A stretch of 64,000 nt of DNA, from NCBI GenBank assembly GCA_964035545.1, contig OZ037769.1, positions 9,587,429-9,651,428 of the forward strand, read 5' to 3'. This document shows positions 1 to 64,000 of the stretch, one piece after another. A model generated the notes under the pieces. The model saw only the letters and a list, made by a program, of their open reading frames with translations, searched no databases and had not been told where the DNA came from. Each line of letters begins with the position of its first letter. Position 1 is the stretch's first letter. Origin of the DNA: Bugula neritina. Its lineage: Eukaryota; Bryozoa; Gymnolaemata; Cheilostomatida; Bugulidae. The translations under genes were made by a program, and so were the position numbers.

Positions 1-380
1 TCCGGCTATTCTGTCAACGTTGGGACTCGCTGAGGATCGGGCAGGATGGTCTGCTGACCATTTCTTTAGCCGCCAACGGCAAACACCCGGAGAGGAAAAG
101 GGTGGTCTGCCCCACTGCCATACGCTGTGAGTTAATGAGTTAATTTGGGACACTCACAAACAGGCTAACGCAAGAGTCTAGAGAGTGCTCTCCAAGTTGC
201 AACTCCGGTGGTATTGGCTCACCATCGGGCGTGATGTCCGACTCAGAGTAAAACAGTGTGAAATCTGCCAGGCCAGCAAGCATGGCTGTTTCTCTGGTGA
301 AGCGGGACGGCGAAGATTACATGCTAGAAGGCCGTGGCAAGTAGTAGCTGTCAACCTGGTCAGACCCATGCCACTAACCC
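1..380 (+). pseudogene. Ty3/gypsy pol fragment A: integrase N-terminal zinc domain
   Basis: This is the end of the connection region and the N-terminal HHCC zinc domain of a Ty3/gypsy integrase, which binds cDNA ends for insertion. HKQA and CEICQASKHG are readable and align with the intact domain at about 14,960-15,100. The frame is broken by an 8-bp tandem duplication (gagttaat twice, near 130-145) and by a TAG near 178. The fragment stops just after the first catalytic Asp block (here NLVRPMPLT, with the usual AVDLVGP Asp changed to Asn) and is joined at 380/381 to protease-end sequence of another copy. Its 5' part lies outside the window. It is a dead remnant. Confidence 0.85.
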
Positions 381-2540
381 TTGGTGGGGGGAGTGCAGGT
401 GGTACAGCGTTGTACTGTACCTGGGCGCTCCCGGGCTACAGTTTGCTGCAGAGTGAACTGTATGGAAATCTCCGAGTTAGGAGTGGTGGAAGGTGCACTG
501 GGGGGCGTCCAGCTCGATAACAGTCTGAATAGGCTGGATGGGCGGGGGGAGTTCCTGGTCCAGTGCGTAAATCCTTTCATGGAGCCGGTAGAATTGCCGG
601 CTGGGTTTCTAGTGGGGAAGTTCCACTCCGTACAGGAGGATGATGTAGGGCCCGCGCTGGAGACGGTGGACGAAGCCCGTGGGGTACCCGCTAGAGACGG
701 CAGGGGGCCGGTGCCTGAACACGTAGCGGAGTTGTACGAGGATGCCTGTGATGGCTGTGAGAGCAAGCGAAAACGCCTGGTGATGGCGCGGCTACTCTCT
801 GAGTACAAGGACGTGTTCAGTTGCGGTGACCATGACATGGGTCTGATTAAGACTGTCTGTCACGAGTTACCCCTGGCGGCGGGGACGGCGCCCATCCGGC
901 AGCCGACCCGCCGGTTAGGTCCTGAGAAGGAGAGAGAGGTGAGCCGTCAGGTGCAAGACCTTCTGAACCGGGACCTGATTGAGCCAGGCCATGGGGCCTG
1001 GAGTTCTCCAGTCGTCCTGGTTTGGAAAAAGGATGGGAGCTGGAGGTTTTGCGTTGATTATCGCAGGCTGAACAGCGTGACCATCCAGGACGCTTACCCT
1101 CTTCCTAGGATCGATGAGTCGCTCGATGCCTTAGCTGGTAGCAAGTTCTTCAGCACGTTGGACTTGTTAAGCGGGTATTGGCAGGTGCCCTTGAGTCCTG
1201 AAGCACAGGACAAGGCCGCGTTTATAATGCGGGATGGGCTCTGGAAATGGAAGGTGTTGCCATTCGGACTTGCGTCCGCACCGGCCACCTTCCAGCGACT
1301 CATGGAGCAGGTCCTGAGTGGGCTACACTGGAAGACCTTGCTCATTTATCTCGATGATGTTATTGTCGTCTCCCCCGACTTTGACACACATGTCAGTCGA
1401 CTCAGGGAGGTGTTTGACAGACTTCGAGCTGCTGGTCTGAAGCTCAAGCCCTCTAAGTGTGCATTACTGCAGCGCGAGGTTAAGTACCTGGGCAATGTAG
1501 TTGGTCGAGACGGGGTCGCCACCGACCCCGAGAAGGTACGGGCTGTGAGGGACTGGGCTGTCCCTGTCGACCTCCCTGAATTGCGGGCATTCCTGGGACT
1601 GGTAGGGTACTATCGTCAGTACATACTAGACTTCGCCGGAATTGCATAGCCGTTAAATCAGCTGACAGCAAAAGGGGTGCGGTGGCAGTGGACACAGGCC
1701 GAGCAGAAGGCATTTGACCTCCTAAAGGATCGCCTGGTGGAAGCACCCATCTTGGCGTATCCTGACCCTGCGAAGAAGTACATTTTGGATACTGATGCCA
1801 GTAACCATAATGTGGGGGCTGTGCTGTCGCAGGTCCAAGATAGTCGGTGGTGGTGGCTTACTATAGCAAAGCCCTGTCGGCGCCTGAAAAGAACTACTGT
1901 ACAACCAAGAGGGAACTTTTGGCAATAGTCAAGGCGGTCAAACACTTCAGACCATATCTATATGGGCGCACATTCCGGCTTCGGACGGATCATGCGTCTT
2001 TGATATGGTTGTGTCGACGGGCGGAACCATCAAGCCAAATAGCGCGCTGGCTGGAAATCCTGGCAGAGGTTTTTTATCGGATCGAACATCGACCCAGTAA
2101 GAAACACGGTAATGCCGATGGACTCAGCCGCCGCCAGGCAGATGGGTGTAAGCAGTGCCAGAATATTGAGCGCAGGGATGGTGGACCCCCTCGCTCGGAC
2201 GTTGAAGCACAGTTGGGGAAAGTGGGTGTATACAGCTGGAAAGAAGGACAACCCCTGTCTGAATCCCCTAATGAAGCTGTTAACAACCTTCACGCAAACC
2301 CCACGCTGCTCAGGAATGTCATTGAGTTCTGTCGGCTCCAGGCTACGCTACCAGGGGTGATAGCTGACCTGGTCCGGGCCAAGAAGGAGGGACGGCGGCC
2401 GAGTGAGGCCGAGCAGCGAGTGAAAAGTGCAGAATTTAAGTACTTCTGTGACCGCTGGGATTCCTTCCGGTTCAACAGCGATGGGCTGCTAACGATAACG
2501 TTGGCAGCCGGCACCAATAGCAGTGAACAAGAGAGGGTAG
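381..2540 (+). pseudogene. Ty3/gypsy pol fragment B: protease end, reverse transcriptase, RNase H
   Basis: The fragment starts in the segment after protease (LVGGVQVV) and runs through reverse transcriptase, RNase H and the integrase connection. The RT active-site box YLDD is intact at 1347-1358, preceded by VLPFG and followed by the thumb (AFLGLVGYYRQY). RNase H motifs LDTDAS, KRELLA and RTDHAS are present. An in-frame TAG at 1647-1649 replaces Gln, and a frameshift lies near 1845. The copy is more diverged from D than C, D1 or E are. It ends at about 2,540 in the connection/integrase start, fused to the reversed end of element C. No LTR is attached. Confidence 0.88.
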
Positions 2541-3599
2541 GGTCACGGAGGCTTTGAGCTCTGAGGCGGCGGCAGCCACTCTAGGTGTCAGCCGTTGTAC
2601 TTCGGTCTCTAGGTCGTAGATCCGTAGTTCGACTTCTTTTAGATTCCGAGCGGTAGGGGAGTGCCGTTTTGGGGAAGAGGAGTGCCAGCGTCGCTTGTTG
2701 GAAGGTTGTGAGGAAACGGGGGAGGGAGAGCGTCGTTTCCTAGGTACTTCAATCCTCTGTAGGACAACTCGTGGTAGGGAGGTGGGACGGGGTATAGTTT
2801 GTGCTGGTGGAGAATGAGGGAGTCTTGTGGGTTTTTTATATTTGGGAGGCCTCGGACACGGTTCGTATGTGATGAGGCGGGGAGATGGGAACCCTTGTTT
2901 CAGCCGCTCGAAACGGGGAAGATCTGTGATGAAGGGTTTTACTAGATTCAAGGAGGTGGAAAAGTTGTGTCGGTCCACGTCGTACAGATGTCCCACGTGG
3001 CACTCCATGGTGCGTTGATGTTGAAGAATGTAGTCCCTGTGGTAACTAAATTCACCACAGGGACAGAGGGTGGTTATGAAATGTTGCGGTGTGCGAACTA
3101 GCAAACGGCGATGAGTAGAAAAATGCTGTTGACACAGCCTGCAGGTGGTGCAATCGTCACTGCCACGGTGAGTTTAGATTTGCTCCTCTGTCTCTTGAGT
3201 AACCCAACTGTGTCGCTGTAGTAGTATGTCTGGCAGGGAGGTGGGAGGTGTGTCGTCGTTCCAAGCCAACTCCAACGGTGGCATGTCTCCGTAATCAGGA
3301 GAGCGAGTGGCGTCTAAAAGAGCAGAATTATTGTTAGATCGAATTTGATCTTTACAGCATAATTCTGATGACAATCGACTGTTACTAGTCTGAGAGTCAT
3401 TCATCTTTTTATACGGCACTCAAAAGACTGTGTCAGAACGTGTAAACTGACTGAGAGACATAGTGTCTAGCTCCAGATCTAGTAGACCGTCAGCCATTAC
3501 TATGTCCTCGTCGTCATTCACGTGTGACTCCGTCTCCAGTAACTGTGATTCAATTAGATCGACTAAACCAGAGTTAACTGAGGTGAGATCTATTTCCAT
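2541..3599 (-). pseudogene. Third ORF (C2H2 fingers + coiled coil), element C
   Basis: Reading on the minus strand from ATG at 3599, this is the env-position ORF of element C, homologous to 16652-17728 and 25330-26428. It has an acidic N-terminal part (DDEDIVMADGLLDLELD), a conserved SELCCKD block, two C2H2-type fingers near 3140-3030, a VDRHNF region, a Pro/Arg-rich linker and a C-terminal helix (LETEVQRLTPR). Segments stay in one frame but are cut by a TGA near 3420 and a TAA near 3174. In the first finger the first zinc His is Arg (LLVRTPQH), so this copy has probably lost that zinc site. The last codons are missing at the junction with B. Function is unknown; the layout suggests a nucleic-acid-binding, self-associating protein. 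Confidence 0.72.
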
Positions 3600-3624
3600 T
3601 AGTGGAGGTGTTAGATCTAGGCGA

Positions 3625-3631
3625 GCTTACC
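3625..3631 (-). promoter_or_regulatory. Candidate splice donor between pol and third ORF (element C)
   Basis: Minus-strand AAG|GTAAGC. The same donor-like word follows the pol stop in element E (26,446 region) and in D (CACAG|GTAAGC at 16,621). GTGAGT takes this position in D1 and in the 33-kb copy. Conservation is the only evidence. Confidence 0.4.
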
Positions 3632-3651
3632 TTGAAACCCGGTATTTGAAA

Positions 3652-4853
3652 TCATACTCGACGTTCAAGCTTGGATGTGGGTGGATTTAAAACACATCTA
3701 CCCTTGACTGCGTCAGCGAAAGAAAAGGCTGGACAGCGTGTTTGTTGTGCGAGACCGGAACTGTGTGCCCCGAGAGTAGTAATTCCACCCACTACTCTGC
3801 CTTCGCAAAACTTGGTTTTTCCGTGGTGTTCATAACTCCCACGTTTTGCCGCCAGTCTTTCCGTACGGCACCCAGCTGGACTTTCATACCTTCCGCTTGT
3901 AACGCGGTCGCATATGAAGTCTTGGAGATAGGCTAGGGGTCGTCTAGTATGTTGTCCCCTTTCAAGAGGAGGGGATGTACTAGCGGTAGACGCCGGGGAC
4001 GGTGGAAGGTTTGTTGGAGGATATGGGGTTGTGGCTGGGGAAGATGGGGCAGCTGGTGTGGGGTTTGGGGTTTGGGGTGTACTCACCGGTGGGTTGTTAC
4101 ACTCTACCGGTGGTATTTCCTGCCTTCTGTCAGCTGTCATCTCCTCTTCCCTTCTGTTTTCTCCGGATGGAGCCCCTCCCGTGGGGGGTTTTGCACTTCC
4201 GGAAGTATATTTAGTTCCGGAGGTGGTGGTGGTAGCCTTGGAGTCGGGCGGCTTGGTGCTGGGGGCAGTGGGCGCATCCCCGTTTGTAAGGGCGGCCTTT
4301 CTTGCCTCACCAAGTCCTCTGTCCGCGGCATGACCCATTCGTCACTGGGCTTATGCCGCCGCCGCCCGCGCATTGTTGTCTGCCTCCTGGTTTCTAACAA
4401 TGGGGGGGTTTCTCCCGCCGCACCCGAGCTAGCCCAATATGGTTTCAAGCGGGCTTCATTCTGGACAGATACTTGTCCAGACCGCTCCAGCTTGTAAGTG
4501 TGATTGAGCATTGCCTCAACTACTACGTAGGGTCCCACGAACTTAGGCTGTAATTTAGCCGCCTGCCCTCGACGCCTACGGTAGTTGATCATCCACACCC
4601 AGTCTCCAGCTTGATAGAGGGGTGGTTCATCAGCGTCTTCCTGTCGCACCTGCCACTGCTTCTCCGGCAGTATTTCGTGTGCGACTCTCAGACGCTCTAT
4701 CAATTCCCTGGCATACTCGTGGACAGAGTAGTCCGGTTCAGGAATATGATAGGTGAGGTGGTCTGGCACTCGCGTCTCTCGACCGAGCATCAAGAGGTTG
4801 GTAGTCTCGCCAGTACTAGTGTGTGGTGTACTGCGGTAGGTAGCAGAACACAC
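3652..4853 (-). pseudogene. Ty3/gypsy pol C-terminus, element C: integrase GPY/F domain and tail
   Basis: This is the integrase C-terminal part of minus-strand element C. It contains STGETTNLLMLGRET, the GDWVWMINYRRRRGQ strand, the GPY/F motif FVGPYVVVEA (which binds DNA and helps the integrase multimerise) and no chromodomain. A Pro-rich tail of about 200 residues follows, with ERGQHTRRPLAYLQDF and SCEHHGKTKFC blocks that are also conserved in D, D1 and E. The frame shifts once between about 4,140 and 4,340. The tail ends at 3652, shortly before the third ORF. The tail's role is unknown. Confidence 0.8.
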
Positions 4854-6448
4854 GCTGGTCTAGTATGCCGGCCACTGTCGGGGCAGATGCATCCGGGATA
4901 GCCAGAGCGTCGGCCCACCTAGTGAAGTGGTTGGTTAGCACTAGGATCCAACTGTTCCCCCTGGGGGTCATGGGCATGGGTTCGACCAGGTCAACAGCTA
5001 CCACCTGCCACGGCCTTCCAGCATATAGCCTATGCCGTCCCGCTTCGCCAGGAAGACGGCCATGCTTGCTGGCCTGGCAGATTTCGCATTGTTTGATCCT
5101 GAGTCGGACGTCACGCTCCATGTTGGGCCAATACCACCGGAGCCTTAGCTTGGTAAGCACTCTCTGGACTCCAGCATGAGCCTGCTTGTGAGTGTCCCAT
5201 ACTAGCCCCCGGCGTATGGTGGCTGGGCAAATCACCCTTTTTCTTTCAGGGTGTCTTTTGTCGGCGGCCAAGGTGATGGTCAGTAGACCATCTGGCCCGA
5301 TCCGCAGAGAGTCCCAGCGTTGGCAGTATAGCCGTAACTCGGCGCATCCCTGCTGTTCTTCGCTGGGTCGTTATCCCCCCCGTTTAGCCTGATATATGTT
5401 GGCTACCACCCCAGGGAGGTCCTCCTGGAGTTTCTGCAGCTCTCTGACGTTGTGGGCTAGAACAGGGTTGACAGGGAGGTTGTTAACACCTTCCTGTGGT
5501 GTGTCGACCCTCGGTCTAAGCTGACCTTGGTCCCAGTCGTAGCTTACTTCAGGGTGGCCCAGTGTTTCCAACTCGGATCTTGGGGGACCCCGATCCCTTC
5601 TCTCGATGTTGCGACACTGTTTACACCCCTCGTCCGGCCGCCGACTCAGTCCGTCCGCATTGCCGTGTTTCCTACCGGGTCGATGTTCGATCCGGTAGGA
5701 GAACTCGGCCAGGACTTCGAGCCACCGGGCAACCTGGCTAGACGGTTTCGCTCTCTTACACAGCCAAATCAAGGAGGCGTGGTCCGTTCTCAAGCGGAAC
5801 GGCCTACCGTAAAAATAAGGCCGGAAATGTTTCACCGACTTGATTACTGCCAATAACTCCTTGCGGGTAGTGCAGTAATTTCGTTCAGTGGGCGAGAGTG
5901 ATTTACTGAAGTAAGCTACAACTACTTCACGGCCCTCTTGCACTTGTGACAGCACAGCGCCAACGTTCTGGTCATTGGCGTCCGTGTCAAGGACATACTC
6001 CAGAGCGGGGTCTGGGTAGGCCAGAATTGGAGCCTCCAATAAGCGGCTTTTGAGACTGTCGAATGCCCTTTGTTCGACGGGTGTCCACTGCCAGGCCACT
6101 CCCTTCGCGGTGAGCCGATTTAACGGCTGTGCAACCCCCGCGAAGTCTGGTATGTATTGCTGATAATACCCTCCCAGCCCCAGGAAAGCCCGCAGTCCGG
6201 TCAAGTCCTGGGGGGTGACCCAGTCTGCCACAGCCCGTATCTTGTCAGGATCCATCGCCACGCCATTTCGGCCGACGACGTGCCCCAAGTACTTCACCTC
6301 CGGCTGCAGAAGAGCGCATTTGGAGGGCTTGAGCTTGAGACCGGCACCTCTGAGTCGCTCAAAAACCTCCCGCAGACGACTGACATGAGTCGGAAAGTCT
6401 GGGGAGATCACGATGACGTCATCGAGGTAGACTAGCAGTGTCTTCCAG
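4840..6448 (-). pseudogene. Ty3/gypsy pol, element C: RT end, RNase H, integrase with core deletion
   Basis: On the minus strand this begins at 6448 in the RT active site (YLDD near 6430-6420). It continues through RT thumb, RNase H (LDTDAN, RKELLAV, RTDHAS) and connection, then the integrase zinc domain (HKQAH, CEICQASKHG) and the first core Asp (AVDLVEPM). Near 4,840 the text jumps from FCYL directly to the STGET block. About 85 codons are missing, including the second catalytic Asp (SDQGAQF in other copies) and the catalytic Glu (GVVERNN). The integrase would be inactive. The 5' boundary abuts plus-strand D1 with a shared CCAGT. Confidence 0.85.
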
Positions 6449-8620
6449 TTAGGTCGCCAGGTGGCTCGAGATCTTAGCTGAGTTCTCGTACCGGATCGAA
6501 CATCGACCGGGCAGGAGACACAGCAATGCGGATGGGTTGAGCCTCCGACCTGATGGAGGTTATAAACAGTGTCTCAACATCGAGAGGAGGGACGGAGGTC
6601 CCCCGCGATGTGAATTGGAAACACTGGCTCACCACGGAGCGCAGTTTGACTGGGACCAGGGTTAACTCACACAGAAAATTGACGAGTCCCCGGAGGTTAT
6701 ACAAAACCTCCGCGCCAACCCTGTTTTGGCCGATAATGTCCGGGAGCTGAAGAAGCTTCAGGAAAAGCTGCCTGGGGTAGTGGCAGACATATATCGGGCC
6801 AAAAAGGAAGGGCGACGACCCAGCAAGGAACAACTACGGCAGGGGTACGCCGAGTTCCGGCTATTCTGCCAGCGTTGGGACTCGCTGAGGATCGGGCAGC
6901 ATAGTCTGCTGACTATTTCTCTAACTGCCAACGGCAGGCACCCAGAGCGGAAGAGGATGGTCTGTCCCACTGCCATACGCCGTGAGCTAATTTGGGACAC
7001 TCACAAACAAGCCCACGCAGGGGTCAAGAGAGTGGTCTCCAAGTTACGACTCCGATGGTATTGGCCACAGATGGAGCGTGACGTCCCACTTAGAGTAAAA
7101 CAGTGTGAAATCTGCCAGACCAGCAAGCATGGCCGTCTCTCTGGTGAAGCGGGATGGCGAAGGTTATATGCTGGAAGGCCGTGGCAAGTATTAGCTGTTG
7201 ACCTGGTCGGACCCATGCCCCTAACCCCCAGAGGCAATAGTTGGATCTTAGTATTGACCGACCACTTTACGAGGTTGGCGGATGCTCTGGCTATCCCAGA
7301 TGCGCCAGCTCCGACAGTGGCCAGGGTGCTAGACCTACATGTATTCTGTTACTTCGGGCTCCCCGAACAGATACACTCTGATCAGGGCGCTCAGTTCCAG
7401 TCTCAACTGATGAGTGACCTCTGCCGCCACTGGGGAGTGAATCAGAGCAGGACCATCCCGTACCATCCCCTAGGTAATGGGGTGGTGGAGCGCAATAACC
7501 GGATGCTAGGTGATGCGCTCCGGAGTCTACTCCTCCGACGCAGTCAGGAGGAATGAGACACGGTTTTGCCGCAAGTCATGCGCGCATACTGTAGCACCCC
7601 ACACACCAGTACTGGTGAGACCCCAAACCTCCTGATGCTCAGGAGAGAGACTCGTTTTCCTGACCATCTTACCTACCAGGTTCCAGAGCAAGACAGCTCG
7701 GTTCACGAGTATGCCAGTGAACTAGTGGAATGGATGAGGGTCGCACACGAAATGCTGCGAGAAAAGCAGTGGCAGGTGCGGCGCGAGGATTTCGAGGAAC
7801 CACTCCTTTATCAGACAGGAGATTGGGTGTGGATGGTCAATTACCGTAGGCGTCGCGGACAGGCAGCTAAGCTACAGCCTAAGTTTGTGAGACCCTACGT
7901 GATAGTCGAGACTATGCCCAACCATACCTACAAGATCGAGCGCTCAGGACAGGTGTCCGTCCAGAATGAGGCTTGCTTGAAGCCGTATTGGGCTAGCCCG
8001 GATGCAGTGGGAGAAGCCCCCCATTGTTGGAGCCCAGGAAGCAGACGACAAAGTGTGGGCGACGGCGGCATGGACCTGAGTATGGAGTGGTCATTCCGCG
8101 GGAAGAACACTTGGTACGAGACAAGCGACCGCTTTTGCCTACAGAAGTGCGTCCGCCGCCTCCTACGCCAAGTCTGATTCCATCACTTCCGGAAACCGAG
8201 CCGGTTCCGAAAGTGCAAACCCCCACAGAGGGAGGGGCTCCATCCGGAGAACAGGAAGAAGTAACCACTACCGGTGAACTAGAGGCGCCGTCAGAGGCCC
8301 CTGCTAGTCCACCGGTGAGTGCGTCACCCTCCCTAGAGCGGGTACAACATGCAAGGCAACCCCCATCATATTTAAAAGACTTCGTATGTGACTGCATTAA
8401 AAGCGGCGCGTATGAAAGTCTAGCGGGGAACCGTAGGGGAAAAGTATCGAGCAATTGTGGGAGTTGTCAACACCACAGAAATATCGACTTTTGTATCGGC
8501 GGAGTTAAGAATAAAATTCATCCGCCGGGTGTGCAGAGTCCTAGTCACGCACCCCAACCACCTTGCTCGATCTTTTCTTATGCTTATGCAGTCAAGAGCA
8601 GACGTGTTCCTAGTCAATAG
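6446..8620 (+). pseudogene. Ty3/gypsy pol, element D1: RNase H end, integrase, tail
   Basis: The sequence starts inside RNase H (VARWLEILAEFSYRIEH), then has the connection region and a full integrase. The zinc domain shows HKQAH and CEICQTSKHG. The DDE core is intact in sequence: AVDLVGPM, IHSDQGAQF near 7,374 and GVVERNN near 7,485. A GPY/F region (here FVRPYVIV) and a Pro-rich tail ending in KSRRVPSQ at 8620 follow. Breaks are a frameshift near 6,540-6,680, an in-frame TGA at 7554-7556, and a frameshift near 8,020 from loss of one C in a C-run. The copy is 5'-truncated but keeps its third ORF and 3' LTR downstream. Confidence 0.87.
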
Positions 8621-8671
8621 TTCAATCCATTTCACAAATATTCATTATGTCATATGATAGCGGATCGTGGG

Positions 8672-8939
8672 GTGAGTTAACTATGTCTTGATATGGAAAC
8701 TAGATTGCATCACTCACCTCCGACTCGTCTGAGTCAATTGAGCTTGAGATAGGTTAGTGAACTACAGTGGTAGGAACTCAGTTGACTTAGAGATTTCACA
8801 ATCTCACTGCAATATGTGTTCTGTTCCAACTACTCACTACCGTAAATCTCTACGAGTGGTAACTGAACGAGAAGTTGCCAGGCTGTCCAAGCCGACAACA
8901 CTACAGTGTAATGTACTAACACTGTTGAAACTCTTTCAG
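8672..8939 (+). other. Putative 268-nt intron upstream of third ORF (element D1)
   Basis: Donor GTGAGT at 8672 and acceptor CTCTTTCAG ending at 8939 enclose a stretch with no long ORF. The 33-kb copy has the same pair at 33593 and 33869, spaced almost identically (277 nt). The acceptor opens a frame that reaches the zinc fingers at 9101 and is phase-compatible with the gag donor at 11154. No transcript is visible, so this is inference. Confidence 0.5.
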
Positions 8940-9690
8940 GTTACACTCGACCCGCCGCAACCAGGGTACGGGATAGAGCACCTTCCGCTCCGCACCATGA
9001 AGAGTAAGCCAAAGGCAGACGACCTGAGCCACTGCGCCGCTGCTGTCGGTGGGTGTCGCCGGAGACGGAGAAGCAGATAGAAGCAGCCTGGGGACCCCAA
9101 GGAAGGACACAGTGTCAGATCTGCTACAAAGAGTGCCCGTCTCACCGCTCATTGAAGCTACATGTCATCGCACACCTCCTACTAACATTCTGTCTCTGCG
9201 GATACAATAATGTCTACCCCTATCCCGTCACCTGACATCGAGCAGCTGGCTGTTTCCCCAGAGAGAACTATGTGGTCGACGCTAAGCTCTACCCGGAATT
9301 TCTGACTCTAATACGGCCCTTAGTGAAGAAGGCAATGTAACTGGCCGTCCGAACCTCCGGCTTCCAGCATGTATTAGACTATGCCAGGCAACAGTCCCCA
9401 TTGGTGTCCGACCGTCCTCAAGTTGTGTATACCCCCAAAGAGTTCGCATACCCTGAAGAAGAGGAGGAAGAAATCGCACCTCCCCTCGTAGGAAACGAAC
9501 CCCATCTCCAGATCCTGCTCGCCTGGCCACAGTAGAAGAGCGTCTCCTTCGGCTGCAGGCTGAGTTCACCCAGTTAGCCCCGGATCTACTCAGTACTACA
9601 ACGGGACTTTACCAATTAAAAGGCTCTGTTGGCCGGATTGAAAGGAAATTACGTGCCCGTCAAGCCAAACATTGGCTTGCCAAACACTGA
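8940..9690 (+). pseudogene. Third ORF, element D1 (second subfamily of zinc-finger protein)
   Basis: Downstream of the acceptor the frame encodes a C2H2 finger, CQICYKECPSHRSLKLH plus VIAH (C-x2-C-x12-H-x3-H), starting near 9105. A second CLCGYNN unit with C-x-C spacing follows, then a FLTLIRPL motif shared with the other third ORFs. The C-terminal helix is ERLLRLQAEFTQLAPD and LKGSVGRIERK, ending in AKHWLAKH and TGA at 9688-9690. In-frame stops (TAA near 9004, TGA at 9233-9235) and shifts show decay. Fingers and helix are laid out as in D, but the sequence is clearly diverged, matching the 33.9-kb copy better. Confidence 0.68.
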
Positions 9691-9974
9691 CTCTGGTTTT
9701 TCTGCCGAAATTATCCGTAAGCCCCACCTTCTTGGAAGTCCAAGACTGTCATGTAAATGCTTGACAGCTCAACCTCCTTGTCCAACACTACAGCTAGCGG
9801 TATCCTCTCTCTATAGCTAGCCAATTGCATGTGACATGCTGTTGTAATGATTATGTCTGTCATTGTTGTGTCTATATATGTGTTTATATCTTTTTCTTTT
9901 GGTCTACTGATGTTATGTGTGTTGACTGTAAAATATTTTGTATCAGAAAGAGGGCTTTCTGCTGGTGGGGGCGG

Positions 9975-10309
9975 TGTGGTGGCCCGTGGAGCTACCAGCA
10001 GCGTAATATGGGAAATATTATTTCCCCCACTGATACAGCACAGGGTCACGTAATTGACCCGGAACAATGGACAGCCAATTAGCGACACTGATAGTTAGTA
10101 GCAGTAGTTAGTTTTCCGCTGTTAGTCGAAGATAGAGTATTGAATTGTATAGATGTGTAGATTAACTGAGTGTATTTGTGTAGTTTTTGTGATGTATTCT
10201 TGTGTGTAAAATATACTCGTATTAACTCGACTTATCCTGGTGAAGTTCTCTAGCAAATAAATAGACTCTCTTGATTGCACATCAACCCAAATCTGAAAAT
10301 TATATAACA
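9975..10309 (+). repeat. 3' LTR of element D1 (LTR family A, 335 bp)
   Basis: Starts TGTGGTGGCCCG and ends ATATAACA, with canonical TG...CA ends. It is preceded by a purine-rich tract (tgggggcgg, ending at 9974). It aligns with the LTRs at 10774 and 18020 and with the reversed solo LTR at 20570. It carries an extra stretch of about 35 bp (aatattatttcccccactga) that is absent from the D LTRs and present in the solo LTR. Confidence 0.9.
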
Positions 10310-10773
10310 TGAAACTCCCTTGCCAGAATGTAAAAAGACTCATTTCCCAGCTTGTTTTTTTTAAGTATTGCTTGTTACATAAAATAGAATAATTATTTGA
10401 GCATCCAACACTAACAAGCTAATCTCATGTTTTCATAAATTGCAAGAGCAATTTTATATGTTGTTGGGTACTTTTTGCAGCAAAATGTTTAAAACCGTAC
10501 CACTCTCTTGTTTTATTATTCGCAGATGTGAAACACCAACGATCTATATGAGGTGTTGACAAGCACAAGCCTTGTTAGTGGTCAAAGAGCCAAAGGTTTG
10601 ACACACCGTGGAAAGTTAAAGGTGAGAGAAGAGAACAAAATGTTGTGTAAATGTCATAAGATGAAAAGTATTAACCTACCATTTCTCAATTACTGTACAT
10701 CGTCTATTTTCAAGTAATTAATGCATAGTAAGCAGTGTTTATATACTCTGTGTAATTTTTTATATCTTTAGAT
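10310..10773. other. No recognisable gene
   Basis: AT-rich spacer between the 3' LTR of D1 and the 5' LTR of D. No ORF, repeat or RNA feature could be supported. Confidence 0.6.
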
Positions 10774-11077
10774 TGTGGTGGCTCGTGGAGCTACCAGCAG
10801 CACAATACGCAGGGTCGCGTAATTGACCCGGAACGACAGCCAATTAGCGACTTGAGTAGTTAGTAGCAGTAGTAGTTTTCCCGCTGTTAGGCAGTCGAAG
10901 TTAGAGTGTTGAATAATCTAGATGTGTAGAATTATTGAATGTATTTGTATAGCTTTTGTAATGTGTTCTTGTGCTTAAAATATATACTCGTTCACTCGAC
11001 TTATCCTGGTGAAGTTCTCTAGCAAGTAATTAGACTCTCTGGATTGCATATCAACCCAAATACAAAAAATCATAACA
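10774..11077 (+). repeat. 5' LTR of element D (304 bp)
   Basis: TGTGGTGGCTCG to CATAACA, directly before the primer-binding site. The LTR should hold promoter and poly(A) signals, but no TATA box or polyadenylation signal can be assigned with confidence. Confidence 0.92.
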
Positions 11078-11078
11078 G

Positions 11079-11096
11079 TGGTGGCAGCGGTGGGAT
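11079..11096 (+). promoter_or_regulatory. Primer-binding site, tRNA-Leu
   Basis: TGGTGGCAGCGGTGGGAT lies one base after the LTR. It is complementary over 18 nt to the 3' end expected for a eukaryotic tRNA-Leu (ATCCCACCGCTGCCA plus CCA). The same site occurs at 28381 and, shortened, at 33339. It primes minus-strand cDNA synthesis. Confidence 0.85.
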
Positions 11097-11110
11097 AGTG
11101 CACATCCAAG

Positions 11111-12064
11111 ATGGAGACTGAAAACGCTGGAATGCAACCACCGGCAGTAGAAGGTGAGCGTAGAGACAATGCTGTAGAGAGAATGCCTGTAAACCATGTA
11201 GTAGAAGAGCGAAGGGCTCCGCGGGAACTGACTGAAGACCGCTACCGGTTAAAGGCGCCCACCTTCACGGACGAAGAAGAGGTGGAGCAATTCATCCAAG
11301 AGTTTAGCAACGTAATGGACGTCGCCCAGTGGCCCCCTAAGGTGGCCCTGCTGAAGCTCAGAATGGCATGGATAGACAAAGCCAAGCCCTTTGGGCTGGG
11401 CGTAGACATCGATAATATCTTTGCTTCTCAGCGGGCCCGCTTCAGCCTCTCTGCTACAGATGCCCGGGCCCGACTGCAGAGGTTGCGGCGTGATCCTCAC
11501 ACCCCGCTACGGGAACATGCCGCCGCGGTCATGAAGCTGGCACAGATCGCATACAGCGACTTGCCTCCAGTCAACCGCGAGAGGTATACCCTTGACGCCT
11601 TCATACAATCTGTCACCGATCTGGGTCTCCACCACCAGTTTCTAGCTAGGGGAGTCACCACCATTGAAGATGCTCTGACAGAAGGGGAAGCTTACCTCCT
11701 GGCCAATCAGATGCATAAAAGTCGCGGGAACTCCCGTCAAGTGGAGGTAGACCGCGCGGACACGGCAGCGGGACAAGAGGAGGAAACCTTCGCGACGGCT
11801 GCCGTGGCCCAGTTAGCGACAGCATCGAAAGCCACTCAACTGACTGACATGCTGGCCAAACTGATAGCAACACTGACACCCCAAACCCAAGTAGGTACCG
11901 CCGCTGAGCTCGTACGGCCACCGGCGCCGCCACCGGGGGAAACGGGCAGTTTTTGCTGGGAATGCGGAAATCAAGGACATTTCCGCAGGTACTGTCCCTT
12001 CCTAACTACGGGGTTAAACTACCGCGGCCCGCAGATGTTCCCACCTCCTGCGGGCCAACAATGA
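11111..12064 (+). CDS. gag: Gag polyprotein, element D
   Basis: An intact 317-codon ORF starting 14 nt after the primer site. It would form the cytoplasmic virus-like particle that packages element RNA. Residues about 50-210 are a capsid-type helical region (EEEVEQFIQEFSNVMD, ARARLQRLRRDP, LAQIAYSDLP). A single CCHC zinc knuckle, CWECGNQGHFRRYC, lies near residues 283-296 (about 11,957-11,998). It aligns with gag at 28441. The 3' 112 nt overlap pol in the -1 frame and hold the frameshift signal. A consensus splice donor AAG|GTGAGC lies 43 nt after the ATG. The start is the first ATG after the primer site and the frame has no stop. Confidence 0.9.
   Translation: METENAGMQPPAVEGERRDNAVERMPVNHVVEERRAPRELTEDRYRLKAPTFTDEEEVEQFIQEFSNVMDVAQWPPKVALLKLRMAWIDKAKPFGLGVDIDNIFASQRARFSLSATDARARLQRLRRDPHTPLREHAAAVMKLAQIAYSDLPPVNRERYTLDAFIQSVTDLGLHHQFLARGVTTIEDALTEGEAYLLANQMHKSRGNSRQVEVDRADTAAGQEEETFATAAVAQLATASKATQLTDMLAKLIATLTPQTQVGTAAELVRPPAPPPGETGSFCWECGNQGHFRRYCPFLTTGLNYRGPQMFPPPAGQQ
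11151..11159 (+). promoter_or_regulatory. Conserved splice donor near gag start
   Basis: AAG|GTGAGC, cut after 11153, phase 1 relative to gag. The word recurs at the matching place in F (cut after 28471, also phase 1) and in the 33-kb derivative (cut after 33373). It could feed a spliced mRNA for the third ORF. Confidence 0.5.
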
Positions 12065-15000
12065 AACCTCCAGGGAAGAAAAAACGCAGGCCACCCAGAC
12101 GGGTACCGCGTGCTGGCAACCAAAAGTGGCAACAGCCGCGACGGACCAGCCAGGGGCTTCGCCCCGCCGCTACGTTTTCCATGCCCCTCCACAATCGATT
12201 CGAAGGGCTACCAGCCCGAGAATCTGGATGGGAGCCAGCAAAGGTAGCCGGAAACCTAGCCTCGGCACCTCCGAGGCCCCCTTACCACCATCCCAAGAGA
12301 CCTCCTTCGCGACCCAAAGCGAGGGAGGTACTCCCTGCGAGAGCAAGGCCTGAAGAGAGAGTTCAGGTGCGGCCTCATTGGAACAGCTATTTCTTGCCTG
12401 GTAAATTGGAAGGCAAAGCTGTTACTTTCCTCATCGATTCGGGCTGTACCACGAACCTCCTAAGTCGCCAACTCTTCGACACACTCAGTGCTAAGGTTAG
12501 GAGCGAGATGGAACCGTATGAGGGGGAGTATGGCACCCTAGCTGACGGGTCGAGCCTTCCCTTCTATGGTATAATTGAGCTGACGGGACAAGTCCGTGAT
12601 CAAACGATCCAAGAGACGTTTATCGTCAGTCAGCTCAAGGAAGGCGCCATCCTCGGGATGTCATTCCTGAAACGGCACGGATGTCACGTCGATTTTAGTA
12701 AATCTGCGATGGTGATGTCCGGGCGAGAACTCGCCTGCGTCGACAAGTTCGGCCGCCCTTTAGTAGAAGGCGTGCAGGTGGTACGCAACTGTACTGTACC
12801 AGGCCGCTCCCGGGCTACCATTCACTGCAGGGTGAACAATAGCCGGATCTTTGGACTCGGGGTAGTCGAAGGCGCGCACGAAAGGATCCAACTTGCCAGC
12901 AGTCTGAACCAGCTGACTGAGCAAGGGGAGATCTTAGCGCGGTGTGTCAACCCCTTTACCGAGTCTGTCAAGCTTCCGACTGGGTCTATGCTGGGCCGGT
13001 TCCACTCCATTCAGGAGGAGGACGTGGGCCCGTCGCTAGGTGATGCGACGGAGGCACCCCCTCGGCGCCCTACTCAAGGGCGAGGGACAGTCCCAACACA
13101 CATCTGGGAGTTATATGAAACAGCCAGTGGTGGCTGCGCGAGTAACAAGGATCGCCAAGCTATGGCGAAGTTGCTACGCGACTACGGTGATGTGTTCAAC
13201 AGCGGAGATCATGACGTGGGACTGACTGGAGTTGTCAGACACGAAATACCGCTGACTGCAGGGACAGTCCCTGTCCGGCAACCCACACGCAGGCTGGGGC
13301 CGGAGAAAGAGAAGGAGGTTAGCCGACAAGTACGGGATCTTCTGGACCGCGGCCTCATAGAGCCCGCCCATAGTGTGTGGAGCTCGCCGGTCGTACTGGT
13401 CCGGAAGAAAGACGGCAGTTGGCGGTTCTGTGTGGACTACCGCAAGCTCAATAGCGTAACCATACAGGACGCCTACCCTCTACCTCGTATTGACAAGTCA
13501 TTGGACACCCTAGCCGGCAGCAAGTACTTCAGTACGTTAGACTTGTTGAGTGGTTATTGGCAAGTTCCTCTGAGTCCCGACGCCCAGGAGAAGGTGGCGT
13601 TTATCACACGGGACGGTTTGTGAAAATGGAAGGTGTTGCCCTTCGGGTTAACTTCCGCCCCAGCCACCTTCCAGAGGCTGATGGAGCAAGTCCTCAGCGG
13701 GCTCCATTGGAAGACACTGCTGATCTACCTCGATGATGTCATCGTGATCTCCCCAGACTTCGAGACGCATGTCAGTCGTCTGCGGGAGGTCTTCGAGAGA
13801 CTCCGAGGTGATGGTCTTAAGCTCAAACCTTCCAAGTACGCTCTATATCAGCCGGAGGTCAAGTACCTGGGGCACGTTGTCGGTCGAAACGGCGTGGCAA
13901 CGGATCCCGAAAAGGTACGAGCGATAGAAGACTGGGTCACCCCCCAAGACTTGACCGGACTCCGGGCTTTCTTGGGGCTGGTAGGGTATTACAGGCAATA
14001 CATACCAGACTTTGCGGGCATAGCACAGCCGTTAAACCGGCTCACCGCAAAGGGAGTGACGTGGCAGTGGACCCCAGTCGAACAGGAAGCGTTCGATCGC
14101 CTCAAGGGTTGCCTCTCAACGGCACCCATCTTGGCCTACCCAGACCCCACTCTGGAGTACATCCTCGACACTGACGCCAGTGACCAGAATGTTGGCGCTG
14201 TGCTGTCCCAAGTGCAGGAAGGCCGAGAAGTAGTAGTAGCTTACTACAGCAAGTCTCTCTCACCCACTGAACAAAATTACTGCACTACCCGCAAGAAGCT
14301 GCTGGCAGTAATCAAGTCAGTGAAGCACTTCAGATCATACTTATATGGCAGGAAGTTCCGGCTGCGTACGGATCATGCCTCGCTGATATGGTTGTGCAAG
14401 AGAGCAGAGCCCTCCAGTCAGGTCGCCCGGTGGCTCGAAATCCTAGCTGAGTTCTCGTACCGGATCGAACATCGACCGGGCAAGAGACACAGCAATGCGG
14501 ATGGTTTGAGCCGGCGACCTGATGGAGGTTGCAAACAGTGTCTCAACATCGAGAGGAGGGACAGAGGTCCCCGCGATGCGAGCTGGAGACATTGGCTCAC
14601 CACGGAGCACCGTTTGACTGGGACCAGGGTCAACTCAGGCAGGAGATTGACGAGTCCCCGGAGGTTGTACAAAATCTCCGCGCCAATCCTGTATTGGCCG
14701 ATAACGTCCAGGAGCTGAAGAAGCTCCAGGAAGAGTTACCTGGGGTAGTGGCAGACATATATCGGGCCAAAAAGGACCGGCGACGACCCAGCGAGGAATG
14801 CATACGGCAGGGATGCGCCGAGTTCCGGCTATTCTGCTAGCGTTGGGACTCGCTGAGGATCGGGCAGGATGGTCTACTGACCATTTCTCTAGCTGCCAAC
14901 GGCAGACACCCAGAGAGGAAGAGGGTGGTCTGCACCAGCGCCATACGCCGCGAGTTAATTTGGGACACTCACAAACAGGCCCACGCAGGAGTCAAGAGAG

Positions 15001-16298
15001 TGATTTCGAAATTGCAACTCCGGTGGTATTGGCCCAAAATGGGGCGGGATGTCCGGCTCAGAGTAAAACAGTGTGAAATCTGCCAGGCCAGCAAGCATGG
15101 CCGTCTCCCTGGTGAAGCAGGACGGAGGAGGCTATATGCTGGAAGGCCGTGGCAAGTATTAGCTGTTGACCTGGTCGGACCCATGCCCCTGACCCCCAGA
15201 GGCAATAGTTGGATCTTAGTACTGACCGACCACTTTACTAGGTGGGCAGACGCTCTGGCTATCCCAGATGCGTCAGCCCCAACAGTGGCCAGGGCGCTAG
15301 ACCAACATGTATTCTGTTATTTCGGTCTCCCCAAACAGATACACTCTGATCAAGGCGCTCAGTTCCAGTCTCAACTGATGAGCGACCTTTGTCGCCTCTG
15401 GGGAGTAAATCAGAGCAGGACAACCCCCTACCATCCCCAAGGTAACGGGGTGGTGGAGCGCAATAACCGAATGCTAGGTGATGCGCTCCGGAGTCTCCTC
15501 CTTGGACGCGGTCAAGAGGAATTGGACACGGTGTTGCCGCAAATCATGCGTGCATACCGTAGCACCCCACACACCAGTACTGGTGAGACCCCAAACCTCT
15601 TAATGCTCGGGAGAGAGACTCGTGTCCCCGACCATCTCACCTACCACGTTCCAGCGCTAGACAACTCGATTCATGAGTATGCCAGTGAACTAGTGGAACG
15701 GATGAAGGTCGCACACGATATACTGTGCGAATAGCAGTGGAAGGTGCGACACGAAGATTCCGAGGAACCACCCCTCTACCAGACGGGAGATAAGGTGTGG
15801 ATGGTCAATTATCGTAGGCGTCGTGGACAGGCGGCTAAGCTACAGCCTAAGTTCGTGGGACCCCACGTGATCGTCGAGGCGATGCCCAACCATACGTACA
15901 AGAATGAGCGCTCAGGACAGGTGTCTATCCAGAATGAGTCTTGCTTGAAGCCGTATTGGGCTAGCCTTGACGCAGTGGGAGAAGCCCCCCCGTTGTTGGA
16001 GCCCAGGAGGCAGACAACAACACGCGGGCGACGGCGGCATGGACCTGAATATGAAGTAGTCATACCGCGGGAGGAAGACTTGGTGAGAGATGAGCGACCG
16101 CTTTTACCAACAGAAGCGCGTCCGCCACCGCCAAGTCTGATTCCATCACTTCCAGAAACCGAGCCGGTTCCGGAAGTGCAAACCCCCACGGAGGGAGGGG
16201 CTCCATTCGGAGAACAAGAAGAAATGACCACTAACGGTGAAGTAGAGACGCCACCAGAGGCCCCTACTAATAAACCGGCGAGTTTGTCACCCCCCTAG
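11953..16298 (+). pseudogene. pol: Pol polyprotein, element D (broken)
   Basis: Domains in order: protease with LIDSGCTTN (Asp at 12436), a spacer of about 200 residues, RT (VLVRKKDGSWRFCVDYRKLN, YLDD at 13726-13737), RNase H (LDTDAS, RTDHAS), integrase zinc domain (HKQAH, CEICQASKHG), DDE core (AVDLVGPM near 15,165; IHSDQGAQF near 15,345; GVVERNN near 15,450), a GPY/F domain (here FVGPHVIV) and a Pro-rich tail. It is entered from gag by -1 frameshift. Breaks: TGA 13621-13623 (Trp site), a 1-nt loss near 14,568, TAG 14838-14840, TAG 15732-15734, and a shift near 16,290 after which the tail continues to about 16,600 (DFVCDCIKSGAHES). No chromodomain is seen. Confidence 0.92.
12013..12056 (+). 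promoter_or_regulatory. -1 ribosomal frameshift signal between gag and pol
   Basis: The heptamer G_TTA_AAC (12013-12019) is in the gag frame exactly as X_XXY_YYZ requires. A 6-nt spacer follows, then a perfect 9-bp stem GGCCCGCAG (12026-12034) with CTGCGGGCC (12048-12056) around a 13-nt loop. Slipping back one base enters pol (GTT AAA CTA). GUUAAAC is an established slippery heptamer type. It lies inside the gag-pol overlap, so position, spacing and frame all agree. Confidence 0.85.
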
Positions 16299-16620
16299 AA
16301 CGGGGACAACGTACGAGGAAACCCCCACCATATTTAAAAGACTTCGTATGTGACTGCATTAAAAGCGGCGCGCATGAAAGTCAAGGGGAAAACCGTACGG
16401 GAAAATGTTGGAGTTACGAGCCCCACGCAAATATCAACTTTTGCGAGGGCGGAGTAGTGGGAGGAATTAATGCGCATAAAGCAAATAGTTCCGACCTCGT
16501 GCCACAGAAACGATGCCCAGCCTTTTCTTACGCTGACATCGCCAAGGGCAGACGTACCTCACAATTAGCTCCAACCCTTACCACGAACATTGAGTATGGA
16601 AACTAATACCGAGTTCACAG

Positions 16621-16627
16621 GTAAGCC
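16621..16627 (+). promoter_or_regulatory. Candidate splice donor before third ORF (element D)
   Basis: CACAG|GTAAGC just downstream of the pol tail and 30 nt before the third-ORF ATG. It is at the homologous position in all five copies. What it splices to is not clear in this subfamily. Confidence 0.38.
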
Positions 16628-16651
16628 AGTATAAGTCTTGTATTCCTATCT

Positions 16652-17728
16652 ATGGAAACTGGCTCGATGCCAGTAAATTCTGAGCTAATCCATCGGATTG
16701 AATCAGAATTACTGGGGACCACGTTTCACGTGAATGACGACGAGGACACAGTAATGGCCGACGGTCTGTTAGACCTAAAGCTAGACACTGTTCTTGGTCA
16801 GTCCACGCGTGATCCACTGGTCTTTCGAGTGCCTTTTAAAAGTTGTGACTCTCAGACTAGTAACAGTCGACAGCCACCAGAATTATGTTGTAAAGATCCA
16901 CCGCGATCTAACAATAATTCTACCTTTGTAGACGCACTCGCTCCCGTCTCTCCGGGCATGCCCTCCCTAGACATGGCATGGGACCCAGAGCCGACCCCAC
17001 CAACTTCTACAACTAGACAACTGCCACACCAGTTAGAAGCGACCTCCAGCTGAACTACTCCCGCCACGGAGACGGAGATCAAGAAATATAGAGGAGATGA
17101 CAATAACCGGGAGTGCCGCCTATGTCAACAGCGGTTTACAACACACCGTAGATTGAGAGTCCACTTACTGCAGCATTTTATTACAACGTTCTGCCCCTGC
17201 GGGGAGTATAGTTACAATAGAGACTACGTGTTGCGTCATCAACGCACTATGCACTGTTTTCAGGGCCACGTGTATGACGTGGATAAATCTTCTTACTCAG
17301 CATTCCTCGAAATCATCAGACCCCTTATCACAGACTCAGCTCGGCTCTCTCGCCTGGAGCAAGGTTTCCCTCCTCCTCGACCCATCATCCCTGGACCAGT
17401 AGACAAACCTTCAAAATCATCTAACTCCCCACCTCTCAATTCTGTGCGTCGACCGCAGACACTCCCCCGTGTCGTGTTACAGAGGGTTGACACACAGACT
17501 TACACACTTCCTCCCCCGCTCCCATCCACAGAACGGAAGAGACACCGGCATCAACAGATCCTCTCCCGCTCATCCCCTCTGGCTCGCAACCTACGGGAGG
17601 TCGAGACTAGGGCAAACAAATTAGAACAAGAGGTGTATAGACTAGCCCCCCGTATTCACGCAGCATCCAGTGAGCTCCGGTCGCTACAGGAGTCCATCAG
17701 ACGGATGAAACGAGCAGCCCAGGATTAA
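16652..17728 (+). pseudogene. Third ORF, element D: two C2H2 fingers and coiled coil (one stop)
   Basis: A 358-codon frame in the env position, interrupted only by TGA at 17051-17053. Residues 1-130 are acidic and Ser/Pro-rich (DDEDTVMADGLLDLKLD, PPELCCKD). Finger 1 is CRLCQQRFTTHRRLRVH plus LLQH (C-x2-C-x12-H-x3-H, from about 17,122). Finger 2 is FCPCGEYSYNRDYVLRH plus QRTMH (C-x-C-x12-H-x4-H). Next come a VYDVDKSSYSAFLEIIRPL block, a Pro/Arg linker with LPRVVLQRV, and a C-terminal amphipathic helix (LREVETRANKLEQEVYRL, then SELRSLQESIRRMKR). No signal peptide or membrane segment is seen, so it is not an envelope protein. A regulatory or nucleic-acid-binding role is inference. Confidence 0.75.
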
Positions 17729-18010
17729 TATGGGTTCCCCTCAAACCTCAGACCTTACTTCTCTACTTTACTCTCCCGGATCTATGCTACCTCTCCGTGG
17801 CGTCCCCCGGTGTTACTGTGGCACATACTCTATATATGTATATAAGACTTAATAGTTACTTAGTATTATTTCGATGTGCACGTTTATATGTATCTAATCA
17901 ATTCTGTTTCTGTACATACATTTTATATCTTTTTTTCCCTTTTGGTCCACTGATGTACGTGGTTAATTGTGAAATGTTTTTTTTGTATCAGAAAGAGGGC
18001 TTTCTGCTGG

Positions 18011-18019
18011 TGGGGGCGG
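18011..18019 (+). promoter_or_regulatory. Polypurine tract, element D
   Basis: TGGGGGCGG directly before the 3' LTR, within a conserved tract (AGAGGGCTTTCTGCTGG then G-rich). The same arrangement precedes the LTRs at 9975 and, reversed, 24949. It primes plus-strand DNA. Confidence 0.75.
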
Positions 18020-18325
18020 TGTGGTGGCTCGTGGAGCTACCAACAGCACAATACGCAGGGTCGCGTATTGACCCGGAACAATGTACTCAGCCAATTAGCG
18101 AGGCCGCTAGTTAGTAGCAGTAGTTAGCTTCGCGCTACTAGTCAGTCGTGAATAGTGTAATAGATTAAAAAGACGTATAGATTTCTGAATGTTTTATACC
18201 GTTTTTATTATGTATTACTATGCTTAAAATATACTCTTATTAACTCGGCTTATCTTGGTGAAGTTCTCACGCACTAAATAGACTCTCTTTATTGCACATC
18301 AACCCAAAAACTGGAAATTACAACA
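18020..18325 (+). repeat. 3' LTR of element D (306 bp)
   Basis: TGTGGTGGCTCG to TACAACA. It aligns end to end with the 5' LTR at 10774, with scattered differences and small indels. Confidence 0.92.
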
Positions 18326-18914
18326 ATATACATGCTAATTGTTTACTTGAAATTTTAAAAATAGCGTAGTAGTTTGTGGGTTATAGAATGAAATCAGGCA
18401 GAGAACATAACTCCTTGTTATAGAAGAGACAAGAGAGAGTGTGTGCAGTACTTTATTGTAGCATAGATACTTCCATTGCGAGCTCCAGTTCTCAAGTGAC
18501 TGAAGCTCTACAATGCGTGTCCTTTTATACCAGTAGAACAAAGGACTTTTAGAACCTTCGACCGACAGCGGGCCAATGCACGGCAGGGGATGGCACTGAT
18601 TATGTTGGCAACCGACATTCGGTTTGATGGCATCCACCTGCCGAACTCGGTCCAACTGTCGGTTTACATAAATAAGCAAAAATGAACCCAACCAAGTGTA
18701 TGCATATTGTAACTTGTAATTGGGGGAAAAGGGATTAACTATTTACTATGCTAAAAGCTTAACAATAGCCATAGTATTTAAGGTGTTAGAAAGTTACGCC
18801 AAAGACTTAGCTATAACTACAGTATTTAGAAAAATAGCCATAAGTAATGTGTCAAGGGGGATAACTCTTAATATTTACCACAATAGCATGGTTAAGTAGT
18901 ATTACTGTGCCTAT
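18326..18914. other. No recognisable gene
   Basis: AT-rich DNA after the 3' LTR. Nothing could be identified; the open frame at 18335-18691 on the minus strand has no recognisable motif. Confidence 0.5.
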
Positions 18915-19164
18915 TGTAGTGGGGCACGGGATATGCGCCCCACGTGTCCCCTGGCCAATTAGAGATACGTCAGGTGATACCCCCAGCGATGCGTAACATA
19001 TAGGATAACTGTTATTAGAGAGCGTGCTAGTAACTAGTGTGGATGTAACTGATTAATCGGAGCGTTTCATGTGTAACTTTTTTTAGTATGTAACTGAAAA
19101 TAAATATATTTTAATCCTATCACAAGCCCTGTATTGCTGCGGATAATTGACTCAACCTGTAACA
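18915..19164 (+). repeat. LTR family B, 5' copy (about 250 bp)
   Basis: Starts TGTAGTGGGGCACG and ends CTGTAACA. It matches the reverse strand of 24711-24949 over most of its length (GCGCCCCACG, CAATTAGAGATACGTCAGG, GATAATTGACTCAA). It is followed by gag-protease remnants in the same orientation, so it is read as a 5' LTR. The outer ends are less sure than the core. Confidence 0.75.
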
Positions 19165-20095
19165 TCCGCAAATCGTGAGCCCAAGCCAACCACGTCTAGG
19201 AGAAGACCCAGATAACGTCCAGGAAGGCATCCATAGAGCCTGCTGGCGCTAAGTGGCAGGCACATTAGAGTCAGAGGTCGACAGACCTACCCAAACCTTC
19301 TACCCGACCACTTGGTACCCAGACAAAGTCTGCAAAGTTTTCCCAATCTTTCGGCCTGGCCACTCCGCAACCGGTTAGCGAGGTTGCGAGGTTATGAAAG
19401 AGAATGCAGCTTACTTGCAAGAGTTCCCCAAGCTACCTTCCCAACCTTATAAAACCCGCCATAAAGGCGAAAAGAAGGCCTGCGTAAGGACTCAACAAGT
19501 GTTTCCCCCAGAGACTGACCGCCCCAAAAGCACCCAGCCATACGGAAGCAACTACTTCCTGTCCAGAAAACTTTTAGCTAAAGCTGCCACATTTCTACTG
19601 GACACAAGGTGCACTACAAACCTACAAACCTACACTCTTGGCGCCCGGGAGGGGGCGAGCCTCAAGCCGTATGAAGGTGCACATGGTACTTTGGCGGATG
19701 AATTGTGTATTTCTTTCTACAGCATCATTATACTACCTTCATCATTAGCCGTGTGAAGGAAAACGCCATCTTGGGGATGCCATTTCTGGAGAAACACCGC
19801 TGTCATATGGATTTCCAGAAGTTGGCGAGGGTGATAGCTGGAAAAGAATTTGCTTTTGTTGACAAGTTTGGCAGGTCCTTGGTGGGCGGAGTCCAGGTAG
19901 TGCGGGACTGCACGGTTTCAAGAAGATCTCAGGCAACTCTGTGATGCAGAGTCAACTGCAAGAAGATTGCTGGTCTGGGAGTGGTGGAGAAACCGCCAAC
20001 ACATGAAACGAGTCAAAGAAGAGCTGAGTGCACTTTGACGGCGGGTGGACCACCTGAAAGGCTCTGATGGCAGATTTTCTCATTAAATTCTACTT
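19165..20095 (+). pseudogene. Ty3/gypsy gag-protease remnant with third-ORF tail
   Basis: Degraded internal sequence of the LTR-B element. Protease is recognisable (FLLDTRCTTN in place of DSGCTTN, so the active-site triad is damaged; then YEGAHGTLAD, ENAILGMPFLEKHRC, DKFGRSLVGGVQVV, near 19,540-19,920). After about 19,990 it jumps to a short stretch resembling the third-ORF C-terminus (LKGSDGR-like, near 20,050). RT, RNase H and integrase are absent, so a large internal deletion has occurred. Confidence 0.75.
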
Positions 20096-20569
20096 CTTCT
20101 CTCAGTAACATTGCTTACTTGACATTCTATTACAAATTGTGCTAGATGTGTATTTTGTGGTATATTTCTTGTTTTTTTGTAATAATATTCTTGTTTTCTT
20201 TTGTTTTTTGTATATTTCCCACAGAGCACAGAATTGTTTTTATTTTGCTTCCCCTTACCATTTTTTTGTTTTATTCTGGATACTTTATGTGAATCGACTT
20301 TTGGCCAAAGTTCAGTGATTTCGGAGTTCAGGAAAAGCGATTTTGTCTAAATGTCGGATAATTTTGGCACCGAAACTCCGACATCCGCCTATGCAAACTT
20401 TAGCCAAATGTCCGACCAGCTTAGGAAGAGGAGTTTTTGTTAGTATAAAAAAGGGCGAGTTCCCAGTGTTTTTTTGTCAACCACTGGAGCTCGTCTAAGA
20501 CACATCAAAAAGCAAATAAAAAAATTATTAATTTCAAGTTCAAAGAAGACTCTTATTTCATAGTAATAG
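20096..20569. other. No recognisable gene
   Basis: T-rich spacer between the gag-protease remnant and the solo LTR. No feature could be supported. Confidence 0.5.
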
Positions 20570-20907
20570 TGTTATGATTTTCAGTTTTTGGGTTGATGTG
20601 CAATCAAGAGAGTCTATTTATTTGCTAGAGAGCTTCACCAGAATAAGTCGAGTTAATACGAGTATATTTTACGCACAAGAATACATCACAAAAGCTATAC
20701 AAATACATTCAGTAATTGATACATCCATACAATTTACTACGCTATTCTCAACTAACTAACAGCGGGAAACTAACTACTGCTAACTGCGTTCAGCATCGCT
20801 AATTGGCTGTCCATTGTTCCGGGTCAATTACGTGACCCTGTGCTGTATCAGTGGGGGAAATAATATTTCCCCGTATTACGCTGCTGGTAGCTCCACGAGC
20901 CACCACA
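20570..20907 (-). repeat. Solo LTR, family A, with 4-bp target duplication
   Basis: On the minus strand it starts TGTGGTGGCTCG (at 20907) and ends ATAACA (at 20570). No internal sequence is attached. ATAG flanks both sides (20566-20569 and 20908-20911), the expected 4-bp target duplication. It has the extra 35-bp stretch of the D1 LTR. It is the product of LTR-LTR recombination. Confidence 0.88.
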
Positions 20908-22880
20908 ATAGGCATGCAGATTGCTTCATCTATTTCCTAAGCACCACCCAAAAACCCTACGATATTCCCTAATGTTGCCACTCTTAATAAATCACCCTGA
21001 CTTCTGGGATATCGACAAACCAGAATGATTAACTAAATAGTCTAGAAGTAACCTCCAATTATCTTTCACTCATTACACTTCGAGGGGTGGCCACGCAATT
21101 TTTTTAGAAATGGAGAGTTTTAAGGGTCCTAATTAATCTGTGAAAACTCTAGACTGTTCTGCGCACCCAGTTAGCCACAAAAGCGCTTCAAACTTTTAAG
21201 AGGAATTAGGAGTTGTCTTCTCTCAATGTTTTTGTGAATTGGCTAAATATCTTGGAACTATGAAAGCTAATTTATTTTATATAAGCAAAATAATTTTGCT
21301 GACAGTTATAAATACTTTTTTCACTTTTCTGTTATAAAAACTCTAAATTTTTTTGTCTACCCAGTTAGTCACGAAAGCACTTTAAACTTTTGCAGGAGTT
21401 GTTTCCCCACAACTTTGTCCAAATATGTTCCGTATTATCTTGAAATTATTAAAGCTAATTTATTATATATACAAGCAAAAACTTTTGCAGATAATCATAG
21501 ACGTGTTTTTCACTTCTCTGAGTTTCATTCTAGTGATTTTCTTGTGAAAACATCTAAAAAATAAGGACTAAATGGACGAAAACAAGCAAAGGAATGGGTT
21601 TTTTAGTTATAAGGCAAACATTATTATTGAACAGCTATAAAAAAAGCCAAATTATAAGTAAATATGTGTCTGATAATGATTTTCTTTATGATTTTTATTA
21701 TAATAACTATTTTTACAAAAAAGTAATGAGAAGCATGAGCAGGTTGGTCTGGACTCCGGAAGATAATATTTTAAATGTGTACGATTGAGCTTTGCCAATA
21801 AATTTAAGCTGAACTATATATACATAGGCAATTTGGTTTTTAAAACAATGCTTTTGGTTAAAATGCATATTTTTATACCTTCTTAATATAATGACTCTAG
21901 AGTCAATTTAGCTCAGTTATAGTTACAGAAGAAATACCCTAATGCTTTCCTATAATTTAAAATATATATGGTTATATTTAAGCCACCCATTAGAAAAATG
22001 ATCTTGGGTTGCCTTATTCAAAAATCATAAGCATGTACTTTTTTTCATGTGTGCCATTTGTCACAAAAATAATAATTTCTTATCAGCAAATAAAACAAGC
22101 TGCATTTTGCTCCATTTTGTGTGAAACATAAAGAAAAAAGACTTTAGAGAACGATATCGTTATTAAAGTTGTTGCATACCAAAAAAAAGTGCATTCAGCT
22201 AGAATTTTTCAAACATGGTGGAATTCCTAAGAAAACAAAACTCAAATGTTTATAATTAGATCACGAGGAAGCAGGTACACCAACTTTGTTACATGCAAAA
22301 TATCTTATGAACATCATAAGCCCAAGTGTAATAATCAAATCTCAAGACACTGAAGTTTTCATCTATTTGCAAAACATTACCTTCTTGCCAATTATATTTT
22401 TTCACGGGTGTGGTAATCATGGTGTCATCCCAGATAGAGACTAGGCTAAATTTCCTACTTAGACGCTAGTTATTTATTTTGGTAAAATGTATTTTTATAT
22501 GTGCAATTTATTTTAATATTATTGAAATATATATGTATATTAAAATAAACTTGGATCAATTGCTTGTTATTTAGCGCATAAATAAATTCCTTTGATCTGC
22601 ATTAACCTACTAAGTTTGTATATTTTAAACATCTTGCATGTTGTTTGAAAAGATATTTTGTTAATATTAAGTATCCATTAAAGATAGTATCTATTATTAA
22701 TGTATTACTACTTCTTAATGTCTCACACAAATTCGTAAAAATAATAGAATATTATTTTAGATAATTTATGTTAGCTACTATAGCTATTAGCATATTAGCT
22801 ATTTAGCAATAAATACAACAGTTATATAGGTAATATTAATATATATGATAACAAAATAAAAATAGGGAGGAAACCATAAT
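20908..22880. other. AT-rich stretch without gene
   Basis: No ORF with a recognisable product. A segment near 20,960-21,010 (TTGCCACTC context) resembles the reverse strand of 24,290-24,365 and the segment at 43,080-43,130. These may be degraded ends of an old transposon around 20.95-24.37 kb. Confidence 0.45.
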
Positions 22881-23590
22881 CATATTAGGTATTTGGAAGT
22901 CAACATTGCAGCAAATAAATCCGGACTGCAGTTGTGTGCAGCACTTACTAGATTTCATGCTTTAACAGGTTGTGATTCGACCATAGTTCTTTTTATGAAA
23001 AAGCATAGCGCACAGCCTACTACTCCCTTTTGAGAAAATATTCAGAATGTATGGGAAGCTTTGAACACCTTTGGAAGTATTTCAAGCTGCCAGCGATTAC
23101 AGAGGCTGAAGTAGAACAATTTGTCTATAAACTTTATGGAGCAGGAAATTTAAACATAGATGATGTCCAATACACTGTATTTTGTTCACCGTCTAAAATA
23201 ACTCAATACAGTTTGCCTCCAACAAAAGATGAATTAAGTTTGCACGCAAAAAGAGCAAGTTATCAGGCAGCCATTTGGAGAAGAGTGACAACAGCTTATA
23301 TTGATGCACCACCCCAGAACATCATGGGTAGATTGTTGAGAATCATGGCAGCATAAATATAAAGTGGATGATTCAAGCTTCCGAACCTGAACATGTATGT
23401 TGCAAAGTTTAAACTGCTCCTATAAGACCGGCTGCAACATATCAAGATGTGAATGTCAGAAGTCTCAAGTGCAGTGCATGCACTGATGTTTGTCAATGTA
23501 AGGATTGTCTGAAAAGAAGGGCTATATTGGGGAAAAAGAAGCTGATGAGACTGACGACCGTGACAGTGATGGCGAGAATGCTTTTTCATA
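22881..23590 (+). pseudogene. Remnant of repeat-encoded Cys-rich protein (HALTGCD family)
   Basis: Fragments in three frames resemble a protein widespread in invertebrate repeats. CAALTRFHALTGCDS lies near 22,940, an ECMGSFEHLW to RRVTTAYID block at 23,030-23,330, and a Cys-rich end CSACTDVCQCKDC near 23,470-23,510. The middle ORF of 108 codons includes LPPTKDELSLHAKRASYQA. Frameshifts separate the parts. I recognise the motif set but cannot give the parent element a name with confidence. Confidence 0.55.
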
Positions 23591-24662
23591 ATGAAGCACT
23601 ATTTTTAGACATTTGTTATATATTTTGCTACTACCAATTTGATTTTGATCATTTCTCATGCTTCTGTTTCTCTAAATAATTTTACAGAATATTGTTGATT
23701 TTTGCAAATGTTTAACGGCTACTGACAGACTATAGCAAATGATTCACTTGGGCTGTGCTTAAAAAATTTCAATATTTATTCATTTCAACATTTATTTTGT
23801 GCTATAATTTTATAAATATAGTTTTTTCATACATCAGCATGACTTTGTTTTTGTTTTTGTACAAATAACTTGGTCATACAATTAATCTGCATGCTTATGC
23901 AGCATGCAATATGTCGATTCATAACAAACATATATGTTTATATAAACAACTTGGTTTTAATTTGAGATAGCCTCTTGTGCGCAGTCTTTAAATTCAGTAT
24001 CAGCATAGAATTCTAAGTAAGAGGCAATTTTTTTTGGTATTTCAGCAAATATTTTTCTTCAACATAGCTTGGTAAAATTGGATACTATTTTGCACAATCC
24101 ACATTTCTTTTTATTACCCATCCAAAATGCCGATTTGTTTTTTGCAATATCTTGAGTTTGGGTAGAGATAGAATTCTAGAGTTTGTAGATTCAGAATCAG
24201 CACAAAATTTTGATGTAGAAACAACTTTTTTGAGTGGCCACCTAAAAAAGTGTAATAAGCCAATTTTTTGAGCACTTTTTGGGAGATTACTTCTAGACTA
24301 AAACACTATTATGTTAATGAGCTCAGAGATGATCGATATCGAGAGTGGCGACTTTAGGGCATAAGAAATCATATAAATTATAAAGGGAATTTATTTTGCC
24401 ACTTTTGATATTTGATTATTTTTTTATTTCATGTGTACATTTTTTAGTTTTGTTTATTGGCATAGTTTTTTACACATTTTTCATTCATATAAAATAAAAG
24501 GCAATTTTAAAGCTGACTCCTTCGCGTAAAAAAAGCTATACAATTTAAGTTTCGCTGGAATTACAACGTGAATATGAATAAAATAATGCTTGTAATAACC
24601 ATTTTACCCAAAATGCATTACAATTGCTATAAATGAAAGATAAGTGAATTGGATGCAAATAG
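23591..24662. other. No recognisable gene
   Basis: AT-rich spacer. The only notable part is 24,290-24,365, related by inversion to 20,960-21,010. Confidence 0.5.
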
Positions 24663-24710
24663 TGTTGTGATTTACACAATGTTAATGCGTGGTCCCTAGC
24701 TTGTGATTTT

Positions 24711-24949
24711 GAGTCAATTATCCGCAGCAATACAGGGCTTGTGATAGGATTAAAATATATTTATTTTCAGTTACATACTAAGAAAAGTTACACATGAAAC
24801 GCTCCGATTAATTAGTTACATCCTCACTAATTACTAGCACGCTCTCTAATTACAGTTATCCTATATGTTACGCATCGCTGGGGGTATCACCTGACGTATC
24901 TCTAATTGGCCAGGGGACACGTTGGGCGCATATCGTGTGCCCCACTACA
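24711..24949 (-). repeat. 3' LTR of element E (LTR family B)
   Basis: On the minus strand it starts TGTAGTGGGGCACACG at 24949, directly after a polypurine tract (GGGGGGGGCGG, reverse of 24950-24960). Homology with 18915-19164 ends at GACTCAA (24711). The true end may extend to 24663, where minus-strand CACAACA stands. Confidence 0.75.
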
Positions 24950-25329
24950 CCGCCCCCCCCAGCAGGAAGCCTACCTTCCTGATAACAGCAGATAAATCAA
25001 TAAAAAATATAAAAATAAGAAAATATAAATGGAGAGAGATGCGTGCGTGGTATATAATACAAAAAAAAATCACAATCACAAAAAAAATAAAACAAAATAT
25101 AAACAACGCTACGGCGTCGACAATATCACACACAAAAAAAATACTTGCAGGCCGACGGCCTATATGACTAAAAAAAGGAAATACTTTCAGACTAACTATA
25201 ATACTGTTATACTGAGATTTTGTCATGACACCGGAACACGAGATTGAAGGCTGTAGATACGACACCACCTGCGGCGTAGTAAGGAATAGGGGAGCAGGAC
25301 GAGGGGAAAGGGTAGTCAGGCACTCAGTC

Positions 25330-26428
25330 CTAGGCGTTTCTCTTCAGTCGAGCCACAGAGTCACGGAGGGCCCGGAGTTCGGAGGCGGCGGCAAATATCC
25401 TAGGTGTCAACCTTTGCACTTCTCTCTCCAACTTATGTATCCGTTGCTCCGTCTCTTTTAGGTTCCAGGCGCAAGAAGAGTGGCGGTTAGGAGATGAAGA
25501 TATCCAACGCCGCTTACGAGAGGGTCGGGGAGAAACGGGGAGAAACGGGGGGAGAGGGACGCCATCGTTGTGGCACTTCGATGCGTTGTAGCACGACTCT
25601 GGGTATGGAGTTGGGACGGGGGACTGTGTGAGCAGGGGGTGACGGACGGGGTGTTTGGGGTTTCTTAAATCCCGGGGGTTTGGGGCAGGGTCCTTGTGTA
25701 ATGACACGGGGCGCGAGGAACTCTTGGCGCAGCCGTTCATAGCAAGTCGGGTCTGAGATAAATGGTCTGATGAGGTCGAGGAAATGGGGGAAAGAGGGTT
25801 TGTCGACTTCGTAGAGATGTCCAACATGACACCCCATGGTCCACTGGTGGCGAAGGATGTAGTCCCTGTGGTAACTATATTCACCACAGGAACAGAAGGT
25901 GGTGATATAGTGTTGGGGGACGTGGACTCTGAGTCTGCGAGGAGTTGTGAAGTGGAGCTGACACAGACGGCAGGTGGTGCATTGATCATCGCCTTTATAT
26001 TCCTAAATGAGTGCCTCGGTGTCCTTGGTAATTTAGCATGACTGGGTTAAGAGTATTTCCGGCAGCGTGACGGGGGTAGGTTCCTCATCCCAGGCCATCT
26101 CCAATGGCGACATGTCATGAGGGAGAGAAGAGCGAGTGGTATCTAAAAGAGCAGAATTATTGTTAGATCGAGTGTGATCTTTACAGCATAATTCTGATGA
26201 CAACCGACTGTTCCTAGTCTGGGAGTCATGCATCTTTTTATACGGCACTCGAAGCACCGTGTCATGACGTGTAAACTGACTGAGAGACATAGTGTCAAGC
26301 TCCAGATCTAGTAGATTGTCGGCCATTGTTATGTTCTCGTCGTCTTTCACGTAACACTCAGTCCCCAGTAGTTGTGATTCAATCAGAGAGATTAAATCAG
26401 AACTAGCTGATGTTAGACCTGCTTCCAT
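25330..26428 (-). pseudogene. Third ORF, element E
   Basis: Minus strand from ATG at 26428. It has an acidic N-terminus (MADNLLDLELDTMSLSQ), SELCCKD, finger 1 CRLCQLHFTTPRRLRVH, finger 2 FCSCGEYSYHRDYILRH, VGHLYEVDKPSF, LPRVVLQRI-like linker (IPRVVLQRIEV), and a C-terminal helix (KETEQRIHKLEREVQRL, ASELRALRDSVARLK) ending at 25330. A TAG lies near 26,009 between acidic part and fingers, and the frame shifts near 25,540. Parts before the shift share one frame. It is closest to the copy in element C. Confidence 0.75.
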
Positions 26429-26493
26429 GGATGGGAATGTTAAGTCAAAGCAAGCTTACCTGGGAACCTGGTATTTGAAATCATACTCAGCGT

Positions 26494-27955
26494 TCAAGCT
26501 TGGATGTTAGTGGATTGGATTTGGATACGTCTGCCCTTGGTGATGTCAGCGTAGGAAAAGACCGGACAGTGTGTTTGTTGCGCACGGCTAGAACTGTTTG
26601 CCCCGAGCATAGTAGTTTTGTCCACTACTCCGACTTCGCAAAAGTTAGTATTCCCGTGGTGTTCACAACTCCCACTTTTTGCTGTCAGTCTTTTCGTACG
26701 GTGCCCAGCTAGACTTTCATAATTGCCGTTTGTAACACGGTCAAATACGAAGTCTTTCAAGTATGCTGGGGGTTGTCTAGTACATTGTCCTCGTTCCAGG
26801 GGAGGTGACCTACTAGCTGGGGCAGACGGTGTAGTTGTTGGTCGGGGCGGTGTACTCACTGGTGGGCTATTGTGCTCCACCGGTGGTGTTTCTGGCCCGT
26901 CGTTGGTGACGGTATTCTCTTCCCCGTCATTGTCTCTGGATGGAGCCTCTCCCACGCGGGGTTTTGCACTTCCGGACGCGGACGCGGATTCGGAAGTGGT
27001 GGTGGAAGGTTTGGCGTTGGGGGCAGAGGGCGCACTTACGTTGATGGAAGTGGCCTTTCCTGCCTTACCGAGTCCTCCTCCCTCGGCACAACCACTTTGT
27101 ATTCTGGTCCATGCCGCCGCCCACGCATTGCTGACTGCCTCCTGAGCTCTAACAATGGGGGGGGGGCTTCTCCTGCTGGGCTAGCCCAATACGGTTTCAA
27201 GGGGGCTTCATTCTGGACAGAGACCTGTCCAGAGCGCTCCAACTTGTACGTATGATTGGGCATCGCCTCAACTACCACATAGGGTCCCACAAACTTAGGC
27301 TGGAGTTTAGCCGCTTGTCCTCGACGCCTACGGTAATTGACCATCCATACCCAGTCTCCAGTTTGATAGAGGGGTGGTTCCTGAGAGTCCTCTTGCCGCA
27401 CCTGCCATTGCTGTGTTCGCAGTATTTCGTGTGCGGCCTTCAGGTCCTCTACCAATTTACTGGCATATTCATGGATGGTGCGGTCCTGTTCAGGGATGTG
27501 GTATGTGAGGTGGTCGGCACTCGTGTCTCTCGACTAAGCATCAGGAGGTTAAGGGTCTCCCCCGTACTGGTATGCGGTGTACTGCGGTAGGCCCGCATGA
27601 TTTGCAGCAACACCGCATCTCATTCCTCCTGACCTCGGCCGAGGAGCAGACTGCGGAGTGCGCCGCCCAACATGCGATTGTTGCGTTCCACTACCCCGTT
27701 ACCTTGAGGGTGGTACGGAGTGGTTTTGCTTTGGTTCACTCCCCAGAGGCGGCAGAGGTCGCTCAACAGCTGAGACTGGAATTGAGCCCCCTGGTCCGAA
27801 TGTATCTGCTCGGGTAGTCCGAGGTAGCAGAGTACATTTTGATCTAGCACCCTTGCCACTGTTGGGGCAGATGCATCTGGGATGGCCAGAGCGTTGGCCC
27901 ACCTGGTAAAGTGGTCGCTCAATACTAAGATCCTGCTGCTGACCTGGTCGGACCA
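26494..27955 (-). pseudogene. Ty3/gypsy pol 3' half, element E: integrase core, GPY/F, tail
   Basis: The minus-strand copy begins at the integrase core just after the first Asp block (SRILVLSDHFTRWANALAIP). It keeps IHSDQGAQF and GVVERNN, then the GDWVWMVNYRRRRGQ strand, FVGPYVVVEAMPNHTY (GPY/F) and the Pro-rich tail with ERGQCTRQPPAYLKDF and SCEHHGNTNFC. Frames change near 27,600 and 27,530. The first catalytic Asp and all upstream domains are missing. F, the adjacent plus-strand fragment, contains just those missing parts. Confidence 0.85.
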
Positions 27956-28092
27956 CACCTTCGCAATAGTAAAACTTATAGTTTTACTAAAGCATATTTA
28001 AAAGGTGTGTAAACTCAAGCCACAGTGCTCAAGTGACTCTAGGGGGTCACCTAGGAGTCACGAGCATTGCAAAATGCTAGCAGCTTGAGTTT
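27956..28092 (+). repeat. Structured repeat, copy 1
   Basis: About 140 bp, repeated at 28183-28320. It contains hairpin 1 (AGTAAAAC-TTATA-GTTTTACT, 27968-27988) and a larger hairpin with outer arms AAACTCAAGC (28011) and GCTTGAGTTT (28083). An inner pair GTGACTCTAGG (28033) with CCTAGGAGTCAC (28050) lies inside it. Identity as a MITE, SINE or RNA gene is not established. Confidence 0.7.
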
Positions 28093-28182
28093 GACTATAT
28101 ATGTATATATACCTGAATCGTGGACAGCAGCTGTTTCGGGGTTTGTCCCCTCATCAGCACAGAACAGAGTACCATGGCCCAC

Positions 28183-28320
28183 ACCTTCACAATAGTAGAA
28201 ACTTATGTTTCTACTAAAGCATATTTAAAAGGTGTGTGAACTCAAGCCAGAGAGCTCAAGTGACTCTAGGGGTCACCTAGGAGTCACGAGCCATGCAAAA
28301 TGCTAGCAACTTGAGTTTGT
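28183..28320 (+). repeat. Structured repeat, copy 2
   Basis: Direct repeat of 27956-28092 after a 90-bp spacer that holds its own GGGG-TTTGT-CCCC hairpin. Hairpin 1 here reads AGTAGAAAC-TTAT-GTTTCTACT (28194-28215). It has gained one G:C pair relative to copy 1 while staying perfectly paired. Confidence 0.7.
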
Positions 28321-28380
28321 GACCATGGTGAGAGAGCTCAATCACTGAATGTCATTGCTGAGCATATATATATATAACAG

Positions 28381-28398
28381 TGGTGGCAGCGGTGGGAT
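28381..28398 (+). promoter_or_regulatory. Primer-binding site, tRNA-Leu (element F)
   Basis: TGGTGGCAGCGGTGGGAT, identical to 11079-11096. It is preceded by TATATAACA, which looks like the last bases of an LTR; the rest of that LTR is gone. Confidence 0.82.
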
Positions 28399-28440
28399 CC
28401 TAGCTACTGTTTGGAAACGATGGAAGAACAGTAGAACATT

Positions 28441-29286
28441 ATGGCCGAGAGTACAGCTTCAAACGAAGAAGGTGAGCGAGACACTATCATAAGCCCTCTC
28501 GAGGTCGAAGAGGAGGCGTATAAACATACAGTAGAGGCTCCCATCTTCACGGGCCTAGAAGATGTTGAACAATTTATTCAGGAATTCAATGAAGTTGTAG
28601 CCATTACAAGATGGCCGCCGAGAGTAGCCCTGATAAAGCTACGGATGGCACTGACGGAACAAGCCAGGCCGTACGGGCTGAAATCCAGCGTAAACGAGAT
28701 CTTTGCTGCGCTGCGGGCCCGTTTTAACATACCTGCCGTAGTTGCCAGGGCCCGTTTACAGGGACTGCTCCACAGAACATGTACACCACTCCCGGACCAC
28801 GCTACCCTAGTGAAGAGACTGGCACAGATCGCGTATGGCGACTTGCCAGAAACACACAGGCAGCGCTATACGTTCGAGGCTTTTGTACAGTCAATCAACC
28901 ATTTGGGCCTCCACCACCAGTTACAAGCGAGAGGAGTGACCAGGATAGAGGCTGCACTACAGGAAAGCGGGGCTTACCTGGGGGCCGAACAACTCTATCG
29001 AGTCACTGGAGGATCAGACCACCCGGTCCGAATAGCTGCCGCTACCACTAGCCCCTCCTTGGAGACGGAGGTCGATCGCTTAATGACTATGCTGGAACAG
29101 TTGGTGGCGACCATAACGTGTAGCAGACCCGCGAGATCCAGGAGACCAGAAGAAAAAGCTCCCCGACCAACTGCCCTATGCTGGAGGTGCGGCACGCGGG
29201 GACACCTCTGCTCAAGTTGTCCACAACCTAAGAAACCTGAAACCCCACAATTCGCGGAAGCCCTCAAAACTCCGCGGACCGGATAA
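28441..29286 (+). CDS. gag: Gag polyprotein, element F
   Basis: An intact 281-codon ORF beginning at the first ATG after the primer site. It aligns with D gag (LEDVEQFIQEFNEV, ARARLQGLLHR, LAQIAYGDLP, FVQSINHLGLHHQ) but is clearly diverged and shorter between capsid and knuckle. The CCHC knuckle CWRCGTRGHLCSSC is near residues 247-260. Pol follows in the -1 frame and is open only from about 29,241. No canonical slippery heptamer is obvious in the short overlap, unlike D. The frame is intact, so a capsid protein could still be made if transcribed, but the 5' LTR is nearly gone. Confidence 0.85.
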   Translation: MAESTASNEEGERDTIISPLEVEEEAYKHTVEAPIFTGLEDVEQFIQEFNEVVAITRWPPRVALIKLRMALTEQARPYGLKSSVNEIFAALRARFNIPAVVARARLQGLLHRTCTPLPDHATLVKRLAQIAYGDLPETHRQRYTFEAFVQSINHLGLHHQLQARGVTRIEAALQESGAYLGAEQLYRVTGGSDHPVRIAAATTSPSLETEVDRLMTMLEQLVATITCSRPARSRRPEEKAPRPTALCWRCGTRGHLCSSCPQPKKPETPQFAEALKTPRTG

Positions 29287-31738
29287 GAAGGAAAAGCGGG
29301 GCGGGTACCGCCAGACGTCCGTACGGACTCAGTGGTATGCCCCCCCACCAATGGCAGACACCTCGTCGGACCAGCCAACCTGACCGACAACAAGAACACT
29401 TCTCACTGCCTCTCACTAACCGCTTCAGCCTGCTACCAGAAATGGAGCAGGCTGGCGAGGTCCCTTCGGACATCGGAGGGGATCAACACACCCCTCTGCA
29501 AGAGAACCCTCGCCCCCGCCGGCCCCACAAACTGCGGAACAAACGGGCACCGCCCCGTTCGGCCGAGACCGAACACGCTGGGGGAGTACGGGTACAAACT
29601 CACGGAAATAGCTATTTCTTGCCTGAAAAGGTGGCTGGCAAGGCTGTCACCTTTTTGCTAGACTCCGGGTGTACCACTAATCTCCTCAGCCGTCGGGTCT
29701 TCGACACCCTTCCCCCTAGGAAGAGGGGAGCCTTAGCTCCCTATACCGGGGAACCGGGCACCCTTGCTGACGGGTCGCGGATTCCATTTTATGGTATTAT
29801 AGAGCTGGCTGGGCGCGTCCAGTTGCTACGCGAATATAGCAACGTGTTCAGCAGTGGGGACCATGACGTAAGCCTGACGACGGCCGTTCGTCATGAGATA
29901 CCGTTGGCTGCAGGGACTGCCCCTATCCGACAACCCACTCAGAAATTGAGATCAGAGAAGGAGGTTAGCCAACAAGTCCGGGATCTTTTGGACCGCGGCC
30001 TCATAGAGCCAGCACATAGTGCGTGGAGCTCGCCGGTCGTCCTGGTCCGAAAGAAAGACGGCAGTTTGCGGTTCTGTGTGGATTATCGCAAGCTAAATAG
30101 CGTGACCATACAGGAGGCCTACCCCTTACCCAAGATCGACAAATCTCTGGACGCCCTAGCCAGCAGCAAGTACTTCAGTACGCTAGACTTATTGAGCGGC
30201 TACTGGCAGGTCCCTCTCAGTTCCGACGCCCAGGAGAAGGCGGCGTTCATCACGCGAGACGGCTTATGGAAGTGGAAAGTCTTACCTTTTGGACTGACTT
30301 CCGCCCCCGCCACGTTCCAGAGGCTCATGGAACAGGTCCTCAGTGACTTCCAGACACATGTCAGTCGTCTGCGGGAGGTTTTTGAATGACTCAGAGGTGC
30401 CGGTCTGAAGCTCAAACCCTCCAAGTGCACTCTCTTGCAGCCAGAGGTAAAGTACCTGGGGCACATCGTCGGCCGTCACGGCGTGGTGACAGATCATGAA
30501 AAGGTTTGAGCTATAGAAGACTGGGTCACCCCCCAGAGTTTGACCGGGCTCCGGGCATTCCTAGGGCTGGTGGGGTATTACCGGCAATACATACCAGACT
30601 TTGCGGGGGTGGCGCAGCCGTTAAAATCGGTTCACCGCAAAGGGGTGACCTGGCAGTGGACTTCCGTTGAACAGAGGGCGTTCGACTGCCTCAAGGGCCG
30701 CCTGCTAGAGGCCCCCATCTTGGCCTACCCAGACCCTGCCCTGGAATACATTCTAGATACTGACGCCAGTGACCAGAATGTCGGCGCTGTGCTGTCCCAG
30801 GTGCAGGAGGGCCGCGAAGTAGTCGTGGCCTACTACAGCAAGTCTCTCTCACCCACTGAACAAAATTACTGCACTACCCGCAAGAAACTGCTGGCAGTAA
30901 TCAAGTCGGTGAAGCATTTTAGACCCTATCTATATGGCAGGAAGTTCCGGCCGCGTACGGACCACACCTCCTTGATTTGGTTGTGCAAGAGAGCAGAACT
31001 GTCCAGCCTGGTCGTCAGGTGGCTCGAGGTCCTGGCCGAATTCTCTTACCGGATCGAACATCTGCCGGTAAGAAACACAGCAATGCCGACGTAACATCGA
31101 GAAGAGGGACGGGGGTCCCTCACGATTCGAGTTGAGAGCACTGGATCACCCTAGAATAGAGTATGACTGGGACCAGGGTCGACTCCAACAGAAGGCTGAT
31201 ACGCCTCCGGAGCCCATTCAGAGCCTCTGCGCCAACCTTGTCTTGGCTGGTAACATCAGAGAGCTACGAAAACTCCAAGAAGACTTTCCAGGAGTAGTAG
31301 CCGGCGTGTACCGAGCCAAGAAGGAGGGGCGACGACCCAGCAAAGAACAACTGCGACAGGGATGCGCTGAGTTACGGCTGTACTGTCAACGTTGGGACTC
31401 TCTGCGGATCGGGCCGAATGGTCTGCTGACCATGACAGTGGCCACCCAAAACAGACACCACGGAAGAGAGAGGGTAGTCTGCCCAGCCGCCATCCGCCGA
31501 GAGTTAGTATGGGACACTCATAAGCAGGCCCACGCAGGGGTCCAAAGGGTGCTCACCAAGTTACAGCTCCGTTGGTATTGGCCCGGCATGGAACGTGATG
31601 TGCGACTCAGGGTAAAACAGTACGAAATCTGCCAGGCCAGCAAGCATGGCCGACTCCCTGGTGAAGCGGGACGGCGTAGGCTATATGCTGTAAGGCCATG
31701 GCAAGTGGTAGCTGTTGACCTGTGTCCTCAGATTGAGA
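29241..31738 (+). pseudogene. pol: Ty3/gypsy pol 5' part, element F (RT active site deleted)
   Basis: Protease has an intact LLDSGCTTN. At about 29,820 the sequence passes directly from the protease end to the RT start (LLREYSNVFSSGDHDV), losing roughly 200 codons of spacer. RT is good up to MEQVLS at 30,340, where 57 nt (19 codons including YLDD) are missing in frame before DFQTHVSRLREVF. TGA codons follow at 30387 and near 30,508. RNase H and connection are readable at 30540-31094 and, in another frame, from 31132. The integrase zinc domain has KQYEIC, a zinc Cys changed to Tyr. It ends after VVAVDL at about 31,722 and runs into an AT microsatellite. Confidence 0.9.
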
Positions 31739-31762
31739 TATATCTATATATATCTATATATA

Positions 31763-31826
<64 letters not shown>
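31738..31826 (+). repeat. AT microsatellite
   Basis: (AT)n with some ATCT units. It sits at the break of element F and borders the LINE remnant. Confidence 0.95.
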
Positions 31827-31827
<1 letters not shown>

Positions 31828-31859
31828 TGTATATCTTTGCTATCCCTCTAAGTAGAGTA

Positions 31860-32895
31860 TGATGTCTGCCTACAATTGTTTGTGAGTAGCTTGATGACTT
31901 CTGAGTCCTATCAATGATCTGCATATGCGGTCACAGCGGAAGCATTTGAGGTCATCACTCGGTGTGTCTGTTGAGCTAAGCCTTCTTGCGGCCAGCTCTA
32001 AGTTCGTCTCTGTGTCGCATTCTTTCTTCTTCAAAGATTTGCATGCCTTTATGAACCATAGATCTCCATCTGGTCCTCCTTGCGGCATTCCATTCCCAGG
32101 TCTCTGTTCTGATGTGAGAGCGCTTTATACTGTCTTTGAGACAGTCTTTAAAGCGCTTCCTCTGTCTTCCTTGCAATCTTTTACCTATTTGTAGCTCCCC
32201 ATAAAGGATCTGTTTAAGAACTCTGTGTCCTTTTCATTCTCACTACATGTCCCGACCAACGAAGTCTGCTCTTGATGGTGAGGCTTTCAAGGCTTGGAAT
32301 CTTTGTTTGTTGGTATACGCTGTTATTAGTGTGCTTGTCAGTCCATTTGAGGCCCAGTATTCCTCGCAATTTTCTCTTGTATTAATTTTCTAGCTTCTTT
32401 ATGTCAGTACTGTAGGTAGCCCGTGTCTCAGATGCATACAGAAGTGTTGGTATGATGACAGCCTTGTACACTTTCAGCTTTGTGGTTACCTGCAGGTTAG
32501 AGTTGTCAAAGACTCTCTGCCTCAGCTTGCTGTAAGCAATACTAGCAGCTTGAAGCCGTCTGTCTATCTCTCTCCCCAGATCCGCCTTTGATGACAGGTT
32601 GCTTCCTAAGTACACAAAATCGTCAACAGGGCACAATGTTTCACCCCCAGCAACAATAGTGGGAGTGTCAACAATTTTTCCTGGTTTTGGTTGGCAGATA
32701 ACTTGTGTCTTTTTTTGCATTTAGCTGCAGTCTAAGAGAGTTGTAAGCCTTCTCGAATGCAGTCATAGCAGCTTGAAGATGTTCTTCAGAATCCGCCACT
32801 AGAGCATTGTCATCAGCATACTGCAACTCAAAGACTGATGTCTCTGATGTTAGTGTATTGGCGCGGAGTCTTTGCAGGTTAAACAGGTCCCCGAT
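31860..32895 (-). pseudogene. Non-LTR retrotransposon (LINE) remnant: RT C-terminal half
   Basis: Minus-strand fragments of a LINE reverse transcriptase. The catalytic box is YADDNALVADSEEHLQ near 32,825. It is followed by VDDFVYLGSNLSSKADLGREIDRR (split across the frame), YKAVIIPTLLYASET, and a C-terminal end with a CCHH-like motif (CFRCDRICRSLIGLRSHQATH) at 31,870-31,950. It is 5'-truncated, as LINEs usually are, and interrupted by stops. The endonuclease is absent. The clade cannot be fixed by eye. Confidence 0.78.
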
Positions 32896-32898
32896 ACG

Positions 32899-32946
<48 letters not shown>

Positions 32947-32970
32947 ATATATATATATATATATATATAT
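32899..32970 (+). repeat. AT microsatellite
   Basis: (AT)n with single GT and GATAT interruptions, between the LINE remnant and an LTR-like segment. Confidence 0.95.
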
Positions 32971-33337
32971 CACGGGTGGTGACTAGTCCTGGCATTTCTC
33001 TATACTTCCCCGTTGGTCATGCGGTGACCACGTGTTAATGGTCGTGTTGACTGTTTTTTATTTCTCCAATCAGGATAAAGGCGAACCTACGATAACGAGG
33101 GAAAGAACATTCTCCCACGTCAGTAAGGGTTTACTGGACTAGCAGTAAACACTTGTTTAACTAATTGTATTAACTTTTCTTGACTGATGTAGAGTTTATT
33201 AATATTGTATCTTGTTGTACAAATACAGTCCTATTATTCTAACGTTACAATCCTTCGGAGTTGATTACATAACTGTCTGTAATGAGCTGATTAGATTATA
33301 CACAAGTACCCACACTGACAAGCAGAAAATTATAACA
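32971..33337 (+). repeat. Probable 5' LTR, family C
   Basis: The 3' end is defined by ATAACA followed, after one base, by the tRNA-Leu primer site, as in D and F. The body shows no alignment with LTR families A or B. The 5' boundary against the microsatellite is a guess, and no partner LTR was found. Confidence 0.5.
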
Positions 33338-33545
33338 GTGGTGGCAGCGGTGAAACACCACAACGGGTAGAAGGTGAGCATGACAATAATATTGTTCTCG
33401 TGGACCCCGCGGCAGAAAAAAACAACAAGCAAGCGAGATTAATCCACCAGTTGTGAAATGCCCCGGTCACGCGCAACAACCACAACGCCCAGTCGTTTTT
33501 TATGCTGATGCAGTTAAGAGCAGACGTGTTAGTAGTCACACATAG
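33338..33545 (+). pseudogene. Deletion derivative: gag start fused to pol tail
   Basis: After the primer site (33339-33352, only the first 14 nt matching) comes the gag leader with the AAG|GTGAGC donor (cut after 33373), a short Lys/Asn-rich stretch, then the very end of pol (VVFYADAVKSRRVSSHT, stop near 33,544). Nearly all of gag and pol is absent, yet donor, acceptor and third ORF were kept. The original element would be a non-autonomous, internally deleted relative of D1. Confidence 0.65.
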
Positions 33546-33592
33546 TAATCATTCCTAGTGCTCCAGTATGCCCGGCGACTCCGGTTTCCGGG

Positions 33593-33869
33593 GTGAGTTA
33601 TCTATTATGCTTCTAGTACAGAAACTGAATTGCATCAGCCAACTCTGAACTCAGTCAAGTTAATTAGACTGGATATCCGGCTAGTGAAAACAAGTGGCAA
33701 GAATACGGACTGACAGGGGAGTCTTGGTGATTCTAAATTGCGATTCGTATTCTCGGTCAATCATTCACTGGTATTGATCTCGCGAGTGTTAACCGAGAAA
33801 AAGTTAACTGTCAGGCTGTCAGGCGGTACCTTAGTGTAGGCTTGAATTATTACTGTTGTGCTCTTTCAG
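33593..33869 (+). other. Putative intron upstream of third ORF (33-kb copy)
   Basis: GTGAGT at 33593 and CTCTTTCAG ending 33869, 277 nt, homologous to 8672-8939. A phase-1 leader joined here would read GTTRPTAMDSR and enter the third ORF in frame. Confidence 0.5.
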
Positions 33870-34580
33870 GTACCACTCGCCCTACTGCTATGGATTCTAG
33901 GACACCTATCCCTACCTGGTCACACGACCACGTACCCAGTCAACCCCTCTTCTCCCCTCATCAACTACAAAGAAGGAGAGTTGCCAGCGCCACTGTGCCG
34001 TCGATGCCGGTAGGTGCCGGTAGGTGCCGCCAGCCACAGAAGAGAAAATTAAGGCCCCGATGGAAGTACCAGGTGCCAATTATGTCATGAGAATTGTCCG
34101 TCTATTTGCTCGTTGAAGGCCCATGTGGATGCCCAGTAGTTGCTAGTCTTCTGCCTCTGTGGACAACATAATGTTCACTCTTACGCCATTATCGAGCACC
34201 AGGCTCGAGCCGGTTGTTACCTCGGTGCCACATATACCGTAGACGAAAACAACTACCAAGACTTTTTTCCTATTATATGACCTCTAGTTTATGAGGGTCT
34301 ACTCCTAGCTGTCCTTTTCCAAGGGTTCTAGACGCTACAGGAATATGCCAGTCATAAATCGCACACCATCTCTAGGCAACCTAGGCCAACACCTCCACAG
34401 AGTGAACCGTTAACCCAAAACAGTGTAGAAGAAGATGTGGATCTACCCCACAGAGATTCTCCATCTATATCAGAGCGTCTTAGTTGCTTATCCACAGTAG
34501 AAGAAAGACTCAGCGGTTGCAGGCAGACTTTACCCAATTGGTGCCCTGACTCTTAACTACTACTACCAGGCTATATCAAT
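33870..34580 (+). pseudogene. Third ORF, 33-kb copy, 5' part (split by a transposon)
   Basis: An open frame with ATG at 33890 encodes a basic N-terminus. A one-base insertion near 34,067 then shifts it out of the finger frame (CQLCHENCPS, KAHVDAQ with the last His changed to Gln; FCLCGQHNVHSYAI with EHQ). The AGCYLGATYTVDENNYQDFF block and coiled-coil start follow, with several stops. At 34580 it is interrupted by the Harbinger-like element. The continuation LKDSVSRIKRR to the stop at 38818-38820 resumes at 38741. It groups with the D1 copy. Confidence 0.65.
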
Positions 34581-35655
34581 AGACCATGTAAAACTCAGCC
34601 AATCAGCGAAGTGTACCAGGTCAATGTCTTACCATTGTAACTGATATAAAATTCTGCAAATTCAATTGCAAAATGCATGCTTCTAAAAGCTAGTTGTGCA
34701 ACTTTTTTTTCATGCATTATTTAATTTCATATCTTAAATTGATGACTCTTGAAAAGATTTTTTAAAATGTCTAAATTAAGTGTTTATAAAATGCAATTAA
34801 AGATTGCATGTCTAGAAAAATGACCTGGTACACTTTTGCAACTTAAGGCCAATTATTACATAACTGCCAGCTTAGTAGTTATTTGTTGTTGCAGCTTGAA
34901 TTGGTTATTGTTTAGCATTGAAAGCTTGTAGTAAACGGCTGTGAATTTGGTACATGACTTTGATTGGCTGGTTTTTGAATGGTCCTTTAGTATATGCATC
35001 TGGATGGCTGGGTAGTGTAGACTCCGCCTACATCTACCTAATGTACAGTAGCCAATCCACAGTAGTATTACAAAACTTCTGTTTAACAAATGAAATATTC
35101 TGGTCATTTGTTTTGTACTTTACAATAGTAAATATTCTATTCAACTGGAATTTTATTGTATGTAAGCCATGGGAACTACTAAGAGGTTAAATCAACCACC
35201 CATGCTGGTAATATTGTTGCTCACAGTAATAGCAAGTCCACACCATAAAAATATACACATAAGCTATTATGTGCAACTTATGAATGCTGAAATGACCCCA
35301 TTTCTTACTTTCAATTTGAAAAAATTGTGTTACATATTCGGCCACTTCTGCACCAAGAGTGTGTTTTCCTTTCAAATTTTGAAAATAGTAGTCAGTTTCT
35401 GCAGCAGTCAACTGCATCCACAATAAACAACGTAAGCTTTCAAATAAACTATAAATATATGAAATATTAGTGTGGAAACAATGTAATTTATTTATTGCTA
35501 TGATGAAAAATTACAAGAATATTATATAAAAGCTAAATATAGATTTCTATAAAATGACACAGGTAAAAATAACACATTTTTACTTCAAATTCTAAATTTC
35601 ATCAGTCACCAATGGTGGCTGTAGATTACAGAGAGCACAGCAGACTATCATAATC
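34581..35655 (+). repeat. Left inverted repeat arm of Harbinger-like element
   Basis: 1,075 bp, matching the reverse of 37675-38738 with few differences. The open frames in the arm (35,169-35,426 and its mirror) show no known motif and appear on both arms, so they are probably not genes. Confidence 0.88.
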
Positions 35656-35702
35656 ATAAGGATGGTCAGCCCACTGAGCAAAATCCAACTCCAACCCTTC
35701 AT

Positions 35703-37694
35703 TTGGGTTACCAACGCACTAAAGCATATAATGTAAGACGCACTAAAAACAGTGGTTTTAATGGAACATGTGAAGGAAGCGAACAGAAAACGTCTTCAAC
35801 AGACTCAGCTGATATAGAGCAACAGAACTCATCTGACAGCCATCCTCATAGTCAGACTTCATTAGAAGTAACTGAGTTACCAGAATCATCAACTACTCAG
35901 AAAAAAGATCTGCACATTCTATTGATAGACAAAAATCAAAAGTTGGAAGAAAAAGCTCAAAAAGTTCCAAGTTTAAACAAAAAGCAACTATTGAAAAAGT
36001 AAAAGTTTTTAAAACTTTCACCACTACAGATGAGCGAACTAAATTCTATACTGGAATACCTACACATTCTCTATACTATTTTTTAGCAAGGTTAAAATTA
36101 TGATTTTCTTATTGCAAAGATAGACTATGGTTTATTACAAATAAACAATGCAAGTCTCACTATGCTAAAATTTGTACATTGATTAAATTTGATGTGTAGT
36201 AAAACTGTCATTTTAATTAAATTTGTTGCAGTGTGAGTGCATCATTCATACATTTTTTATTAAAGATGTTGTTTTATGTAAGATATTCATAAATACCACA
36301 GTGGTCATCTGTATGCTTTGACTTATTTAGTTTAGGGTGTTATTTAAACAAGCAGCAGTCTTCTATTTGTGGACAAATTGACTCACTTTCTCCAAGAAAA
36401 GTAAATTGTTTTGACTTAACTTTTCCTTGGTTATTTTAAAGCTTATCAAAAGTGGCCTCCTAATCTAATTTTTAGCTGAAACTAACTCAGTGTTTAAAAC
36501 TAAAATGGTTTACACTTGTTACTAGTTTCACTTATTCACAAACATTATTAAATGCTATTCTAGAAATAATATGGGTTTGAATTAGTTATAGTATAATTAT
36601 AAAATGAAGTAATAATTGTTTGTCCACAGTATTTGTTTAAACTCATGACTCCATTCAAAGCATGTACTCAGACAGCTAGCTTATTATGTACTGTTGCAGT
36701 ATTACTTAACACATGTTGACACACATTACATTCTGTTTGGATGGTGATATATTGGGTCAAGCCTTCAACTAGCAGTTCTTGAACTTCATAGTTCTTGCAA
36801 AATATAACTGAAGCTACTTACCAGAGAGTAAAAACTGCTGAATGAATACAAACTAAGCACAAAATTTATTTAGCACATACATTATAATTTGAATCATAAT
36901 TTAATTTTCATTCTTTATTTACTATATTTAGATTTATATGTCCGAAGATGAAAGTTCTCACTCTCAGAAAAAAGCTAACAGGACAAAATAAACTTTTATT
37001 GGCCTTGATGAAGCTGCATCAAAGTTTACAGTTTCAAATGCTTGCTGGCCTTTTTTATATCTCTAGATTGCTAGCAAGCAAAACCTTCAAAGACACATTA
37101 GATATTTTAGCAAAAGAACTGAACAATCTAATAGTTTTTCCAACAAGAGAGAAGCTGAACATCCCTCTGAGCTTTCAAAGCCAATATGCTAACATTAGGT
37201 GCATTATAGACTGCACAGAAATATTCATTTGCAAGCCTCAATCAAAGCTGGCTCAATCTTTAACATGGGGTGAGTATAAAAAGACCAACACCATCAATTA
37301 TTTGGTTGCAATTACACCCAAGGGCACTATCTGCTTTATTTCGCATGGAATGGGAGGTAGAGCCTAAGACAAGTGTGTAGTGAATGACTCTAGGTTCTTA
37401 GACTTCATAAACCCAGGTGATGTGGTCATGGCAGATAGAAGCTTTCTTATTGAAAAAGAACTTATAGGCGCTGGAGCCAAGTTGGCCATACCACCTGGGA
37501 AAAGAGGCCATTTGCAAATGACTAAAATGCAGTTACTGCAAACAAAGTTGATTGCTAACCTTCGAATCCATGTCGAAAGAGCAATCAAAAGGATAAAGGA
37601 GTTCAATATTTTAAATGGTCCTGGAGGTGGGAACTTACTTAGTGTTGGCACCTCTATTAAACAAGATTATGATAGTCTGCTGTGCTCTCTGTAA
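35703..37694 (+). pseudogene. Harbinger/ISL2EU-like DDE transposase
   Basis: Cuts and pastes the element. The N-terminal part (35703-36090) is Ser/Gln-rich, then has TDERTKFYTGIP, the usual motif before the HTH region; it needs one frameshift near 35,990. A donor AAG|GTTAAA at 36090 and an acceptor TTTAG at 36931 suggest an intron of about 840 nt. The catalytic domain runs from 36,932 to 37,691: CIIDCTEIF (first Asp), TWGEYKKTNTINYLVAITP, GDVVMADRSF (second Asp), IHVERAIKRIK (Glu). TAA near 37,367 replaces a Ser in GGRVSDK-type sequence. The last codons and stop (37692-37694) lie inside the right inverted arm. Confidence 0.82.
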
Positions 37695-38738
37695 TCTACA
37701 GCCACCATTGGTGACTGATAAAATTTAGAATTTGAAGTAAAAATGTGTTATTTTTACCTGTGCCATTTTACTAGAAATCTATATCTAGCTTTTATATAAT
37801 ATTCTTGTAATTTTTCATCATAGCAATAAATAAATTACATTGTTTCCACACTAATATTTCATATATTTATAGTTTATTTGAAAGCTTACGTTGTTTATTG
37901 TGAATGCTGACTGCTGCAGAAACTGACTACTATTTTCAAAATTTAAAAGGAAAACAAGTTCCTGGTGCAGAAGTGGCAGAATATGTAATACAATTTTTTT
38001 CAAATTGAAAGTAAGAAATGGGGTCATTTCAGCATTCATAAGCTGCACATAATAGCTTATGTGTATATTTATATGGTGTGGGCTTGCTATTACTGTGAGC
38101 AACAATATTACCAGCATGGGTGGTTGATTTAACCTCTTAGTAGTTCCCATGGCTTACATACATTAAAATTCCAGTTGAATAGAATACTCACTATTGTAAA
38201 GTACAAAACAAATGACCAGAATATTTCATTTGTTAAACAGAAGTTTTGTAATACTACTGTGGATTGGCTACTGTACATTAGGTAGATGTAGGCGGAGTCT
38301 ACACTACCCAGCCATCCAGATGCATATACTAAAGGGCCATTCAAAAACCAGCCAATCAAAGTCATGTACCAAATTCACAGACGTTTACTGCAAGCTTCCA
38401 ATGCTAAACAATAACCCATTCAAGCTGCAACAACAAATAACTACTAAGCTGGCAGTTATGTAATAATTGGCCTTAAGTTGCAAAAGTGTACCAGGTCATT
38501 TTTCTAGACATGCAATTTTTAATTGCATTTTATAAACACTTAATTTAGACATTTTAAAAAATCTTTTCAAGAGTCATCAATTTAAGATATGAAATTAAAT
38601 AATGCATGAAACAAAAGTTGCACAACTAGCTTTTAGAAGCATGCATTTTGCAATTGAATTTGCAGAATTTTATATCAGTTACAATGGTAAGACATTGACC
38701 TGGTACACTTCGCTGATTGGCTGAGTTTTACATGGTCT
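37675..38738 (+). repeat. Right inverted repeat arm of Harbinger-like element
   Basis: 1,064 bp, reverse of the left arm. It includes the last few codons of the transposase. Confidence 0.88.
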
Positions 38739-38740
38739 AT

Positions 38741-38820
38741 TAAAAGACTCTGTGAGCCGGATTAAGCGGAGGCTCCGTACCCAGCATGCAAAACATTATT
38801 CTTATTCAACTAAACATTAA
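38741..38820 (+). pseudogene. Third ORF, 33-kb copy, 3' end
   Basis: Resumes the frame interrupted at 34580: LKDSVSRIKRRLRTQHAKH, ending at TAA 38818-38820. It corresponds to LKGSVGRIERK ... AKH at the end of the D1 copy. Confidence 0.65.
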
Positions 38821-39016
38821 CCCTCTTTGAGAGCGTACATCTGTGAATCCTGTCCTTCCTGGTTAGCTCAGTGGACAACGTTGCGTCCATGTAAATGACA
38901 CCCCTTCCTACCTATAGTATTGTGTAAATTTGTTAATACATTTGTGTATTATTTCTCTCTTTATGTTATGGTGTATCTTTATTTTCTGTGTGTGTTGTTG
39001 TTTCTTATATATTTAT

Positions 39017-39019
39017 ATT

Positions 39020-39103
<84 letters not shown>
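39017..39103 (+). repeat. AT microsatellite
   Basis: (AT)n abutting the start of the Penelope-type remnant. Confidence 0.95.
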
Positions 39104-39105
<2 letters not shown>

Positions 39106-39440
39106 GGAATTTCTTCTACTGTATTCAAGACAAGGTACTACAACCATCTTGCTTCCTTCAGGCATTCCACCAAGCGCTTACAAACTGAGTTAAGTAAACA
39201 CATCTGGTCCTTAAAAGACAAAGGCCTAAATTTTACAATATCCTGGTAAATTCTCATAAAAGCTCAGCCATATAACATCACTAAAAGCTGCCAGCTGTGC
39301 TTATGGGAAAAATATTTTATTCTATACAAGCTAGCCACAATTGTTTTCTCTCAACAGGCGCAATGACTTTATCTATATGCAGGCATAGCAGCAAATTTCT
39401 ACTCAAGAATGCTGTGACAAAGCTAATTACATCCAATGCT
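39104..39440 (+). pseudogene. Penelope-like element remnant: GIY-YIG endonuclease domain
   Basis: YVGISSTVFKTRYYNHLASF, then ELSKHIWSLKDKGLNFTISW, and in other frames KSCQLCLWEKYFI and NRRNDF. This is the GIY-YIG endonuclease that ends Penelope-type reverse transcriptases and nicks the target. The first strand (the GIY) has been replaced by the AT repeat. A TAA at 39247-39249 and frameshifts break it. No RT domain is found upstream. Confidence 0.65.
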
Positions 39441-39682
39441 ACCTTTTTGTTACATTTTAATCCTTTTGCTTTTTTCTGTGCACATTTACTTATAACAACG
39501 TTATATAGTTGTGAGCCATCATAATGACAATTTTATCTGCCGAGTGCATAACATCTTGTGTACGAAACTATTAGTAATAGATTTCATTATATTATTCAAA
39601 TCTCATTTCATTTCTTCTAATGTGTATGCTCTAGATTTATTTCTATAGAGCACTCTTGTAACAGTTTATATACTCTCACTTT

Positions 39683-39810
<128 letters not shown>

Positions 39811-39814
39811 TATA

Positions 39815-41553
39815 CAGTGGTGATCTTAATTATGGGACCGCTTAAAATAAACTTATTATTTTTTAGTAATTGATTATTTGCTCAATATTTATAAGGTGAT
39901 ATAGGGTAATATGCATATCAATGGAAAGCTAAATATGTTCTCTACAAGAATATTTTAAAAATTCAGCGGATTTCAGTTTCTGTAGTACAATTTTGGGCCA
40001 ATATACTCATCTTAGTGTTAAAATTGAAAATTCTAGTAAAATTGCAACTTAATTTTTTTTAAAAATTGCAATGATTTTTGCTTATTTTTTGAACATAACT
40101 CTTTGAAATTAAAGTGGTGGCCCTGAAATAGGTCTATAGGGTTATTAGATACATCCTAATATTTTGTTGGCAACCCTTGTTGTCAATCACAGCTCGACAG
40201 CATTTGGCATGCCGGCAACAAGTTTGGAGAGCAGTTCCGAGGATACCACTCGGAACCAGGACTGGATATTGAGCTCAATTAGTTTTCTGTTGGTTGTTGG
40301 CTTGTTTTTTGCAATCATTTGACCAATATTACACCATAAATTTTCAGTTGAATTGAGATACGGTGATTGGGCAGGCCAGCTGAGAGATCTCACGTCACGG
40401 TCTTCCCTCCACTTCTTGACCTTCGTGGCTGCATTGCAAGTGTGTTATCCTGTTGGTACAACCATGGTCCATGAAAGAGATCTCTTACTGATGAAAACCC
40501 CACTTTCTCCAACACATCACAGTATTTAGTAGCACTCATCATGCCTTCGACAACATAAAGTCCATCAGGACCACTCGCAGCAAAGCACCCCCATACCATG
40601 ACAGAAGTCGGATGTTTAATGTACGCCAGAGGGGCGCATGTCTGGCCTGGGCTAAAGAGCACCTGACATGGACACCCCAGCAGTGGCAAAAAGTTCTTTG
40701 TAGTAATGAAAGTACATTTAATATCTTGGCCTGGTGAAGAGTTTGACCCAAAGTATATTCTTGCAACCATTAAATATTCAACTTCCGCCACGGTCATGGG
40801 TGCTTGGCAGCGAGTGGTCCTCCTGGTGGACTTCATGTTGTTGAAGGCATGATGAGTGCTGCTAAATTTTGTAATGTGTTGGAGAAAGTAATGCTTCCAT
40901 CAGTAAGAGATCTCTTTCATGGATAACGCATTTTGCAATACAGCCAAGAAAGTCAAGAAGTGGATGGAAGACCGTGACGTGAGATCTCTCAGCTGGCCTG
41001 CCCAATCGCCAGATCTCAAATTTAGAGTTCATAGTGTAAGATTGGTCAATTGATTGGAAAGGACAAGCCAACAACCAACAGAAAACTAATTGAGCTCAAT
41101 ATACAGTCCTGGTTCCGAGTGGTATCCTCGGAACTGCTCTCCAAACTTGTTGCCGGCATGCCAAATGCTGTCGAGCTGTGATTGACAACAAGGGTTGCAA
41201 ACAAAATATTAGGATGTATCTAATAACCCTATAGACCTATTTCAGGGCGACCACTTTAATTTCAAAGAGTTATGTTCAAAAAATAAGCAAAAATCATTGC
41301 AATTTTTAAAAAAAATCAAGTTGCAATTTTACTAAAATTTTCAATTTCAATACTAAGATGAGTATATTGGCCCAAAATTGTACTACAGAAACTGAAATCC
41401 GCTGATTTTTTAAAACATTCTTGTAGAGAACATATTTAGCTTTCCATTGATATGCATATTACCCTATATCACCTTACAAATATTGAGCAAATAATTAATT
41501 ACTAATAAATAATAGGTTTATTTTAAGCGGTCCCATAATTAAGATCACCACTG
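39815..41553. mobile_element. Fold-back Tc1-like transposon
   Basis: A 1.74-kb element starting CAGTGGTGATCTTAATTATG and ending with its reverse, with TA on both sides. Unlike a normal Tc1 element the inverted arms are about 720-740 bp (39815-40556 and 40836-41553). Both hold the transposase 3' half, leaving a centre of about 280 bp. The structure is nearly a palindrome. The two arms differ by scattered substitutions and small indels. Confidence 0.85.
40187..40836 (-). pseudogene. Tc1-like transposase, C-terminal part (fold-back element)
   Basis: Minus-strand frames give VMVWGCFAASGPDGL, VVEGMMSATKY, LYQQDNTLAMQ (second catalytic Asp) and SPYLNSTENLW (catalytic Glu kept), ending VAGMPNAVEL. 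One frame change lies near 40,390. The DNA-binding HTH half is missing: where it should start, the sequence turns into the inverted copy of the 3' half. Confidence 0.8.
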
Positions 41554-41840
41554 TATATAATTATATGCATATGATATTGTTGTAGTTTTCTGCACTACTA
41601 GTAAGGGTATTGTTGCATGCTTAATAGTAACTGCCTATCCACTGGGAGGTTATGTGAAGAACCGAACTAAATGATTGCTTACCGAGAGAACTGTATTAAT
41701 CCAATCACGCACAATAAAAATCAGGTACAAATATAAAAGAGAACAGAGTACAATTAGCAAAATACTGCATAAAGGTAACCTATCTATATAACTGTCATTA
41801 TCAAGACTGGTGTGGGCACCGGAAGGTATTGTTTATAACT
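41554..41840. other. No recognisable gene
   Basis: AT-rich spacer to the right of the fold-back element. Confidence 0.5.
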
Positions 41841-42751
41841 CTACCGAGTCTGTGAAGTGATTGATCCACACTGCACTAAGATCTCTCCTCGTGCAGTCAG
41901 TTGGTTGAAGCGGCTGGCGAGTTGGATTCTATCATGAGCGCCCTCCATAACCCCTAGTCCGGAAATTTGCCTACTATTCACCCTGCAGTGAATGGTGGCG
42001 CGGAAGCATCCAGGTATTGTACGACTCCGTACTACCTGTACACCTCTCACAAGCGGACGGCCAAACTTGTCAACACAGATGAGCTCCCACCCGGCCATAA
42101 TTACCACAAAATTGCTAAAGTCAATATGGCATTCGTGTCTCTTAAGGAATGGCATCCCGAGGATAGCATCCTGTTTGAGTTGACTGACAATGAACGCCTC
42201 CTAAATCGCTCGATTCCGGACGCGTGCCTTCAGCTCAACTTTGCCATAGAAAGGAATACACGACCCGTCCGCCAACGTTACGTGTTCCCCGTCGTATGGC
42301 TCCAGACCAGTCTTGTCTCTAGCGTTTAGGGTGTCAAAGACCTGGCGGCTTAGGAGGTTAGTGGTACACCCTGAGCCCAGCAGGAAAGCTACAGTTTTAC
42401 CGGCTACCTTGCCTGGTAAGAAATAACTGCCACCATAAGGTTGTGCCCGTATTCTCCTAGTGCGCTCGGTCTTTGCAGGAGACACCTCTCTTGCTTTGAG
42501 TTTAGGTTGGTGTGATGTTCGATGGTTGTGGGCAGGTTTTTGAGGGGAGGAAGCATTCCACTAGACGCTAGGTCCTGTTCCTCTTTTGACCCTGAATCGC
42601 ACAACTCGCCAAAGCTATTGCGGAGTGGCAAGGTGACGGCAGCAGGCCGGCCGTATGGCTCGCCTGTCCGTCGTGGCACATGCCACTTCTGCAGGGCTGC
42701 CCGTCGCGTCCGTACAGACTGCTGACGGCTCCCCAGCGATCGGAGTCTCAT
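41841..42751 (-). pseudogene. Ty3/gypsy gag-pol junction and protease fragment
   Basis: Minus strand: a Pro/Arg-rich region after the gag knuckle (LQKWHVPRRTGEP), SYFLPGKVAGKTVAFLLGSGCTTN, YDGEHVTLADGSCIPFYG, QDAILGMPFLKRHEC, DKFGRPLVRGVQVV and ISGLGVMEGAHDRIQL. It is broken by frameshifts near 42,200 and 42,420. The protease catalytic Asp is Gly (GSG for DSG). RT and everything downstream are absent, and no LTR is seen. Confidence 0.85.
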
Positions 42752-42818
42752 CTTCAGCTCATAATGGAGTTGCTGTTTCTGACCATAAACTATTGAGTTA
42801 TGTTTACCAGGGGATACT

Positions 42819-42834
42819 GGGGGGGGGGGGGGGG
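42819..42834 (+). repeat. Poly-G tract
   Basis: Sixteen consecutive G, at the edge of the gag-protease fragment. The length is probably uncertain in assembly. Confidence 0.9.
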
Positions 42835-43438
42835 TGTATACTTCCGCTGCCCATTACAATATTCACATTGTAATCATGGTGAAACTAAACTTTATAGCTT
42901 TGTTTTTACATGCACGAGCGAGTCTTAAAATTGTTTTTATTATTAGATGCATAAAATGTGTTTAACAACTAAACCAATTAACAAAAAATAAAAAAATGTA
43001 CACATAAAGCAGACAAAATAATAAAATAACAGAAGTGGAAAAATTCCGCTTTATAACTTATTTAAACTCGCGGCACAAACGCGGCATAATTATCTCCCTA
43101 ATTCTCTAAAGTCGCCACTCTGAACAGATCACGCTGAATCAGCTAAATAAAACTTGACTTGCATTAACGACATTAGCGCGGGCTTTAAAGCTACTAGAAA
43201 TAATATAATTTCATATTTTTCATTTTTTATTATGTCTGTGCAGCTCAGAGATGATTTATTGAACTTGATCTATTGAACTTAACCCTTTGGTACAGTTGCT
43301 GTCCGTGTGTCACCGCCACCGGTGTTAATTCTTCTCCAGTCCAATTACTAATTAGTATTACTCCACCTATAGGTATAATGTATCGGTAATTTTAGTCTGA
43401 ACTACTTCGATAAATATAAAATTTAATGCAAGAACATT
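42835..43438. other. AT-rich, no gene; old transposon-end similarity
   Basis: No ORF. The segment 43,080-43,260 (AAAGTCGCCACTCT, then GCTCAGAGATGAT) resembles the reverse of 24,300-24,365, including the CTCAGAGATGATC part. Confidence 0.45.
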
Positions 43439-44099
43439 AAATAAACACGAACTTTAAGTTTAACACTTAGATTTTGATCTAACTCTAACGTAACGCTAAT
43501 AGTAAGTGTTAACAGTGACACTAACAGTAACAGTAACACCAAGTTAGAGTGACTAACGGTAACTGTAAGTCTATCTCTATGAGTATCAGTATCAGTATGT
43601 GTAACACATACTGATACAGTGATCATTACTCATTACTGTATGTGTTACACATACATACTGAGTAATGCTAGCTGTAAGCCATTGTCAAGGTGAAAATGTA
43701 ACTGTTGCTGTAGCACTAACAGTAACTGTAAGTGCAACTAAAACTCATACTGATACTCAGTCATAGCATTTACTTTTAGTGATTTACTGATTTTCTCTAA
43801 CTTAACGCCTAAAGCCTAAAGGTACACTATACTATAGGCATAGCATTAACAATAACTATAGTATAAGTATAAGTATAACTATACTAATACTCTGTAGTGA
43901 ATTAGCATCAGTATGAGTAGTACTACTACTAGTATGACTATAGCCTAAGCCCTAAGCCATAGGTATAACTATAACTATAAACCATAAGCCTAAGGTTAAC
44001 GTAAGCCATACTCATACTCATACTGATAGTCATACTCATAGTCATAATCATAATGCTCAAGTGATGACTAGTACAACAACAACAAAAACAACAACAACA

Positions 44100-44154
<55 letters not shown>

Positions 44155-44160
44155 GTATTA
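43439..44160 (+). repeat. Low-complexity array of AGTAAC/AGTATC/CCTAAG words with CAA and CTA runs
   Basis: Irregular 6-nt-scale repeats (AGTAAC, GTATCA, CATACT, CCTAAGCC) pass into (CAA)n from 44,073 and (CTA)n at 44,101-44,153. Short perfect inverted pairs occur, for example CAGTATGTGT with ACACATACTG at 43593-43613. No coding potential. Confidence 0.75.
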
Positions 44161-45580
44161 CTATTAGCAATACTAATAGTACTACTACTAGTAGTACTAT
44201 TATTACTACTATAAGTATATGATTACTTTTAAATTAGTATTTCATGTTGATGTTCAATAATTAATAATAATAATAATTATTATTATTATAGTAGTAGTCA
44301 CTGGTAGTGGTTTTTCAATAATCACTAATCACTAGTGCGTGTTGATCATGATAATTATTGAATTTGATTTTCAAACTCAATCATTTTCACTTAGATTTTA
44401 ATTTGAAAAATAAATTCTAAATTAAAATTTTTATTCTAATAATGATTCTGAAACTTGGTCATAATTAATAATTTATTTAATTAAAATTCACATTTTAAAT
44501 AACTTTTAATTTTATTATCATTACATTTATAAAATATTATTTTACTATTCGTATTGGTTATACTTATACTATTACTTATTTATTTCAAACTCTTGGTCTT
44601 ATAGTTATTGTATCATCATTTACTAACACTAACTACTGCAGTAGTAATACTAGTAACTACATATTAATTTACAATCTTCTTTATTTTACTGGTGTAGCCA
44701 TGGCCTATAGGATTGGGTGTTACCAGTACCATCATAATTATTGTTTATGTTGGTACAACAGCAGCTTATTCAGTTAGACCCAAAACATTAGCTGTGCGCA
44801 TATTACCTTTAGTACTACGTTTGACTACTTCAGACTTCAGTAATTACGTTAAGTGTTCTATATGCAGACAGACATGCATGTAACAGTGTGGAATTATCGC
44901 CTTAATTATTTTCACAAGTCCTTTCACAACACTTATGCCATACTTGACAACTCTGCAGACAGACAGCAGAGTTTGCATTGATCACATGGAGTATTCAATG
45001 GTCCATGGCAGTAGGCTATTGATCAGAGGAGTGTTTCAGGATAGTATAAATAACCGACCTTTCCCACACAGCAGCACTCCTGAATACCACCCAAGCACTT
45101 CTGAACACCATTCAAGGCAGGCGTGTTCTGGAGCTAAGGAGCACCACTGGCCACATTTTATCCTGTCCTAACTCCTCCCTACAGATAGGCATGAGCTGGA
45201 GTTATCTCACAAGCCAAGCAACCTGTACCAGTACATCAGCCACCGAGTTAACCCGGATGTTACAACATAATATTATTTGTGAGTTCATTAACAACTGTAA
45301 ACTGCAGAATCCCGATGTGACATAGTTAGTCCTACAAGTACTGACTACAAATACATTATTAAAATACTGTGACTGAAACAGTAAGCTGCTAAGAGTAAGT
45401 GTAACTATTATTATTAACATTATGATCAAGTTTTTCTACTGCCACAGGCATTCCATATTCATATCAATATTTCATATTGAGATTTTGGTAGCTTATTATT
45501 AAACAATTTCCGGCTTACTTGACAGTCTCTGTTGGAGTCCTCGTGCAGTCTCTTTACTTTCACCATCAGCCACTAGCCAA
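44161..45580. other. No recognisable gene
   Basis: AT-rich DNA with short TAATAA/ATTATT runs near 44,260-44,290. A less AT-rich patch at 44,930-45,250 has no recognisable motif; it may be the diverged upstream part of the LINE that follows. Confidence 0.45.
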
Positions 45581-46995
45581 TATTCAAGCTTTACAAGTTG
45601 GTAGGTTATTCGAGTGCTTGTTGCTAATCTACTATAAAACACAATGCAATAACCTGAACATTGTCCCATTATTTGAGAAAGGTAATAAAACAGAGATAAA
45701 ACAAGTGGTAAAACAATCTTGCCTATCAATTGTAGGCAAGATTCTTTCCCACATACTATTGAAACGGCTAAATGCGCCTATTAACTCAGAAGCGCTAATG
45801 GAGTCTCAGTGTGGATTCAAGAGCGGAATAAGTACAAAAGACATGGTTTTCGGCTTGACGCAAGTGTAGGGGAAGTGCATAGAACAAAATATGCCACTCT
45901 ACATTGTATTTTACAACTTCAGTAAGGCATTCAGTACTTTGTCTAGAGCAGGCCTTTGGCAGGTCTTTAAAAAGTTTCGCTGCACAGACAAGTTCACTCG
46001 CATTATTGAAGCACTTCATGCATACATGCAAGCAAATGTTGCAATGAGCAGTTCCATCTCAAATAATTTTGCAGTAAGAAATGGGATCAAGTAAGGGCAT
46101 GCCCTCATGCCAACACTTTTTTTTAGTTTACCTATCAGCCGCGCTTTAAATTGTGTTTAAACACAGCGCGGAAGGGGTATATGTACCAACTAGAAGAAGA
46201 GGCAGACCTGTTTGATGTAACTCATTTCAAGGCTAAAACCAAAACCACTACTGAGTTAGTGGGAGATTTACTAATAATAGTGCTCTAGTTGCTCATCATT
46301 CTGATACACAGATTCAGGTTTGCTAATGCTTCGAGACTTTAGTCTTGACATCAACATCAAGAAGACAGAATGCCTTTTTCAGCCTCCGAAGTTTCAAAGT
46401 GAAACATCTCAGCCACAGACCATAACCATCAAAGAGAAAACGTTTAAAAATGTAAAACCTTCAAGTACCTTGGACGCACAGTAGCTGTCAATTCTAAACT
46501 AGATTATGAAGTTTCTCTGAGAATAGTGCAGTTGATTAAAAAAATTAAGGAAGACTTTAGACTAATCAGCATGTTCCAGTTATAGTCAAGTATCAAGTAT
46601 ATCTTGCTACGGTACTCTCTGCCTTGCTGTATAGTACTGAGGCCTGAAACATATACAGTTTGCAAGTTGACCGACTTCAAGCATATGTAATCTGCGCTCA
46701 ATCATGGATATCTCTTGTAGGGACAAGATTGATAACCAAGAGGTATCAAAGAGAGCTAGTTTACCACCTTTAAAATTTTTCCTCATTGAGATGAACTTGA
46801 GATGGCCAGGAGATCTTGAGAGGATGAAGCACAGCCGTTTACCTAGACAACTCCTGTAATCGCAGCGGAAAGAATGTAGATGTAACCAAGGAAGCCCCAG
46901 ACTGAGATTTAAAGACACTGTGAAGCGAAATATGGAAAAGACAAGTGTGGAAAGAAATAGCTGGCAAAGGGAGGTTAAATTTAGCAACGGATAAA
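45581..46995 (+). pseudogene. Non-LTR retrotransposon (LINE) remnant: reverse transcriptase
   Basis: Plus-strand fragments: SCLSIVGKILSHILLKRLN and ESQCGFKSGISTKDMVF (45,720-45,855), NFSKAFSTLSRAGLW (45,915-45,960), an ALVAHHSDTQI-like patch near 46,290, and DINIKKTECLFQPPKF (46,350-46,390) with a trail of C-terminal similarity to about 46,990. Many stops and shifts. It belongs to the same broad LINE type as 31,860-32,895 but is older. No endonuclease is seen. Confidence 0.7.
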
Positions 46996-48999
46996 GATGT
47001 TTGACCAAACCGAATTGAAAACAGTCATTGTCACACCGGCAGACTGCTAGAATGATGAAGTCTATAAACCATTATCTACTCCTCTATTCCACTATAAAAA
47101 TATATACACTCCTGCACCACACACTATCTGGTATCCTGTCAACTGCGCAATGTTGAATACGGTAACTTACTTGATAGTCCCTATTGAAGTTCCTTTCTTA
47201 CAGTCTCTTTACCTTCACCCCTCTTATGGAGTAAACCACAAAATGTTCTATTTATAAGTATAATTTACCACAAATCTCAATAGCTTATAACCAGTATTGC
47301 TATGAATAATTCTCAAGGACACACATTTTACTAATATTGATACTGGTGATCATAAGTATTAAACTTAATAATCTAAACCGTAATCATAATGATAATCAAA
47401 ATGATAATGCAGTTTGAGTCTAAATCTATCAAAATGTCTATTATTCAGTTTAATGAATTTGATATTGGTTACTTGGCTAAACAGGACTACAGCTGTCTAA
47501 GGGCTTCGGATTCTCTACGCGCAGGGGTAATTGTAGGCCCTACGCTACAACCATTCGGTAACCATCACGCGTAGGGGGCAATTATTCGAGTAATTATCGT
47601 AATTTTACTTTAACATTGCGTCGTTTTTATAAACGAATGTAAGCGATAGAGTAGGTAGTTACCCCTATTTGTACCCAGGGTACTTGTAGTTACCGAATAT
47701 GAGTACCCTGGCAATAATTAAAGTATTAGCCTTAGTAACTATTAGCACACACTGAGATTTTTAGGCTACATTAGCGAAACAATTCGTAGAAAGTATGTTT
47801 GTATAACAACCGCTCTTTTCTCCAATGCACTTTTCTTTTATTATACCAGCAGCTGATCTTTGGTATATTATAATATAGTTCTCTAGCTGAATAATATCCA
47901 TCACTACTTGAAGTTATCGTTATTTTTTAGTGTCAAGACAACAAAATATTCATCATTTATTCAATGTTTTAATTACATTTTTCATATTTTTCTGAACTTG
48001 AAATTATTATTTCATGATATTTTAGCTTGGTTAGTAGCTGTATGCCTTGCAACGATGGACATATTCTAATACAAAGAGAAGACAATTTTACATTTAAATG
48101 TTGCAACTCACCAAAATTCTAATGAAATGCTTTTCTCATTTAGGCATGTGAAGACTAGAATGCTACTAAACCAATAGATATATGTCATTCTATCACTTGA
48201 TAATAATTATCATGTTAGTAATTTAAAATTACTAATAACAATTAAAATACAATGGTGACTACAGCCTGCTGTAACTACAAAATAGAAGTTATATGAAAAT
48301 AATTATGAGCTGTTTGGATTAGCCTAAATAATACTCATGGCTTAAATTAAAGAAAAATAACTAGGATGTGCATATTACTAGAGCAATGATCGTAGATTTA
48401 TAATTTAAAAGAACAGATAATACACTATGAAATCGACAAGGCATTATCAACATACCTGAAAGAATTACTGAATAATTATAATGTTTTCGAATATATTGAT
48501 GGTGAGCAACATTGTATATGTTCTATTAAAGCAACACAATATGAATAAAACAAATATTTAACTTTACAGCAAAAACTATAGTGATTGAATAAAAATCATT
48601 GATAAATTTGCAGAATGCCAGGACAGCCACATCTACCAGCATTCCTCAGTAGCACCCGCCAAGTCATTGGCAAATCTGCTTCTCCATCATATTGACACAG
48701 ACTAAAACAAGTCAAACTAAAATACAGTAATTTAGAATATCAATCATACAATTGCAGGATTAAAACCCAACAAACAGGATATAAAATAACTATAAGTATA
48801 ACAATACTAACACCAACAGTATGTTTATAATAAATCATTATAATAGTAACAAAGTTAAATATAATTTAAATCATAGCTCATATCAAGACTTAGAATAGGT
48901 ATAACACTATTATGATTAATTTTATTAATATTATTAAATATCAACTATTATAATGTTGGTATTTAATATTTTATGAAATTCAATGCTATCAAGTCAATA
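46996..48999. other. No recognisable gene
   Basis: AT-rich DNA with many stops in all frames. No RNA gene, repeat or promoter could be supported. Confidence 0.5.
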
Positions 49000-49720
49000 A
49001 TAAAGTCCCACGCCTTTGCGTCTCAGATTTTGTTAATATTTACACCAAATGGACCTACACATGCCCTGAGTGCTATTCTTGAATATTTCTGGCCTGACAC
49101 AAAAACTTTTTGAAAAAATGACTACTTTTATGAACAAAGGTTAGAAAGATTTTGGGGAAAATTTGTGATTTTTACTTTTAGACCAATTTATACATGTCCA
49201 TGTCTCAATCATTTTTTTAGACTGAGCTTTGAAATTTGCTGTGTGATTTGATAACACCTATCAATTTGCACTAGTGGTAACACATACTACAGAGACTTTG
49301 TGTGCATATGTGCTAAGCCATTGAATATAAGCAAATTTTTGTAAATTTCAAAAATTTTCAAGTATTCGACACATAAAAAGTGTTTATTTTTATTTCATTT
49401 CCTTAAATTTTTATCCATGAATAGTTGATTATGGTGACTTTATACTCCTCAATTTGTGTAATTTTGAAAATAATATTTTCAGCGATAGACACCCAAAGTG
49501 AAGAAAATGTGAAAATTCGCCCAACTTCACAAGGATGTAACGCAATGTTTGAATACAGCAAAATCTTTCAAGCAAGCAAATCTTTCTGTAAGGTTGTTTA
49601 GTGTATTCTGTAGATCCATAAGTCTGAACGTCATTATGTTGTCTAACTTTGACGTAAATCGCACGGAAAAATGGTATGCATACGAACATCGCCAAAATGC
49701 AATTTTCAATTTCGAATTGT
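49000..49720 (+). repeat. Repeat X, partial copy (about 720 bp)
   Basis: Aligns with 51,055-51,770 and with the reverse of 52,990-53,690 (shared CGCCTTTGCG, ATTTACACCAAATGGA, GTGAAGAAAATG and GAACATCG contexts). It ends where the other copies continue for another 300 bp, so it is a truncated arm. It lies just upstream of the NUP188 first exon. Confidence 0.8.
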
Positions 49721-50196
49721 ACTCGACGGAGAGGAAGTGAGCAAATTCATCGATGAGCTCAGTAGGCTACGCGTAGGAAATACAGAAGCGCTCTAAGTGA
49801 AAATCAATCAACATTTACGAGAAGTTAGTAATTGGACTTGGAGTCTAAGTTAATTTCAAATGTAGACGTGCTTGTATCACTGAAATTGGTAGTAATTTAC
49901 ATGAAAGCTGTAGCACTGTGACATCTACTAGTATTGTTGTTAGTAATACTGCTACTAGTGCTAATACTACATCTACCAACATTAGACTTGACACACTTTA
50001 CTTCATGGTGTTCGGAGTAGTAGCTGCCGGCAGTACTAAGAAAAATAGGAAATTTACTGTAAACAGTTTGAATAAGCGCCTTTCTCAATATTTTGTTACT
50101 TGCAATATATTATGTAATGCTATAACTCAAGTCGTAATTCTGACTGTTATTTGCTTGTTTTTAGAGTATCTAGTGTATATCACGGCAACACCAGTC

Positions 50197-53100
50197 ATGA
50201 TTGGGTAAGTGCAATATTTATCAGCCCTTGTCATCCTTTCGATAAAACTAACTCAACATCAGCTAAGTGTGTCATTGCTTTAAGTATTAGCCTTGCATTC
50301 AGCTTCTTTAGACTGTGTTTTATCAATCAAATTTATCATATCCTGGTTTCCGTTAGGTATTAGAGTTTCCTGGCAGATGGAAGCTGCTTGTTTATGCATG
50401 AGTTTTATGGTTTTTTAGTTCTCACTAATTCATCTATGGTTTGAGAAATATACTTGCTATAGTTTACAAGATCATAAATGTCAATTATTTGTGTTTTGCT
50501 CTATAATTTTATATTTTCCATTTTATTTTAGAAATAATTTGAATTTATGGAGGAATGTGACCCTCTCAGGATGTCCCAAGGTATATTTTCTATTTATGCT
50601 ACACTTGTAGGAAATTGGTCTTGGACAATAAAGTGGTTTGTTTCTTAAATAAGGATAGTTTAATAAAAGCTACTACTTTGTAGTGGACAACTTTGTTTTT
50701 AGCAGCTCCAGCGATAGATATCTGCTGTTTTTTCATGATGAGCTGTACTTACTGACATATGTGATTAGTTCAAAATTTAGTCAGTTCTAGTGATTAGACT
50801 GAGATCTTTTTTAATCTATTATGTTTAACATAACCTGGCAGTCTTCATGATAGTAGAAATAATTGTTGAGTGTGAATGGTCTGTAAAACCTTTCACTTTC
50901 TAAACTGATGTAAGTTATGCTATTTGTGGTCATATAGGAGCTGGTGGACTATAATTTGAAAAAATCGAAAGATACCATTGTTGAAGGGATACTAGCGTAT
51001 GACAAGCACAGGTGTGTCATCAGCTCATCAGCTGTTCATGATGGCATTAAGGTCGTTCCATGCCAACTCAACAAATGGCCTATGCCTTTGCGCCTTAGAT
51101 TTTGTTCATATTTACACCAAATGGAGCTGCACATGTCCTGAGTACTATTCTTAAATATTTTTGGTCTGGCACAAAAACTTTTTGAGAGATGACTATTTTT
51201 GTGAACAAAGGTTGGGAAAAATTTTGAGGAAAATTTGTGATTTCTACTTTTAGAGTAGTTTATAAACATCCATATCTCTGTAATTTTTGTGGACTGAGCC
51301 TTAAAATTTGCTGTGTGATTTGATAATACCTATGGATTTGCACTAGTAGTAATACATACTACGGCATACTTTGTGTACATATATGCTAAGGCATTGGATA
51401 TGGGCAAATTTTTGTAAATTCAACATTTTTTTAAATATTCGCCACATCATAAATGGCGTTTATTTTCATTCTACATCCATAATTTTTTATCCATAAATTG
51501 TTGATTATTGTGACTTCTTACTTCCAAATTTGTGTAATTTTGAAAATAATATTTTTAACGATATAGACACCCAAAGTTGAGAAAATGGGAAAATTTGCCC
51601 AACTTCACAAGGATGCAACCTGATGTTTTAATGCAGTAAAATTTTTCAAACAAGCATTTTCTGTAAGGTTATTTAGTGTATTTTGTAAATCCATAAGTTT
51701 GAACATTCTTATATTGTCCAAACTTAAGTAAATTGCACGAAAAAATGGTATGCGTATGAACATCGACTAAATACCATCTTTCAATATAATATGTTGGGAT
51801 CATACATTTTTATTATTCATATTGTTCAAAATATTAAGTAGACACATATATTAATTCCTACATATATCAAATCTACTGAAAGTTACAATAAAATCTGGTT
51901 TGTGTACAATATTATAAAAAATTTATGCCGATAGGCAATTACATGAGATTCCCATTTAGTTTCATGTAGCAATTGTTATTTCTGTGGGTGAATGGTGTGA
52001 AACAGCTAAAGTCTTGCTGGAATTAAGTACATTAAGCAATTAAGGCAAGGGTCGTTTTAGAAAAACATGCCCAAATATAACACCATGACCTTGAACACAA
52101 TAGCTCAATAGTAAAGTGAGCTATAGGAAAAGTAAACGGAAGCAAGTGGAGGAGGTCATTTCCGAGAAGGTTGCAACAGTCTTGAGTATAGAGAAAGAAC
52201 TCTACCCAGAAGCAACAAATGCCTGTATGCAGCCTAGTAATCGTGAAGATTTGAACATGTTATTAGGTTCCTTGGATGAAAAGGTGAGAGTTTCCTCGCA
52301 ATAAAAGAAGGTCCAGTTATTGACATTAGCACCAGAAAGCTGGATCATTGATAAAACATCCACAAAATTTGAAGTAAAAATTTACCTGGCATGGCAAGCC
52401 AGAAGACTCCAAAGGGAATTCTGTGAAAACCAGATGCTAAAGTTGGAAAACCATTGTTTCCAGTTATGAAAAAAAAAGAGTTGTAAATTTCTTTCGGGAT
52501 GATGAACATTAGACATGACATGGAGCGAATTACTTAATTCTTCAACCATTACTGGCCTAATTAGGGTGAGGTCAGGGCCATTCTGCTATATTTAGATACA
52601 TCTGATTCAAAAGCCACAATTGTTTCCAGCATGTATTAAACAATACCCCCATGTCAACCTAGTTAGGCCTATTGTGTTCAGGGCCATGGTGTTATATTTG
52701 GGCATGTTTTAAAGCCACCCTTGCCTCGATTACTTAATGTACTTGATTCTAGCAAGACTTCAGCTGTTTCACACCATTCACTCACAGGAATAACAATTGC
52801 TACCTGAAACTTAATAGAAATATCATATAATGCCAATCGGCAATTTTACAATATTGCACACAAACCAGATTTTATTGTAATTTCAGTACATTTGATATAC
52901 GAGAATCCTATATGTATCTTTTTGATAATTTTAACAATATAGATAATAAGAAAATGTATGATCCCAGCATATTACATTGCAAAATTATATTTTGTTGATT
53001 TTTGTACACATACCATTTTTCCGTGCAATTTATGTTAAGTTTGGACGTTATAAGGATGTTCAAACTTATGGATCTGCAAAATACACTAAATGACCTTACA

Positions 53101-56100
53101 GAAAATGTTTGTTTGAAAGATTTTACTGTATTCAAACATTAGGATACATTCTTGTGAAGTTGGGCAAATTTTCACATTTTTTCAACTTTGGGTGTCTTTA
53201 TCGCTGAAAATATTAGTTCTAAAATTACACAAATTGAGGAGTATAAAGTCACCATAATCAACTGTTGATTGATAAAAATTATGGATGTAAAATAGATTAA
53301 ACGCCTTTTATGATGTGGCGAATATTTAAATTTTTTCGAAATTTACAAAAATTTCCCTATATTCAATGGCTTAGCATATACGCACCCAAAGTTTCTGTAG
53401 TATATGTTACTACTAGTGCAAATTGATCGGGTGTTATCAAATCACAGAGCAAATTTTTAGGCTCAGTCTAGAAAAATGTATGAGGTATGGACATTTATAA
53501 ACTGGTCTAAAAATAGAAGTCACAAATTTTCTTCGAAATTTTTCCCAAATTTTGCTCGCAAAAGTAGTCATTTCTCACAAAGTCTTTTTCCCAGGCCAAA
53601 AATATTTAAGAATAGTACTCAGGACATGTGTTGGTCTATTTGGTGTAAATATGAACCACATTGAGATGCAAAGGCGTAGGACCCTCTGAAATTTGTTGAT
53701 TTGGCATAGAACGAGCCATTATTCATAGATAGCTGGATGACAAAATAATTGTAGATTATTTGACTGAGTATTTTTAGCTTGGACAGCGCATTGAAATATT
53801 ATATTTTAAGAATATTACTAGTAATAAGAGATTAAGGTATTGCATATTATATTACTTTATTATAATTCTTAAGATGATGTATCATATATTACTCTGTTTT
53901 ATTTCTTAAAATGGCGACTCACTATTTCTTTAGAAATGCTGACTCTGAAAAGGAAGTAAAATCTACGAAATGGGGTGAAAATCAGCTGCAGTTTATTTTG
54001 GAGCTGTCAGAGTTGCTGGTAAGACATGAGAAGTTGTAACAGTGACATGCCTGCAGCAGGGTTTTCTCCAGAATATCCTAGCAATCTTTTCTTCTGCTCA
54101 TAATATATGCAACTCTTTCATACACAAACAAACCTTTGTCTAAAGTAGTTGTAATTGGAGTTGTAAGTTTCTTAGAATAATTGGTTTGGCAAATGTTGCT
54201 GTTGAATCATTTTCTACACCAAATCTTTAATAATGCAGTATGCTATTCAGAAGATATTGAGTCGATCTGATACAATTTATTGTGAACATTTGTTTTGTAC
54301 TTTATCCACTAGACCTTGTCTATCTGTGTCTGTATGGATATTCAATGTTGCCTGACTGTTAAATGTGTGACGTGTTACAGGGCCTTGACCAGTTACTCTG
54401 CCAGAAACTCTTCATTGCCTGGTTGACCAACGAGTACCGGGATACTTCTGAACATCTCACCACTTGTCTCAGTGATGAAAGGTCAAGGTTAGTGGTGTTG
54501 GCCGTTTCTATTTTAGTGCCAGATTGTTTGTCAATTATGCTAGGAAGGGTTCTACCACCTCCCACATTGGCCTGTTTAATCTAGTTTGGAATAGGTAGTC
54601 TCATGCTTGTGTTGGAATTGAAAATGCTGTTATATACAGTGCTGTGAAAAAGTTTAAGGACGCTTGCAGAAATTTCTACGTATCTTGTTTAATAGGCATT
54701 TCTTGGAAGTTCTTAGCATTTTCCTGCAAGTTCTATATATCAAAATGACCCTTAGAATGTGTACTACAATTTCCACTTTATAAATTCCTACTGCTGTGAT
54801 GTTTTCCACCCATTTTCGGGCTAATTACACCAGCAGCTAGGAAAGCGCAACTCCTGTGTTTTTATGTTTCCAAAGTTTATCGCTTCTGATAACCACAAAA
54901 GGCTAAACAGTGAAACTTGACTTTGTGCATGGCATCATGATATCATAAAGTATGACTTTCTTTTATAATTTGAAATCTGTCATTTACTTGTAAGCTTTTA
55001 CATGGGGTCCACTTAGGTGCTGCGCATAGACAAAATGAGAGCTGTAAATCTTACTTCAAAAGCAAAGTCTGTAATAATTTTCTTGCATAACAAGGGTTAT
55101 TCAATTAGAAAATTATCTGAAAAGGTTGACAAAGCAAAGACAACTGTACATCAAATTATCAAGAGGTTTATGGAGACTGGCAGTGTAGTAGATCAACCTG
55201 GAAGTAGACGACCAAGAATAAGCCTACCCAGAGATGACAAGGTTCTCATTAGGATCAGCAAGAAGGATCGTCATAAAACAAGTTCTGAGTTGGCAAAGAA
55301 TGCTCAGAATCAACAAGAACAGCAGCTTCAACATCCCAGATAAGGCGAAGATTGCTGAGCCATGGTCTACGTGGCTGCAAAGCAAGAAGGAAGCCTCTAC
55401 TAACCAAGAAGTAGCAAAAAACCGGCTACGGTAGGCCACGGAGCATGGTAGTTAGACAGTGAATGATTGGAAAAAAGTAATTATTTCAGATGAATCCACA
55501 TTTAATGTAAACAATCAAGCTGGAAACTGTTTTGTTAGAAGATACCAGTATGAGGAATATAACCCCTAATGTATTCTTCGAACAATTAAGCACTCTATCG
55601 GTGTTAGGTTCTAGGGTTGTATAACATCAAAAGGTGTAGGTCGACTCAGTAATTGCTCTGGAATGATGTTTATGCTCAAAAATATATGGAGAATCTCAAT
55701 GCTAAACTTCTTCCAATCATAAAAAACTTCTTTTTTAATGAAATTAACATATTTGAAGATGACAATGCACCATGCCATTGGGCAAAAACTGTTGAAGAGT
55801 GCATGAAAAAGCAGAGGGTCTCAACCCTTAACTGGTCAGCACAAAGCCGGGACTTGAACCCAACAAGAAATTTATGGTCAAGAATAGCTAAAATAGTCAT
55901 CTCACAGAAGCCAACAACTAAGGTGACACTCATAGAGCCTGTTATTCATGCATGGCATCATGTCGTGACTGAGAACGAGTTGGAGAAGCTGTACAAGTCG
56001 ATGCCTCCTCGCTATCGACTTGTGATTGAGAATAAAGGCTGGCCAACAAAACATTGATAATAAAATTTAAAGCACTGTGTGTTGCAATGCTGCTATAATG

Positions 56101-59100
56101 TGTATAGCAATTCACATATAATATTTTTCTATGTTTCAAGTAAAATATTCTGATATCCTACAGTACACACAAATTGTGAAAACATCGAATAATTCCTATA
56201 TATGCATAGTATCTCATTGTTTCACCCAAATTTTGGAAGGAAATGAAAAGAGACACTAATAATTTATATAAATGAAATAAGAAGACCTTAAGGATCATTT
56301 TGATAGGCATCATGCCTATGGAAATGCTTTTGTTATGTCTTAAAATTAGCTTGGAACATTGCTATTATGGAAAACAATGAGGCGTCCTCAAACTTTTTCA
56401 CAGCACTGTAAGTTCTTTAAATGTTTTGGCTCAGATGTTGATATGTTGACTGCTGTTTGTTCTGAGAAGAGTAATTCTATGAAATAAGATTGTTTAATGA
56501 TATGTAACATATACAACACTTATATTATGTAATGTATGCATTACTTATGTATTGTATACATTACTCACAACTAGATACAACCTACTGGAACGTCTCGTCA
56601 CTTTCTACTATGCCGACAGGATGTACAGTCACTTCACTCTGCGCCATATTATCTCGGAATCCTACAATTCTCAGCATCCTCTCCAGGTTTGCCACTCAAT
56701 GCTTCGTCCCTTTGTACTTTGTACTTCTATAAGATTTGTCTCTTTATGATATGCACATATTGTTGCAATGATTTGGTACTTTGTTCAAGTTCGTCGTTCA
56801 TAGGTGTATATATAGAGTAGCTTATAGCTATAGGTATTTAATGTATATTAATGTGTGGGTGTATGGCAGTCATTACATATTACTAGATATTATATAAGCA
56901 TGTCTGTCTGTTCCAAAACAAGTATCCCTTCATGATATTTCAGCCGGTATATGCGGAGTTTGTTGAGAGTTTGGAGGAGAAAGCCGCAGGCCGTATCTAT
57001 ACTCTGGTAAACAACATTCCTTTTAATAATCAGACTATAGTCTTCTATGACGTTTATGTTTGATATAGGCTAAGGATTGCTCTGCTTTCCTTGAAAGTTT
57101 GAGGAAAGGCAAGTCATGAGTGTGTTTTGTTGGAAATGTAGTTGAAATGAATATCTTAGATGGGAAATAGGAAGTTTAGTGTTATGCTATAACAGTTTGT
57201 CTTAAAAACAAAGTATTTTTAATGTCTTTGAACACAATAATTACTATAGATACATTATTGTGCTGGAAGCACAACTCCTGAATATAGCCACGTTTGGAGA
57301 CACAACTCCTAAATTGTGTGTATTGAGTAATCAAACTGTTGGCAGTATTTGAAGTGTTTAGATTGAGCATTCACTGTGATTTGTTCACATTCACTACTGA
57401 AAGTATGGTGGTGTGTTACAGTTGGTGTCCCAGTACGTCCTGTTAGGGAACACAGAGCCTGTGGAGTTGTACAACAGTCCACTCAGACACATCCAAGTGA
57501 GTCACCAACTAAAGTGTCACGTGAACCAATCACAGGCACCAAGTCTACCTAGCTTGAAGCTCTTACATGTTACATGCATTCTTTGATGTGTGGAAGTAAT
57601 TCTGCCATATGAAGATCATGTTCAAGGCATTTTATAACTTTATTTAAAGTCATAGGTTTTCATTTCAATTTGAAGCTAATCATGAAATGTGTAATGTAGC
57701 ACATACTTTCCGTTGTCCCACATGGAGAGCATTAAATGGTTAGTGGACACTTCACAAATAGGTGACATGCTTTTACACAAAGTTCACACTGGTGAGCTCT
57801 ACAAACTATATGTTATAGTCCTGTGATTTCTTGGATATATAATAGCTATTTCAAATCTTATTGTTGCTGCAACTTCATGGCATAACTAGAAAAATGAAAG
57901 CGACTCCCAATATTCTTTGCCAAAAGCTTCATCTTATAAAAGTGTTTTTGTATTTGTTTAATCAGCCTATATAAAATCTGGGTGATTGTATAGTGATTGG
58001 CTATTGACCAATGTTATACACAGCATATTACCTCCCAGTAGCTTTATCACTTATACATACATATTTAATATAGCGTTTAATATGTTATCTGTACTACGTA
58101 TTGTAGCTCATTACACACATGTCCATTTGCTAAGATCTTGGGTTACACTGTACTAAGGTCTTGGGTTACACTGTACCCAAGAGTTTACTATAAACTGCAC
58201 TATCTTGGGCTATACTGCACTAAGATCTTGGGCTATACTGTACTAAGATCTTGGGCTATACTGCCCTAAAATCTTGGGCTATACTATACTTGGAGCTTGG
58301 GCTATACTGCACTAAGATCTTGGGCTATATTGTACTAACTATGTAACTCATGCAGACTAAAGAATTCACCAACTCATGGTGTTACAAAGTGTTGAAAGAG
58401 CAGATCCTAGTCCTAGAAACTCTTCTCATCCACCTTTACCACACTACTGATAGGTCCTCATCCCAGCTCCACCTGCATGATCTGTTGATTAAGTTCAAGG
58501 CTAGAGCATTGACAGGCCAGCCTCCTACGGCTTTCAAACATCTCATAGACGATGTGCATCGCCCCCTGGTGGCCAGACTAGAGTGAGACATGTTTTAATA
58601 TGATTTATTTCACTTTATAAAGGCATAGTTGAGGAATGACCCTTAGTTATCACCTGAATAATTGTTTCGAAATATGTGTTGTTTCGCTTGGTTAATAACT
58701 GATAACAAACTGTAGGATTAGTTGTTGGATATTTGTTTTCAATAAGTTTATAATTTATTATTTTGAGTTGTTAGCTAAATATAGACCATCAGCTATTTGC
58801 TGTTCTAAGTTCTTCCTGCCCCTAAGATTTTCTCTATAAATGTTTCAGAATTTAGTGGCTATCGAATAAGAAATAATTCTCTTGTAGGGCTTTAGTTTAG
58901 AATTTAGATAAATATATTGTCAATCTTTAGCTTCAATCGTAAATAGTTAGTAATAAATGAATTGCTGCATTTAATTAAAACATAAATTTATTCATAAAAT
59001 TAAATAAATGCCAAGTTGTTTTTAAGTTCAATGTAGCATAAAATGTTAAAACTAAAAGCTTTTAAATCAGCCCTGGTGAATTATTTTATTTTTATTTGTC

Positions 59101-61532
59101 AATCTAAAGCAAGTATTTGGTTGGCATTTTGAAAAAACTCAATTTTGTGTTCTGAACATGTTAGAGGCAGTATCAGCAGGTAGTTAAACAGTGCAGCATG
59201 TGTCACCTTGTGTGTCACCTGGTGTCTCACTGTGTGTGTCACCTGCTGTATTTACAGGCACCTGCAGGTACTTGTTCTCTTAACTCTGATGCGACTCAAT
59301 AGCCACTCATCTGCAGATCATGTCATGAATGAGAAGACACCAACTCTCGAGGTGCGTCCATCACTCTTCTGTCTGGTACAGAACTCTATATCACATTATA
59401 TTGATTATTATATCATATCAATTAGTATGGACCTCAATTAATATATCATGTCAATTAGTATCTCGTATTAATTAGTATATCGTATATAGTGATAGTAGTT
59501 GTATATTCTCTTTTATTATAGAAGTTGGACTCGCTGTTTAAGAGTAGACTGGGTGACTTTCCCTCGCATGGCCCTTTAGTGTTGGGCTGGGCGGTTGTAC
59601 GCTGTGGACAGGTTAGTATGTTTGATACGTGGATCTAAGGCAACTCTTGTCGGGTAAACTTCAACTATTCTCCAAATCTTCTATCAATTGATGAATTTTA
59701 ACCCACAGCTACCTGTTGCTGTAGGTTCATACAGATTATATCAGTAGACTGGGAGATGTAGCCTTGGGATCCAATGTCTTTGCCTACATTCTGCAACTTC
59801 TGGATGACCTTGAACCTCAAGAGGTTTGAAATTCTTAGTCTCTCTCCATGCGCTAGTCTAACTTCCTATTGTTGAGTATTCTCTGGTTACGGGGCGCTTA
59901 TGGTCTGTTCGTGACCTTCACGTCAAAAATGTAAACTAATGCAATAGAGAAACAATCGATTATGCCTCAGAAGGAAAACACTGATGTAGTACTTTTTCTG
60001 AATCATGGCATAAATATGACTTTTATGTTCAACAAATTATCTTCTGGATAGAATATTTTTATTGGTTAGTTTTGTTGCAGACATCCAATCAGCTGTCAGT
60101 TCAAGTGATTTACCATCTAATATCCCAAGTTCTTCAATTGTTTGATGACTCGGCTCTGGATGACTCAGCCACCCTCATTGGAATCATCTGTCAGCTGGTG
60201 AAACATGAGTCCGTGGCTAATCTGGTTATACAGGTGTGTGCCCTGGGGGGGGGGGGGGGGTCAGATACCCCTCCATGTAACCCGCCTGCAATTTCACTTT
60301 TTAAGTAAACCAAAAGTATTAAAAAAGGTATGGACTAACAAACTATAAATGGGTCATTTTACTAGAAGGTTTTGATATTTTATGCTGTTCACAAATATGT
60401 ATAGAAACAAAGGCCGAGAGACAATCTTGTAACAATAAAATGCATGTCATGTTGTCAATTAAAATGTGGTTGCAGACACATTTTCTCACCAAGGATTTAA
60501 CAATAAGTGTGAAAAATATTGCAGCATTAGAAAAATAGTTATTTATTTTTATTTGTTAACAAATTATTAATTTTACGTCAATACATTAGCAGCTATTATT
60601 CTATAAAATATGCAAAAGATGCCAAAATACAGAGTGTAATAAATGAAGTAAACTCTCCTAATTTATGAGATAAAATGTCATGAAAAGCAACTACATAGAT
60701 ATAATGTGAATATGAATATTTGGCTGTGCAACTTTTAAATATATTGTATATATAAGCATGTAGTGCAAGTGTAACTTGTAGGACACTCTACTAACCACTG
60801 AGTATAGTAATAGTCAACTTTGAACTTGTCTCTTCATATAGCATTTCACAACAATTTTTTTCATTTTATGTTATCTGCAATATATAATATGTCCTAAATC
60901 TTAGATAGTTTATAATACATTATGTGTTATATATCATATGTTGTATAGTATGTATTATGTATATAATGTATATCACATATGTTTTATAGTATGTATTATA
61001 TATATGATGTATATCACATATGACATATGTTGTATAGTATGTATTATGTATACATTGTATATCACATGACATATGTTGTATAGTATGTATTATGTATACA
61101 TTGTATATCACATATGTTGTATAGTATGTATTATATATATGCTGTATATCACATATCATATATGATGTGTAGTATACACAGTACACTCATGTATTCAATA
61201 TTCAACAGGGAGGAGGTGCTGACTCTATATACAGATACATCCTAACTGCTGTCAACACATTCCCTCTCAACTTCTACTCCTCCCTCAGTATGCTGACTTC
61301 CCTCGCCAGGAGCTCCAAACAGGCAGCCATTCATGTGAGTCTCCACCTTACTCTCTATTAGAGCTGCGACCTTATTCCATAGCTGTGTTTCTACTTCCTT
61401 TTCTTCTACAGGTTGTGAGACTCTTAGTGGACATCCCCACATTCACGGAATACTTGGATACCAACTCTCAGACTAACCTTCAATTTATAAGTGAAAACCA
61501 GGTGGAGCTCCTTGAAGCCCGACCTCTGTTTG
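50197..61532 (+). CDS. NUP188: Nucleoporin NUP188, N-terminal part (15 exons, gene runs past window)
   Basis: NUP188 is a large alpha-solenoid scaffold protein of the nuclear pore inner ring. Exons: 50197-50204, 50532-50580, 50938-51011, 53934-54018, 54381-54487, 56575-56686, 56944-57006, 57422-57496, 58356-58582, 59258-59351, 59522-59611, 59725-59823, 60081-60233, 61209-61334, 61412-61532. All introns are GT-AG and all phases agree, giving 494 uninterrupted codons of a protein usually about 1,750 long. Recognisable collinear blocks: LWRNVTLSG near the start, a YYADRMYSHFTLRHII stretch, FTNSWCYKVLKEQILVLE, LGDFPSHGPLVLGWAVVR, GGADSIYRYIL. The 8-nt first coding exon (ATG ATT GG) is the weakest call; the frame is also open upstream. 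The last exon ends in phase 1 at a GTGAGT donor. The identification rests on similarity recalled along the whole length. Confidence 0.85.
51048..53717. mobile_element. Repeat X element with about 1-kb terminal inverted repeats, in NUP188 intron 3
   Basis: Left arm 51,048-52,100 and right arm 52,680-53,717 are inverted copies: GGTCGTTCCATGCCAACTC against the reverse end GGCTCGTTCTATGCCAAATC, and both arms include ACACCATG(A/G)CC(T/C)T-like inner ends. The flanks share ATTA, a possible 4-bp target duplication. It sits wholly inside an intron. It is probably a DNA transposon; the family is not recognised. Confidence 0.7.
52116..52520 (+). pseudogene. Remnant ORF in centre of repeat X element
   Basis: A 62-codon ORF (52116-52304) rich in Lys/Glu (VEEVISEKVATVLSIEKELYPEA), followed in other frames by APESWIIDK, VKIYLAWQARRLQRE and RVVNFFRDDEH near 52,470. 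The last motifs resemble an uncharacterised protein common in invertebrate repeats (an NFYEDDE-type block). It lies between the inverted arms and may be what is left of the element's own gene. Confidence 0.4.
54637..56408 (+). mobile_element. Tc1/mariner transposon in NUP188 intron 5
   Basis: A 1.77-kb element with inverted ends CAGTGCTGTGAAAAAGTTT ... AAACTTTTTCACAGCACTG, flanked by the TA duplication (54635-54636 and 56409-56410). It is in the same orientation as NUP188 and entirely between exons 5 and 6. Confidence 0.92.
55035..56057 (+). pseudogene. Tc1-like transposase (inactive)
   Basis: N-terminal paired-type HTH: IIFLHNKGYSIRKLSEKV, TVHQIIKRFMETGSV, then GSRRPRIS (the GRPR-like hook). 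The catalytic part has ISDESTFNV (first Asp, near 55,490), FEDDNAPCH (second Asp, near 55,755) and LNPTRNLW near 55,860, where the family has a Glu before NLW; here it is Arg, so the triad is broken. Frameshifts and stops lie between about 55,310 and 55,650. Start chosen at ATG 55035. Length is about normal for the family (340 residues). Confidence 0.87.
58130..58338 (+). repeat. 23-bp tandem repeat in NUP188 intron 8
   Basis: About nine imperfect units of the type AAGATCTTGGGCTATACTG plus 3-4 bases, ending 17 bp before exon 9. Confidence 0.88.
60245..60260 (+). repeat. Poly-G tract in NUP188 intron
   Basis: Sixteen G, 12 bp after the exon 13 donor. Confidence 0.9.
60939..61163 (+). repeat. 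41-48-bp tandem repeat in NUP188 intron 13
   Basis: Five units of the type TGTTGTATAGTATGTATTAT followed by GTATATCACATATG, with small length changes. It ends 45 bp before exon 14. Confidence 0.85.
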
Positions 61533-61684
61533 GTGAGTTTCTATTATGCTTTACTATAATATTATGTGTATATATATACATATACATATACATATACACA
61601 CACGTAATATACTGTACTATCTATACTATATTATACTTTACTACTTTATACTACACTACGCTATTCACACCTTTCACACCTATA

Positions 61685-63471
61685 CGGTCGTAGTCCTGTA
61701 CGGGTGACCGGTCTGCAGGTTTCCAATCTCTATCAGCGTCTGCCATCTTTCCCAGTATTCTGCATCCTCTGGCTTAAGACCCCATTGCTTCATGTCATCT
61801 CCTATCGTGTCCATCTATCTTCGTTTGGGCCGTCCTCTCTTTCTCTTCTCCACTATTTTAACTCAGTCACCATCTAATATTCTCTTCACTATCTCTCCTC
61901 TGCACATGACCATACCACTGAAGTCTTCTCTTCCTTATATGCCTAGACACAGGTTTAACTTTAGCTTCGCTCCTTATGTTTTCATTCTTAACAATATCCT
62001 CCCAGTTTATTCCCTGTATGTGTCTGAGCATTCGCATTTCGGTTGCCTCTATCCGTTGTTCTTGCCTCTGGGTGATGGGCCATGTTTCATTGCCATATAT
62101 CAGTGTTGGTTTTATGATTGTTTTGTAGATTAATACCTTCAGTTGTTTAGGCACTTTTTTATCTCACAGAACTCCTGATAGGTCCCTCCATCTATCCCAC
62201 GCTGCACTTATTTTTCTTGTGATTTCCGCCTCACAGCCTCCATCCTGATCTATCACTGTCCCCAAATACTTGAACTTGTTTGTTATTGGTAGCTCAGTGT
62301 AATCTTCCTGGTCAAATCTTTTCATTTTGATCCTGGTGGTGCTTTCCTTTGGTGGAAGATGCTCAGTTTTCTTCCGGCTCACTGAGACCTGCGTCCTCTA
62401 GATGTCCACGCCAAGCCTCTAATCTCTCTTCTACCCGTCCTCCCTCTATCACAGATAACTAGGTCATCTGCAAAGAGCATTGCCCACGGTGTTTTCTCAT
62501 CTATTTTTTCTGAGATTACATCCAATATGACTATGACCAGGAAAGGACTCAACGCAGATCCCTGGTGCAACCCCACATCGATGTCTATCTCTTCTGATGC
62601 TCCTTCACTGGTTGTAACTGATGTAGTGCAGTTCTTGTACATATCCCGCATAATCCTAACATAATGCTCTGGTACACTTTTCTTTCTTAAACAGTACCAT
62701 ATGAGGTCTCGTGGCACCGTATCGTACGCTTTTTATAGATCAACAAATACCATGTGGAGGTCTGTTTGGTATTTTCTCATCTCCTCCTGTAACATCTGGA
62801 GGCAGAACAATGGTTTTACTGTTGACTTTCCAGGTTGGAATCCATATTGCCTGTCCGATATCTTTACCAAGCCTCTAATCCTATTCTCCACTACCCTCTC
62901 CCATAGCTTGAGACAGTGGCTCAGCAGTTTGATCCCTCTGTAATTACCGCAGTCCAAGGGGTCCTCTTTCTGTTTGTATATTGGTGTTATCTTGATTCTC
63001 CTCCATTCTTCTGGTATACCTTCATCCTGCACCTCCCTCCCTTAGTACTGCTGTAATCCAGTCAAGGCCAAGGTCTCAAAGCTTCTTCACTATCTCCATC
63101 GGGAACTCATCGGGTCCAGCGGCCTCACCGTTCTTCATTTTCTCTAGTTGCTTCTTAACTTCCTCTCTAGTAACCTGAGCGATATGTCCCTCTATTTTAC
63201 CAGTCTCCTCTAATTCTTTCCTCTTGTTCTTGGTATTCAATAACAAACTGAAATACTGTCGCCATCTTTCCTTGATTTCTTCACCCTCTGAAACTATCTT
63301 CCCTTCGCTATCTTTCACAAACTTCATCCTGTCTAAATCCAAAGATCTTCTCTTTCTGGTCTTAGCTAGTTTGTGAAGGCTTTTCGCTCCATTCTCTTCG
63401 AGGTCTTTATACAACTACTCATAAGCCTTCTCCTTTGCTTTCGCCACTTCTTCTTTAGCCTTCTTTAGCCT
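61685..63471 (-). pseudogene. RTE-like LINE, 5'-truncated, reverse to NUP188
   Basis: Minus-strand reverse transcriptase in successive frames: KSLHKLAKTRKRRS and NGEAAGPDEFPMEIVKKL (63,414-63,076), WRRIKITPIYKQK, NYRGIKLLSH, DRQYGFQPGKST (63,030-62,800), VGLHQGSALSPFLV (62,580), the active site AMLFADDLVI (62,490-62,460), YLGTVIDQDGG, KTIIKPTLIYGNETW, then an RKRRLQWYGHVQRRD end and a final WGLKPEDAEYW-type block to about 61,685. The endonuclease is missing, as expected from incomplete reverse transcription. Several stops and shifts make it inactive. It lies beyond the last visible NUP188 exon, presumably in the next intron. Confidence 0.85.
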
Positions 63472-63870
63472 ACTACACTACGCTATACTATACTGTTTAT
63501 GCTATACTATACTATATATAGTATACTATATACACTACACTATATGTACTATACTATATATACTCTGGTGGTCGATTTGACCATGGATTACACTCTATAC
63601 ATACTATACTATACAATACTGTACTATATATTATACTTTGTCGTATATACTGTACTATACTGTATTATATATACTGTACTATATATACACTATACACTAT
63701 GCTATATGTACTATAGCAGAGTATATTAAAGAATATATAGTACAGTATAGTATATATAGTACCCCACTATCCGAACAGGACAAAGCGGAGATAGGTGAGA
63801 AATAGTATATATAGTACTGTATAGTATATATATATAGTTTAGTATAGTATACATAATACAGTATAATGTA

Positions 63871-63908
<38 letters not shown>

Positions 63909-64000
63909 ATATATATATATATATTATATATATATATATAGATATATAATATATATATATATATATTATATATATAATATATATATATATATACGTATAT
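63472..64000 (+). repeat. TATAC/AT low-complexity end of window
   Basis: Irregular TATACTA/TATAGTA words change to pure (AT)n from about 63,872. No gene. Confidence 0.85.

Follow-up and report, generated by a model that had tools for sequence, protein, structure and literature searches.

When an LTR element has an open reading frame where env would lie, the frame is commonly labelled env-like or goes unexplained. The window (the whole stretch of 64,000 nucleotides of Bugula neritina DNA that was analysed; contig positions 9587429-9651428) contains several broken Ty3/gypsy elements. An earlier note on this DNA had proposed a conserved non-envelope gene, with two zinc fingers and a C-terminal heptad-like helix, in five copies of a third open reading frame (ORF3).

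The ORF3-carrying element lies on the plus strand between a 5' LTR (TG...CA) at 10774..11077 and a 3' LTR at 18020..18325, which were paired by eye; the LTR limits were also read by eye. The primer binding site at 11079..11096 (+) is the complement of the 3' end of a tRNA-Leu(AAG) encoded in this genome (L081, identified as tRNA-Leu by ARAGORN). It is followed by gag (11111..12064, +), with one C-x2-C-x4-H-x4-C knuckle (Pfam zf-CCHC only at E 0.14), and by pol (11908..16606, +; protease, RT, RNase H and integrase), which has frame changes and stops in the window copy. The Pfam order over 11908-15731 was gag-asp_proteas, RVT_1, RT_RNaseH and Integrase_H2C2/rve. The LTRs with TG..CA ends, the host-tRNA primer binding site and the order of the pol domains identified the element as Ty3/gypsy (Metaviridae).

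Other repeats were seen elsewhere in the window. A 241-nt inverted repeat (97% complementary) flanks about 5.5 kb (18915-24949). Inspection of the ORF list by eye showed pieces of Tc1/mariner-like transposase and an RTE-like reverse transcriptase on the minus strand (55017-56057 and 62379-63414).

The long reading of ORF3 spans 16652..17728 (+; 357 codons). This copy contains a single in-frame stop (17051-17053), and the rest is all in one frame. When the unbroken genomic copy L015 was used as the query, tblastn found all five copies claimed for the window, at 3599-2553 (-), 9023-9364 (+), 16652-17722 (+), 26428-25333 (-, two pieces) and 33927-34328 (+). All of them are broken, as the earlier note had stated. 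A DNA search of the genome (215.8 Mb) gave 276 candidate places, of which the best 40, the window copy among them, were scored and all read. An unbroken 357-codon ORF3 was present in 20 of the 40 (in L040 the start ATG is missing). This corrects the picture drawn from the window, in that unbroken copies are common elsewhere in the genome.

The broken state of all window copies is what a chance open frame or a passively decaying fragment of a host gene would predict. The pooled NG86 dN/dS of the 20 unbroken A copies (the subfamily of the 16652 copy), taken over pairs that share descent and are not independent, was 0.20: 0.29 in codons 1-146, 0.12 in the fingers, 0.23 in the linker and 0.15 in the coil. 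Shifted-frame controls gave 1.36 and 1.28. In subfamily B (8 copies) dN/dS was 0.23 and in exon 2 of subfamily C (9 copies; the intron is described below) 0.12, with 1.11-1.83 in the controls. Codon models for A gave omega 0.24 without a kappa parameter and 0.33-0.34 with one, and at equal kappa omega 1 was worse by 54 log units (lnL -3769.8 vs -3716.0). The pol end of the same A copies gave a dN/dS of 0.30. The ORF3 values in the three subfamilies (0.12-0.23) are thus not near 1 and the controls are above 1; together with at least 204 relatives (below), they refuted chance or decay, an explanation that we regard as practically dismissed. ORF3 is a functional gene, with strong purifying selection on exon 2 in three subfamilies.

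Synonymous divergence was low in codons 1-94 (0.069 vs 0.240 in A; 0.190 vs 0.724 in B). An intron-specific constraint was considered for this at first, but the end of pol in A showed the same (0.033). Recombination or another cis element may explain the low divergence in A, because the end of pol shares it. In the A copies, divergence is low over the pol end and the ORF3 intron (L015 about 900-1860) compared with the sequence downstream. In subfamily B, ORF3 exon 2 is overlapped by another long open frame, in +1 (25330-26046, minus strand; L069-L074). It was rejected as a gene, the shifted B frames giving dN/dS 1.11-1.27.

Exon 2 (16932..17728, +) encodes an LP..W motif, fingers 1 and 2, a helical block, a Pro/Arg linker and a coiled-coil helix. 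Both fingers proposed earlier proved real. Finger 1 (C-x2-C-x12-H-x3-H) has the ligands of a classical C2H2 finger and a conserved F and L core. Finger 2 (C-x-C-x12-H-x3-6-C) has a fourth ligand, C, besides those already recognized, and is therefore a C2HC finger. Both patterns were found in 19 of the 20 unbroken copies of the window's subfamily, and in 59/92 (P0001-P0126) and 25/38 (P0127-P0204) of the relatives of at least 200 aa. Five residues (YITTF-like) separate the H and the C of the two fingers. A TGEKP-like linker, which marks classical DNA-binding C2H2 proteins, is absent between them.

In the structure model, the fingers form a tandem beta-beta-alpha pair that superposes on DNA-bound C2H2 pairs, the matches being weak. 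Such a pair is common to the model and the C2H2 transcription factors (Kaiso, ZBTB, SALL and others). ORF3 differs from these in having only two fingers, an atypical linker, a C-x-C..H..C second finger and an extra helical block. The heptad-like helix was also borne out: the C-terminal part of the model is a 50-residue helix, and in the best of seven heptad registers 11/12 (L015), 11/13 (P0002), 8/11 (P0093) and 12/17 (P0127) of its Leu, Ile, Val, Met and Phe residues lay on a/d positions.

Position is the one feature that would favor a divergent envelope. In all 20 unbroken A copies the Kyte-Doolittle 19-residue maximum was 0.56-0.82, with no membrane-like segment, and no signal-like start was seen in those listed. 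The maximum was below 1.6 in 61 of the 63 relatives of at least 250 aa. The two exceptions have their hydrophobic segment far behind the fingers (P0013) or near the N-terminus (P0103), in stretches unlike the family by eye. An envelope is almost certainly the wrong reading, and selection and hydropathy both supported the proposal that the env position of this Ty3/gypsy element holds a conserved gene for a protein other than an envelope. Pfam gave no family at its cut-off in the window's ORF3 pieces, and just weak zinc-finger, coiled-coil and scattered matches in the 27 members of A1.

The gene also occurs outside this genome. Protein searches gave 73, at least 119 (scored on the best 7990 candidates, those sharing most words) and 78 matches, together at least 204 different proteins (P0001-P0204). 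Nearly all came from JGI collections, mostly metagenomes. None of the matches listed carried a name or a precomputed Pfam domain, and there was no named host relative among them. The relatives fall into three groups: one is A/B-like, with about 46-77% identity to L015; another, which includes P0093, has about 35-45% identity to P0001; the third is C-like. The first two groups share the N-terminal motifs DxLLDLExD or DFLLDQDV and R.PYK.M, the LP..W motif, both fingers, the helical block and the coil. P0092 and P0100 start with a pol-tail-like R..RPPxYL motif in frame with ORF3, which ties them to LTR elements. The earlier note had been unable to name an element with this architecture, and none with this protein layout was seen among the papers that searches of open-licence PMC text listed.

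The ORF3 intron, two likely isoforms and a donor-like site in gag were absent from the earlier note. A mini-exon at 16596..16620 (+), composed of ATG, seven codons and a G, ends at a donor, GTAAGC. The intron that follows (16621..16931, +; 311 nt, phase 1) has a CTAAC branch-like site and the acceptor CTACCTTTGTAG. An ATG followed by a GTRAGY-type donor after exactly 25 nt (the ATG counted) was found in 38/40 A, 8/8 B, 8/9 C and 1/1 D copies. Of 5000 dinucleotide shuffles of one representative per subfamily, 10-15 contained the pattern, which was scored in A as ATG-N22-GTRAG. The Y-rich acceptor lies at A codon 94 (TTTGTAG in A, CTCTTTTAG in B, CTCTTTCAG in C and D), and its AG is retained in 39 of 40 A copies, L007 being the exception. 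A CTAAC-type site is present upstream of the acceptor in A, B and C and absent in D. Departures from the motifs were seen in a single B copy (L069) and a single C copy (L062). The mini-exon ends in phase 1. In all copies that were read in this phase (5 A, 7 B and 9 C), exon 2 runs into the frame of the fingers; some of these copies carry stops or a changed ligand along it. A site before ORF3 was also considered as an acceptor and dropped, since C and D have no AG directly before GT there.

The same arrangement was traced in the other window copies, the intron measuring about 265-317 nt across subfamilies. Copy B1 (2541..3655, -) has its mini-exon at 3655-3631, a 317-nt intron at 3630-3314 and exon 2 from 3313. 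Copy B2 (25330..26484, -) has its mini-exon at 26484-26460, an intron of 317 nt at 26459-26143 and exon 2 from 26142. In the subfamily C copy (8647..9690, +), the mini-exon (8647-8671) is followed by the donor GTGAGT, a non-coding intron (8672-8939) with TACTAAC and CTCTTTCAG, and exon 2 from 8940. Copy D (33568..34580, +) has its mini-exon at 33568-33592 (donor GTGAGT), its intron at 33593-33869 (CTCTTTCAG) and exon 2 from 33870. This exon 2 is decayed, with the fingers in another frame and a DNA transposon inserted. The transposon (34567-38752), which splits copy D, has terminal inverted repeats of 758 nt (98% complementary) and, by eye, a transposase-like ORF at 36900-37694.

Of the common order described for all five copies, the acidic N-terminus did not hold for 8940-9690 and 33870-34580. 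These two copies begin exactly at the splice acceptor, and the stretch before it is intron.

In subfamily C the intron is 265-269 nt long, with stops in all frames in the 8 copies counted. C exon 2 has no ATG upstream of the fingers in 9/9 copies (L066 and L067 have an in-frame ATG within the intron). This argument is limited to C, because most A and B exon 2 copies have such ATGs. A genome search with the predicted C junction found four places, with two mismatches each. The reversed pattern matched no place in the genome, and the donor-spanning pattern of unspliced C copies gave 166 matches. The four places correspond to the C element minus the 265-nt intron of L067, with a one-base ambiguity (G at both edges). 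Their upstream 0.8-1.2 kb is collinear with the element, and the mini-exon ATG is open into exon 2 as far as fetched. Most simply, they would be RNAs that were reverse-transcribed after intron removal. The exon 2 stretch of one of them, L078, is 99% identical to the intron-bearing L067, compared with about 89-90% for the other three, so that more than one loss of the intron is possible.

An A/B-type metagenome protein, P0085, reads MYPNTKFQ|DTTRSP, in which the eight residues of an A/B-type mini-exon run directly into exon 2; it was seen as protein only. Judged from these sequences, splicing was shown for subfamily C in this genome and for this one A/B-type protein. No intron-free A or B copy was found in this genome with the patterns used (A mini-exon, A gag and B junctions).

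In A, B and their relatives from metagenomes, the intron region stays open; it has an ATG of its own and codes for an acidic N-terminus that is conserved. In the window copy at 16652, the intron, if retained, would supply codons 1-93 of ORF3, counted from that ATG, plus the first base of codon 94. Since the retained intron encodes the acidic N-terminus, two isoforms are likely in A and B, a long one with the intron retained and a short one from spliced RNA. In A these would have 357 and 272 residues (8 plus codons 94-357), respectively.

Another donor-like site is present in gag, where 14 codons and a G end at GAAG|GTGAGC (11153|11154). The string was found in 19 of the 20 A-family gag regions fetched (the miss, L059, has no gag match) and in 2/2 C-family regions. 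In a further element, the gag start at 28441..28471 (+) has ATG, nine codons and a G before GAAG|GTGAGC in phase 1 (donor 28471|28472). The donor-like GAAG|GTGAGCG is thus in phase 1 after 14 codons in A and C and after 10 in the 28.4-kb element. Past this site the gag sequence diverges between families, with the donor kept (L041-L060, L079, L080). The metagenome protein P0148 has 14 residues ending in NE, followed by the exon 2 motif DHTR. It is possibly a reverse-transcribed splice product of a gag exon and ORF3, which we take as a lead. A search of this genome for an A-type junction of gag with exon 2 gave no match.

Small spliced accessory genes that act on their own LTR or RNA are known from complex retroviruses (Tat/Rev, Tax/Rex and the foamy virus Tas). 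These regulatory genes are not known to have a zinc-finger/coiled-coil layout. ORF3 can be likened to them as a spliced accessory gene of putative regulatory function; the element here is Ty3/gypsy.

CERV of the C. elegans LTR retrotransposon Cer1 appears to be the closest described case, by analogy. In the accessible part of its description, CERV is an element-encoded regulator and not an envelope protein; its ORF lies between pol and the 3' LTR and is expressed from a spliced mRNA (PMC10309623). It has 517 aa from five exons, of which exons 1-3 are in the gag frame, predicted H, M and G domains, a candidate leucine zipper, a basic NLS-like run and zinc-binding cysteines in a possible C4-type finger (PMC10309623). 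On that description, CERV and ORF3 are alike in position, splicing and general layout, with no demonstrated homology; ORF3 differs in its two-exon structure, its classical C2H2 finger 1 and its C2HC finger 2. In the bdelloid rotifer LTR elements Vesta, Juno and TelKA, pol is followed by additional ORFs of various kinds; the ORF3 genes in the accessible part of that account are DEDDy exonucleases, GDSL esterases or envelope-like ORFs (PMC5408684). ORF3 here shares their placement. Neither the ORF3 pieces of the window nor the 27 A1 members gave a Pfam match to a DEDDy or GDSL enzyme domain.

ORF3 is an accessory gene of a Ty3/gypsy lineage and is expressed through splicing. From these features we infer that its product is probably a nuclear protein that acts as a dimer, binds nucleic acid and regulates the element itself. 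In C and in P0085, the mini-exon is joined to the exon with the two fingers, the compact helical block and the long coiled-coil helix. In A and B, intron retention would give a longer isoform from the ATG inside the intron, with the acidic N-terminus added. The protein may dimerise through the coil and enter the nucleus through the Arg/Lys-rich linker, and the tandem fingers would bind the element's own nucleic acid, either LTR DNA or genomic RNA. In this way it would regulate the expression of the element, as a transcription or anti-silencing factor or, in the manner of CERV of Cer1, by exporting unspliced RNA. The choice between spliced and unspliced RNA would fix the isoform ratio, and feedback could follow.

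The two modes of action are close rivals. A DNA-binding transcription or anti-silencing factor for the own LTR, the acidic N-terminus of the long isoform being an activation domain and the short isoform a competitor, is a possibility that we hold at well short of an even chance. The superposition of the finger pair on DNA-bound C2H2 pairs, the coil, the basic linker and the presence of the acidic Leu-rich N-terminus in the long reading only are consistent with it. On the other hand, the structural matches are weak, and finger 2 and the inter-finger linker are non-canonical. For an exporter of the CERV/Rev type, which we consider somewhat unlikely, the fingers would bind unspliced genomic RNA, the coil would multimerise, and the leucine-rich MADGLLDLELD of the long isoform would recruit an export receptor. 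The unspliced RNA of an intron-bearing element needs an export route, and a MADxLLDLExD-like stretch is common among the A/B-type relatives that reach this region. However, the spliced isoform and subfamily C lack the leucine-rich stretch, and finger 1 is classical C2H2, a type that more often binds DNA. The parallel with CERV in position, splicing and zinc-finger-plus-zipper layout argues for export, as does the sharing of gag exons by CERV in the accessible account (PMC10309623); the gag donor-like site fits ORF3 exon 2, because it is in phase 1.

A role outside expression, as an integration-targeting, tethering or nucleocapsid-like helper on the pre-integration complex, is improbable. The pol-tail-like sequence in frame with ORF3 in P0092 and P0100, and the 17-nt spacing between the pol frame stop and the ORF3 ATG in many A copies, make a link to pol possible in some elements. 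But in many A copies ORF3 is out of the pol-end frame and has its own start, which sets it apart from pol. An exception is L016 (1-2574, minus strand), in which the pol end and ORF3 form a single open frame of 857 codons.

The regulator of the own element is the preferred reading. More tentatively, ORF3 may be a widespread, undescribed Ty3/gypsy regulatory gene that works as an alternatively spliced zinc-finger/coiled-coil switch. It would have an intron-coded acidic effector domain, a short isoform and possibly a gag-exon fusion as a third form, in a programme like that of complex retroviruses; we hold this fuller picture with less than even confidence.

In the element studied here, the env position is occupied by a gene that is conserved and spliced, does not code for an envelope and has a domain layout that can be defined. 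With relatives from three sequence groups, it can be searched for in any genome. The intron-free genomic copies lead to a clear prediction that is testable by RNA data alone. If ORF3 does regulate the element that carries it, then regulatory genes like those of complex retroviruses would have arisen more than once outside the retroviruses.
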